From Dysidea avara (taxonomy: Eukaryota > Porifera > Demospongiae > Dictyoceratida > Dysideidae): a stretch of DNA of 64,000 nt. Where the stretch lies: contig NC_089277.1 of assembly GCF_963678975.1 (NCBI RefSeq), positions 23,634,672 to 23,698,671 on the forward strand. The letters are read 5' to 3'. Every line of letters starts with the position of its first letter. Position 1 is the stretch's first letter. Under the pieces are notes generated by a model. It saw nothing but the letters and a program-made list of their open reading frames with translations. It was not told the DNA's origin and made no database searches. The translations under genes and the position numbers were made by a program. Of the stretch, positions 1 to 64,000 are shown in pieces.

Positions 1-440
1 CAGCCATCATTTTACGCCTCAATAACAAACTCACCAATGGCATGTGCCTTTTATGATTCCGACGAGTGTGTTCCCTCTGCACCTTGTATTTCCTTTTATC
101 TTCAATCAGGTTGGTTGTCTTCTTCTTCAAGAATCGTAACCATATTGAGGCGTTAATTTTCTGTATCAATACTTTCTTTCAGCCTCGCTTTCAGCAGCAT
201 AATTATTTAGACACCACCTCAGAGCAGGATTTCAGAAGTGCTTCAGTCCTGGCACTACTATAAGAGGTATACAGCTAGATATCTGCAACTTCGCGATTGG
301 GACCCCGTTCGCGGTAGCTTCGCAACCACACCCATCAAATAAAGATCTAGGTGGACTAATAGCGATAGAGTACGGAGATCACGCCTCTTAACAATCTAGC
401 TATTTACTTAGCTAACAGTAAACAAGATGACCTCACCCCT
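1..440. repeat. diverged dispersed repeat, copy 1
   Basis: This stretch resembles 15690-16100 over most of its length. Shared landmarks include AACTCACCA, TGTGCCTTTT, CGAGTGTGT, TTAGACACCAC and ACCACACCC in the same order. No intact reading frame runs through either copy. I cannot name the family. It could be an old non-autonomous element or a segmental duplicate. Confidence 0.55.
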
Positions 441-481
441 TATTGGTCTAGCTAGCTGCACACCCCTTGGCTGACTCAAGA

Positions 482-529
482 TATACTCTAATACGACAGT
501 CATGTAAGATATTCTAATAGAGCAGTCAC
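482..529 (+). repeat. CTCTAATAGARCAGTCA motif, two units
   Basis: Two degenerate units of a 20-bp motif found throughout the window (consensus ATACTCTAATAGARCAGTCA). It lies just upstream of the palindromic element at 583-840. The partial palindrome at 12536-12725 is preceded by the same motif. Confidence 0.6.
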
Positions 530-582
530 AAGTTACACTGTAGCTAGCTGTGCTACAACATAAAACTACACAAACCAGTTCT

Positions 583-840
583 TTAAAAAAATGTCAATTT
601 AAAAATGAAGTAGGGATTTATGCAATAAAAGTAGTGAAACAAGAGATGAATGATGGTATTACAGCATAGCTCAGTGGGAAAGTCCCTACTTTGGCAGTGA
701 ACAAAATAATTGTTATAGCTAATGTGCCAAAGTAGGGACTTTCCCACCAAGCTATGCTGTAATACCATCATTCAACTCTTGTTTCACTACTTTTATTGCA
801 TAGATCCCTACTTCATTTTTAAATTGACAATTTTTAAAAA
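583..840. mobile_element. palindromic foldback MITE (GTAGGGA family)
   Basis: Near-perfect inverted arms of about 120 bp around a short AT-rich loop at about 700-720. Both arms carry TTTAAAAATGAAGTAGGGA, TAGTGAAACAAGAG and GCATAGCT in mirror order. The element is non-coding; the minus-strand reading frame across it is a by-product of the palindrome. A truncated relative is at 12536-12725. Another palindrome with the AGTAGGGA core but different arms is at 36240-36575. Confidence 0.85.
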
Positions 841-1489
841 TACTATCAGTTTTGTATTGCGACTATTGCGGGTCACATGAAATACCAAATAAAACAAAGC
901 AATTAAGGGTAATATAGTTAGATGGCACTTAGAGCGTGTCCAACCTCCCCTGTGTCTTACAGCATGCCCAAACTCCTCTGTGTATCAAGCATGTTATCAT
1001 ACACATGTGCACTTAGTCACATAAAAACCACCAAGCCACTACCACTCATAGTTTGTTTACTGGCTGCTCACTAACTTAACCGGCTCAGTGTTTAGACACG
1101 TACAGTGTTGTTTCAGTGAACTGCACTGTGTCAGACTAGGTCGTACCAACATGTTAATGAATTATTACTATACAATTACAAGTGTAGCAAAGTGACAAAA
1201 CACAAGTGGATTTATACCATTTTTATTAATTCTGTATGTAACATCCCTCACAATAAACACTAAACAATTGCACATCGAGTCAGTCACATCAGCACTTAGA
1301 CCTTCCACACATTATTATGACTTTTGAGAGATGAACCATCATAATTGAAAACTGAGACACAAAAAAGTACATAAATGAGTCCTTGGTCACATGCAACCAC
1401 CAAACAGGTTAGTGAATTAACGCCTATGAAGTGCTAAAGGCAACGTGAGAAACAAGGGCCTATTAAACTAAGGTGTTACAACCGTACGC
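841..1489. other. no gene recognised
   Basis: AT-rich sequence between a MITE and a LINE fragment. I see no long reading frame, RNA gene or clear repeat structure in it. Confidence 0.5.
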
Positions 1490-1514
1490 GTGCTGTGTGT
1501 GACAACCCTGAAAT

Positions 1515-2330
1515 TTATCCTTTGGCAAATGCGGTACACAAAGCTGAACTGGAATGAACACTGTAAATATGTTTCAGCTAAAGCTACTAAAGCACTCAAT
1601 TTTCTTCGCCACTGCCTGTTCAATGCTCCTTCATCCATTAAATCTACTGCTTACAAATGCATTGTCCGCCCCGTTATGGAATATGCCAGTCCAGTTTGGC
1701 ATCCTCATACTGCTAAAAACATCAATGCTCTGGAATCTGTTCAGCGTAGAGCTGCCCGTTGGGCTTCCAATAGTAGGTGGATTCCTTCATCTCACTGTTG
1801 GAGTAAGTCTTCTGACGAATGCATCCAAGCATTAAAGTGGCCTACCATTCAACAGCGTCACAACTACTTTACTATTTGTTGCATTCATGATAGTCTCTAC
1901 CACAGGAATTCCTTACCATTTAGTGAACATTTTCAGTTGTCCCAAGCTCCCACAAGGTGTCACCCTCTATCTCTCCGGCCTGTGACATCGTCTATCAATT
2001 CGTTTCGTTACTCTTTCTTTGTAAACAGCCCATTTCTGTGGAATACCATACCCCATACCATCCTGCGAATTAAACAGCCACCCTTGTTCCGTTTAGCCCT
2101 CCGTTGTTTTCTTTTTGAATCTTCTGTATACTTAATGTTCTTGTTTTGTTAGTATTTATTTTTGTTCTTGTAGTAGTTTTGTTTTACAGGTGTATTTGCT
2201 TATGTCATTGTTTTTGTAATTTCTGGTGTGTATGTGCTTTTTGTGGGAAGTACGCCTACAGGCTTGTCCTTTTGTACAACCCGGTCTTTTGACAAAATTG
2301 ATAATAACTAACTAACTAACTACACCATTT
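1515..2330 (+). mobile_element. LINE (CR1/L2-type) 3' end, 5'-truncated
   Basis: The frame encodes the C-terminal region after the reverse transcriptase of jockey-superfamily LINEs. It contains VRPVMEYASPVW, then the helix SVQRRAARWA, and later FFVNSPFLWNTIP. The RT core (YADD region) and endonuclease are missing, so this is a 5'-truncated insertion. Stop at about 2152. The non-coding tail ends in tandem ACTA/TAAC units at about 2305-2323, a normal LINE 3' repeat tail. It lies in the presumed intron upstream of the myosin exon at 4656. Confidence 0.85.
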
Positions 2331-2546
2331 TGATGGTGCTGAATAAAAGCTGTTTATCTTTTACCAGTATTCCTTACTAAACAACTAACGAACCTGAGCT
2401 CCAGTATCTATTGCTTCACTCTGGGTTAAAACCTTATCATTCCACTGACCTCACTTTTTTACTGCATTTAACTACACTGTTTAAGGAGTGCTTCCTTAGC
2501 TCTCTGTAAATCTCTGTAAACTACACTGACTATATGACTCAGGCAA

Positions 2547-2900
2547 GTTGCACAAGTTTATGGGAGCCTGTATTCCGAGGTTATCCATTGGAAAAAGATT
2601 CTGTTTAAACTTCCTTCTGCTGAATGTGGTAGAGCTTTCGTTGCAGAGCAAGCTTGTCTGTTTCGTGCTTATGGGACTGGGAGAGTATTGCTTTAAAGGC
2701 TGCCATGATTATGCCTGTGTTTTTGTTCAGCGTCCACATACTAAATCTAAGAATAAAGATCATATTTGTCATCTCAATCGTCGTTTGGCTCTTTGGCATC
2801 AGGGTGATATTGATGCGTTCGAGGGGTAGCCAACGTCTTGGGACGCTCGCTCGGACTCTCGTACACTATCTGAGAAATCCATTAAATATTTAGAAATCCC
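2547..2900 (+). pseudogene. decayed retroelement polyprotein fragment, frameshifted
   Basis: Three adjacent reading frames give consecutive pieces of one protein: ACLFRAYGTGRVLL, then ALKAAMIMPVFLF, then KSKNKDHICHLNRRLALW followed by GDIDAF. The phase changes twice, so the reading frame is broken. From memory, this pattern occurs upstream of the RT domain in polyproteins common in sponge and cnidarian genomes. I did not confirm that by search. No RT motif itself is present. Confidence 0.45.
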
Positions 2901-3257
2901 AAATCCACAAAATAGGTTATTCTCGTTATGAGGAAACCTGTACCGGGCACGATGATTTCAGAATAGTATGCTATTCCTTCTACACTCACTCATGGTTTTC
3001 TCACTCGCTTCCACAAGCCGAGTATAACACTGGGTATGCCATCGCTTTTGTCTTATTGCCATGCTTTGCGTGAGATATATCAACACTGTTCAGAGCCTCC
3101 TTGCTTATTGAGCTAATGAGCATTAAGTCCAGTCAACCTTACCTCTTGAAGTGAATTGACATGAAGCTGGATTGAATGCGCATTGCGATCAATCCAGTTC
3201 TGATGTGAAATGGTCTGATCTGGTTTCGATGCACATTTGACTGTAGTGTGAAAAGCC

Positions 3258-3545
3258 TTAAGTTTAATTCTTTAGCAGGTTATGGATCAAGTATTGATAA
3301 TGGTGGCTTTTAGGCTATGGTTTGTATTTATCCATTGAAGCTATGTCTGATACTTCATGTTTAAAAATATGGGACAGGAATGTAATTTCTAATTCACTGA
3401 CGCATGATGGCACACGGCATACAAAGCAGTGTGTATTGAGTGATCACAAGTACTACAGATGTATGTGTACAAGTTGTCCAACCCCAGGCAATGGTGAAGG
3501 TGTTTGATAAGTGGATTGTGGATTACTGAAACCCATGCATTAATA
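3258..3545 (+). repeat. duplicated intron segment (pair with 40220-40745)
   Basis: This segment aligns in order with 40220-40745. Shared blocks include GGTAATGGTGGC/GATAATGGTGGC, ATGGTTTGTAT, GGACA.GAATGTA, CTGACRCATGATG, AAGTACTA and GTGGATTRTGGATTACTGAA. The second copy has extra sequence in the middle. It precedes the myosin exon at 4656, while its partner follows the preceding myosin exon at 39929-40085. Both are where the same intron of two gene copies would be. Confidence 0.65.
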
Positions 3546-3940
3546 TACAGAGCTCTGTTTAAATTACTCTAATAGAACATACAGTTCTTAAAATACTCTA
3601 ATAAAACAGTCAACTGATTTTTGATAAACTATGGTCTACTGTATTTAAAATGTTAGTATATGCACATGTGTATGGTCAAAGTTTATACAATGCAATGACC
3701 AAGTTATTTGAATACCACTGTTTCCACAAAGTATAGATTTTGAGAGAATTATAGATTTGTTTAGTGTATTAATAATTACTCTTAATAGAACACTCACTGG
3801 AAATAAAAATAGTCTAATTGAACAGTTATTTGTAGATCAGATTGTTTTGGATAACAAAGGTTTGAGTGTGCCTAGTTAAAATGCACTATGTACTGTGCAT
3901 TAAATGAATTTGTTAATTTTGTTATACATAGTACCTCAAT

Positions 3941-4540
3941 TGTGACCCAGTCTGGGAAAACCGATCTCATCGCCCATGTCAGCAGATTTAATTTTTCACC
4001 CAGTACACAAAGCTACATGAATAAGCTTTCACAATCAAAATCAGCTAGACTTGAGTGGTCTTGCTGGCTGCTTTTCCCAAGCCCAGTGGTGATCTGTATG
4101 TGTGGTGTGGGGCCTTAATGGAGCTCTGATCAGCCTGGGGATGGCTGTATGTGGCTATACAGCTCCATGGTGTTGATTAAGTACCTCTGCTGTGAATGTT
4201 CATTCATTTTAGCTAGTTTTGAGACCCGAATGGCCCATAACTTAGCCTAATTCATCCCTACACCTTCCTTTTTAATTTTTTGAACATCTTGCCCTCCTTC
4301 CAGGCCCCTGCCTCCCTTGGAGCCCGTCTGATACAGTCAACCTTGGTTTATAATGGTGGGAAACTTAGTTGTTGGCTACTTCCACAGTGGATGCTCTAGG
4401 AGGTAAGGAATTGGTATAAAACATGTCAAAATGTGGAGGACATAGCTTCAACCATTGGCGAACTACAACACACTAAATGCTTAAAACCAGCGTTTCTTGA
4501 TACTTCTATGATAAGACTGGTTTTCCCAGACTGGGCCACA
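3941..4540. mobile_element. TGTGACCCAGTCT-TIR transposon, 600 bp
   Basis: The terminal inverted repeat TGTGACCCAGTCTGGGAAAA starts at 3941 and its complement ends at 4540. The interior matches, in opposite orientation, the element at 26496-27138. Other short elements with this TIR are at 9336-9572, 35524-35764 and 44057-45585, mostly flanked by TA. It is non-coding. TA flanks suggest a Tc1/mariner-like mechanism, but I do not assign a superfamily. Confidence 0.8.
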
Positions 4541-4655
4541 ATTATACATTGGATGTTATAGCTAGAGATTTCATCATAGCTGTACTAAATGCATGCATAC
4601 CAAACATCTTTTTAATCTGTTGAATTGCTGTTAATGCACAATTGCTATCATATAG

Positions 4656-4820
4656 TTGGCAGTTATTGGTGGCTTTGTGTCACATTACTTGCTGGAGAAG
4701 TCACGTATATGTAGTCAACAAGCTGAGGAGAGGAACTATCACGTCTTCTACCAGTTGTTAGCTGGAGCAGCAGCTAAACTGAGAGATGCACTAAAACTTG
4801 ATGGGAACACCACCTTCAGT
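4656..4820 (+). CDS. myosin VI-like motor domain, single exon (copy A)
   Basis: After a splice acceptor (CATATAG|T) the exon reads [20 protein letters not shown], then about ten residues including [15 protein letters not shown], and ends near TTFS at the donor [18 protein letters not shown] and [13 protein letters not shown] are the motor segment after switch 1, which helps form the nucleotide-pocket and relay region of an actin motor. [20 protein letters not shown] wording is closest to class VI, the minus-end-directed myosin. The exon starts in phase 0 and would fit the exon ending at 40085 exactly, but it lies 35 kb upstream of it. It must therefore belong to another gene copy or reflect rearrangement. 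I found no following exon (YLNRG region) before 24 kb, so this copy looks like a fragment. Confidence 0.8.
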
Positions 4821-4828
4821 GTATATAA

Positions 4829-7062
<2,234 letters not shown>

Positions 7063-7065
7063 GTA

Positions 7066-7097
<32 letters not shown>

Positions 7098-7100
7098 TGT
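7063..7100. repeat. (GTGC)n microsatellite
   Basis: About eight units of GTGC at the outer edge of the foldback element that follows. Confidence 0.85.
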
Positions 7101-7129
7101 ATTCATAAAAATCGATTGCATAATTGTGA

Positions 7130-8575
7130 CATAGGTTGGATTTTGTGTCATATCTCCATGGTCTTTATCTCGATTCCTTTCAAACCACCAAAAGGCACTC
7201 CTACAATGGTTACTCCATCTACATAGCAATTTCAACTCAGTCCATGAAGCGGTTTACCCTGTAGGCGTGACAACAAATCAATCTTGTTGTACGAGAATAA
7301 CCGGTCATAACTCCCAAACCATTCTTTGGATTTGCACCAAATTTGGTGCTAGGATTTTCCTTTGGACTCCCTTTCTGTGTGCCAAATGTCAAGGCAATTG
7401 GAGTACACATTTTCGTTTTATAGCAATTTTTTGCAAGTGTGCATAAACACGAAGAAAAAAAAACTAAAAAAGGAAGAAAAAAATTGAAACGTTGGCAGCT
7501 CATATCTTGGAAATGGCTGGAGTGATTTTCTTCAAATTTGGTATGTAGACTCCTCTAGCTGGCGGGCAACTCTGTAGCGGTTTTGGTTCCAATCGGATAA
7601 GAGATCACCAAGATACAAAAGTGTGACAATTATGTTTTCTTTCTTCCTGTCAATATACTCATGGTGTGATGCGCCGGTTTCTTGGGCCGCACGACACACT
7701 ACCGTGTGTCTTGATAATCAATCGAAACCACCATGACCACACCCCTTTTGGGAAAGTACAGATCTTTGCAGGCCGACTCAAAATCAAGACACACGATAGT
7801 GTGTCGTGCGGCCCAAGAAGCCGGCGCGCCACACAGTGAGTATATTGACAGGAAGAAAGAAAACATAATTGTCACACTTTTGTATCTTGGTGATCCCTTA
7901 TTCGATTGGAACCAAATTTGCTGGAGACGTGCCGCACAGTTAGGGTAGTCTACATACCAACTTTGAAGAAATTCGCTCCAGCCATTTCCGAGATACGAGC
8001 GAACAAAATTTCGTTTTAATTTCTTCGTTTTTTTCTTCTTCTTCATCTTCTTCATTTCGCACACTTCGCAAAATTCGCCATAAAACACGAATGCGTGCTC
8101 TGATTGGGCTGAAATTTGGCACACTTAAAGGGCTCATTAAGGCGGATCTCCGTACCAACTTTGGTAGGAATCCGATGAACATTCACGGAGTTATTACCGA
8201 TTATTTGCGTAAAATAAGGTCGAAGGTCTGTCACGACTACAGGGTAAACGCCTTGGAGGAATCAGTTGAAAATTGATATGTAGATGGAGCAACCATCGTA
8301 GGAGTGCCTTGTTGTGGTTTGAAAGGAATCGGGATAAAGACCATGGAGATATGACACGAAACCCAACCTGTGTCAAAATTACGCGATCGATTTTTATGAA
8401 TAAAAAAACTATTAGTTTTCGTATCTACCAGGCAAACCGCTTAGAGCAACGAGCTGAAAATCAGTATGTAGCTGGAATAATCATCATAGAAAGTCCTTGC
8501 AGTAGTACAGAAGAATCGGATTACAAATCACTGAGTTATGATTCGAAAGGCAACTAGGTGCAGCAAATGCGAGAT
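7130..8575. mobile_element. large foldback element X (two arms)
   Basis: The left arm (about 7130-7713) and right arm (about 7784-8575) are inverted copies around a 70-bp spacer. Mirror landmarks are GCGTGACAACA/TGTCACGAC, AAATGGCTGGAG/CTCCAGCCATTT, TATTGACAGGAAGAAAGAAA and GGGCCGCACGACACACTA. Near the centre is a short palindrome, ACACACGGTAGTGTGT-like. The right arm runs straight into the 20-bp motif units and then the 31-bp satellite. A single arm in the same orientation precedes the second satellite (28385-29200). A truncated arm is at 40808-41018. No conserved protein is encoded. Confidence 0.8.
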
Positions 8576-8636
8576 CGAGATACTCTAATAGAACAGTCAC
8601 TCTAATAGAACAGTCACCCTAATAAAGCATTCAGCT
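8576..8636 (+). repeat. CTCTAATAGARCAGTCA motif, three units
   Basis: Begins with GAGATCGAGATACTCTAATA and repeats the ~18-20 bp unit to about 8636. It sits exactly between the foldback arm and the satellite, as at 29201-29272. Confidence 0.8.
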
Positions 8637-9067
8637 GCATTTATAATTTACTCAGTTATATTACATTGTAAGTTATTCTGTAGGGAATTCAGCTACAAAC
8701 AAGTCACCCTGTAGTCAGATCAGCTAGAAGAAGGTACCTAATAGAGAGTTCAGCTACAAATAAGCCATCATGTAGAGAGTTCAGCTCAAATAAATCACCC
8801 TGTAGAGAATTCAGCTACAAACAAATTGCCCTGTAGAGAGATCAGCTAGAAGAAGTTACCTTGTAGGGAGTTCAGTTACAAAGAAACAATCATGCAAAGA
8901 GTTTAGCTACAAACAAATCACCCAGTAAAAAGTTCCGCTATGAACAGATCACACTGTAGAGAGTTCAGTTAGAAACAAGTCATCCTGTAGATAGATCAGC
9001 TAGAAGAAGTCACTTTGTAGAGAGTTCAGCTACAAAGAAACCACCATGTAAAAGAGTTCAGCTGCAA

Positions 9068-9192
9068 ACATAGATATAGATTTCATCATATCTATGTTGA
9101 TTTCATCATATCTATAGATTTCATACTGTACTGATTGGTCCTTGCATAGATATAGATTTCATCATATCTATGCAAGGACCAATCAGTACAGT
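9068..9192. repeat. nested palindromes inside the satellite
   Basis: ATAGATATAGATTTCATCAT repeats occur three times. A 75-bp palindrome at about 9113-9187 has arms reading TACTGATTGGTCCTTGCATA. This is the 5' junction of the LINE fragment that interrupts the array. Confidence 0.7.
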
Positions 9193-9662
9193 AATTCATT
9201 CTTCCCTAGATCAATTAGACTGTGGAATTCACTCCCACCTGACCTAATCCAACAACAATCATTACAATTTTTTAAGTACCAACTGAAATTATTATTACTT
9301 TCCCCTACCAATCAGTAATCCCATAATCAATCATATGTGACCCGGTCTGCGAAAAGGGCTCTTATAGCCTTTCCAATTGCATATATATGGTAACCCATAA
9401 CTTTACTGGTGAATATGGTACAAGCCTACAATTTGGTCACTCAACAACCCTAACCTGGCAGTAGCTGTGGGTGTAATTACATGGTGATAGCTTTAGTAGA
9501 TTAGGAGTTATGATTAGCCAAACATGGATAATTGGAAAGGCTATAAAAGCCCTTTTCGCAGACCGGGTCACATATTGTAAAACATTTTGTATGCATGTTT
9601 CATATGTGCGTTAATCCTCAAACTGAGGCTGCACATTTTTGGAAAATAAATAAATAAATAAA
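9193..9662 (+). mobile_element. LINE 3' end inserted in the satellite
   Basis: A short coding remnant reads NSFFPRSIRLWNSLPPDLI and ends QQQSLQFFKYQL...NQ with a stop at about 9319. This is the typical extreme C-terminus of CR1/L2-type ORF2. The 3' end is a (AAAT)n tail at about 9645-9661, after which the satellite resumes. The MITE at 9336-9572 splits the 3' UTR. Confidence 0.8.
9336..9572. mobile_element. TGTGACCCGGTCT-TIR MITE, TA-flanked
   Basis: The left terminus TGTGACCCGGTCTGCGAAAA is mirrored perfectly at the right end. The inverted repeat extends through GGGCTNTTATAGCCTTTCCAA, about 44 bp. TA flanks both sides. It is nested in the LINE 3' UTR, which is nested in the satellite, giving a clear relative order of insertion. 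Confidence 0.9.
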
Positions 9663-12168
9663 TTCAAACAAATCACCTGTAGAGAATTCAACTACAAACA
9701 AATCACCCTGTAGAAAGATCAGCTAGAAGAAGTTACCTTGTAGAGAGTTCAGCTACAAACAAATCACCCTGTAGAAAGTTCAGCTACAAACAAGTCACCC
9801 TGTAGAGAGATCAGCTAGAAACAAGTCATCCTGTAGAGAGTTCAGCTAGAAGAAGTTACGTTGTACAGAGTTCAGCTACAAAGAAACTACCATGTGGAGA
9901 GTTCAGCTGCAAATAAATCGCCCTGTAGAGAATTCAGCTACAAACAAATCACCCTGTAGAAAAGTAGATCAGCTAGAAGAAGTTACCTTGTAGAGAGTTC
10001 AGCTACAAACAAATCACGCTGTAGAGAGTTCAGCTAGAAACAAGACACTCTGTAGAGAGATCAGCTAGAAACAAGCCACCCGTAGAGAGTTCAGCTAGAA
10101 TAAGTTACACTGTAGAGAGTTCGGCTACAAAGAAACTACCATGTAGAGAGTTCAGCTGCAAACAAATCGCCTGTAGAGAATTCAGCTACAAACAAATCAC
10201 CCTGTAGAAAGATCAGCTAGAAGAAGTTACCTTGTAGAGAGTTCAGCTACAAACAAATCACCCTGTAGAGAGTTCAGCTACAAACAAGTCACCCTGTAGA
10301 GAGATCAGCTAGAAACAAGTCATCCTGTAGAGAGTTCAGCTAGAAGAAGTTACATTGTAGAGAGTTCAGCTACAAAGAAACTACCATGTAGAGAGTTCAG
10401 CTGCAAGCAAATCGCCCTGTAGAGAATTCAGCTACAAGCAAATCACCCTGTAGAAAGATCAGCTAGAAGAAGTTACCTTGTAGAGAGTTCAGCTACAAAC
10501 AAATCACCCTGTAGAGAGTTCAGCTAGAAACAAGTCACCCTGTAGAGAGATCAGCTACAAACAAGTCATCCTGTAGAGAGTTCAGCTAGAAGAAGTTACA
10601 TTGTAGAGAGTTCAGCTACAAAGAAACTACCATGTAGAGAGTTCAGCTGCAAATAAATCACCCTGTAGAGAATTCAGCTACAAACAAATCACCCTGTAGA
10701 AAGATCAGCTAGAAGACGTTACCTTGTAGAGAGTTCAGCTACAAACAAATCACCGTGTAGAGAATTCAGCTACAAAGAAACTACCATATAGAGAGTTCAG
10801 CTGCAAACAAATCGCCCTGTAGAGAGTTCAGCTACAAACAAGTCACCATGTAGAGAGTTCAGCTAGAAGAAGTTACATTGTAGAGAGTTCAGCTACAAAG
10901 AAACTACCATGTAGAGAGTTCAGCTGCAAACAAATCGCCCTGTAGAGAATTCAGCTACAAACAAATTACCCTGTAAAAAGATCAGCTAGAAGAAGTTACC
11001 TTGTAGAGAGTTCAGCTACAAACAAATCACCCTGTAGAGAGTTCAGCTAGAAACAAGTCACCCTGTAGAGAGATCAACTAGAAACAAGCCACCCGTAGAG
11101 AGTTCAGCTAGAATAAGTTACACTGTAGAGAGTTCGGCTACAAAGAAACTACCATGTAGAGAGTTCAGCTGCAAACAAATTGCCCTGTAGAGAATTCAGC
11201 TACAAACAAATCACCCTGTAGAAAGATCAGCTAGAAGAAGTTACCTTGTAGAGAGTTCAGCTACAAACAAATCACCCTGTAGAGAGTTCAGCTACAAACA
11301 AGTCACCCTGTAGAGAGATCAGCTAGAAACAAGTCATCCTGTAGAGAGTTCAGCTAGAAGAAGTTACATTGTAGAGAGTTCAGTTACAAAGAAACTACCA
11401 TGTAGAGAGTTTAGCTGCAAACAAATCGCCCTGTAGAGAATTCAGCTACAAACAAATCACCCTGTAGAAAGATCAGCTAGAAGAAGTTACCTTGTAGAGA
11501 GTTCAGCTACAAACAAATCACCTTGTAGAGAGTTCAGCTACAAACAAGTCACCCTGTAGAGAGATCAGCTAGAAACAAGCCACCCGTAGAGAGTTTAGCT
11601 AGAAGTAGTTACATTGTAGAGAGTTCAGCAGTTTAGCTGCAAACAAATCACCCTGTAGAGAATTCAGCTACAAACAAATCACCCTGTAGAAAGATCAGCT
11701 AGAAGAAGTTACCTTGTAGAGAGTTCAGCTACAAACAAATCACCTTGTAGAGAGTTCAGCTACAAACAAGTCACCCTGTAGAGAGATCAGCTAGAAACAA
11801 GCCACCCGTAGAGAGTTCAGCTAGAAGTAGTTACATTGTAGAGAGTTCAGCAGTTTAGCTGCAAACAAATCACCCTGTAGAGAATTCAGCTACAAACAAA
11901 TCACCCTGTAGAAAGATCAGCTAGAAGAAGTTACCTTGTAGAGAGTTCAGCTACAAACAAATCCCCCTCTAGAGAGTTCAGCTACAAACAAGTCATCCGG
12001 CAGAGGGATCAGCTAGAAGGATCACCTTGCAGAGAGGTCAGCTACAAAGAAATCACCCTGCTTCATCTTTTCTTCTTCATGTAGTAAAGAAAAAAATGAC
12101 AGGTTAAAAAGCCCTAAAGCCGGCCATAGGCCGGCTTTGGGGTATACAAATGCAAAAAGAAGTGAAAT

Positions 12169-12490
12169 CTAATCCAAAACAGCCAAGCTGTAAAAAAAGA
12201 GTGCGGCCCTGAGAAAGGCTATGGTGAAAAAAGATGTGAAATCCAAGGTGGCGGCCAAGAAATGGCTGTGATGGTAGGTTAATGGTAAAAATTTTAATAA
12301 CAACAATTCAGTGAATTTAGTGCCACTTGGTCTTGGCACAAAATTCACTTGAATTGTCGTTATTAAAATTTTTACCATTAACCTACCATCACAGCCATTT
12401 CTTGGCCGCCACCTTGGATTTCACATCTTTTTTCACCATAGCCTTTCTCAGGGCCGCACTCTTTTTTTACAGCTTGGCTGTTTTGGATTA
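12169..12490. mobile_element. foldback MITE closing satellite composite 1
   Basis: Inverted arms of about 145 bp carry TAATCCAAAACAGCCAAGCT, AGTGCGGCCCTGAGAAAGGC and AAGAAATGGCTGTGATGG in mirror order around a ~20-bp loop at about 12322. A GC-rich hairpin (AAGCCGGCCATAGGCCGGCTT) precedes it at 12116. The same hairpin and foldback follow the second satellite at 35860-36225. The element is non-coding. Confidence 0.88.
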
Positions 12491-12535
12491 GATATTCTAA
12501 TACAGTAGTCATCCTAATAGAGCTTATAGCTAGCT

Positions 12536-12725
12536 GTATGCTTTGCAAAAAGCTAAATGAACTAATATATTAAAATTATCAATTTAAAAATGAACTAGGA
12601 TAGCTCATGCCAAAGTAGGGATTTCCCACTGAGCTATGCTGTAATAGCTATATCTCTTGTTTAACTACTTTTTATTGCTTGGATCCCTACTTCATTTGTA
12701 ATTTTTAGTATACTATGTATAAGTA
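12536..12725. mobile_element. truncated copy of the 583-840 MITE
   Basis: Contains ATCAATTTAAAAATGAA, CCAAAGTAGGGA, GAGCTATGCTGTAAT and GGATCCCTACTTCATTT in the same order as the right part of 583-840. The left arm is shortened. The 20-bp motif precedes it, as at 482-529. Confidence 0.7.
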
Positions 12726-13119
12726 GGTTTAAACGTACAAGATGTATGGGTGAAGAGGAATAAACAAACCAGTTTTCAGCAAGGCGATTTAGTTTTTAAA
12801 CATGTAATTCTGTATTGAAATAATACTTCCGCATGCTATAGTGTACAGACCTGCGATAAAATTCAACGGATTTGACATGTTGTACTCGACAAGATGGCAC
12901 TTAGATTTACCAACTGTTCCCAAGATATGAACACAAACAGAAAGGATGTAAAATAATCATCGTTTCATGAAGATAGGAGAGTCCAGGAGTGCAATTAGTG
13001 TTTCTGAAGGGCTTGTTAATCATGGAAGACGTACCTTGGTAGAGCTGGGTGATATCACAATTTCCTACCAACAATATGTCATCAGCTGAAACACCACAAT
13101 ATTACTAATTAAATACCAC
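12726..13119. other. no gene recognised
   Basis: No supported coding region or repeat structure in this spacer between two foldback elements. Confidence 0.45.
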
Positions 13120-13854
13120 CATATCCATACTTAGGTGGTACAGTACTAAGGTACAGGAATGGCAAACAGCAATGGAACGCTACTTTATGGCCAATTTAAT
13201 ACACAATACTTTATGAATTTAACTGGCCAGTTTAGTGCACAATACTGAATTTATGCCACAATACTGGTAGAAGTAGCTTTTTCATTCACCAAAAAGGCTG
13301 GTACCACTTGCAGTAGTTTATACACTCCTCATTTAAGAACACCTCTTGTCTTAGATTCCACACAAAATTACATCATAATAACAAAACTTATGAACATTAT
13401 TTGAATCATACACTAACGTAAGTACGTACACATGTGCGTTGATAGTCAAACCAGGGATATCCCATCTACAATTTAGCCTCTGATAATTCAAGTCTCTTAT
13501 TGTAATGTACTTGGTACCCTTTATCAGTCTATTTGATTAATTAATTAATTAAAGTAATAATCCCTTTAAGGGATGAATTGTTGCATTAAAAACACACGTT
13601 ACCTGGGCCAAGGGATGTACATCAATGTTCTTTTAACAGCAGTATGCGATTTGGGAGTGAAAAGAGTGAATTCACAAACACAGCAAAATGTGTGTTTTAA
13701 TGTCACAATTCATCCCTTAAAGGGATTATTACTTTATTAATAATTATTTAATCAAACAGAGTGATAAAGTGTACTAAGTATATTACAATAAGAGACTTGA
13801 ATTATCAGTGGCCAAATTGTAGATTGAATATCCCTGGTTTGACTATCAATACAC

Positions 13855-13885
<31 letters not shown>

Positions 13886-14645
13886 TGTATGTATGTATGT
13901 ATGTATGTATGTATGTATGTATGTATGTATGTATGTATGTATGTATGTATGTATGTATGTATGTATGTATGTATGTATGTATGTATGTATGTATGTATGT
14001 ATGTATGTATGTATGTATGTATGTATGTATGTATGTATGTATGTATGTATGTATGTATGTATGTATGTATGTACGTAGGTATGTATGTATGTATGTATGT
14101 ATGTATGTATGTATGTACGTATGTACGTACATAGGTATGTATGTATGTATGTTTGTATGTATGTATGTATGTATGTATGTATGTATGAATGTACGTACGT
14201 AGGTATGTATGTATGTTTGTATGTTTGTATGTATGTATGTATATATGTATGTTTGTATGTTTGTATGTATGTATGTATATACGTATGTACGTACGTAGGT
14301 ATGTATGTATGTACGTATGCTTGTATGTATGTATGTATGTATGTATGTATGTATGTATGTATGTATGTTAGTGCATGATTCAATTATGTTGATAAGCATT
14401 GTTATTATGATGTAATTTAGTTTACATTTTGTGTAGAAGCTAAGACAAGAGGTGTTCTTAATTGAGGAGTGTATAAACTACTGCAAGTGGTACCAGCCTT
14501 TTTGGTGGATGAAAAAAATACTTCTACCAGTGACTTAAATTCAGTATTGTGCATTAAATTGGCCAGTTAAATTCACAAAGAAGTGTTCCATTGCTGTTTG
14601 CTATTCCTGTGCATTAGTACTGTACAGTAGCACATTCTTATAGAT
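13120..14645. mobile_element. giant foldback element with microsatellite in one arm
   Basis: The outer left arm (13120-13430) is complementary to 14375-14645, with shared landmarks CAAACAGCAATGGAAC, GGCTGGTACCACTTGCAGTA and TAAGAACACCTCTTGTCTTAG. The inner left arm (about 13440-13600) is complementary to 13688-13855, with ACCAGGGATAT, CAAGTCTCTTATTGTAAT and CCCTTTAAGGGATGAATT. These are one palindrome whose right arm was split by expansion of (ATGT)n. The left arm has only a short ACGTAAGTACGTACACATG at the matching place. Confidence 0.85.
13856..14370. repeat. (ATGT)n microsatellite, about 515 bp
   Basis: A tetranucleotide tract, perfect for the first ~210 bp and then interrupted by ACGT, AGGT and TTGT variants. 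It lies in the right arm of the surrounding palindrome. Long Met-Tyr-Val-Cys and Tyr-Ile-His-Thr frames here are artefacts. Confidence 0.97.
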
Positions 14646-14809
14646 AAAATAACACTGTGCTAAAGTTGTAAAAAAATGTTATTGCTGGATGAAAGTACGT
14701 ACTTACATGCACTTAAGTTACACAATTAGATTGTTAATGACCTATCATTGCAGAGTTAGTAATTTTAACAAATTGGTACGTAATCTCTATTCAGTGAGAG
14801 TTTCTTACA

Positions 14810-15435
14810 GGTTTTTGCAATTTACCTGTAAGAAACCTGTACTGCAGTAGAGTTTGTCGCCTTTGCAGTAGAATTCATCCCGTTTGCAATTGAATTCGTC
14901 GGTTTTGCATGCAATTGATTTTGTCACTTTTACATTAGAATTCATCTCGTTTGCACAAGAATTCATCCATAACAAGATTGGCAGCTACAGTAAACACAAA
15001 AACAAGTTGTAGCAGCTGCTCCATGATCTTGTTGAAGTACAATTGTTGTAAACAACTGTTTATAAGGCAACGATTCTTCTGCTATGGCTTCTTCAGCAAC
15101 ATTTGTAATTGTGCTTCACCACTGGCGATGGGTATGGTCACTCACAAACAAGCTAATTAACTTGACAGACAGCCAATAGCTTTGCAGCTTCAATTACTCT
15201 CTAGTGAGCTATAGTGTCTCAAGTGGTATTCTCTGTGACAAAAATGATTCACCTTGTGATGAGTGGCTGGTTTCTTGCAGTCAATGTAGGTCTTGTGTGA
15301 ACATGACAAATTCTAATGCAAAGCAACTAAATCAATTGCAAACCAATGAATTCAATTGCAAATGGGACAAATTCTACTGCAAAGGCGACAATTTCTATTG
15401 CAAACATGATGAATTCAATTGCAAAAACCTGTATC
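14810..15435. repeat. inverted pair of ~20-bp minisatellites
   Basis: The left block (about 14815-14970) has degenerate units around GCAATTGAATTCRTC. The right block (about 15305-15430) has the complementary units GATGAATTCAATTGCAAA and GACAAATTCTACTGCAAA. Both blocks abut the sequence AACCTGTA. The middle (about 14975-15300) is unique. The plus-strand frame over the right block reads EFNCK / KFYCKGD repeats, most likely fortuitous. Confidence 0.7.
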
Positions 15436-15602
15436 AAGCAATACACTACTACTGTTTAAACAGGGATCCCCTAAAATGACGTGTGATACCTAAAATTCCA
15501 CCTCTAAACATTATCTTAGAAACATCTTACGAAAATCACCTTTATGGAATAATGTTAGTCCATCTAACATCAAATACAGCATTATAGGCAATTACAGGTA
15601 AC

Positions 15603-15678
15603 ATCAAAATTTGAGTTTGATTGATTTTTTAAAAGTTCTATATAACTTTAAAAAAATCAATCAAACTCAAATTTTTGT
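15603..15678. repeat. short perfect hairpin
   Basis: The arms AAATTTGAGTTTGATTGATT and its complement enclose a ~20-bp AT-rich loop. It directly precedes the repeat at 15690. Confidence 0.85.
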
Positions 15679-15689
15679 CTGGCTGCTTG

Positions 15690-16100
15690 ACCATGGTTGC
15701 ATGGCTGGAGGCCAAACGAACCAGTGCACAGTCACCATTTTGCGCCACAATTACAAACTCACCAGTGGGATGTGCCTTTTGGGGTTCCAACGAGTGTGTG
15801 CCATGTGTATCCTGTCTTTCCTTTTGTCTTTCAATCAGGCTGGTTGTTGATGAAACCATATCCAGGTGTTAGTTTTCCAAAACTTTTCTTGAGTAGTATA
15901 TTTAGACACCACACAATTATTTTAAAGCACTTACGACTGTTGTAAAAAAATATTAGACACCTGGTAGATGTCTGTAACTTCATAATAGGTTTGAGACCAT
16001 GCCCATTAATGATTTTGGTTGATTAATACCAACCAAGCACCTCTAAACAATCTATTTACTCAAACACAATGACCACACCCCTTATTGGTTTAGCTGATAA
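15690..16100. repeat. diverged dispersed repeat, copy 2
   Basis: The partner of 1-440 in the same orientation. See that entry for shared blocks. It carries short open frames on both strands but none is shared intact between the copies. Confidence 0.55.
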
Positions 16101-16934
16101 GGAATAATGGTTGTATCTTCACTAAAGCTATCGCTTTGTACTATCTAGACATTTGTACCATGTAGTGTACATATCTACTACGTATATACGTACAGTACAG
16201 TCAATATATACATAATAATTGCTCATTTACATAAAATAGTGTTTGTATAGTGTGAATAACTAACTAATAGATTTCTTAGTGCTACTAAGAGTATTTCTAC
16301 CTAGTAACAGTAACTTTAAGCTGTCTGCTCTTTTGTGGTTGGAATAGAAACTAAAGGTTTAAATTGAAACACTTTCATAATGTTCATAAGGTTAGATAAC
16401 CTTTTTGGTATTGACCACAAGTACAGATGTACATATGTATAAACATGACAGCTTTTTTCTGACAAGTTGCTATGAAATTTGAAATTATATATTTAACAAA
16501 CTTTCTACTGTCTACTTGTCTGCCTGTTTGAACTTTGATACTTGCACACTTTATAAATTATTGAAATTTTATTGAACATTCCCAGTAAAGGTTACTATTC
16601 TTAGACACAGTGTCAATGTGTAAGTGATTTCTTGTTGTGGTAACCTGTATGGTTGAAACTGAAATCACATTGTACTTTCATAATTTTAATAAGGCTAGAT
16701 GACCTTCTTAGCAAAATAGCAAATACATATAGGCTTATCTTAGAATTATATGAAGTATTCTGTCCAATTATTGAAGGAAGTCTATACTTGTATAAACCTA
16801 TTGTTTCTGTAAGGAATCATATTCTGCATTCCTGTTTAAACTTTTTGTAGATCATTATATTAACCATTGTACCTATGTATCATCAAGAGTACATAATAAA
16901 AGAATAGAATACTCTTGGTACAGTGTATCATGTA
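16101..16934. other. no gene recognised
   Basis: AT-rich spacer. Two stretches (about 16340-16400 and 16630-16690) share GAAACTGAAATC / TTCATAA-type wording, a possible weak local duplication. No coding evidence. Confidence 0.4.
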
Positions 16935-17129
16935 TCAGTGCACATGTAACATTTTAGCCCACACAGTGTGACTTAGAAACAGTACCATAAGTCCATATGT
17001 ATTACCACGAGCCTGTGTATGAATTGCTTGAGTATAAAGTACCTTGTTGAATGCTTTGCTAAAGTCTAGCAAAATAACATCAGTTTGGCTTCTGTTACGT
17101 AACCCTTCGAGGACCGAATTAATTTTCAA
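16935..17129 (-). pseudogene. LINE reverse transcriptase fragment
   Basis: The minus-strand frame reads GLRNRSQTDVILLDFSKAFN. TDVILLDFSKAFDKV is the conserved RT segment holding the first catalytic aspartate. It is surrounded by unrelated sequence and no other RT motif follows, so this is a relic of under 200 bp. Confidence 0.65.
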
Positions 17130-18046
17130 GTGTGGCGTAACTTTCTGTTATAAGGAAGGCATTGGTCTACTGTAAAACGAAGACGGATTATTGTTTGGCA
17201 TGTAATTTCATACACAGCAATAATATCATAACAGTTTTGTTCTACACAAAACAGTACTTGTGATATAAAGCGATGAATGGGTGATGTCATCTCCACTGAA
17301 CATCTGCTTTGTTGTTTCTTAATTGCGAATTCATGAGATAGTCATGTGATCTTTTGTATACAAATTGAATCACCATCATGAGCTGAGTGTGATGGCATTT
17401 AGTTTGATGCACTAGGACGAAGTGCCATCAAGATATGGTCGATCAAAGTAGCAGGTGTAGAGTAATGGCGGACTAGAATTGAAAGAGCTACTTTTTCTTG
17501 GCGGCCTAGCAGCAGAGATTGTTCAAACAAAGCAATACTTGGTGTGAATTTCATGCCGAGTATCGTGGTGTTGGTGAATTTTTTCTATAGTGTACTGATA
17601 AGTAGTAATAACGGCTTATACCAGCCCATGTACTTGTGTCCAATCTATTGGACTTTGGTCTTCGAAGGGTTACTATCCGTTTAGAACTCACAACAATGCT
17701 TTATCGTATTCATAAAGCTTTGAAGTTTTACAAAGTACATGTATGTACAGTTTGGCAAATATATGTAGTACACTTTCAAAAGTACACTTTTACATGTATG
17801 CTTTCCCACGCAACATTCTGTAAATTATAAACTATTGTGTAAATTTATGTGCATACACTATATACTTTATAATCCAAAGAACTACACACATACATGCATA
17901 CATACAGGTTACATGTCTATGCATAAACTCAAAACTAGCCTAGCTACATGTAACTACAGTACCCACTTATTTGAGGTACACTACATTTAGTCACTATAAT
18001 ATACAACAAATCAACTTGATACAGTAGATGTGTACATACATAGCTG
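17130..18046. other. no gene recognised
   Basis: Region downstream of the membrane-protein gene on the minus strand. It probably holds that gene's 3' UTR near 18000-18046. No other coding region is supported. Confidence 0.4.
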
Positions 18047-20263
18047 CTAATTCAGTTCAGTTGCTGATAACTGTGAGTGCATGGTGTCCATCTGTTGAGT
18101 GGTGTCCATCTTTTGAGTGGTGTCCATCTTTTGAGTGGTGTCCATCTGTTGAATGGTATTTTTTACTCCCACTACAACCTTGTTATCTGGCTTTAATACA
18201 AAATAAGTAAACAAAGCAATTAGGAATGGATATTCAAGATTTTGGAATTCACGGTAATCACTGAAGCTGGTTCCCAGTGTCAAAATGTAAAGCATGGTGA
18301 TTAAATAATACATTATAGTTGCAAATATAGCAATTGAAGAAACAAGGTGCTTTTTCCCTCCCTCACCATTATACGCAGCGAATATAGCCAATAATATACC
18401 AAAGATGCAAAGAACAAAGACTGCTATACCAATACAAGTAAGTATGGTTTCCAAAGGGTTGTCAACAAATGCTAGTATCAGAAAAGGCAAAAAGTAGGTC
18501 ACAAAAAGTGTGATGTTTAGTATTATTAGTGCTGGAGTTATTATTTCCACCAAATGCTTAACAGAATCCTCATCAGTAATTTCCTGGTAGCCGCTTCTGA
18601 GCTGCAGTTTCTTACATTGTCTTTGCCATCTTCTTAGTGGTCTCACAACAACCAAACCAACAGTAAATATTGTAGAGATTAAAGAAGATACCAGGTAAAT
18701 GTATGGTATGGCCCGGTCATCTACTCTGTTACTATCGTTCTTGCGATCATCGTAAAAACTGGAAGCTTTCCTATGAAATACTTCATTCCCATACTCAATA
18801 AGTCTTGCACATGATATAATTTGTATTACAAGTATTGCTATAGTTAGTATCACATGTAAGGTTATCACAGTTGGCAAATATGCTTTTCTTATCACTTCGT
18901 CATATCCTAGTTTGTACTTCAAATATTCGTCATCTTGTTTATACAGAATTGTTGTAAGTTTGTGAACTCTTTTACTGATGTAAGCAGGCACTACTGAAAC
19001 AAGAACTAATGGTGATAATATTGGAAGTAATATTAACAAAATCCACATTACTTTAACCGCATTGTAATTGTCAGTTTCACCTGGACTGTATGCATGGAAG
19101 TAATATTTACTGATGAACTGTATTGGTTGATCATGGTAGCCAGTCACTGCATATGTTTTTATCTGTAGATAAGGAAAAAAATTATACTACGTGCTTTTAA
19201 GCGTGCTCTGTACTGTACTGCACATTGCTTAGCACTACTAAAGTCTTGCTAAATATGTAACTGTATCCTCAATTATCTCATAACCTAAAAATGGCAGAGG
19301 GCATTTTGTACACAGAGAGGTACTATAAAATTATTGGGACAGATAGCATTTTGTTATGATCTAATAGTATTCTACAGCAGGGCTACAATTTACCGCAAGA
19401 CATGTCATGCTTCCAGTGAATTCCAAACCATTTTGTTCTACTGACATTAATCTTCATAGCAAAAGAAACACCCGCTGGAAAAAATACAGTGACTATTCAG
19501 CTTAGTTTTTGTTTTGTCAATACGTATACAAATTAATACACTTTTATTATTGTCTATAACCTTGTTATACATTGTACATTTGTTCTAGCACCCAGCACAT
19601 GCAACTTCTATAGCTTGCTTGTGAAGCAGTAGGTGAACAAGAACTGACTTGAGTTTAAAAACCCTGCACTATCGTGCAAATGGGGTGCAAAACCCAAAAC
19701 ATATTTTGTGGGGAAACCATATACTAACAGTACAGAGTGCATTTGATCATTTTGTTATATTAAATTACCAGGTATGTTAAGCGGGACAGCAGTTTACCAT
19801 AGGCATTCTCACAAAGACATGGTAGTTGGATGGATACACCGTATTCCACAATATTTATTGTAAACAATGAAAGTGACACCAGTGCTTTTGGGCCAAGTAA
19901 GTAAATAGATGATGTACTCCAAATGTATAGTTCACTGTTGTGTAAACAGTTGATGCTTTTATCTTCAATCATATCATAGTTCTCATCACTAATGTTGGAA
20001 ATAGAAACTTGAAAGTTGTAAATAATCCTAACAAATTGTGCAGAATCTTTTCCAGTTCTATAGAATGCCTCAGTAAGTTGATCCAATAAATCTTGATTGC
20101 ATAATATGTATGCATGAAGCTCCTGGTATTTTTCAATGCAGCTCACATTCTCTCTGTCATTACAACGAGTGATTTCATCACATACCATACCCTTAGCTTT
20201 GTCGTGAAGCTGACAAGTTATAAAGACTACAATTATTGAAAACGTGACTAAGGAAGAACTCAT
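18047..20263 (-). CDS. multi-pass membrane protein with signal peptide, 3 exons, ~548 aa
   Basis: I do not recognise the family. My preferred model has three exons: 20263-19798, 19474-19394 (81 bp) and 19146-18047. All junctions are phase 1 with GT-AG signals, and the total is 1647 nt, divisible by three. The start ATG opens a hydrophobic signal peptide (SLVTFSIIVVFITC). About 190 extracellular residues with several cysteines follow. Exon 3 then encodes about seven hydrophobic spans, including VMWILLILLPILSPLVLVSV, IIVIL-type helices and FVLCIFGILLAIFAAY. The tail carries four imperfect MDTTQ repeats made by an 18-bp minisatellite at about 18085-18150. Signal peptide, ectodomain and seven spans suggest an orphan surface receptor or transporter; that is inference. 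An alternative two-exon model (donor 19769, acceptor 19162, phase 0) skips the middle exon and is also in frame. Confidence 0.7.
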
Positions 20264-20861
20264 GATACCTAGTGTTGTCTATATTTTCACGGCCGATTAT
20301 ATTTACAGCAGATATTTCTTGGTTTTTATAGTCAGTGCAATTGTTATGCATGCATATGCATCCATTGCATACATGCAAAAGCTCTGATCATGGCATGTAA
20401 CCACTAACTTCCTGCTAATAAGCCACTGATTTCCTGTTAATAGCCTGGTGATTAGCTAATAATGAATAATGTGGTTTGTACTGTGAATTTCTTGCATTAC
20501 CACGTGCTGTGTATTAACGTGTGCACGAAGCATCACATTGTTAGAGTATACTTTATTTTACATAAAGTAGCAAAGGGTCTTTTAAGCAAATATAAAGCTG
20601 GTGTGTGAAAGATTCAGAACAAATATGAAAAATACTGTGGTTATGGGGTTATGGGTTAACAACAGTTATGAAAAGTACAGAAAACAGCCAAGCAATTAAC
20701 AAAAGTGTAGTTTTTTTGTTTTTTTTTTGGCCATGTACATCAAATAAACAAATATATTTTTACTGCTGCTACTATATGTGTGTAACAATGACCACCATAC
20801 TATATGAATGCCTACAAAAGTTGCATGTACGTGCATACACTACATATGGTGGGTGACCTTG
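20264..20861. other. upstream region of the membrane-protein gene
   Basis: Presumed promoter and 5' UTR of the minus-strand gene. I see no certain TATA box or other motif. Contains runs of T and AT-rich sequence only. Confidence 0.35.
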
Positions 20862-21563
20862 CAGGGCCGGAGCCCAGAGATTTTGAGTGGTCAGGCCATT
20901 CATGGACTGCAATGGAGGTCATAGTCATGCACACTACATTTTATTGATTTGAAATTTAAATCAGATTATCTACTGTAATTTTTTTGTGGGTGCTAGCTAC
21001 AGCATGCATTAGCATGCTAAGCTAAAAAAGTCTGGGGGCATGCTCCCTGGGAAAATTTTTGAAAATACATGTTCTGAAATGGCATCTGGAAGCTATTTTA
21101 CATACACGGTCTCTTCCTGCATTTTAACACCAAGAATATATCCAGGTAATTTTGTGCTACTGTATACCAATTAATTCAATTTAATATATAGCTAGTAGCT
21201 AATTTTACTTTCATGATATAAAGTGAATTTAGTTCTTTTGAGATACAGAAGCAATTTTGATTGTAATTGTTAATGCTTAACATGCATTATCAATTAGCCT
21301 ATTGTGCAATTCTATGCAGATGGTTCACTGGAAAGTAATTTGAAGACAATTAAAATGGATATAATGGTTTAGATCAACCAGACTGAACGAGTGTAAAGAG
21401 TACTGATATTGTATACTGAATGCTCTATTATCACGATGACTGTTCTATTAGAGTATAATGTGATGACTGCTCTATTAGAGTATCTCGATCTTTTTGCAAA
21501 TCCAAGTGGTTGAAAAGTGGTACGGCCAATGCCGGACCGGCCGGACCATGGGCTCCGGCCCTG
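20862..21563. mobile_element. CAGGGCCGGAGCC-TIR element, ~700 bp
   Basis: The left terminus CAGGGCCGGAGCCC is mirrored at the right by GGGCTCCGGCCCTG. The interior is non-coding and includes two units of the 20-bp motif on the minus strand (21418-21490). No clean target duplication is visible. The short element at 62729-63070 has similar CAGGGCC ends and an 8-bp duplication, which suggests hAT-like behaviour. Confidence 0.6.
21418..21490 (-). repeat. CTCTAATAGARCAGTCA motif, two to three units
   Basis: Reverse-complement units, ending in GAGTATCTCGATCTTTTTG, the same AAAAAGATCGA leader seen at other sites. It lies inside a TIR element. Confidence 0.8.
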
Positions 21564-21974
21564 CTGACTCAGTGCCGCGGCCTTGTACAACAAATACCAT
21601 ATAGCTGGTAATTTTCGAAAGGTTTTTATTTTCGGATATTTCGAAGAGGCCCTTCTCTTCGAAAATAAATTCCCATGTCCGGTTGCTTTTCGAAAATAAA
21701 TTCCCACAAGTGAAGGCAACCGGCGTCCAACTTTCGGCGATTCGTTCGTGTATTCCTCGAGTTTTAGCTCAGTATTGCTGATGATAATGGGTAAACTGTA
21801 TCATTACTGTACCAATAACCAGAAAACAGGTGATCCAGTATGGGAATTGATGCCGTCTGCCTAGAATCTATGCGAGAATCTATGGTGATTAGGATACTAT
21901 GAGCTAGCTATGATCGAGCGTGATCGTACCAGTGAGTTCACTCCACCCGAGACTCCCTCAGTCTTCTCTCCAGT

Positions 21975-22265
21975 GCACAGGAATGGGGATTATTGCATCA
22001 AATTTGTAGATCTACCAGTGCCACTTACCTGGGAGTAACAATAGATGAACACCTGAAATGGACAAACCATATCCAACATGTTACCTGTAAAGCAAACTCA
22101 GCCAATGCCTTTTTGCGACGTAATATTAGCTCTTGCACTCAACAAACTAAGAAGCTGTGTTATCTAGATTTAAGATTTAAGATTAGGTACTGGGCAGTCA
22201 GCTCAGCTGGTTTGCCCAGGGGGTGAAAACCCCAAATGGTACAATCAAATACATACATACATACA
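21975..22265 (+). mobile_element. LINE 3' fragment with hairpin and (CATA)n tail
   Basis: The frame contains SATYLGVTIDEHLKW and ANAFLRRNISSC, the segment just after the RT core of CR1/L2-type LINEs. The coding part is then lost. The 3' UTR has the stem TGGGCAGTCAGC...GCTGG..TGCCCAGG, followed by a (CATA)n tail at about 22248-22266. Confidence 0.75.
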
Positions 22266-22366
22266 TGCAATTTGATAATTAATTACAGTAGTGAAGGTTA
22301 AGTACGTAAATAAATTCATCCAAATTTCTTGATTCTATTATATTAATTGGCAACTCATTCCAGTCT
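22266..22366 (-). mobile_element. LINE C-terminal scrap
   Basis: The minus strand reads DWNELPINIIESRNLDEFI, a variant of the C-terminal WNxLP motif of these LINEs. It is cut at 22366 where another minus-strand LINE tail begins, so the second LINE probably inserted here. Confidence 0.6.
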
Positions 22367-23037
22367 TTTTTTTTATTTTTATTTATTGTTACTGGGCAGA
22401 CGGCAATTGCCGATGCGCCCAGGGGGCGATCAACACCCCAAAGAAATCACACATACACATAAGATATACAGCAAACAATTAGATAGACAATAAGTAATTA
22501 GTAAATGTATCTATGTTTTCTGATTCTATGACAGATACTGGCAAGCTGTTCCAATCTTTGATTGTTCTTGGAAAAAAAGCATGTTGATAATAACTAGTCT
22601 TTACCAGTTCTAGGATAATAACTATATTTATAGGTGTTGAGGGTTGCTTGTGGCAGGATGAAATGATTGGGGTGATGTTGCCTGGTACAAAATTGAGTTC
22701 TTTGATAATGTGAGGGGATGGAGATCGGTAGTGTATCATTAATTATTTTATAGAATAGTGTTAATTTTGATGACTGACGGCGTTGTTGTAATGTAGGTAT
22801 ACTAAGAGAGGACAATAATGATGTAACACTATTTCTGGAGTAATCTGATAAAATCCATCGAGTAGCTCTTCTTTGCACCTTTTCTAACTTATAAATGTCA
22901 GTGTTATAATACGGATCCCAAACTGGGGCGGAATATTCCATAATTGGTCGAACCAATGTTAAATACGCTGTTCTTTTAGTATCAGATGGGCAGTTGTTTA
23001 GGTTTCGTTTAATAAAATTTAGCACTTTGGTTGCTCT
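22367..23037 (-). mobile_element. 5'-truncated LINE 3' end
   Basis: Contains LVRPIMEYSAPVWDPY, KVQRRATRWILSDYS and RTIKDWNSLPVSVI, with one frame change near 22600. The 3' UTR has the stem TGGGCAGACGGC / GCCGATGCGCCCAGG at about 22394-22426 and an A/T-rich tail. It is truncated at its 5' end against the next element, which runs the other way. Confidence 0.8.
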
Positions 23038-23572
23038 AGCAATGGTACATCCTATCTTAGAGTATGCATCAACTGTCTGGTCTCCATACACTAACAGTAG
23101 CATCTACAAGTTAGAAATGGTCCAACGAAGTGCTGCAAGGTTTATTATAAACAATTATTCACCCTGTGCTAGTGTAACTGAGATACTAGATCACCTGAAT
23201 CTACCAACTCTTGAACAGCGACGGAACAATTTGAAGCTAGTTATGATGTATAAAATGGTGCATAGACAAGTTCACATCGATAATGGAACCTACTTAATCC
23301 CAACAGCAAGCCAAACACGAGGTCACGATCAACGATTTTTGCAGCCACACTCCAGAATTGATTCTTATCTTTACTCTTATTACCCCTCTACAATATTATG
23401 GAATAACCTATCTAGCAGTACTGTGGAATCACCTACCTTAAACACATTTAAACAATGTATTAATTATAGCTAAGTACAATCACTACAATTTATTCTTAAT
23501 TTAATCTGTTGTACTATATACTCCATATGGAGGTTTCTGTACAGTAAACAAATAATAATAATAATAATAATC
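23038..23572 (+). mobile_element. 5'-truncated LINE 3' end
   Basis: Starts within MVHPILEYASTVWSPYT, continues MVQRSAARFIINNYSP, NLPTLEQRR and STILWNNLSSSTVES, and stops at 23473. It ends with an (AAT)n tail at about 23549-23570. It is fused head-to-head with the preceding minus-strand LINE at about 23037, both broken at nearly the same protein position. Confidence 0.82.
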
Positions 23573-24669
23573 AGTAAGTCAGTTTTCGGAAAACATCCAC
23601 GCAGCTTCATAATTTGTGACACGAATTTCCGTTTATTTGAAATCCATCCGGACTTTGAAATATGCACTCTTTGAAAATAAAATCTTTCGAAATTCAGATT
23701 TTTATTCTTGTGCGAAAATTTCTGTTTCGAAAATAACCCGCTATACAGTATGTACTGTTTAGTGTAGAAAAGTAGGTACAATACTTGTTAGTTCTACTCA
23801 TAAATACATACATAAGTACGTATGTTGCTTTCAATTTCTGTTTGTTACTGTTAAAAACTACTACTTTACTAAGGTAGTCCACTCCTTGTGTACAGTACTG
23901 TTGTAGTCAGTTATTCCTTGTTGTGGTTTGGTGGTTGCATCTGAGGCTGAAATTGAAAACAAAAGTGGAAATTGAAACACTTTCATAATGTACATAAGAA
24001 ATTGCTGACTTACAGTATGTACTTGGTAAGAAAAACAACAAACCTGCAACTCATTGTTTTCTATATTCTTAGTATCCATAAGCCACTCATTACATTATCA
24101 TCATTACGTGAGTTTGAGTATCCAGTGTCTATTAAGCCCTGGGCATTTATTTCTTAGCATTCACTAGCCGTAGCAGGCATGGTTCTAGCGGGGGTTTCTC
24201 CAGTTTCCAAAAACTAGTCAGCTTTCTAAAATCAAAAAAAAAAATCTTTTAATAAAATTTAAAATATTTGTTAATATAATTTGTTACATTGCTGTAAAGT
24301 ACATAAATCACTTTACATTGCCACACAATGATCCAAACTTGTTTTTCCTGTACTTTTAAGTATGTTAAGTGCCTCAAAAAATAATTATGGTTTTTAACTG
24401 TCACTACAATGTTACAAAGGATTTTCTTGCCTACTCCATTACTTATATCAACAGCTTTGTGACTCTTATGTGAAGCCTATGCAACCTGTTCTTAAAGCCT
24501 ATGTGACCAGCTTGCAAGGCCGTGCACCTAACGAACATGTGCAAGCCCTCATGACTATTTTTTCTGCAGTGTGCTGTAGTACAGCTGTATCATGCAAACA
24601 GTGAAATAGTTTTGCTTATAAATGATGTACATCTTACATATGTACTTTTATTTGTTTGTATATTTTTAG
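23573..24669. other. no gene recognised
   Basis: Presumed intron or upstream sequence of the myosin-like gene. I looked for the preceding myosin exon (region before the P-loop) and did not find it. Includes a short TTTCGAAAATA-type repeat shared with 21615-21710. Confidence 0.4.
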
Positions 24670-27600
24670 GAAAAAGTGGTGCTGGAAAAACAGAATCTAC
24701 CAAATACATTTTAAGGTTCGTACATACGTACACCCTGTACATGTATATGTTTACAGAACATACGTACTTGTGACTTTTATGGTACATGGTATGTAAAGTG
24801 TGGAGCCATATTACATCCTACTTAACAGCGTAGTGGATTTGTTCAGATTACTTAACTTGCTCATTTTGGCAACAGTGTTATGCCTAATACTATGTACACT
24901 ACTATAATTGAACACATCATTATTGGCAAAATGCTTAACTCAAACTCATTGTAGACTAGAAATTAATGGTAGGAATTCATAATGACCTTCCCTCTTTGTC
25001 TTCTGTTAAAGTCACCCCAGCTATAGTGTTTGAGAAATTGTAGTCTCTGAAGTGTGACAAATCAACTGGACCTGATGGATGACCTCCTATAATTCTAAAA
25101 CACTGTGCTGACCAGTTATGTGTTCCTTTGGCTATATTGTTTACCTGATAGTGGATTGTTGCCAAACGATTGGAAGATTGGACACATCATGCCGGTTTTT
25201 AAGAAAGGGGGCAAAGTTAAAGTTAACTATCACCCAGTGTGCTTAACTTCAGTGATTATTAAATTATTAGAATCAATAGTCAAAGACACTCTATTATCTC
25301 ACCTCTTCAACCATAATTTATTATCAGACAAACAACATGGGTTTATTCCTCATAGGTCATGTTGTACTCAGCTTTTATGTGCTTTAAATGATTCGACTTC
25401 TGCTTTGGATCAGGGACTCCCAACTGATGTCATATAATTGATTTGATTTTTCTAAGGCCTTCGATAGTGTGCCTCATAGTAGACTCTTGAGCAAGCTCAA
25501 AGGATACGGTGTGGATGGCCAATTGCTCAAATGGTTTCGATGTTTCCTTGTTGGCAGGCACCAACGTGTCCATGTTAATGGATTTTTGTTGTCATGGGCA
25601 AGAGTAAGTAGTGGTGTCCCACAGGGATTGGTGCTAAGCCCTCTTTTGTTTACCCTGTATGTGAATGAATTGCCATCCCTAGTTTCCAGTTCCCTTTTAA
25701 TGTTTGCCAATGACATTAAGCTTTATCGGATTATTCGCTCTCCTGAGGACTGTTTGCAGTTACAACATGATATAGATGTTCTTGAACAATGGTCTGAAAC
25801 ATGGCTTTTGTCTTTTAATGTTACTAAGTGTAAAATCTTACATATTGGTAATCCTGCTGCTAACTGCAACTACACGTATACCCTACATGGTGTTGTGCTT
25901 GAACTTTTGGAGGAAATATGTGATCTGGGAATTTGCATGGACTCTAAACTTAAGTTTCACACTCACACAGATTTGACTGCAAATAAGGCAAACTGTATTT
26001 TAGGTCTCATTTCTAAAGTATTTGAATGTAAGGACTCAGACATTATGCTTAAACTATACAAATCCCTAGTGCGCCCACTGCTTGAGTATAATAATGCAAT
26101 TTGGGGGCCATGCTACATCACGGATAAACATAAGATAGAAGCTATACAGCGAAGAGCCACTAGAATGATTACCACCTGTCATGATTTGTCTTATTATGAT
26201 CGATTACACTATCTAAATTTACCATCTTTGCAGTATCGAAGGCTCAGAGGAGATCTACTACTTTTGTATCAACTTATCAACAATTTCTATAACATAAATA
26301 CAGAGAACTTATTGTCATTTACAACAACAAGAGGACACAACATGAAATTATTTAAGCCACATATAAATTGTTTATCAAGATCATCCTTCTTTTCAGTTAG
26401 AGTGATTAACGATTGTAATTCTTTACCCCAATCAGTGATTGACTCCAACTCCCCTAATCAATTTAAGAATCTGCTGGACAGACACTATAGTAATATGTAA
26501 CCCAGTCTGACAAAACCGGGCTTATCGCCTATTTAAAAGTATGGAGAAATGTCGGTTTTAAGTATTTAGTGTGTTGTAGCTCGCCAATGGTTGAAACTAT
26601 GCGTACCAAATGTTCACACGTTTTACACCAATTCCTTACCTTCCAGAGCATCCACTGTGCAAGTAGCCAACAACTAAGTTTCCTACCATTTTAGATAGTT
26701 TTTAAACCGAGGTTGACTGTATCAGGCGAGCTGAAAATTGGTTGGGAGGCGGGGACCCTGGAAGGAGGCAAGATGGTGTTCAAAAATTGAATAGGAAGGC
26801 CAAGGGATGAATTAGGTCAAGTTTTGAGCCAATGAGGTCTCAAAACTGGCTAAAATGAAAGGAAACTCACAGCAGAGGTACTTATTCAACACCACAGAGC
26901 TGTACAGCCACACGTCACACAGTCATTCCCAGGCTGACCAGAGCTCCATTAAGGCCCCACACCACACGTACGGATCGCCACTGGGCTTGGGAAAAGCAGC
27001 CAGCAAAACCAGACCACTCTAGTCTAGCTGATTTTAAATGTGGAATTAGATAGTTTATTCATGTAGCTGTGTGTCCTGGATGAAAAATCGAATCTGCTGA
27101 CATGGCCGATAAGACCGGTTTTCTCAGACTGGGTCACATATAATGTATGATTTTTAATGGATATAACTACTTTATTGTGTGTATGATTTGGATGTACAGG
27201 CTATACCTCTATAAAAAATTTACAATTACAATTACAAAATTACAATTATTTCATTCAATACCATTTTTCCACTGAGCTGTGTTGTAGCTGCAGCTGTGGG
27301 ATTTGCGCCTGGTTAATGAGTACAAAAAATTACAACGTAGAAGTAAGGAGACATGGCATGGTTTCTCAGGGAACTACTTTACAGCCATAGCTAGTGTGTT
27401 TCTGAGTTATAGTAGATTTAGATAATGCTTACAGTATGTTTTTGTAGTAGGTGGAGGCTTGTGGCCAGGGTTATTTTAGCTTTGTGTTCCACTAATGAAA
27501 TTTATCATTGTATAGGGGACCACAAAGAAGTAGGTATGGCCCAAGAAATAACAGCACCCCAAAACCAAAACTAAGCTCAAACAAGCTTTCAGATTGACCC

Positions 27601-30600
27601 GAAATGCTTTCAACAAGTTGCTACAGGACTTTAAAAATAATACATTTAATGGAATTTTCTACTGACTGACTAACTAAGTAACTGACTGACTGATGCCTTC
27701 AGACAAGCGTAACTCAATAACGGCTAAGGCAGCGAGCTTTATTTTTTCACAGTTTGACATTGCTAGCCCGAGAGGTGCCTTTTGGCATACCGCAGTATGT
27801 ACAATGCATTCTTCATGAACTTACCAGTGTCCTCCTTTGTGTCCCATTCATCTTCGCTGACATCTAAAAGTGTTGATTTGGCGGTAGCATGTGATGGCTT
27901 CCCTTCGTAATGGAAAAATCGTCTGTATTTTTCATAGTAACTGTTTTGATTGCAGAGGTGCTTTTCAAACAGTTCTCGATTCGTACTGCTGTGTAACGGG
28001 TTGAACATAGCTAAAAACAAAAAATAATGGATGGTTCACTTTTCAGACGATAACTGATATAATTGGGGCACATAGGGCCATTTCTTTCTTTCAGTATATT
28101 ATATGGAAGTGCTTTCGAGTAACGGGTTGAACATAGCTGACACCGAAGCATAATGGATACTTCACTTTTCAGACAATAATTGATATAACTGGGGTGCGTG
28201 GCGCCATTTCTTTCTTCAGTTTGGTATGCATGGATTGTAGAGGTGCTTTTCGAACAGTTCTTGATTTGAAACGCTGAGTGACGGGTTGAACATAGCTGAC
28301 AGCGAAGCGTAATGGATACTTCACTTTTCAGACGATAATTGTATAGCTGGGGCATGCGGCGCTATTTTCAGATGTATTATGCCGCATGGGTTCACCAGTC
28401 ATCAAGACACACGGTAGTGTGTCGTGCGGCCCAAGAAGCCGGCGCGTAACACCCGTGAGTATATTGACAGGAAGAAAGAAAACGCAATTTTCGCACCTCC
28501 GTAGCTCTGTGCTGCCTTGATGAAACAAGACGGTTTTTGCTGTGGACACTCCCTCCACCTTCAGCACTCCACATTCCAAATTTGAGCGAAATCGCTTCAC
28601 GCGTTCCCGAGATATGCGACTTCAAAAATTGGCTTAGTTTCTTCGTTTTTTTTTTCTTCTTATTTTTCTTCCTCTTTTCGCACACTTACAAAAACTGCTA
28701 TAAAACTCGAACGCCATATCTGATCGCCTTGAAATTTGGCACAGAGAAGGGGGGTATAAAGGCGCATCTCTGTACCAACTTTGGCTGGAATACGATAAAC
28801 AGGCAAAGAGTTATGAGCGATTAATCACGAAAAATAACACCAATATGTTGTCACGCCTACAGGGTAAACCGCGTATGGGAAGAAGCTGAAAATCGGTGGG
28901 TGAATAGGTTAACTATTGAACCTCAAACCTTTTGTGGTTTGAAAGAAATCGAGCTAAAAACCAGGAAGATACAACGAAAAAACCAACAGTGTGTAACAAT
29001 TACGCAATCGAGATTAGCTAATAAAAAACGACTGCTTGCCACGTCTACCAGGTAAACAGCATGGGGTAATGCTTTGAAAATCGCTGTACAGATGGAGTTA
29101 TCATCTTAGAAAGGCTCTTCAATGGTGTAGAAGAATCAGACTTAAAGCCACGGAGTTATAACACGAAATCCAACTTGGTGTAGCAAGTGCGAGATCGAGA
29201 TACTCTAATAGAGCAGTCATCCTAATAGAGCAGTCATCCTAATAGAGCAGTCATCCTAATAGAGCAATCACCCGAAGAGAATTCAAGAGATCAGTTAGAA
29301 ACAAGTAACCTGTATAGAGATCAGCTACAAACAAGTCACCCTGTAGAGAGATCAGCCACAAACAATTCACCCTGTAGAGAGATCAGCTAGAAGAAATTAC
29401 CTTGTAGGGAATTCATGCAACTATAGAAAGAGATAATTCAGCTAGAAGAAATCACCTTGTAGAGTTCAGCTACAAAGAAACCACAATGTAGAGAGTTCAG
29501 CTACAAACAAATCGCCCTGTAGAGAGATCAGCAAGAAGAAGTTACCTTGTAGAGAGTTCAGCTACAAAGAAACCATCATGTAGAGACTTCAGCTGCAAAC
29601 AAATTAGCTGTAGAGAGTTCAGCTACAAACAAATCTCCCTGTAGAGAAATCAGCTAGGAGAAGTTTCCTTGTAGAGAGTTCAGTTACAAAGAAACCACCA
29701 TGTAGAGAATTCATTTACAAACTAGTGACCCTGTAGAGACATCAGCTAGAAGAAGTTACCTTGTAAAAAGTTCAGCTACATAGAAACCATTCTGTGAAGA
29801 GCTCAGCTGCAAACAAATCACCTGTACAGAATTCAGCTACAAACAAATCACCCTGTAGAGAGATCAGCTAGAAGAAGTTACCTTGTTGATAGCTCAGCTA
29901 CAAACAAATCACCCTGTAGAGAGATCAGCTAGAAGAAGTTACCTTGTTGATAGCTCAGCTACAAACAAATCACCCTGTAGAGAGATCAGCTAGAAGAAGT
30001 TACCTTTCAGCTACAAAGAAACCATCATGTGGAGAGTTCAGCTGTAAACAAATCACCTGTAGAGAGTTCAGCTACAAACAAATCTCCCTGTAGAGAGATC
30101 AGCTAGGAGAAGTTTCCTTGTAGAGAGTTCAGTTACAAAGAAACCACCTTGTAGAGAATTCGTTTACAAACTAGTGACCTTGTAGAGACATCAGCTAGAA
30201 GAAGTTACCTTGTAAAGAGTTCAGCTACAAAGAAACCATTCTGTAAAGAGCTCAGCTGCAAAAAAATCACCTTTACAGAATTCCACTACAAACAAATCAC
30301 CCTATAGAAAGATCAGCTAGAAGAAGTTACCTCGTAGAGTGTTCAGTTGCAAAGAAACCACCATGTAGAGAATTCATTTACAAACTAGTGACCCTGTAGA
30401 GACATCAGCTAGAAGAAGTTACCTTGTAAAGAGTTCAGCTACATAGAAACCATTCTGTAAAGAGCTCAGCTGCAAACAAATCACCTGTACAGAATTCAGC
30501 TACAAACAAATCACCCTGTAGAGAAATCAACTAGAAGAAGTTACCTTGTTGATAGTTCAGCTACAAACAAATCACCCTGTAGAGAGATCAGCTAGAAGAA

Positions 30601-33600
30601 GTTACCTTGTAGAGAGTTCAGCTACAAAGAAACCATCATGTGGAGAGTTCAGCTGCAAACAAATCACCTGTAGAGAGTTCAGCTACAAACCAATCTCCCT
30701 GTAGAGAGATCAGCTAGAAGAATTTACCTAGTAGAGAGTTCAGTTACAAAGAAACTACTATGTAGAAAGTTCAGCTACAAACTAGTGACCTTGTGGAGAC
30801 ATCAGCTAGAAGAAGCTACCTTGTAGAGAGTTCAGCTACAAAGAAACCATTCTGTAAAGAGCTCAACTGCAAACAAATCACCTGTACAGAATTCAGCTAC
30901 AAACAAATCACCCTGTAGAAAGATCAGCTAGAAGAAGTCACCTTGTAGAGAGTTCAGCTACAAAGAAACCACCATGTAGGGTGTTCAGATAAAAGAAGTT
31001 ACCTTGTTGAAAGTTCAGCTACAAAGAAACCATCATGAAGAGAGTTCAGCTGCAAACAAATCTCCCTGTAGAGAGTTTAGTTAGAAGAAGTTATCTTGTA
31101 GAGAGTTCAGCTACAAAGAAACCATTCTGTAAAGAGCTCAGCTGCAAACAAATCACCTGTACAGAATTCAGCTACAAACAAATCACCCTGTAGAGAGATC
31201 AGCTAGAAGAATTTACCTTGTAGAGAGTTCAGCTACAAATTTAAAGAAACCATCATGTGGAGAGTTCAGCTGCAAACAAATCACCTGTAGAGAGTTCAGC
31301 TACAAAGAAACCACCATGTAGGGAGTTCAGCTAGAAGAAGTTACCTTGTAGAGAGTTCAACTACAAAGAAACCATCATGAAGAGAGTTCAGCTGCAAACA
31401 AATCTCCCTGTAGAGAGTTCAGTTAGAAGAAGTTACCTTGTAGAGAGTTCAGCTACAAAGAAACCATCATGAAGAGAGTTCAGCTACAAACAAATCACCC
31501 TGTAGAGAGATCAGTTAGAAGAAGTCACCTTGTAGAGAGTTCAGCTACAAAGAAACCACCATATAGAGAGTTCAGATGCAAACAAATCACCCTGTAGAAA
31601 AATCAGCTACAAACAAATCACTCTGTAGAAAGATCAGCTAGAAGAAGTTACCTTGTAGAGAGTTCAGCTACAAAGAAACCATCATGAAGAGAGTTCAGCT
31701 GCAAACAAATCTCCCTGTAGAGAATTCAGTTAGAAGAAGTTACCTTGTAGAGAGTTCAGCTACAAAGAAACCATTCTGTAAAGAGCTCAGCTGCAAACAA
31801 ATCACCTGTACAGAATTCAGCTACAAACAAATCACCCTGTAGAAAGATCAGCTAGAAGAAGTCACCTTGTAGAGAGTTCAGCTACAAAGAAACCACCATG
31901 TAGGGAGTTCAGCTAGAAGAAGTTACCTTGTAGAGAGTTCAGCTACAAAGAAACCATCGTGAAGAGAGTTCAGCTGCAAACAAATCTCCCTGTAGAGAGT
32001 TCAGTTAGAAGAAGTTACCTTGTAGAGAGTTCAGCTACAAAGAAACCATTCTGTAAAGAGCTCAGCTGCAAACAAATCACCTGTATAGAATTCAGCTACA
32101 AACAAATCACCCTGTAGGGAGATCAGCTAGAAGAAATTACCTTGTAAAGAGTTCAGCTACAGTAAAAAGAAACCACCATGTAGAGAGTTCAGCTGCAAAG
32201 AAATCACCCTGTAGAAAATTCTGCCACAAACAAATTGCCCTGATAGAAAGATCAGTTAGAAGAAGTTATCTTGTAGAGAGTTCAGCTACAAAGAAACCAC
32301 CATGTAGAGAGTTCAGCTAGAAGAAATTACCTTGTAGAGAGTTCAGCTACAAACAAATCTCCCTATAGAGAGATCAGCTAGAAGAAGTTACCTTGTAGGG
32401 AGTTCATGCAACTATGGAAAGGGATAGTTCAGCTAGAAAAAATCACCTTGTAGAGTTCAGCTACAAAGAAACCACCATGTAGAGAATTCAGCTACAAACA
32501 AATCGCCCTATGGAGAGATCAATAGAAGAAGTTACCTTGCAGAGAGTTCAGCTACAAAGAAACCATTCTTTAAAGAGTTCAGCTACAAACAAATCTCCCT
32601 GTAGAGAGATTAGCTAGAAGAAGTTACCTTGTAGAGAGTTCAGCTACAAAGAAACCATCATGTAGAGAGTTCAGCTACAAACAAATCTCCCTGTAGAGAG
32701 ATCAGCTAGAAGAAGTTACCTTGTAGAGAGTTCAGCTTCAAACAAATCACCCTGTAGAAAGATCAGCTAGAAGAGGTCACCTTGTAGAGAGTTCAGCTAC
32801 AAAGAAACCATTCTTTAAAGAGCTCAGCTGCAAACAAATCACCTGTACAGAATTCAGCTACAAATAAATCACCCTGTAGTAAGATGAGCTACAAAAAGTT
32901 ACCTAGTAGAGAGTTCAGTTACAAAGAAACCACCATGTAGAGAATTCAGCTACAAACTAGTGACCCTGTAAAGACATCAGCTAGAAGAAGTTACCTTGAG
33001 AGAGTTCAGCTACAAAGAAACCATTATTTAAAGAGCTCAGCTGCAAACAAATCACCTATACAGAATTCAGCTACAAACAAATCACCCTGTAGAGAGATCA
33101 GCTAGAAGAAGTTATCTTATAGATAGTTCAGCTACAAGCAAATCACCCTGTAGAGAGATCAGCTAGAAGAAGTTTACTTGTAGAGAGTTCAGCTACAAAG
33201 AAACCATCATTTAGAGAGTTCAGCTTCAAACAAATCACCTGTAGAGAGTTCAGCTACAAACAAATCTCCTTGTAGAGTGATCAGCTAGAAGAAGTTACCT
33301 TGTAGAGAGTTCAGCTACAAACAAATCACCCTGTAGAAAGATCTGCTAGAAGAAGTCACCTTGTAGAAAGTTCAGTTACAAAGAAGCCACCATGTAGAGA
33401 GTTCAGCTACAAACTAGTCACCTTGTAGAGACATCAGCTAGAAGAAGTTACCTTGTAGAGAGTTCAGCTACAAAGAAACCATTCTGTTTAGAACTCAGCT
33501 GCAAACAAATCACCTGTACAGAATTCAGCTACAAACAAATCACCCTGTAGAGAGATCAGCTAGAAGAAGTTACCTTGTAGATCGTTCAGTTACAAAGAAA

Positions 33601-36600
33601 TCACCCTATAGAGAGACCAGCTAGAAGAAGTTACCTTGTAGAGAGTTCAGCTATAAAGAAACCACCATGTAGAGAGTTCAGCTGCAAAGAAATCACCCTG
33701 TATAAAATTCTGCCACGAACAAATTGCCCTGTAGAAAGATCAGTTAGAAGAAGTTACCTTTTAGAGAGTTCAGCTACAAAGAAACCACCCTGTAGAGAGA
33801 TCAGCTAGAAGAAGTTACCTTGTAGATCGTTCAGTTACAAAGAAATCACCCTATAGAGAGACCAGCTAGAAGAAGTTACCTTGTAGAGAGTTCAGCTATA
33901 AAGAAACCACCATGTAGAGAGTTCAGCTGCAAAGAAATCACCCTGTATAAAATTCTGCAACGAACAAATTGCCCTGTAGAAAGATCAGTTAGAAGAAGTT
34001 ACCTTTTAGAGAGTTCAGCTACAAAGAAACCACCCTGTAGAGAGATCAGCTAGAAGAAGTTACCTTGTAGAGAGTTCAGCTACAAACAAATCACCCTGTA
34101 GAGAGATCAGCTAGAAGAAGTTACCTTGTAGAGAGTTCAGCTACAAAGAAACCACCCTGTAGAGAGATCAGCTAGAAGAAGTTACCTTGTAAATCGTTCA
34201 GCTACAAACAAATCACCCTGTAGAGAGATCAGCTAGAAGAAGTTACCTTGTAGAGAGTTCAGCTACAAAGAAACCACCATGTAGAGAGTTCAGCTGCAAA
34301 GAAATCACCCTGTATAAATTTCTGCCACAAACAAATTGCCCTATTGAAAGATCAGTTAGAAGAAGTTACCTTGTAGAGAGTTCAGCTACAAAGAAACCAT
34401 TTTGTAAAGAGCTCAGCTGCAAACAAATCACCTGTACAGAATTCAGCTACGAACAAATCACCCTGTAGAGAGATCAGCTAGAAGAAGTTACCTTGTAGAT
34501 AGTTCAGCTACAAACAAATCTCCCTGTAGAGAGATCAGCTAGAAGAAATTACCTTGTAGAGAGTTCAGCTACAAAGAAACCATCATTTAGAAAGTTCAGC
34601 TTCAAACAAATCTCCCTGTAGAGAGATCAGCTAGAAGAAGTTACCTTGTAGAGAGTGAAGCTACAAACAAATCATCCTATTGAAAGATCAGCTAGAAGAA
34701 GTCACCTTGTAGAAAGTTCAGTTACAAAGAAACCACCATGTAGAGAGTTCAGCTACAAACTAGCCACCTTGTAGAGACATCAGCTAGAAAAGTTGCCTTG
34801 TAGAGAGTTCAGCTACAAACAAATCTCCTTGTAGAGAGATCAGCTAGAAGAAATAACCTTGTAGAGAGTTCAGCTACAAAGAAACCATTCTGTAAAGAGC
34901 TCAGCTGCAAACAAATCACCTGTACAGAATTCAGCTTCAAACAAATCACCCTGTAGAGAGATCAGCTAGAAGATATTACCTTGTAGATAGTTCAGCTACA
35001 AACAAATCACCCTGTAGAAAGATCAGTTAGAAGAAGTTACCTTTTAGAGAGCTCAGCTACAAAGAAACCATTCTGTAAAGAGCTCAGCTGCAAACAAATC
35101 ACCTGTACAGAATTCAGCTACAAACAAATCACCTGTAGAGAGTTCAGCTACAAACAAATCTCCCTGTAGAGAGATCAGCTAGAAGAAGTTACCTTGTAGA
35201 GAGTGAAGCTACAAACAAATCACCCTATTGAAAGATCAGCTAGAAAAAGTCACCTTGTAGAAAGTTCAGTTACAAAAAGAAACCACCATGTAGAGAGTTC
35301 AGCTACAAACTAGTCACCTTGTAGAGACATCAGCTAGAAATGTTACCTTGTAGAGAGTTCAGCTACAAAGAAACCATCATGTAGAGAGTTCAGCTGCAAA
35401 GAAATCACCACTGCCCAAATTTCAAGGCAATAGCTCTTTCCAATCTGAAGTTATCAATTGTCAAAGTTGGCAAATTGGATGTGTGGAAGGCCCCTTTTCG
35501 TAAATCCGGTCACATATGTATTATATGTGACCGGATTTACGAAAAAGGGTCTTCCACACACATCCAATTCTATGAACTTGAATGACCATACCTTTGTGCT
35601 CAAAGAAGATACTAACCTGAAATTTTGTTCATGTATTAACCTATGTTGTTACTCATCACTGTCCAAATGTCAAGGCAATACTATTTTCCTATCTGACATT
35701 ATGAACTGCCAAAGTTCGTAAATTGGATGTGTGTGGAAGACTCCTTTTCGCAAATCCGGTCACATATATATAATTTGTACATTTACTGATAAAATATTTA
35801 AAGTACATTTTCTTATTCCTGTAGTAAAGAAAAAAACATAGGTTAAAAAAGTCCCAAAGCTGGCCATAGGCCAGCTTTGGGGTATACAAATACAAAAAGA
35901 AATGAAATCTAATCCAAAACAGCCAAGCTGTAAAAAAAGTGTGCGGCCCTCAGAAAGGCTATGGTGAAAAAAGATGTGAAATCCAAGGTGGTGGCCAAGA
36001 AATGGCTGTGATGGTAGGTTAATGGTAAAAATTTTAATAATGACAATTCAGGTGAATTTTTGTGCCGCTTCACAAAATTTACCTGAATTGTCATTATTAA
36101 AATTTTTACCATTAACCTACCATCACAGCCATTTCTTGGCCGCCACCTTGGATTTCACATCTTTTTTCACCATAGCCTTTCTGAGGGCCGCACACTTTTT
36201 TTACAGCTTGGCTGTTTTGGATTAGATAGTATTATTTGCAAAAAAATTAAGAAACAAGTGCACACAAAAATTGGTATTTTTAACTAGAGTAGGGACCATA
36301 GCACATCGATAAAAGGTACTCAAACAAGTTGGAGTAGTCTACAATATTAAATAACAGTAAAACAATAAGAAGTGTTATATCCCTACTGTGCATTTCCGTT
36401 ATGGTATCTTGAGCACAGTAGGGATATAACACTTTAAAATTCTCTATTGTTTTACTGTGATTTAATGTCATGCACTACTCCAGCTTGTTTCAATGCTTTT
36501 TATCGATGTGCTATGGTCCCTACTCTAGTTGAAAATTCCAAATTTTTTTATGTACTTGTTTTAATTTTTTAATCCGTGAAAAGAAGATGGGTTAGTTTTA

Positions 36601-39600
36601 TTTATTTTTTTACATCATACATATAGACACTATTAGAATATGGTGCATGGCTGTTGTATTAGGGTGAGTCTGATTTATTAGAGTATCTGGAGTAATCCTC
36701 TATGTGATATTTATGTGGGCATGGTTGTCGTATGCCTTGTTGTTGTCACTATGTTATTCATTGTACCTAAGTGCAGCCAGATCAATGGTGGCCATGCCCA
36801 ATTACTATACAGGTTATGTAAGTGTATAGATCATTAAGGGGAGTGTTTGCTGTGCCTCCATCATTATTAATGAAGTTTTTAAGGGGCTTAATCACTCTAT
36901 TCAATCACTGTAAACATGGCCATTGTGCTTGATTGTTATTTATGCACTAAATGTAGTTCGACTATTAAGAATAGTGGTTACTATGCTTGTTAAAGTCTAG
37001 CTACGTATGTAGGTCTTTGGGGGCAAGGTTGTTATACTTTGCTTTCAATGATGAACCTTTTGTGTAGCTACAGGTATGCTCTGCTCAGTGTTGGGCAAGT
37101 TACTTTGTAAAAGTAACTAGTTACATATTACATATTACTTGCAACAGAACTATTTAGTTACAGTTACATATTACCCATAAAATAAAGTAACTGTAATAAT
37201 ATTACATATTATATTACTTTGTGTCCACAGTCTTAAGCTGTCACGTGTGAAACTACCACCTTATCACGTGACATGATTGCGTTGTTGGACAATGTACAAA
37301 TCTTGGTTATAAGTAAGAAGCTAGTGAATAAGCTTCATTCAATAGGCCTCGTTACTCCATTGTGGTTAGGCGTTACTCAGAGGATTACTAACGAGATTAG
37401 TAACTTCGTTACTTTTAGTAATAATATTTTGTCATATTAGACTCGTTACAGTAATTATATTACTTAGGCCAATGAAACTTGATTAGCAGTTTCGCGTCAT
37501 CGCCCGCATGCTTTTGATACACCCGCATGGAATTTCATTATTGGTATTTCAGATCGAAATACTCTAATAGAACAGTCACTTTCACTCTAATAGAGCAATC
37601 AGCTATACTCTAATGGAAAAATCACTTGTTATAGATTAGTAACGTACTTTAGCTATTTAATGCAAGAGTAATCAGTGTAGATCTCACTGTTTTTTGGCAG
37701 AAATCTTCATGTTTGGGATGTGTGTTGTGCTTTTGGGAAAATAATGAATAATGAATAATAACCGCCCGCCCGCATCAAATTTTCAAAAATCTGAGCGAGA
37801 AACTGGTAATCAAGTTTCATTGGCCTTAGGTAACGCGTTACGTTTGTAAGTAAAGTATCTTGCGTTATATTACCTGTTTTCATAGCGTATTTCGTTATTA
37901 TTACTTTGTTACCACAAAAGTAATAATATTACATAACGCGTTACTTATGTAATGCATTACTCCCAACACTGGCTCTGCTAATTAAGAGTTTAAGTAAAGG
38001 GGTCAAGAATATCAAATACCACTGTACCCCATACAAAGGCACTGCCATAAATTCACCATTAGTGCCTCTGTTGGTTGGGAGTTCGTAAAACACAGAATAA
38101 CAGAATTGCGGAGTAGTGGAATAGGCAAACCTTATCTTTTGCAGATTGTCAAATAGTTATATGCTCTATAGTAATCATACTTTATTTACATTGTAACAGC
38201 TCTGCCTAGCATGCCACGGGCCCACGGCAATGGATCAAATAAACAGCAGCTTGGCAAGCATTAAATAGGACGAGCACACAACCAATCATCCTAGAACATT
38301 TACCTTTGCTAAACTTACTTATCTGTACTCCTTAGTTGATATAGCTACAAAGCACAAAGACCTACTTCTATTCTTAGTTGCCCTTCATGTGTATATGACT
38401 GAATTTATTAGAGTCACACTATCAAGTTAGTGGAGTTTAGTAGGGAAGTCCAGTGGTTGTGTTTATCTTTAAATGGATTTCAAAGCTCTTCAGGTTTGAA
38501 TCAAGAGTGTAGGTAAGTAAGTTTAGCGAACTGAAGGTAGGGTGATTGGTTGTGTGCTCATCCCACGCCCAGCTGCAGTTTATCCATCGCCATGGCGTGC
38601 CATGCAGAGCTGTTACAAGGTAAAGAAAGTATAATTACTATAGAGCATAGAACTATTTGTACAATCTGCTAAAGATAAGTTTTGCTTTTTCCGTTATTCC
38701 ATATTCCGCATTTTACAAACTCCCCTGTTGGTTGATAGGTGTTGAATGCAACTCTACCTGATAGAAAAGAACTGTTGATAGGTGTTGAATATGGTGAAGC
38801 GCCTTTATATTAAAGAAAAAAGTGAGGTGCTTATATGCTGCTAATGGCGTTGCATTTGCTGAGTCTGTCACAGTTAGATACTCTCCCTTACTACCTAATA
38901 TACGTAAGTGCTTTTAATAATTTTGTGCCATCTAGCTACACAAAGTTTTGATATAAAAGGTTAACATCTTGATATGATATTGTTGCATGAAGAAGGTGAC
39001 AAGCATAGTTGAAGATACAGTACAGAAGGAAACTTTGGCGAATAGCAACTAGATTTGACAAATTCAAACTCAATCTTTAGCTGTAAAGATGCTAATTTGA
39101 GGTGCTATGAGTAATGAGTAATTGGAAAGTTAAACTTTGGCAAATTTGTGCCAAATGTGCCTAACTTTTCCTTTGCCAAAGTGTCCCTCTATACGGTAAA
39201 GGAAAGGCAGGGCACAGAGGGAAGACACTTGTCCAAACCCCACAAGAGTTATGTCCCAGAGGTGTTGTGGTGTAAAATGGTGACTCTACAATTCACCGTT
39301 TAGCCTCTAGCATTACGAAAGTGGCCAAGCAGAAAGGCTGACAGACAGACCAAAAAATAGGCTTTAAAAACGCATCATTTTTGCTTCTATTAAAGGCTTT
39401 CTTTTTTAATGCTATATACGTAGTTGACACTAGTTTGACAAAAACTGAACCTTTTGTCATGTATGATATTTTTATAATGATTTTTAATGGCAATGCCAAT
39501 GCAGGTGGTGGATCCCTATTATACAACAAGTACAAGGATAAGTGAGGAATTTAAATATGATTAGGGATCAAAGAAAGAAAAATTAGTAAAACAAGGAAGG

Positions 39601-40085
39601 CCACCTACGATATATTAGTGTATATTTAATCCCTCTTCAGTCTCATAACTGAATTAGGGATTAAGTGTTCACTAGTATACATGTATCTGCAGGCATAAGC
39701 AACCTCCCTTGTTTTCTTTGATTCCTAATTGAACGTAAAATTCCTGCACTACTTTTTTGAAATGTTATTGTGACTGGTGAATACGAAATACTCTAATAGA
39801 GCAGTGATTTGTACTGTTCAGATAATCAACATTCAGGTAATTTAGGGCCTAATGTGCTACCACTGCTTGCAGCTTAAATTGTATCATGGACATGTGCATA
39901 TGTGACATAGTTCATTCATTTCCTGTAGATATTTGACTGAGTCATATGGGGCCAGTGCTGGAGTGATAGAGAAACGTATTGTGGAGGCTAATCCACTACT
40001 GGAGTCATTTGGTAATGCCAAGACCATGAGGAACAACAACAGCAGTAGATTTGGCAAGTTTGTAGAGATACACTATAGTGATAAG
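24670..40085 (+). CDS. myosin VI-like motor, two consecutive exons (copy B), partial
   Basis: Exon 24670-24715 encodes the P-loop, read as [16 protein letters not shown], after TTTTTAG. The usual myosin P-loop has E where this has K after the first G. Exon 39929-40085 continues in phase 2 as YLTESYG, then [20 protein letters not shown] and [16 protein letters not shown]. This is the segment up to switch 1 (NNNSSRFGK), which coordinates Mg-[11 protein letters not shown] and the short spacer before [10 protein letters not shown] are closest to class VI. The intron between them is 15.2 kb and carries a LINE, a satellite composite, a hAT-like element and foldbacks. Neither upstream exons nor the next exon (which would begin like 4656) were found after 40085. 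The gene is therefore split, duplicated or truncated here. The two-gene transposon at 41019 lies in what would be the next intron. Confidence 0.8.
24980..27240 (+). mobile_element. LINE (CR1/L2-type) RT region, defective, with nested MITE
   Basis: Begins with [18 protein letters not shown] and [13 protein letters not shown] RT entry, interrupted by stops. It continues as [20 protein letters not shown] (25105-25437), then after a frameshift [38 protein letters not shown] and [12 protein letters not shown] (25469-26500). The catalytic YADD/FADD box reads FAND, so the enzyme is dead. The C-terminal part has [12 protein letters not shown] and [10 protein letters not shown]. The reading frame stops inside the MITE inserted at 26496. 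The 3' UTR resumes after 27138 and ends in an ACAATT-rich tail near 27240. Confidence 0.88.
26496..27138. mobile_element. TGTRACCCAGTCT-TIR transposon, reverse of 3941-4540
   Basis: Ends TGTAACCCAGTCTGACAAAA and its complement, with TA on each side. The internal sequence is the reverse complement of 3941-4540, including a GGGAAAAGCAGCCAGCAA-type block. It inserted at the last codons of the LINE ORF. The stop codon TAA now used lies within the left TIR. Confidence 0.88.
27241..27599. other. no gene recognised
   Basis: Short spacer within the myosin intron. No coding or repeat signal supported beyond simple AT-rich sequence. Confidence 0.4.
27600..28384. repeat. dispersed repeat with internal tandem units (pair with 60600-60990)
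   Basis: Three imperfect copies of a ~150-bp unit containing ACGGGTTGAACATAGCTGA, ATAATGGATACTTCACTTTTC and AATTGATATAACTGGGG lie at about 27990-28340. Parts recur at 60600-60990 (GGGCTGAACATAGCTGA, TATTGTGGTATGCCAAAAGGC). The minus strand at 27763-28020 has an 85-codon open frame, but I see no family motif and take it as part of the repeat. Confidence 0.5.
28385..29200 (+). mobile_element. foldback element X, single arm
   Basis: Parallels 7784-8575 from AAGACACACGGTAGTGTGTC through TATTGACAGGAAGAAAGAAA, the T-rich TTCTTCGTTTTT segment and CTACAGGGTAAACC to GCGAGATCGAGA. The opposite arm is absent here. It leads directly into the 20-bp motif and satellite 2, so this is the start of composite copy 2. 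Confidence 0.78.
29201..29272 (+). repeat. CTCTAATAGARCAGTCA motif, four units
   Basis: Four tandem units after GCGAGATCGAGAT, with the linker ATC between units. Same position in the composite as 8576-8636. Confidence 0.85.
29273..35410 (+). repeat. 31-bp satellite array 2
   Basis: The same ~31-bp monomer family as array 1, about 195-200 units over 6.1 kb. Variant ends include AAGAAACCATTCTGTAAAG, AAACCACCATGTAGAG and ACAAATCACCTGTACAG. The order of variants is repeated locally (for example around 33560-34080) but no single higher-order period holds across the array. Confidence 0.93.
35410..35768. mobile_element. TGTGACCGGATTT-TIR MITEs, one partial and one complete
   Basis: 35410-35513 is the right end of one element, ending TCCGGTCACA. 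35524-35764 is a complete short one starting TGTGACCGGATTTACGAAAA and ending in its complement. They face each other across an 8-10 bp ATGTATTATA junction. They separate satellite 2 from the closing foldback. Confidence 0.78.
35860..36225. mobile_element. foldback MITE closing satellite composite 2
   Basis: A GC hairpin AAAGCTGGCCATAGGCCAGC is followed by inverted arms with AATCCAAAACAGCCAAGCTG, AAAGGCTATGGTGAAAAAAG and AATGGCTGTGATGGTAGG, closely matching 12116-12490. The loop is about 25 bp at 36052-36075. Confidence 0.88.
36240..36575. mobile_element. palindromic foldback MITE
   Basis: Inverted arms of ~140 bp carry ACTAGAGTAGGGACCATAGC, ACATCGATAAAA and CAGTAGGGATATAACACTT in mirror order. 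The loop is near 36400. Non-coding. Confidence 0.85.
36576..37077. other. no gene recognised
   Basis: Intronic sequence. It holds two weak reverse units of the 20-bp motif at about 36629-36690. Confidence 0.45.
37467..37828. mobile_element. nested MITE with GCCAATGAAACTTGATTA TIR
   Basis: The ends GCCAATGAAACTTGATTA and TAATCAAGTTTCATTGGC are inverted. Flanks are CTTAG on both sides. It carries two to three units of the 20-bp motif at 37553-37625. It inserted within the hAT element after the latter arrived. Confidence 0.78.
37553..37625 (+). repeat. CTCTAATAGARCAGTCA motif, three units
   Basis: Leader AGATCGAAAT then three degenerate units. Lies inside the MITE at 37467-37828. Confidence 0.78.
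38068..38740. mobile_element. foldback element
   Basis: The left part (38068-38400) and right part (38450-38740) are inverted copies. Shared wording includes TGTTGGTTGGGAG/CTCCCCTGTTGG, TTGTAACAGCTCTGC, CACAACCAATCA and CTATAGAGCATA. No coding region. Confidence 0.75.
38741..39547. other. no gene recognised
   Basis: Part of the myosin intron. No reading frame with recognisable motifs and no clear repeat structure. Confidence 0.45.
39548..39752. mobile_element. palindromic MITE (related to 60400-60600)
   Basis: Arms with ATTAGGGATCAAAGAAA and AACAAGGAAGGCCACC are mirrored by AACCTCCCTTGTTTTCTTTG and CCTAATTGAA. A related palindrome with ACCTCCCTTGTTTTACCAC is at 60400-60600. Confidence 0.72.
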
Positions 40086-40219
40086 GTATAGCATTGATGA
40101 TTTAGTACTGTTGAATCACTGTACAGTTGTACTACAAACAAAACTCTCTAATAGAGCAGTCATCAACTGTTGCAAATATGATTTGCTAGCTAGATCAGGG
40201 ATACACCTGTACATGGAAT

Positions 40220-40745
40220 CTCTCTTTAAGTTTAAATTTTAGCTGGGTATGAATGAGTATTGGTAATGGTGGCATTTCGGCTCTGATGGTTTGTATCTAA
40301 CCACTGAAACTATTTTACTTTTAAACGTATAGGACAAGAATGTATTTTGTTGTACAGTCTAATTTACTGACACATGATGACGCACAGTATGCAACAGTAG
40401 TATGCATTGCAGTGATCGCCAAGTACTATGTGTACAGGTTATCCTACCCCACACTGCTTGAAACTTCTTTGTTTACTAGAGTGGTATATCCCCAGTATAT
40501 GGAACAGTTAATTGTTTGGTATTTTAGTAGTTTTTCAGTAAACCTGCATTCACTGATGTTTTACTGAGAGTTTAAAACTTAGTAAAACAATTATGTTCTA
40601 TATACTTAAAGTTACTGACACTTTACTATGGGTACAACTACAGTAAAGCAGCTTAGCAAATTAGTAAACTAAGAGCCTTCAAGCAGTGCCAAGCAATGGT
40701 AAAGAAGTTTGATAGGTGGATTATGGATTACTGAAACCCATACAT
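40220..40745 (+). repeat. duplicated intron segment (pair with 3258-3545)
   Basis: Follows the myosin exon ending at 40085. See 3258-3545 for shared blocks. This copy has about 240 bp of extra sequence in the middle. Confidence 0.62.
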
Positions 40746-40807
40746 TTGTGACTGGATCTGTGGAGATCCAACGCAATTGTGCATTTTTCAAATCCTTGTT
40801 TTATTAA

Positions 40808-41018
40808 ACATCAAGACACACGGTAGTGTGTCGTGCGGCCCAAGAAGCCGGCACGCAACACCCGTGAGTATATTGACAGGAAGAAAGAAAACGCAATTTT
40901 TGCACCTCCGTAGCTCTGTGCTGCCTTGGTGAAACCAGACGATTTTTGCTGTGGACACTCCCTCCAACTTCAGCACTCCACATTCCAATTTGAGCGAAAT
41001 CGCTTCAAGCGTTCCCTA
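40808..41018 (+). mobile_element. foldback element X, truncated arm
   Basis: Matches 28393-28600 from AAGACACACGGTAGTGTGTC to GAAATCGCTTCAAGCGTTCC. The match stops exactly where the left inverted repeat of the two-gene element begins (41019). The continuation of X is not found beyond the right end at 50727. Confidence 0.8.
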
Positions 41019-41257
41019 CAGTGGCCCGTTCTGGTCTATTTCCCGGAAATTTCTTTCATTTCTGGGAAATTTCCGAGAAATTTCTTCACTTTTTCTCATT
41101 TCTCAACAGTTTCTCTAAAGTTTCTCACCTTTTTCTCAATTTTTTCTCTATTCTTGAAACTTTTCCTAAAATTTCTTTAGTACTTCTTGATCTTTTCTCG
41201 TTTCTCAAAAATTTCCATAGAATTTCTTTGAGAAATAAGACGTCATGTGCACGTGAT
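41019..41257 (+). repeat. left long terminal inverted repeat
   Basis: Runs from CAGTGGCCCGTTCTGGTC to GTGCACGTGAT. It is rich in repeated (A)GAAATTTC and TTTCTC words, giving internal short palindromes such as GGAAATTTC and AGAAATTTCTT. It matches the right repeat at about 95%, with one 12-bp TTCTCAATTTTT length difference and a few substitutions. Confidence 0.9.
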
Positions 41258-41357
41258 CAGTACTTCTCTAAAATTTACATAGAATTTCTTCGTGGCATAC
41301 GACATCATAATGTGTAATTAAGAGTTCTTACTGTACAACTTAAAAGTGTGCGTGGAT

Positions 41358-44300
41358 ATGGCAGGAAAATATGAAGTTTCTTTTTTGTTTAAGTGCGTTA
41401 AGGAAGGCAAGATTACGGGAGACAAAGCCATCAATATCATTGGCAAGGGCAGATCATCAGCCACCACAGGAGCTATTATGAGATATGGACCCAATCATAG
41501 TATCCAACCCCCTACACCAACTGCAAGTAACTTGCAACCGTTATCTTGTTACACATACTGAACGTAGTTCGAGCACGTGCATATTGACTTTAATGTATAA
41601 ACCTGGTTTTGGTCTGTAGAGCTGTCTGGTTTTTTGTCAAAACAAAATGTTCTATATGCAGTGCTCATGAGCAATGGTGTTTTAAAAGCAGGATCTTCTG
41701 CCTTGAGCTCTTATCAGAAAATATCTTTTTCGTTCATAACATTTTTATTGTAGCCAACTTGTATTTTTCCTTTTAATGCCTGCTTTAATTTGTATAATAT
41801 GTAGCTAGTCGCATGAAAGTCTCCTGTTCGGACCGTATTGCCTTAACTTCTTGACATTATCAATTAGAGATTATAAGTACCCCCTCAGAATAAGTTTTTC
41901 AGGAAAAGTTTTGTCATCTGCCCACACCTTTTTGTTCGGCAACTTTTTGCATACAATTTGTTGTTACCGCCAAGGCCTTAACCTTAATTTGCATGCAACA
42001 ATTTTGAACAAGAATGGTATGGATGATTCACCAGACCCCTTCCTAGAAATGGGGGGTTTTAAACTTCTAATTGACGAGTGGTGCTTACGAGGAACGTGAC
42101 TAGCTAGTGTTTTATAAGCATCACCAGCAACATGGCACTTTCATTTTACTAGGTAGCAGTAAAAGAGCTGAGATTATTGAAAAATATAAGCAACTCCAAC
42201 GAGGAGAACGATCAAATAGCTCTAAGAAGACAAGATTTGCTGCTAGTGTTCAAAAGAGAAACCCAGTTTTAATTAAGATCAGTGTATAACTAACTATTCT
42301 AATAAGCATCAGTGGTGGATCCAGGGGGTTTGAGAGGGTTCCATGGAGCACCCTTTTTGAAAAATCATCAATGAAGCACAATCAAAATACTCTAATAGAG
42401 CATTCACTAAAATCTAGTGATGTGCGATATAGCTTATTGTTTACATTGCATATTGCGATTATTGCAAGCAAAATTATCACGATTATGATAATTATCCCGA
42501 CAATTAACATGTAACATTAGATGCCAGTCTACAGGTGAGAACTTATACAAACAACAAGTTTCTGAGTGCAGTTGTAACTAGTGATGAAATTTTCTATCAG
42601 AGAAAGTTTCTTGTTTATTGCAATTACTATGTATTTAGTTGAAATTTTTATATCACAATATAGCTTTGTCACAATATGATTATCATGAGATACATGGTAT
42701 ATGATAGATTGTACCATCACTACAATATTGTAACAGTCCAGGATGTAATCAAATGGCAGTTGCCAAATTGGTGTTACTGTATGTTGAACTTGAGAAAAAC
42801 TGAAATTCACTCAAAATTTCTGCCGCTTTTGGTCTGAGCCTTCAAAAGTGTGGGTTGCAAAAGTGGAACCCCGAAAGTATGGATCCACCCCTTGAGCATT
42901 AGCCACATGTGTGCAAATGACTCAATAAGTTTGTTCGATTATGTTAGATTACACTTGGTAGAATGAGGTTCGATGATGTAAAGCATCGTGGTGTACACTG
43001 CAAGGAACTTGGACCTAATGTTGGGGTTTCTATGGCACCCACAGCAACGTATGATGAATTGGTTGAGGAAGGAATAAAATACTTCTTCAGTTACAAGGAA
43101 AACGCAGCAGGTGTGGCAAGTCGTGAATATTTTTTGGCAGATAGGCAAGGAAGCAAGTTGCCCAACACCTTGCAAGGCCGCCCATGGGTTTTGGCAGATT
43201 ATCTACACATGCATGGCATGTTCCCATCAAAGACTAGGATATTCTGTGTACAAGTAAGCAGTCTTGTGTATATGCTGAATGTGGGATATTTAATCATGTG
43301 TATTGGAAATGTATATAGCAAGAGATCATCGGTATTTCCAGTGAGCCAGTTAATGTTCATTCTCCAATACCAGAGCAAGGTACTTCTCATGTTGTTGCCA
43401 CAATACCATCTGACTCAAATGATGAGGTGGCTTTGAGAGATGTACAACGCAGCAGTGACAAGAAAATAGGTAAATATATCACAGCTTTGTAACACAATTT
43501 CAATCTCTACACATGTACGAAGATGAACACTTCATTCCATTTTCATCATTTACACTGGGACGTAAACTTGGTAAGGGGGGTTATGGATTGGTGTTCCTGT
43601 CTGAACTAAATGGAACGTTTGTTGCTGCAAAGCAAATTCCATTGACATCAGATGAGGTCAACATGAGTGAGATAAATGTTTTAAGGTGATAAAATAGTTA
43701 TATAGCTATATGATTTCCATACGTGCTTTTATAACATTTGTTTACACTGAACAGCTCACTGCACCACCCTAATGTTGTTGTGTTCATGGGGTATTCCAGA
43801 GATGAACATCACATATACATCTTGACTAATTATGTACATGGTGGAGATTTATTCAACTTCCTTTTCAAAGAGGTACATTTATTGACTTGACTGAAATCTT
43901 ACATGTGTAATTATCGTCACAGAAAATACCACTCTCAGCAAGTGACCAACTGTCGATAACCGATCAAGTGGCACAGGCACTTGCTTATATGCATGGACGA
44001 AAGCCTCCTTTTATTCATCGAGATGTAAAGCCAATGAACATATTGGTAAGTACATATGTGACCGGATTTCACATAACAAGGCTTCCACACACACAAAATC
44101 AAACTTACGATTTTACCAGAAATGGATTGCTGGTCTAATACACTATCATATTTCACACTGTACTTCCTTCAGCACTGACAAGTCTGGTTTCTGTAGCAGC
44201 TTTCTTCCGACCCTGTCAAAGCCACGAGTGTGAGATTGGCACCATTAAATGGCCATGGCTTTGTGATAATGGTGTGTGGTGAGCCAGAGGCGTAGCTAAG

Positions 44301-46424
44301 GGGGGGCAAGGGGGGGCATTTGCCCCCCCATCACTAAATGATTTTTTTTTTAAACCTTCGTCACAAGTTTACCAGTATTAAACTGACACGCAAATGACTG
44401 TAAATTATGTACACTACTACGCGGTATCACCAGGGGCTGCTAGTGAATGCGCACACACAACATTCAACTCGCTCGCGAATCCATCGAACGAAAATATTAG
44501 ACACATACTTCTATATTTAGCCTAGATTACTCGCGTGATAGAACATTTTTGAATCTAAAAAGAGTGACCCGCTTCTCCACGGCAGGAGTCACAACTCACA
44601 AGTGACAAAGGAGACCAGATGACGCTATGAACCTACTGTCTACGAGGTGATAAAGTGTTAGCTAAATAAATGTACCAAGTTTATTTTATCGAGTCGATCA
44701 CACTGGACCTTTGTACGTATGGCAGTGCAGTCTGTTTTTACTTAGTCAGTCAGGTGGATCAGTCAGGCTTACAAGTTCTGCTAGCAAGACAGGTGGGATT
44801 TCGTGCAATACATGGCATTTGAATTTCGCTGAGTGAAGTGAGTGAATACGTCATCCTGTCAGCAGTGTGCTAGGACTGCAGCACAGGCTGTGGCTAACGT
44901 AAAGTAACCTGTATTTGCACTAAAGTATTAGCTCTACCGGACTGTGGATGAATTTGTTGGAGTACAGTTGTGGCACGTGCGATGATGCTCGACAAATATA
45001 GCTACCTCGATTGGAAGCAGTCTGTACCGAAATGGTTACGTAGCTAGTTATTTAAGCTGTAATAATACAACACCGTATGTTGGCTAGCCCACCATTGGGT
45101 CATTAGCCTTTTTTGCAATTATGAATGATTTTGAGTGTTTCGTGGGGGGCATGCCTGCCCCTCCATCACCTTCTGGCTAGCTACGCCCCTGTGGTGAGCT
45201 GGGACTTCACAGAGAGCTCGCCAATAGTGTTCTCAGTCAATTTGGAGTAATTTGAGGGCCATGGAGGGCCCAAACTTGGCCTCTGGATTTCAATCGTCTT
45301 CTTACTCCATTTTATACCCGTATATTAAGACCACCGTCCACTCTCACCCTATTACTACCATCTGTGATATTATTACCCGCTCGAAAAAGGCTGCTCAAAA
45401 CAGGGCAAATCTTGGGTATCAGAAATGTATACACCCACTCAGTGATAGCTAGTGAACAATTGGTGCAAATTTTGTTTGCACAGCTGTAGGCACTGGGAAG
45501 TTATTACACAATGATTCCTTAAAATCGCCATATCTCCTAACAAAGCTTTGTGCGTCGAAGTCTTGTTTTGTCAAATTCAGTCACATATGTAGATTGATGT
45601 AATATAGGCAAGCATTGTCTGTGTACTTGTCAAGTTCTTCGGTGCCTTAATAGTACTACTAGAGAAAGATTGGGTATAAATGTTATGAGATGTCACTGAT
45701 ATGGTACCTTAAAAGCTTTGTACATTGTGCAAATGAACTTCATAAGTACTTCTGTATTACTTTGGACTTTCTGCTGCACATAAAACAATATACCATATTT
45801 ACTTGGTTAAACGCTGCACCTTTAATAGTTGCCGCACTGAAGGGGGCCCACAATCGATTGTGAAAATAAGGGCTTAAACATCGTTCACGTGTATCGAATG
45901 GTGGTTAAGCTTGAATAGTCGCCACATCGATTTTTGAGACTATAAGGTAATAGAAGCCGCAGCGTTTAACCAAGTAAATATTGTACTTTTAAACTTATTT
46001 ATGAATAAAATAATTTTATGGTTTGTTAGAAATTATAATTATTGTTCACAGGTTGAAAAGGGAACTTTCCATGTATACTTAACAGACATAGGATTAGCCA
46101 GACTCAAGACAACAGCTTGTACAATGACAAATGTTGGAAAAGCTGAAGGCACATATTATTCTTCACCAGAATGCTTTTTTGGAAACACATGCCTTGCGTC
46201 TGATGTTTGGAGCTTTGGTTTAGTCTTATCTGAAGTGTTCGGAAGAAAGCATGCGTGGGGAAAACTAATGACCCATGCTGAGATGGCACAACTTATTGTG
46301 GCTAAACTCTACCTTCCATACAACAACCATCAGAAGGGTGTGTGAAGGTTGTTTGCAGTATGATGCGAAAAAGAGAATCAATATGATGACTGTGATACAA
46401 CAACTAAGGGAAATAAATATTTAA
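41358..46424 (+). CDS. protein kinase with N-terminal accessory region, 8 exons, 3' frameshift
   Basis: Exons: 41358-41526, 42153-42265, 42948-43253, 43319-43469, 43523-43685, 43755-43872, 43923-44045 and 46052-46424. All phases agree, except that the exon 2 donor is weak. The first ~245 residues hold a basic linker (ERSNSSKKTRFAASVQKRNP) and a region of about 100 residues of a kind I cannot name (ATYDELVEEGIKYFF, GRPWVLADYLHMHG). The kinase domain follows: glycine loop LGRKLGKGGYG, lysine in FVAAKQIP, HPNVVVFMGYS, catalytic HRDVKPMNIL, metal-binding DIG in place of DFG (LTDIGLARL), EGTYYSSPE in place of APE, and SDVWSFGLVLSEVFG. All catalytic residues are present, so activity is possible. 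Near 46320 the frame slips by one nucleotide. The final helix (RRVCEGCLQYDAKKRI, then TVIQQLREINI) is in the next frame and stops at 46422-46424. It is probably a TKL- or sponge-expanded group kinase. Confidence 0.82.
42416..42722. mobile_element. possible TAGTGATG-ended MITE in kinase intron 2
   Basis: The left end TAGTGATGTGCGATA and the right end GTACCATCACTA are roughly inverted. The interior has repeated GATTAT/TATCACGAT words. No target duplication is visible. Non-coding. Confidence 0.4.
44057..45585. mobile_element. TGTGACCGGATTT-TIR element in kinase intron 7
   Basis: Starts TGTGACCGGATTTCACATAA and ends CAAATTCAGTCACA, with TA on both sides. About 600 bp of its own sequence remain; the rest is the nested hAT-like element at 44285-45191. 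Related to 35524-35764 (CTTCCACACAC near the end is shared). Confidence 0.8.
44285..45191. mobile_element. CAGAGGCGTAGCTA-TIR element with 8-bp duplication
   Basis: Left CAGAGGCGTAGCTAAGGGGG, right GGCTAGCTACGCCCCTG. Both flanks carry TGGTGAGC (44277-44284 and 45192-45199), a perfect 8-bp target duplication, which supports hAT-type transposition. About 907 bp, non-coding. Nested inside 44057-45585, itself inside the kinase intron. Confidence 0.9.
45791..45985. mobile_element. MITE with TACCATATTTACTTGG TIR
   Basis: Left TACCATATTTACTTGGTTAA followed by ACGCTGC, mirrored at the right by GCAGCGTTTAACCAAGTAAA. Total 195 bp. It lies in kinase intron 7 close to the last exon. Confidence 0.85.
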
Positions 46425-49400
46425 CAACTCAAGACACTTTAGATGTTTGTACAATACTATAGCTTCATCGGCATTTGTAGGCTTTGAAATATTATCTTCA
46501 CTCATTACATGTTCAGCTAAATCAGTGAACTCCTTTGGTACAGAGCAGGGCTTAGTGACACTCCATTCACGTGCAGATTCTACATCATCATTACTCACGG
46601 TGTGTCTATATGATCGTGTCCCTAATAATTGCATAACATTTTAATCAAATTTAAGTTTATCATACCTTCATCTTCAGGAAGGAAATACAGCTTATCTGGT
46701 ATACCACCAGGATTATAATTACTTGGTCGTATTCTATGAATGTTCCATTCATGTGCCACGTAATCCAATTCAGCTTGTATCGAGTCCATAAAACAGTATC
46801 GAAGGCAGTTACTACACACAAAATCCATTGTTTAATTGGTGAGAAGTATGTGTATTTTGACAAATTCTATAGCTGTGTTAGCCAAACTATAATCCAGCCA
46901 ATATACATTGTCTCAGAAAACATGACTATTTTAATGTTTTTAATTTGACATTGGCCTACACAAAATTTTCAATCATAGTAATGTACTTGATATTGGTAGA
47001 ATGTTCACATAACCTAATGCATAAATTGTGTGACCAAATGCCTAATCATACATAGTTTGTTCAGCACTGGTGATTCTAGACCTGATATACAGGTGGGGGG
47101 ACAGCATAAAATGTTGTATGACTGTACCATAAAGCAGAATTTTAAGGGAGTCGGGGGGGGCCCAGAAGCTGCAGGATTTTTGCAATTATAAGGATTTAAA
47201 ATGGCTTAAAATTAGTGCTAAAACTAACAATACGTATCTATACCACAACTTTCCCCCTAAATTTTAGAAAACTTATTTTTCAACAGGGTGGGCCTGTACC
47301 CCCCCCCCCCCCCCCCAAGTAGAATCGCCTATGTTGTTCAGACGCTGTGACCAAGCATTTTTTTTCTTATTTCAAGCATTGCCAATATTTCCTTAAACTG
47401 GATGATGCATGCAAACAAAATTGAAATACTTTAATATAATTGGTTTGCTTCAAACTCCAATGCATTTTAATTGTTTACAGTAAGTTTATTAGCATATATG
47501 CAACAGCACCATACATATATAATCAACACTCTTTTACTTACATATGATATTCACTGCTGTCATCCAGTTCACCAGATTCTCTCAAAGCCTGTAATCATAG
47601 CAATTTTGCACTTATCACAAGTGAAACACTAATTTCACATACCTTAAAATAATCCATCCACCATTGCGCAGCATTCTTGCGGAGCTGTCCCCACCAAGCC
47701 TCAATACGCTAGTTTGTGCACGATTAAAACAAACAAATAATGAAATACAAGGTAAACAAACTTGATTGGAAGTAGATCGGCCATACATGAAGCTTTTCTC
47801 CTTTGCAAAGGGATCGTCATGTTGATCTCGCAAAAATGGCTGCAAAAATGCTATATTTGTATTCTCAGTTCCTCTGTCTGTTCTTAAAATTGTAGGACAC
47901 CCTACAGTAATAAACACATCAGTTTTAATTTATATGTTTAGCTATCATATGCCTTAAAACATACCACATTCAATTGATTAATTAAACACTGCAGCTATAA
48001 TTAGCCTATAATATAGTATAAAAAACTAATGAGGATATTCAAGGGTAACCGGTGCTATCAGTACAAAGCAGCTCTTAGACCTCAGTGCATCAAAAAAAGA
48101 GTACGTACTTATTACAATAGCTGCAATGTGTTTCACCACAATGTACACTACAATAGACAAAAGGTATGGCATACAGAAACACATTATAGAATAACTATTG
48201 TTTGTTCCCTTCTCTATTACTGTAGGATTACCTTTCTAACACTACAGATACATAATTATTGTCACCGTGAGGCATGTTCACTGACACGGTATAGCTACAG
48301 CCACTATTCAAATGTCAGACTTTTTGTATCAAATCTAAAAATGTACGTTATTATAGTACATTTGGATACTATAATAACGTACATTATAGTACATCTTGGC
48401 CTTATATGTTTACATATACTGTATATCCGAGGATCAAAATGCCATCCTGCAGGAGCTGAGAATTAGGAAGGATGAGGGTGGGCAACTGTACCTTCTGCCA
48501 TTTTTGAGGGCAGCACCTATTCACTTATTCCAATGCCCAAAAGGCAACTATCTTATGGTACTATTCAAACGCAATGTCGCTATGTGGATTGCAAGTTGAT
48601 GTTTTCACAAAATTTTCATCCTTGGAACACATCATCAGTAGACAATTAAAGTAAAGCAATTCTAAAATATTAAAGCTTAAGTCATTCAGCAAAAAAGTTG
48701 AACAAGTAATATCAAGAGTTAGAGGATTAATGCTTGGTTGTATGTATACTATATTTATCTCATGTTTTCAACTAACCTGCTAATTTTTCTACACAATTTA
48801 AAAAGTACCCTGCAATAATATATGGATCATTATTTCAGGGGGATACATGAAGCCAAAGGATTCTACGTGAGTAGCTGTTAAAAGGTAAGATAAGGATTAT
48901 ACGCTTGTTTTTAATATTGCTTACCTGTCAATGCAGCCATGTATGGCAAAACCATACGGCTTTAATTTATCATATCCGTCACAATGCCATATATAGCCTG
49001 GCCCCTACAGTTCACCAGAAAAGTGGACACAAAGTACAATAAAGCATTATCTGGTGAAATGAATACACCTTGCTGTGATATATCCTTCTCTTCAGTTTTT
49101 TTCCTTTCCTAGCTGCAGCGCCTTCTGGGTTATCCAAAGCTGACAACATCATCACAACATTTCTGTAGCAAAATGTTGCTTACCAACTAAATAAAGGACC
49201 AACTGACTCACCTTCCAACACGCAAACTATGTTTCTCTTTCAGCCTCTTGTGCAATATGCGGTAACCAATGCAGTTCCCTGACACCTCCCTTTCTTTCTA
49301 TGAATACAGTATTGCAGTAATGATAGTCACATTTATTTTGAAAGACCGTAGAATGAATGTAAACAATTGTCCCAATGTTGGATCCATGTAGCATGGAAGT

Positions 49401-50312
49401 TGGAACAATTGCTTCTCACCCTTCTTTAAGCTACACAAAGCCTGCAACATATAATGAAAGCAACTCATAATAGGATAGGCAGAAATTCATAAACAACAGA
49501 TAGAATAGCCCTCATAGCTATGCAGCAGGTTGTATTGTAGTACTATGATACCGACTATTCAACACTGACAATTTTATAATTCTTGACCTGTGAATAAGAA
49601 ACTTTTCCATTACAAGATGTGTGGAGAACATTTTACCAGTGTCCTCGCAAGATATTGACCTGTTACAATTTTAGATTGACCGTTGTTACAGATCTGCCAG
49701 CCTACAGCAAGTGCTTGTGTGTTACCTCTTGAATACTATTTGCTTTATAGGCTATAATATACCATTCAGTGTAATTTCTGACTACCACAGATACAGGCTG
49801 GGGTAGGGGGGAATTGATTGCTATTAACTGAGGCAAAGATGTGGGTCCCTTGAACGTTTGGATACTAAGATACTGCATGTATTCATGTAAGGGGCCACTC
49901 ACGCATATCGACTCGCAACTTGGAATTCATAGATCAACACCACAAGATTGCACATCCCTTCCTGTGACTGTCCCACTAGTTATTTTCCTGTGCTTTACTT
50001 GAATGCCTATACTTCTCCTATAAGTAAGGAGCTGAAAATTACAGATTCCCTGCACCATCCGCAATCTCAGCCCACATCTGTGGACCATGGTAGTTGGGGA
50101 TTTAATAGGTGCAAAAAAGTATATCTCCCACTAGGGACCTACAGATAGGCTATAGACTAAACAGCTGTGGAGAAGGGAGTATGCGAATGAACTACTTTCA
50201 TGGATACACAACTTACTTTAATAGCCGCTTCGACTTCTTCAAAGGAAGTTTGACCGTTTTTGTCTCTTCTTCGCAAGTCCATCCTCTTCAATCGCTTCCT
50301 AAGTTGATCCAT
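46404..50312 (-). CDS. integrase-core (rve, D-D-E) protein, 10 exons, 356 codons, one in-frame TGA
   Basis: Exons: 50312-50217, 49297-49212, 49162-49069, 49004-48925, 48874-48777, 47901-47762, 47708-47643, 47588-47542, 46811-46666 and 46621-46404. Every junction is GT-AG and phases agree; the sum is 1071 nt. The start MDQLRKRLKRMDLRRRD is the only ATG giving this frame. An N-terminal helical part (CIGYRILHKRL, a likely DNA-binding region) precedes the catalytic core: WHCDGYDKLKPYGFAIHG (Asp ~101), TILRTDRGTENTNIAF (Asp ~161) and NQRIEAWWGQLRKN (Glu ~202), spacing D-59-D-40-E. This fold cuts and joins DNA ends in retroviral integrases and related transposases. Codon 132 is TGA (48837-48835) within SYSRRILWLHVSP.NNDPYI. 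It means decay, readthrough or a sequence error. The gene starts just inside the right inverted repeat and converges on the kinase. I take it as the likely transposase. Confidence 0.87.
47060..47330. mobile_element. possible MITE in integrase intron 8
   Basis: GGTGATTCTAGACCTG on the left and AGTAGAATCGCC on the right are weakly inverted. They are followed inward by GGGGGG and CCCCCC runs respectively. The C-run at 47299-47316 may have length error. Family not assigned. Confidence 0.4.
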
Positions 50313-50472
50313 TGTTAAGTTTATACCGTGCCGTAAGTGTAAAAACTTGCAAATGTCCTCAATGTATAATCGTCTTTGAAATAACGTATTATCAAATCTT
50401 CCTCACCCACTGTGTGCAAAGCAGGAATGGCCATGATAGTGCCATGCTGGACACCATCCCATAATAACAAAT

Positions 50473-50727
50473 ATCACGTGCACATCTAATGACGTAGTAT
50501 TTCTCAAAGAAATTCTATGGAAATTTTTGAGAAACGAGAAAAGATCGAGAAGTACTAAAGAAATTTTAGGGAAAGTTTCAAGAATAGAGAAAAAATTGAG
50601 AAAAAATTGAGAAAAAGGTGAGAAACTTTAGAGAAACTGTTGAGAAATGAGAAAAAGTGAAGAAATTTCTCGGAAATTTCCCAGAAATGAAAGAAATTTT
50701 CGGGAAATAGACCGGAACGGGCCACCG
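50473..50727 (-). repeat. right long terminal inverted repeat
   Basis: The reverse complement starts CGGTGGCCCGTTCCGGTC and ends GTGCACGTGAT. It matches the left repeat at 41019-41257 with few differences and one extra TTCTCAATTTTT unit. It probably contains the integrase promoter; no TATA box is obvious. Confidence 0.9.
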
Positions 50728-50959
50728 TAATTACAATATATCATGCCATCATTAAAGAGTTTCTATAATTGTGGGTGGTTGCATGAGGGTCTACGAAGTG
50801 CTGTGATCGGAAGGTGATGTACATGCGCTGATGTTGAAGTTTCACAGGCACTGAAGGGCTGGGGCGGGATTAGAGATGTGCACGGGTAATGTAGCAGTAA
50901 ATTACTTCAACTGTATCACTACAGCGGGTATGAAACAATTGGCTATAGTTATGTACGGC
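50728..50959. other. no gene recognised
   Basis: Right flank of the two-gene element. It does not resemble repeat X, which forms the left flank. Confidence 0.45.
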
Positions 50960-51260
50960 CCTGCCGGAATTATTATCATTATTATTATTATTATTATTGT
51001 TTACTGAGCAGTCAGCTCTGCTGGTGTGCTCAGGAATCACAGAAACAAATACATTAGGTACAATAATATGATTGGAGTCTAGCTGTAAATAGATCGGTAT
51101 CTGCAATTTCAATTGTATCAGTTGGTAGTATGTTCCACTCGTTTATTGTTCTTGAGAAATAGCTGTTTTGGTATGCCGTGGTGGATGAGGTAGGTAAAAT
51201 ATAGTGAAGATGGCATGGGCCGGAGTCACGCTGACGAGTCAGTGGAGGCGGCATACCACC
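50960..51260 (-). mobile_element. LINE 3' end fragment
   Basis: The minus frame reads YQNSYFSRTINEWNILPTDT, the C-terminal WNxLP motif of these LINEs. The 3' UTR has the TGAGCAGTCAGC/GCTGGTGTGCTCAGG stem at 51004-51032, then an (AAT)n tail at 50967-50997. About 290 bp remain. Confidence 0.78.
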
Positions 51261-51556
51261 GTGGCGAAATTAAAACAAACTGATCAGTGACTGCTCACAA
51301 TTAAACCAAGAGTTGACAGCACAGTGTCTATCAAATCAGCCAGCTCGCTGTCGCTAATGACCTTGCCCACTTCCACACTGTTTGGGTTTGGGAATTGAGG
51401 CGGGCGCCTCACACTTCGACGTCATGGCGGCAAGTTTGAATCTTCAAAGAGCACAAAAGCGATCTCATAAACTAACCAACAACTTTTAGCGAAATTAAAT
51501 GTACAGGTACATTGTGTAAAAATCCCCTGATAGCCGCAGCCTTTTTACAATACGAC
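51261..51556. other. no gene recognised
   Basis: Spacer of about 300 bp without a supported feature. Confidence 0.4.
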
Positions 51557-51717
51557 TAGGGACCCGCCGATTATGCTCATAATTTTACCTATTATGCTAT
51601 GCTGCACTGCTAAAAAATTTACCTATTATGCTTAAATTTATGCTCAAAACTTACCTATTATGCTCAAATTATGCCCAATTATTTATGCCTCAGTTCCCAT
51701 GCACTGCTAATAATTTC

Positions 51718-54513
51718 CAGTTTATTTTTATTTTATTATTTTTATTTTAATACTTTTTAATGCAGTTCAGGACTGCATTAAAGGTCAGTGGGTAATAGAT
51801 ATGCCCACTGCCAAAGAAACATACATACAATACAGTGCAATAACTAATAATTACAACTGTTAGTTACTTATAATTACAATAGATAGCTAGAGATTGTTAA
51901 AATTGGTAGAAATTGGCGCTCTAGAGCAGCGGTGGCAAGGGCACAAAAGGTGAAATGTACAAGCTCTCTCAGGGTTGAAGTTATTAGTAAAATGCGACCA
52001 TAAGTAGTTAGTTAAACGATATTTAATTGTGTTGGTAGATAGTGAAAGATCAATGACTGGTAAGTAATTGTATAGTCTGGCTATCCTGTTAAAGTAAAAA
52101 TGATGTTGTGTTACTGATGATGTCCTTGGATGATTCAGTTTTTGGTTAATCCCAGATCTGGTGTTGCCTCTTGCAAAAGTAATGTAGTTGTAGATGTTAA
52201 AATTATCAGTGGGTGACTTTAAGGATTTCATTAGAAACAGTATATCTTGGAGTTCGTAGTGATACATGAGAGGCAGGAGATGCAGTTGTTCCAGTCTGAG
52301 TTTGTATGAGGATGTATAATCGTTAAGAATATATTTAGTGGCTCTTCGTTGAATGCGTTCTAGTGCAGTAATGTCTCTTATTAGTTGAGGCCTCAATAGT
52401 TGTGAACAATATAATAGTTGTGATCTGACTAGTGCTAGGTATAGACGTTTCTTTGCCTCAGCACTGTTAACCTGGAATGTTCTTCTGATAAGTCCTAAGG
52501 TTTGGTAAGCTTTCATACATGTGTTGTTATAGTGTGCTGACCAGCTGAGGTCAGATGTGAATGTTACTCCAAGATCTTTATGCTGTGCTAGACATTTAAT
52601 AGGATTTCCATTGATGGTGTATGTAGGGGGGACTGTTGTAGTCGAGAAGAAACGTAAATGAATAAATTTGGATTCGTTGAAAGGTAAGTCAGTCAGGGTG
52701 CTCCAATTAGAAGCTCTGTTGATATCAGTTTGTAACTTTACAGTATCTTCACGAGATCTAATTGCATATAGAAGTTTGGTGTCATCAGCGTATATAAAAG
52801 GAGTTGCAAATTGAATGAATTCGGGTAGGTTGTTAATGAAAATGACGAATAACAAAGGTCCTAAGACACTTCCTTGGGGCACCCCTGAATGTACATAACA
52901 TAATTCTGATAGTGAATCTCCTATCTTGACACATTGATAGCGATTGTGTAGATATGCTTCAAACCACTGTCTTGCTTTACCAGTTATTCCAAAGGTTTGT
53001 AATTTGCCAAGTAAGTGGTGGTGAGAGACAGAGTCAAAAGCTTTCTTGAAATCCATGTATACTACATCCACTTCACATTTGTTAGGTTCAAAGACTTTTT
53101 CTGCAAATACTAGTAGCTGCTGTAACGTAGATCTTCTAGGAAGGAAACCAAACTGATGTTTGGTGGATTGTTCTCTGACACGATTAATTATATTATTATA
53201 CACAATTCTTTCTAGAACCTTCGATAAAATACATAACAGTGCGATGGGCCTGTAGTTACTCACAGAACTTTTGTCCCCATATTTGTACACAGGAACCACA
53301 CAATGAGTGCGCCAGTCAAGAGGAATAAAACTGCATGATATACTCGTGTGAAAAAGATGGCAGATTATATGAAGTAGTGGCCCTGCACAGTGTTTGAAGA
53401 TTTTTGGGCTAAAGCTGTCAATGCCACAAGCTTTGGTTTCGTCAAGAGATATAAGTAAGTCGAGGACGTCAGAATCAGAAAACAGAATATCTTGAACATG
53501 AGGAGTGACACTGCTTGATTGTAAGTCAGATACAGATGATGTTGAACCTGTAGATGTAGAAAAAACTGAGTGGAAATAATTGTTAAATAGTTGAGCTTTT
53601 TCCAAGTCAGTGGATGCTGATTCATTTGTGTGGTACATTTTAGCAGGAAAGCTTTCTCGCCCTTTGATACTTGATATATATTTAAAAATTTTGTTACTAT
53701 TACTGTGAGCATAATTTAAAGCTAGATTTGTTTCATAATCATGCTTTGCTTCAGTTATCATCTGTTGTAATTCCCTTTGTAGATCCTCCACTTTAAGTCT
53801 TTTCCTTTCTGTAGGATGTCTCACAAGTTGTCTCTTAGCAGTGCGGAGGCACTTGATTTTGTGACGGATTGTTGGGTTAAACCACTTGGGATGATTTGAT
53901 TCTTTAATAGAGATCTTAGAAACATATAGATTTAAAGCACTATTTATGGCAGTTTTCAGGTATAGCCAGATAAACTCGACATTTTTAGAATTCAATGCTA
54001 AGGTAAAGTCATATTCTGTAAGGAATTGGTTCATGTCCTCCCAGTTAACTTTATTGTAATCTAATCTTTGTATACGTATTTTTGTAGGTTTGCTGAGGAC
54101 ATGGTTAATGAGAAGTTTTATCAAATAATGGTCAGATGAGAGGTTGGGTGGTAGGTTTGTGCAGGTTTCAATATGTTGAAGGCCACTAATATTAGACAAG
54201 GCTATGTCCAGGGTGTTCCCAGCGCGATGCGTGGGGCCAGTTATGCATTGAATCAAATTGAGTCCAAATACCGTACTACTTCTGCGAAATCATCAGCTGT
54301 GGGGGAACTACCACTGTAGATACTCCAGTCTATGTCAGGAAAATTTAAATCTCCCAATAATACAATGTTTTGGGTACTATCGAATGAATTGAGGTATGCC
54401 ATGAGTGAGGTATTATATTGATCAGAACAGTTAGGTGGACGATATATCAGACACACGAGCAAATTTGGGTCTATCTCAGCAGAGACTATTTCTAAATCAT
54501 TTGGAGAGGACAA
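51718..54513 (-). mobile_element. CR1-type LINE, nearly complete ORF2, one frameshift
   Basis: The minus strand 54513-54253 encodes the end of an endonuclease (LLVCLIYRPPNCSDQYNTSL, VLLGDLNFPDIDWS). After a frameshift near 54275, 54256-51887 continues with GNTLDIALSNISG and SSDHYLIKLL (the catalytic SDH), then the RT: CGIDSFSPKIFKHCAGPLLH, VYMDFKKAFDSVSHHHLL, SGVPQGSVLGPLLFVIFINN and an intact FIYADDTKLL box. The C-terminus has ALERIQRRATKYIL and ends at 51887. The 3' UTR has a GGCAGTGGGCATA...CCCACTG stem and a T/A-rich tail at about 51718-51760. The endonuclease N-terminus and ORF1 are missing. This is the best-preserved LINE in the window, but not active. Confidence 0.9.
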
Positions 54514-54617
54514 CTGCGTTACTGTGAGGAAAGATTTGAAAGCTAATAATACAGTTTATGGATAAATAATAAGTGGCTGAAGCGCAAACCTATACTTGTC
54601 AAAATGTATATCACAGA

Positions 54618-54706
54618 AAAGATCGATATACTCTAATAGAACAGTCAGTTATGTGATTGTTCTATTAAAGTTACTGACTGTTCTATTAGAGTATATCGAT
54701 CTTTCT
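54618..54706. repeat. palindrome of CTCTAATAGARCAGTCA motif
   Basis: AAAGATCGATATACTCTAAT... on the left and its exact complement on the right enclose ~25 bp. One motif unit lies in each arm. It shows that the AAAGATCGATA leader belongs to the motif. Confidence 0.88.
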
Positions 54707-54837
54707 GTGATAGCTATTTTTATAAGCAAGAATTCATACTGTTACAAAATATTCTACCTATTATGCTAGCATTATGGTCAATGCTTTCAGGCACCTATCA
54801 TGCTCATAATTATGCCAGCATAATCGGCGGGTCCCTA

Positions 54838-55300
54838 CGACTTCATGGTTGAAAGAAAATCGCTTCAATGAGATGCGATGATGAAGAAAATGAAAAAAAG
54901 TAACGATGCACATTTGAATAAATAATTTAATTAACGCATGGTAAATGGGTGGGCGATGGAACAAACTACTCCAACAATTTGCCTGACTTTTAGTGAGGTA
55001 GTTACTCATTACACAAACAAAGGTTACATGCCCCTGGTTTCGAGGTGGAATCTTTTAGTAAGCTGAGATCTCGCCATGCGGATTTTAAAAGATTGCGTAA
55101 TCGATCCCTCATGTAAATGACTCATCATCATCATCATCACAGTAGTGGTTGCGTGTTTATTATATTGTGGGAGCGCGCTTTGTGCTTCATGGCCTCGCGA
55201 CTCACTACCGTGAGTCTTGATCTATAAAGTCCACTGATTATGTATGCAGAACAAAAATGTCTAGCAATTCAGTCTTCACAACAGCATAACTGTAACAAGA
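54838..55300. other. no gene recognised
   Basis: Contains a short (ATC)n run at 55124-55140 and a CACTACCGTGAGTCTTGAT scrap at 55204 that resembles the centre of foldback X. Confidence 0.45.
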
Positions 55301-56215
55301 TTACTGCATATACAACTGAGCTTCTTTCACCAGAACAGACTCATCACCAAATATCTGATCGTAACAAATCCTAGCTTCAATATCTTCAGTATTGGTTAAT
55401 AGTAGCTAACTGACGGAAGAACCAAGGCAGGTTGGGTTGGGTACATCAAGTGTTCTTATTCCCACAACCTTTACTGTCCCATAAAAGGTCAGCAGTAAAA
55501 TAAGTAACAACCTGTGTTCTACCACTAGAGCCTGATTCACAGTAGTAATGATCACTAACAAAGGGTAGAGTTGTCCACGATCCTTTGAACGAGGACAAGT
55601 TAATGCCTTGTGACTATCATACTCTGGATTCACACTAAGGCCTACTCCATATAGGACCAGATGTGCTTCCTTGGAGCACTAAAAGTAATGGAGATGCCAT
55701 CCAAGTATGGAAGATCAATGGACAATTGGTAAGGACCACCCATCAGGAGTTCCCTTCTGAATATCTATCGTCATTCCACATAATCTACTGTATAGAATAT
55801 GGTGGGAAGGGAAAAGAGTGGAGAAGCAACCTGCAAAGTCATTGGGAGGTATACAAGCAGCAACAGTAGTAGCAATCTGCATGGACAACCTCCCTTGGCA
55901 GGGTTAACATCAGCTATCTCTTTTCCCTGCCCACCTCCCTCAGCTATCTCATCAGCAACAGTAGTAGCAATCTGCATGATCCAACCTTTCTCTCCACCAC
56001 ATGACAGTGTCATGTCACAGTATACAACGAAAGTAAACGTCATCACTCTTTACAATGTAATAACCAGAATTATTACAAGAGGCTGGGTTTAGCTGGTAAA
56101 TATCTCTACAAGACTTTTCTGTCTGTGTAGTAGAAAAGCCATATTGGTTACAGTCAGTATTAGCCATCACTACTCCCCTATTAATAATGACAACACCAAG
56201 TATGGTCATACATGT
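55301..56215 (-). pseudogene. cysteine-containing secreted-type protein, broken copy 1
   Basis: The minus strand reads, in pieces, CNQYGFSTTQTEKSCRDIYQ and NPASCNNSGYYIVKSDD. After a one-base shift it continues VVYCDMTLSCGGEKGW and QIATTVADEIAEGGG. The C-terminal exon reads SDHYYCESGSSGRTQVVTYF, WDSKGCGNKNT, an in-frame TGA, CTQPNLPWFFRQL and, after another shift, EDIEARICYDQIFGDES and LYMQ-stop at 55301. SCRDIY...NSGYY...YCDM...CGG resembles the start of fibrinogen-like domains. The C-terminal block is shared with 57536-57800. I believe, from memory, that this layout is frequent in sponge secreted proteins. Two frameshifts and a stop mark it as a pseudogene, unless the sequence has errors. 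Confidence 0.6.
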
Positions 56216-56356
56216 TAACAGTCACTACCTAGAACTTCTCAATACTAACATTACTGTATTACATATTTAATACTGTATTTACTTGGTTAAATACAGTATT
56301 ACTTATTACCTTAGTTCTACTCAAAAATGATGTTTAAGCTATTATTTTCAAAATGG

Positions 56357-57165
56357 CAGGGGCGTAGGGAGGGGGGTTCCGGGGGGTTCAGGACCCCCCC
56401 CCCCCCCCCATGTAAAATTTAGACTTCTGCAAGCAGGATCCTAACACACCATTTAGTGTGGCAGGACAAAATGAGTGAGCAATAGTGTAATGGCACAGCA
56501 CAACAATTGATAAAACTTACATTCATCTCTCAGGGAAGGATTTACAGAGGTAACATGAGCCCTCTTCAAAACTTGTTAAAAAGATCGATATACTCTAATA
56601 GAACAGTCAGGTATATACTCTAATAGAGCAGTCAGGTATACTCTAATAGAACATGCATTTAAATATCCATGTCCATATGAAGTTTTTCAGACATTCCAAC
56701 ATTAAATGCAAAACTTAGCATGACCTTATACTGCTATAGCTTTGGTGTGCAGTGTTTAAAGATATAGAGCTCCAGTAATTTATCACTTGTGTTATGCAAA
56801 ATGAATTCATGCTATGCATATTTGTATAGTTATATTGTTTTGATTGTCATTTGTATCAGTGGATTCATGGCTCCTATACCACAGTGAGATATAACCATCA
56901 CTTACAGATTACTATATGTGTCTCTATGTGTTATGCTGTCTGTTTCCACTAGGTGACTTTATCTAGTACTACCTTCATCCCAGGGGCACTTAATGCATCA
57001 TAATTAATGTACTTTTTGCATAAAATATAGCAATTTGCTGAGTTTTGATTTATTAAAATATTGAAAGTCTCTCAGCGGTTGGGGGCTGCGCCCCCAGACC
57101 CCTGCTTCTAGTAACTCAATGCTGGTGCTGGAACCCCCCTTCAAAAAATCCTGGCTACGCCCCTG
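56357..57165. mobile_element. CAGGGGCGTAG-TIR element
   Basis: Left CAGGGGCGTAGGGAGGGGGG, right CCTGGCTACGCCCCTG. About 809 bp, non-coding, with long G and C runs near the left end. No clear target duplication. It contains three units of the 20-bp motif at 56582-56655. Its ends resemble those of 44285-45191. Confidence 0.75.
56582..56655 (+). repeat. CTCTAATAGARCAGTCA motif, three units
   Basis: Leader AAAAAGATCGATAT then three units (the third degenerate). Lies inside the CAGGGGCGTAG element. Confidence 0.85.
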
Positions 57166-57535
57166 AAATAGATTAAGGTACCACTCAAGTGCGGTTACTA
57201 TTTGAAGGTGTACATGTGATGGTGTGAAATCTATATATACATACATAAGTACATAAACAGTACTACATAAGTTACTGTAAGATTTCTACAAACTGCAATA
57301 GTACTTCTCCCACTGCCATTAACAAGCAAATAAACCATAAAATTTACCAGTACTCTTTTTATTGCACAGCTGTCAGACAGGTGGTACTATTAATACTTAT
57401 ATTACTGTTTATCATATTCAGCTATTACCAAAAACACACTGTGTATACACATGTGTAACAACTCGATACTGTATGCAAGTAAACAAGAAGGCTTAGCAAC
57501 ATTGTTGGACTAATACAAAGTTACATTGTCCAGTT

Positions 57536-57800
57536 TACTGCACGTAAAAACAAGCTTCTTTTACTAAAACAGATTCATCTCCATAATGTTGATCATAACA
57601 GATCCTAGCCTCAATATCATCACCATGAGTTAATGGTAACTGACAGTAGAACCACGGCAAATCAGGGTCCACACAACAAGTGTTCTTACTTCCACAACCT
57701 TTACCAGGGTCACTTGTAAAATAAGTGTTAAATTGTATTCCACCAGTAGTGCCTGATTCATAGTAGTAATGATCATGAATAAATGGTATTCATCTGAACA
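57536..57800 (-). pseudogene. cysteine-containing secreted-type protein, C-terminal exon, copy 2
   Basis: The minus strand reads IPFIHDHYYYESGTTGGIQF, NTYFTSDPGKGCGSKNTCC, VDPDLPWFYCQLPLTHGDD and IEARICYDQHYGDESVLVKE, ending YVQ-stop at 57536-57538. The frame is open from 57797 to the stop, unlike copy 1. Just upstream the frame meets TGA and the homologous wording shifts frame. No upstream exon is visible to 60 kb. It is either a fragment or the last exon of a gene whose other exons I cannot find. Cysteines and DxPWF...DDIEARIC are conserved between the copies. Confidence 0.6.
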
Positions 57801-60399
57801 TTTAATAGGCAAGCAAAGCCTTGAACATTAGATTTGATAAATGTGACCAAAACTATACTGTACATTTGGATACAAGCAAATTTGTGGGAATACTCAATTT
57901 ATGTCATAAATCTGTGGAAGACAATTGTGCATATAATTATGTATACATTAGCTACCTGTAAATTGTTAAACGTACACACATGTAGACACACAGAGTAGTA
58001 CTGTATACACCGGACAATACAAGTACACAAACACACTCACATACGATAATACCATATACATGCATTATAGTAAGTACAAGCTGTAGCTAGTTCTAACAGA
58101 TTAGCCAGATGCAATAGCTGTACACATAAGTGCGATGCCCTAGGACAAGAAGTACATAATAAACAAAATTATTGCTAGCTATCAGACAGTACCCAGTAAC
58201 CAAGTGTACAGGTCACAACTAGTATTACGTTGCAAGTATAGGTGAATTACCAACAAGTGTGGGTGCCATGAGGGACGAAAGGGAATTTTTAACCCGTAAG
58301 ACAGGCACAATTGCATGAGGGACAAGTAATGAAAGACACTGGGATGGATAGCCATATAGGTTAATGCAGGGGGTAGGCCAAGAACCTAGGAATAAGTTTC
58401 AGAACATTGCTGCATTAATTCCAAAGCACTGATAACAGTACGTACATTCATACACCATAGGAGGATTTTAGTTCTACAATATATTGCTTTCCTCCACATG
58501 CATACACAGCTATGTGTATTGACTCTTGAGATGAGTTCTGAGTATACAAAACCTTCTGTAAAAACTTTTGATAACCGTTTACACAATTATTTCTAATTAC
58601 AACCACTGCAACAAGAAATTCAATATTTGGGACCAATCTGCTAAACCTATAACTATTTACAATTTTGCATAATGTGCTTTATTTTGAACATTTTGGGAAA
58701 CACAGAGAATTTTTATGAGCATAGAAAACATGCACACTATTAATGGCTTGTGAGTTCTATACTTTTGGGAATCAAGGAGCATCTTTTTAAGTATGCAATT
58801 TGTATGTATTTAGAAACATGACACAAACATACTTTGTGTAAAGTGATATATCATTATTAATTGTTATTTTCTTTATGGCATAGTCATGCTATAGTCCAAA
58901 ACAACTATCCTATATCCGGGATGGTAAGACTGGGTGGTAGGGGGAATAACATTGAAGACACACTATGTACGTGGTATTTTCTTGAATAGTAACTCTATCC
59001 AGTGTTGTTTAAAAAGGAATGTATATGCTCATCACTGTTTGACATCACTTTGTTAGGCTGACATCACCTACCACAGTATAGATATACAATGCATAATTAT
59101 ATTACGGACTTGCCATGCCATTGGCCTCCTTTGTGTCCCGTTTCTTTCTCCACTAGCTAGTGGAGGTGTTAATTCATGGGTAGCATGTCTATGGTATCTT
59201 GAGCTAACCATTGTGTTTATAACAGTTAATGATTGAATTGGTATTTTTCAGATTGTTCTTTGCTGTATAACGAGCAAAGGGATTGAAAAACGAGCAGTAC
59301 TGTTACTGTGTTTCCAGAACAACCCTCCTCAATGTCTTATATCTGACAACTAAAATATAAGGATCAGTGTCATTTTAAACATAACATAAATTCTGTTGTT
59401 TTTTTTGTACTGTTTGTAAAGTATAGGGTTGAGCTTTTTATGTTTACATTTACGAATATCTGTGAATGAAAGGTTATACCTGTTATTATTAGACAACTAT
59501 CCCTCGAACCTGCAAGGAGGCTAACAGTAAGCCTGTGAAGCAGGGAGACAGAAACCTGTAACTGAAAACTGTAATGAAACACAGCAGATGAAATCTTCCA
59601 TCATTCTTACCATTGCCACCCAGTTGATGAAATACCTCCTGCAGGAGCCAGTCAGAATTATGATTTATATAGCATGTTCACAGCCTGTTAACACTGTTCA
59701 GTATGTTTTAAACACTGTTTACTATGACTATTGGAGGTGACTGGCAACGTATTGTATACATAGAAAACACTGTGTGGATGACTGAGAAGAAAATGTGCAC
59801 TGGGTAGCTGATGTGTGCCATTATACTGCATGCTTTCCTTAAGGCTCATCAGCACTTGAGGAGATGTGTACCACTGAAGTCCCCTTATAATTTGCCACTG
59901 CTCTCAGCAGACTACACAGACAATCCATGCACATAGCTGAACACTACAACATAGTTTATTAATTATCAGCGTTAGGTCAACTAAAGTGATGTAACAGCTG
60001 AAGTAATGTATGGTACGAACAAGTGGACCAACACCTGGAGCAACCACAAGTGGACCATCACCTGGAGCAACCGTACCAACATGCTTGTTGTTTCTGTATT
60101 GTTTTCACTAACAAGTAAACACAATTAAGGACAGGCGCTCCCTACATTACTTTAATGAACAATATCGCTAACCAGCTGCCCATATAACACACATTAGTTA
60201 TGTGACATCATCAGTTCCCAATCGCTATAATATCTATGGCAGAACCTAGTTGAAAACAAAGCTGAATGACCACCTTCTTTTCCCACCTTATAGTCAGGAG
60301 AATTTTCAGACATAAAACTGATTTTATAATACGTCCAGTGGCACATTTTCCATGATGCGGTATTCATGGGTTTACAATGCAAGGAAAATAATATATTGT
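57801..60399. other. no gene recognised
   Basis: A 2.6-kb AT-rich stretch with only short open frames. Parts near 59100-59200 share wording (CCTCCTTTGTGTCCC) with 27825-27845, so it may contain remnants of that repeat family. Confidence 0.4.
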
Positions 60400-60600
60400 A
60401 AATTAGAGTAGAGATCATAGAAAATAAAGAGTAATGAAATAAGGGAGGATGCCTACACCTGCAGCATGGACATTTAATCCTGATTAAATATATATACCCA
60501 TGAACGAATTAGGGATTAAATGTCCACTAGGCAACCTCCCTTGTTTTACCACTTATTGATCCCTAATTGAACTTAAAAATATTTACTTATTTTGTAACAC
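60400..60600. mobile_element. palindromic MITE
   Basis: Inner arms with GACATTTAATCCTGATTAAA / AGGGATTAAATGTCC and outer ATAAGGGAGGATGCCT / AGGCAACCTCCCTTGT. Related to 39548-39752. Confidence 0.65.
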
Positions 60601-60990
60601 CATTATGTAACACTGTGTAATGGGCTGAACATAGCTGAAAATGAAACATAATGGCCACTTCGCTATTTCAGTAATTGATAGTTGGGATGCACAATCAGAT
60701 GAAAGCAATAAGCATGGCATCATATTTTTTTCTATAATGCAGTATGCTCAAGTTCGCCAGTCAATCCTCTGCAATCAATCCAACCACAATGGAAAACCTA
60801 GACGATTCCTGTTACAAACATAGGGAAGCCATCACACAGCACTACGACCAATTGACACCTTGCGCTGTCAGCAAAGAAAAATGTGACTCACATTAAGGAG
60901 AACACATGTAAGTCCATAAAACATGCACTGTACATATTGTGGTATGCCAAAAGGCATCTGTCAGTCTGAAGCAATGTTGAATAGTGAAAA
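60601..60990. repeat. dispersed repeat (pair with 27600-28384)
   Basis: Shares GGGCTGAACATAGCTGA, AAACATAATGG.CACTTC and the complement of TATGCCAAAAGGC wording with the earlier copy, more diverged. No coding support. Confidence 0.45.
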
Positions 60991-61091
60991 TGTTTAGCCT
61001 GTACCCTTTGCTGTTATCACGTTATGTTTGTTTGAAGGCAGAGTCAGTCAGAAGAATATTCCACGGAATGATTTTAAAAAAAATTAAAATA

Positions 61092-61320
61092 CAGTGGATC
61101 CTCACTAATCCGAACAGTTCTGTTCTCAAGTTAACAAAAGTCTGTTCAGATTAGTGAATTTGTTTGGATTAGTGAACCCATTGATTATATACAGAACCTA
61201 ATTCAATTACTCTTATAGAACATACATTTGTTTGCAAATACTCTAATAAAACAGTCATTTGTACTGTTCGGATTATCGAGCGTTTGGATTACTGGAGTTC
61301 GGATTAGTGAGGATCCACTG
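61092..61320. mobile_element. pogo/Tc1-like MITE, TA-flanked
   Basis: The termini CAGTGGATCCTCACTAATCC and its exact complement are flanked by TA on both sides. CAGTGGA.CCTC..TAATCCG ends are typical of pogo-type elements. The interior carries two units of the 20-bp motif at 61197-61250. Confidence 0.85.
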
Positions 61321-61534
61321 TAATTATAATTGTAGCAACCTATTGGAAGCTTTTCAGGTCATACTGAAGACACTTTTGTACTTGGTTATACCTAACCAAT
61401 ACGGCCAAGGTGTCATAAAGGTGTTGTGAGGTTAGATTTAGGGTGACAATTTTGCCCAAACCCTCTATATACAGTAAAATCGTACTGTAGGGTTTCACAA
61501 TATTATAGTGGAAACCAGTCTTAATCGCAACCAT

Positions 61535-61979
61535 TAGAGGTGCACCAATAAAGGATTTTACCGATATACTGATATAAATTGCTTCAAAACTACTGATTCC
61601 GATACCGATGTTGTTAGCGTTGGGTTGCATCTGAACATAAAAGGTTTTCAGTATGGACGCACTACAATAAATGTTAAAATAGTATGACAAAAAAGCTAAA
61701 AAGGTGGTTGCCAAAAAGGTTTTTGCAAAAAGAAAAAAAAGGACATGTGAAAAAGGTGCTATGAAAAGGTCTGAGTAAAGAAAAAAAACATCTTGACTTA
61801 GAATCGAACCTTGGTCACTGTAAAACAGCTCACATCTTCAACCTAATGCTTTACCCACTGTGCTACAAGATCAAATAGACAGAAAGCTTAGCAATTATAG
61901 TACTTAAATACAACAAATATGCTTAAAAAGTCAACTTTTTACCAATACCGATAACAATATTTATATCAGTGCACCTCTA
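61535..61979. mobile_element. hAT-like MITE TAGAGGTGCAC with 8-bp duplication
   Basis: Left TAGAGGTGCACCAATAAAGG, right complement of TAGAGGTGCACTGATATAAA. Flanks GCAACCAT and GTAACCAT differ at one base over 8 bp. The interior contains a tRNA-like sequence on the minus strand. The minus-strand open frame across it has no protein motif. Confidence 0.85.
61789..61872 (-). ncRNA. tRNA-like (pol III) sequence inside a MITE
   Basis: Read on the minus strand, GTAGCACAGTGGGTAAAGC fits a tRNA A box and GGTTCGATTC a B box. The ends can pair (ATCTTG with CAAGAT) and are followed by a T run that could terminate pol III. A TTGAAGA loop would be an anticodon loop with GAA. D- and T-stems are poorly paired, and there is extra sequence with a small stem (CTGT/ACAG), so this is a tRNA-derived SINE-like relic, not a working tRNA gene. 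Confidence 0.45.
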
Positions 61980-62143
61980 GTAACCATACCCTCACAATGT
62001 AGATAACCTCCTTACATGGTAAGTTTACATGAACAAAATCACCCCAAAGGTACTAGTTACAATTAACCACCTAGGGCTGGTTCCACTGCTTACGTATGCA
62101 AGTAAAAACCACAGAGAATGAAACTACAATTGTACTAAAATAT

Positions 62144-63897
62144 TCATGTCACCATAGCTCTTATTTCTGTTACAGAATTCGTTTCATTTTCACTATTTTC
62201 TTCAACATTACTGTTCAATACATCTTCAGCTTCACTATTATCATCTGACATTAAATCAGTTTGGACAATGTGGTAACCTTCTTGTTCATGGCTGACTGGA
62301 GTATCTAGACACTTCCACTCACAGAACAGCGAGGAGATGTAGTTACTCCAATATTTCTTTGCCATGATGGACTCTGATGGTGACGCTTGTTTAGGAGTTA
62401 ATATGGTGAACATTATTACTCCAATTAAAATCATGAAGAATGCCAAGAAATAGATGATAGTAAACTAAAGAATATAAATAGCAAACATGTAAAAATATTA
62501 CATATGTACACAAATGTATTAGACATACAGTGCACAGTAGTAATGGCATTTTAAACATCATTTATTGTACATACATTAATTTAAATGACTAGAGCAGTTT
62601 ATTCACTTTTGTCTACATTTTTAGAAGTCCTTACATACTCAAACATTTGCTTTAAACTCTACAGGTGGCATGTTACAATAAATATCACTGGTACCAGATT
62701 CAGAAAATACGTATGCAGATATCAGGAGCAGGGCCCCAGCCTGAAAGGGGCCACAGGGGGCCCCATTAAGTTCCCCTTGAATACCTGCTAAAAAGATCAA
62801 TATACTCTATTAGAGCAGTCAAAATCTAGATGCTCTAATAGAGCAGTCACAGTATTCTTTGAGGAGCAGTGTAGCAAGCTATGTATGTAGTTCTAAATAA
62901 GAAGATATAGTTGGTGAGGGGCAGCTAACGTCATTGTCAACACGTAATGACTTGTTTTCCAGCTTACGGATAGGCTGAAGTTGTGATTCAGAGTGGAACT
63001 CTCCTTGCACCTGGGGCCCCACTTTAACTCTTTGCTGCCCTGGGCCCCTTAATTTCTGTGGGCGGCCCTGACCAGGAGTCCATCAAATATGTTATGGATA
63101 AGGTAAATGTAGCATACTCCATACACTTCTAACATTACAAAATTTGACATGACATATTACGTTAATGATGAAATAATTGTTCTTACACACAACAGGGATG
63201 CACAGAATGGGTTGCTACTTCATTGTGTTATGTGAAGACAATAAAGCTGTATTTTAGGAAGGTAATGGAGTCGAGAATAAACTTACAATAGTTGACTGGG
63301 TAATGTTGCATTGTTATTGACTAAACAATAGTTATCCAGTTCTACATGTGCTGCGACTCTTTTGTCATGTTGTTTTACTTCATTTCTATATCTCCGCTTC
63401 ATGGTGCTAGTATTATGATGCAATTGAGCATGCGTCTCTATAAAACAATAAGCAGTTTTAAAGGTTCTTTTTTATAGTACATAACAGCCATGTTTGAATT
63501 CACATCTTTACATAATGATATCCCTTGTCCATACGGTTTGACACTCTCCAGCTGAAGTACATAGGTCAGTCAATTGAATTATATACTGTGTATTGGTGCA
63601 ACCCTATAAATAACTGCATCACTCACTTTATAATTGAACAGAAATAATCCCCAACAGAGGTTGTATACATTTCCAGTCAATATGGACAGGTTGACTAGCG
63701 TAGCACTGGAGTACTTCATTGTAATGGGAGACATGACATAGAAACAGTATAAACAAAGTGCAAATCCAACATAGAACAGCACTAGAAAAAGAAAGTATGC
63801 ACGTAAATATCCACCGTAGTACCATATACTGTAGAATGTAAGGCTACGTGGAACTTTGAGACCCTTTACCAATAGGACCACAGTCTTGTTCAAATAG
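62144..63897 (-). CDS. SLC35F1/F2-like transporter, last two exons (5' part outside the window)
   Basis: Exons 63897-63627 and 62464-62144 join in phase 0 at a strong GTGAGT donor and TTCTTTAG acceptor. The first encodes membrane helices FLFLVLFYVGFALCLYCFYV and the conserved SSATLVNLSILTGNVYNL with CWGLFLFNYK. The second continues FTIIYFLAFFMILIGVIMFT, then a polar acidic cytoplasmic tail (SDDNSEAEDVLNSNVEENSE) to the stop. SSAT.VNLSxLT...Y.L..GLFLF.YKF is the hallmark C-terminal region of SLC35F1/F2-type drug/metabolite-superfamily proteins. About eight upstream helices are missing because the gene continues beyond 64000. The intron (62465-63626) holds a MITE. Substrate unknown. Confidence 0.75.
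62729..63070. mobile_element. CAGGGCC-TIR MITE in transporter intron
   Basis: Left CAGGGCCCCAGCC, right GGGCGGCCCTG. Flanks ATCAGGAG (62721-62728) and ACCAGGAG (63071-63078) match at 7 of 8 bases. About 342 bp, with two units of the 20-bp motif at 62793-62850. Confidence 0.8.
62793..62850 (+). repeat. CTCTAATAGARCAGTCA motif, two units
   Basis: Leader AAAAAGATCAATATACTCTA then a second unit GATGCTCTAATAGAGCAGTC. Inside the MITE at 62729-63070. Confidence 0.82.
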
Positions 63898-64000
63898 CTA
63901 AAAGTTCATTTGTCATTTGTGTCATGGTTATCATAAAACAATAAAGCATTACTTACAAATTGGTATCTAGTAGTTAATTTTTATTCACCATTTTACAACT

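Follow-up and report, generated by a model that had tools for sequence, protein, structure and literature searches.

A probable old DNA transposon, most likely of the IS3EU kind, pairing an integrase-like transposase gene with a eukaryotic-type protein kinase gene

Results and discussion

Two convergent genes between long inverted repeats

The window, the whole 64-kb stretch of Dysidea avara DNA that was analysed, contains a 9.7-kb element in which inverted repeats flank two convergent multi-exon genes, one encoding an integrase and the other a protein kinase (Table 1). The repeat arms are identical at 234 of 241 aligned bases (7 mismatches, 97.1%) and carry gaps of 11 and 5 bp. Their alignment score was 409, and the maximum in 1000 equally spaced placements, the locus itself left out, was 33, which rules out a chance inverted repeat. 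The first-pass annotation had described arms of 239 and 255 bp, about 95% alike by eye, around a D-D-E integrase gene and a protein kinase gene; these are the same arms minus the terminal TA, and both genes are present. The kinase gene has its ATG at 41358, 100 bp in from the left repeat, as had been estimated. A distance of about 160 bp, given for the integrase ATG, fits the later ATG at 50312, whereas the first ATG, at 50434, is 38 bp inside the right repeat. The two coding ends overlap by about 21 bp.

Table 1. Features of the element and its left flank (positions in the window).
Feature	Position	Strand	Remarks
Dispersed host repeat truncated by the insertion	40809-41016	+	95.7% identical to 28400-28608
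Left terminal inverted repeat	41017-41257	+	Begins TACAGTGGCCCG; the flanking repeat's break gives an independent fix of the outer edge
Kinase exon 1	41358-41526	+	Begins MAGKYEVSFLFKC; open frame, GT/AG boundaries; no Pfam family at cut-off
Kinase exon 2	42153-42265	+	Weak donor; 3' boundary inferred
Kinase exon 3	42948-43253	+	5' boundary inferred; no Pfam match at E<=1
Kinase exon 4	43319-43469	+	Open frame, splice signals
Kinase exons 5-7	43523-43685, 43755-43872, 43923-44045	+	N-lobe and HRD loop; Pkinase, aligned to CTR1 kinase
Nested inverted-repeat element enclosing the hAT-like one	44051-45591		Arms 84% alike
Nested hAT-like nonautonomous element	44285-45191		8-bp target duplication TGGTGAGC
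Third nested inverted-repeat element	45791-45985		Arms 91% alike
Kinase exon 8	46052-46424	+	D-I-G, SPE, DVWSFG
Integrase last exon	46404-46621	-	Stop codon 46404-46406; overlaps the kinase tail by about 21 bp
Integrase exon	46666-46811	-	NCLRYCFMDSIQAELDYVAHEWN
Integrase exons	47901-47762 (second Asp), 47708-47643 (Glu, RIEAWWGQ), 47588-47556 (3' boundary uncertain)	-	rva_4 match; frames, splice signals
Integrase exon with in-frame TGA	48777-48874	-	VSP*NNDP
Integrase exon, first Asp	48925-49004	-	WHCDGYDKLKPYGF
Integrase exons	49297-49212, 49162-49069	-	Frames, splice signals
Possible small integrase exon, weak	49420-49441	-	Inferred from splice signals only
Integrase first exon	50217-50434	-	Frame changes between ATG 50434 and the conserved frame (own ATG 50312)
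Right terminal inverted repeat	50473-50729	-	Read inward, begins TACGGTGGCCCG

The kinase protein gave a Pkinase match of 8.1e-36 in Pfam on the plus strand (families PF00069/PF07714), and its C-terminal part aligned with CTR1 kinase at 8.9e-29, with Lys, Glu, HRD, Asp and PE retained. Judged by its sequence, the kinase is of the eukaryotic type. An alpha-kinase identity was ruled out, no such family being found in the element's proteins by Pfam at E<=1. The N-terminal part of the kinase protein matches no known family in Pfam. Exon 3, whose single-sequence structure model was too poor to use (pLDDT 42), was considered as a possible ubiquitin-like domain common to companion genes of animal relatives, an idea that we dropped. 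The kinase frame stops at a TGA (46343-46345) and a kinase-like tail goes on in another frame to a TAA (46422-46424), probably through a frameshift.

The integrase, of the D-D-E type, matched Pfam rva_4 at 8.3e-33 on the minus strand. IS481 was its sole NCBIfam match at E<=10 (1.4e-4; 21.5 bits versus a cut-off of 224), the PHROGs matches were transposases (best 3.3e-8), and a PDB search by sequence returned one match, a ribosomal protein at E 0.98. In the conceptual protein, used as a query that starts downstream of the first exon's frame change, neither an HHCC pattern nor a Pfam zinc-finger family at E<=1 was found; the 5' end of the gene is broken, and a lost zinc-finger domain is conceivable. 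The first exon models as helices with moderate confidence, and Foldseek gave 0 of 180 matches at E<=0.001 for it. Besides its in-frame stop, the integrase gene probably carries a frameshift. We considered whether short introns could account for the frame breaks; by eye, no intron of usable phase was seen at the integrase TGA or at the kinase tail. With an in-frame stop in one gene and probable frameshifts in both, the present case is one decayed copy.

We infer that the kinase is a lasting component of the element and was not captured recently, because its gene starts just inside the repeat and the two coding ends overlap. The kinase might instead derive from a host gene, captured once, whole or in part, as a passenger with no role in transposition, in a single copy or a small subfamily, and one copy is indeed known here. 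The gene, however, has its own N-terminal part and fills its half of the element, from its start near the left repeat to the overlap with the integrase end, and a gene grafted in recently would more likely be accompanied by unrelated sequence. We therefore consider a passenger kinase unlikely.

The borders of the element

The flanking dispersed repeat ends at 41016 and the inverted repeat starts at 41017, the same point in a four-copy alignment; the three other copies of the flanking repeat in the window run past this break. The left border thus has the form of an insertion junction. The ends had earlier been described as CAGTGG and CCACCG flanked by TA, and TA does stand at both edges. At the break, though, the three other copies read GA, GA and AA. 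Since TA occurs in none of the three, it most likely belongs to the element, to judge from these alignments, and TA as a target duplication is not favoured; the assignment of TA..TA ends draws on one junction only, and the GA of two of the copies is one substitution from TA. With TA counted in, the element ends in TACAG on the left and TACGG on the right.

The TA at both outer edges and the lack of a 6-bp duplication would also suit a different or new superfamily of rva_4-type integrase transposons, distinct from IS3EU, with CAGTGG..CCACCG ends and a TA target duplication. A single substitution in the target could still have created the TA, but with all three other copies lacking it at the insertion point we hold such a superfamily to be improbable, and TA to be most likely the element's own.

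No 6-bp target duplication is present (GTTCCC on the left versus ATTACA on the right), and identical 5-10-mers were not found within about 11 bp of both borders, where only 2-4-mers are shared. Beyond the right border, the sequence is not a continuation of the target interrupted at the left border. One weak local match links the continuation of the dispersed repeat to the right flank with a score of 22, the same as the best of 100 shuffles. It sits 1 kb off in T-rich sequence and 5 of 200 random placements score as high, so it was set aside. Because the two flanks are not halves of one target, either this copy underwent rearrangement once inserted, or it joins parts of two copies in a chimera, or it was misassembled; its original target duplication may have been lost.

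The long terminal inverted repeats, the left junction and the convergent genes with overlapping coding ends together support the earlier proposal of a single mobile unit made up of both genes. Two ordinary neighbours lying by chance between inverted copies of an unrelated 240-bp repeat would fit the right flank and the finding of no second complete unit, nor any further copy of the kinase or integrase protein, in the window, but this is very improbable when one gene encodes a transposase-type integrase, both start just inside the repeats, their coding ends overlap and a search of the 64 kb showed no other copy of the 240-bp repeat.

Comparison with known transposon families

IS3EU (IS3EU/GingerRoot) transposons are reported to have TA..TA ends; they were not separated from IS481EU, near prokaryotic IS481 (PMC10045372). 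In rust-fungus TET+ IS3EU families, transposase and alpha-kinase genes lie in opposite orientations, and the published fungal ends are TAYGG..CCRTA (PMC12730594). The element resembles IS3EU in its integrase-like D-D-E transposase without an HHCC motif, its TA..TA ends and its inverted repeats (PMC10045372, PMC12730594), and the TET+ families in having a kinase gene oriented opposite to the transposase gene (PMC12730594). Its right end fits TAYGG and its left end differs by one base. It differs from the TET+ families in encoding a eukaryotic-type kinase instead of an alpha-kinase and in that no TET/JBP gene was recognised in it, and from IS3EU in that this copy is without the 6-bp target duplication. 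On balance, positions 41017-50729 probably represent an old cut-and-paste DNA transposon that is no longer autonomous and most likely belongs with IS3EU, with convergent genes for an integrase-like D-D-E transposase and a eukaryotic-type kinase. The placement is by ends, gene layout and domains, the IS3EU transposases being compared by description.

Styx of Zymoseptoria, a multi-gene element for which an origin from a two-protein IS3EU element has been proposed, likewise combines several genes and occurs in degenerate copies; it differs in its 36-bp inverted repeats and in its other genes, which encode GATA, CCHC and DUF3577 proteins and no kinase (PMC10853768). Ginger1 and Ginger2/TDD share with the element an integrase-like transposase as well as long inverted repeats, tabulated at about 40-297 bp in Ginger, and Ginger1 also has genes with introns and extra protein domains; Ginger1 and Ginger2 are described with TGTNR ends, 4- or 5-bp duplications and an H2C2 zinc finger (PMC2836005), none of which was seen in the element. 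Ginger, one of the homes first suggested, thus fits worse than IS3EU: the element has TA..TA where Ginger has TGTNR, and an HHCC motif was not found. The IS481/IS3 families share the catalytic core, and the weak NCBIfam match is to IS481, but these families belong to prokaryotes and the match falls far short of the curated cut-off. Polintons/Mavericks carry DNA polymerase B and capsid genes; neither family was found in the gene pieces and ten further frames, out of 77 frames of at least 50 amino acids. In Pfam, none of these 10 further frames (one being the last integrase exon) had a match at a cut-off, and Rfam gave no match in the window.

Searches of viral contigs yielded 40 pattern matches with the kinase query and one match with the integrase query, and the integrase query gave 29 matches in prokaryote genomes; none was a relative, and few were expected there. 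The inverted-repeat pattern had no match in the viral contigs. Literature searches aimed at a kinase-bearing transposon showed none among the matches listed, the precedent coming via the IS3EU literature. The first-pass annotation knew of no described family with a kinase partner. The fungal TET+ IS3EU families, with their alpha-kinase, are one (PMC12730594), so that the pairing of transposase and kinase has so far been reported from fungi, with another kind of kinase. The earlier interpretation is thus partly supported: it stands for the mobile unit, while Ginger fits less well, the missing precedent is wrong in part and a TA target duplication is not favoured.

Possible role of the kinase

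The integrase-like D-D-E transposase would cut at the TA..TA ends and join the element to a new site. The accessory protein would combine an N-terminal part of no known family with a eukaryotic-type protein kinase, and we speculate that it might phosphorylate the transposase or a host factor for repair or silencing, and in this way time transposition or make it tolerated. More tentatively than the placement itself, we raise the possibility that a non-fungal lineage of integrase transposons keeps a eukaryotic-type kinase as its standing second gene, independently of the alpha-kinase of fungal IS3EU. If true, two distinct kinase families were recruited beside one kind of transposase, phosphorylation would be a general part of how such elements move or evade control, and such elements could seed kinase genes into host genomes. 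Should other copies keep the pair, the kinase would be a recurring tool of a transposon group, the reason it is needed would become testable, and there would be a concrete route for the multiplication of kinase genes in a genome.

Nested insertions in the last kinase intron

The final intron of the kinase gene is for the most part made up of nested inverted-repeat insertions (Table 1). The innermost we take to be hAT-like from its ends and the length of its target duplication.

Inverted repeats and the two genes between them

The inverted repeats proposed in the first-pass annotation as the two ends (arms) of a two-gene transposon candidate are present, and their alignment confirms them. The arms differ by 7 mismatches in 241 aligned columns, with additional gaps of 11 and 5 bp. 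Their local alignment score was 409, compared with a maximum of 33 for 1000 equally spaced control window pairs from which the locus was left out. A blastn search of the 64-kb window (E<=1e-3) detected no further repeat copies save one 45-bp partial match, in which the right arm pairs with a subterminal stretch on the left side.

Features in and around the candidate IS3EU-like transposon
Feature	Position	Strand	Remarks
Element	41017-50729		
Left arm	41017-41257		
Right arm	50729-50473		
Kinase gene	41358-46345	+	eight exons, exon model
Integrase gene	50434-46404	-	about eleven exons, some exon joints inferred
Nested inverted-repeat element	44051-45591		last kinase intron; holds the next
Nested inverted-repeat element	44285-45191		hAT-like
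Nested inverted-repeat element	45791-45985		last kinase intron
Left flank	40809-41016		dispersed-repeat copy (fourth, truncated), 95.7% identical to 28400-28608
Dispersed repeat, inverted pair near 7.7 kb	7783-8580; 7715-7112 (opposite strand)		
Dispersed repeat, third copy	28400-29200		
Repeat arrays	29285-35423; 9656-12063		
Reverse transcriptase frame	51890-54289	-	RVT_1 4.8e-29
Reverse transcriptase frame	25442-26497	+	RVT_1 1.3e-19
Long simple repeats	5869-6545; 13752-14477		
Open frame	18050-19186	-	379 aa
Open frame	19763-20278	-	172 aa
Solute carrier family 35 gene piece	63582-63905	-	SLC35F 2.2e-13

In Pfam the integrase, a putative D-D-E transposase, matched rva_4 (8.3e-33) and, under the cut-off of that family, rve (0.013). 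The catalytic Asp, Asp and Glu sit in WHCDGYD, RTDRGTEN and RIEAWWG, with spacings of 58 and 40 residues in a conceptual protein of which some exon joints were inferred. The convergent partner gene encodes a protein whose C-terminal end is a kinase domain (Pfam Pkinase, 8.1e-36; PK_Tyr_Ser-Thr, 1.6e-35); its top match among 2569 distinct matched sequences was plant CTR1 (8.9e-29). The catalytic core of the kinase looks usable, because alignment with CTR1 shows that it retains the glycine loop, the VAAK Lys, a Glu in the next helix, HRD, the D-I-G Asp and the SPE residues PE. Its HRDVKPMN loop is presumably of the Ser/Thr type. The pre-kinase part was queried in two pieces (98 and 147 residues); no Pfam family reached its cut-off, the top one being a SHOCT-like domain at 0.068. 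Open frames of at least 50 aa overlapping the inter-repeat region numbered 77, and ten of them, the last integrase exon plus nine frames of no assigned gene, had no Pfam match at cut-off.

The stop codons lie at 46422-46424 in the kinase tail frame and at 46404-46406 in the integrase, so that the two coding ends overlap by ~21 bp. A start just inside the repeat together with these overlapping ends speaks for a settled two-gene unit over a recent capture, as judged from the single copy known.

Decay and nested insertions

The integrase exon 48874-48777 contains an in-frame TGA, and the integrase frame shifts on the way from its first ATG to the conserved frame; translation beginning at the downstream ATG, 50312, would void this second lesion. 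The kinase frame stops at a TGA (46343-46345), and a kinase-like tail runs on to 46424 in another frame. The last kinase intron measures 2006 bp, and an 8-bp duplication, TGGTGAGC, borders the nested hAT-like element within it. The copy is read as old and not autonomous.

Borders of the element

The left flank belongs to a host dispersed repeat whose length is at least about 600-800 bp. The two copies of its inverted pair, which share about 70-72% identity with the 28-kb copy, extend beyond the break point. In a four-way alignment, the copy at the left flank ends at ...GTTCCC and the others carry on with GAGATATG, GAGATACG and AAGATATG. The inverted repeat starts one base after this break. As two independent criteria coincide at one base, 41016/41017 is an insertion junction. 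TA is absent at the break from all three other copies, which makes TA most likely the element's own, its putative ends then being TACAGTGG and TACGGTGG; that two of the three differ from TA by one substitution leaves this reading short of proof.

Had the insertion stayed intact and duplicated 6 bp of target, GTTCCC would be expected again at the start of the right flank, followed by GAGATATG. The actual sequence is ATTACAATAT, and blastn gave no link between the right flank and the dispersed repeat. The top local match of the expected continuation to the right flank scored 22 (100 shuffles: mean 14.7, maximum 22) and sits 1 kb off in T-rich sequence; it was discounted, since 5 of 200 random window placements scored as high. 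Words shared by the two borders, to a distance of about 11 bp from each, are 2- to 4-mers, among them TA in the repeat ends and TACA at unequal offsets; none is longer. Either the copy was rearranged, or halves of two copies were joined, or the region was misassembled, and the target duplication is therefore not directly readable at this copy.

Relationship to known transposon families

Passages of Kojima and Bao (2023; PMC10045372) describe complete IS3EU families as always having TA..TA ends and usually 6-bp duplications, and IS3EU as being without the HHCC motif. The element likewise has TA..TA ends and an integrase without the HHCC pattern, but a 6-bp target duplication, looked for at its borders, was not found. 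The same passages leave IS3EU/GingerRoot unseparated from IS481EU and place IS481EU near some prokaryotic IS481 members; the single NCBIfam match of our integrase was to IS481 (1.4e-4, well under the cut-off). Ginger elements have TGTNR ends, according to part of another study (PMC2836005).

For rust-fungus TET+ IS3EU families, sections of Kojima (2025; PMC12730594) give TAYGG..CCRTA ends and 6-bp duplications. The right end of our element fits TAYGG, whereas the left differs by one base. In all TET+ IS3EU families covered there, the TET/JBP gene is flanked by transposase and alpha-kinase genes, oppositely oriented to each other. The kinase and transposase genes of our element are also opposite, but its kinase is eukaryotic-type and theirs is an alpha-kinase. 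Styx is proposed, in a portion of a further paper (PMC10853768), to descend from a two-protein IS3EU element. The element looks like an IS3EU with a kinase and, with the 6-bp duplication missing, is a candidate member of the group. Among the matches listed, from open-licence papers, no IS3EU-group transposon with a eukaryotic-type kinase was found, and virus and prokaryote sequence collections yielded no relatives.

By analogy with the family, the transposase would bind the long pyrimidine-rich ends, cut at TA..TA and join the ends to a new site. Our guess is that the kinase is an accessory whose target may be the transposase itself or the repair or silencing of the host.

Other features of the window

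The RVT_1 frames near the transposon are retroelements. The two large arrays of related repeats show about 77-81% identity within and between them among the 60 longest matches listed in a self-comparison. The long simple repeats are a TG/CA tract and a four-base repeat; the latter translates as IHTY or MYVC, depending on the strand. The 379- and 172-aa open frames appear membrane-like by eye and had no Pfam match at E<=0.01. The SLC35F piece is probably an ordinary host gene.
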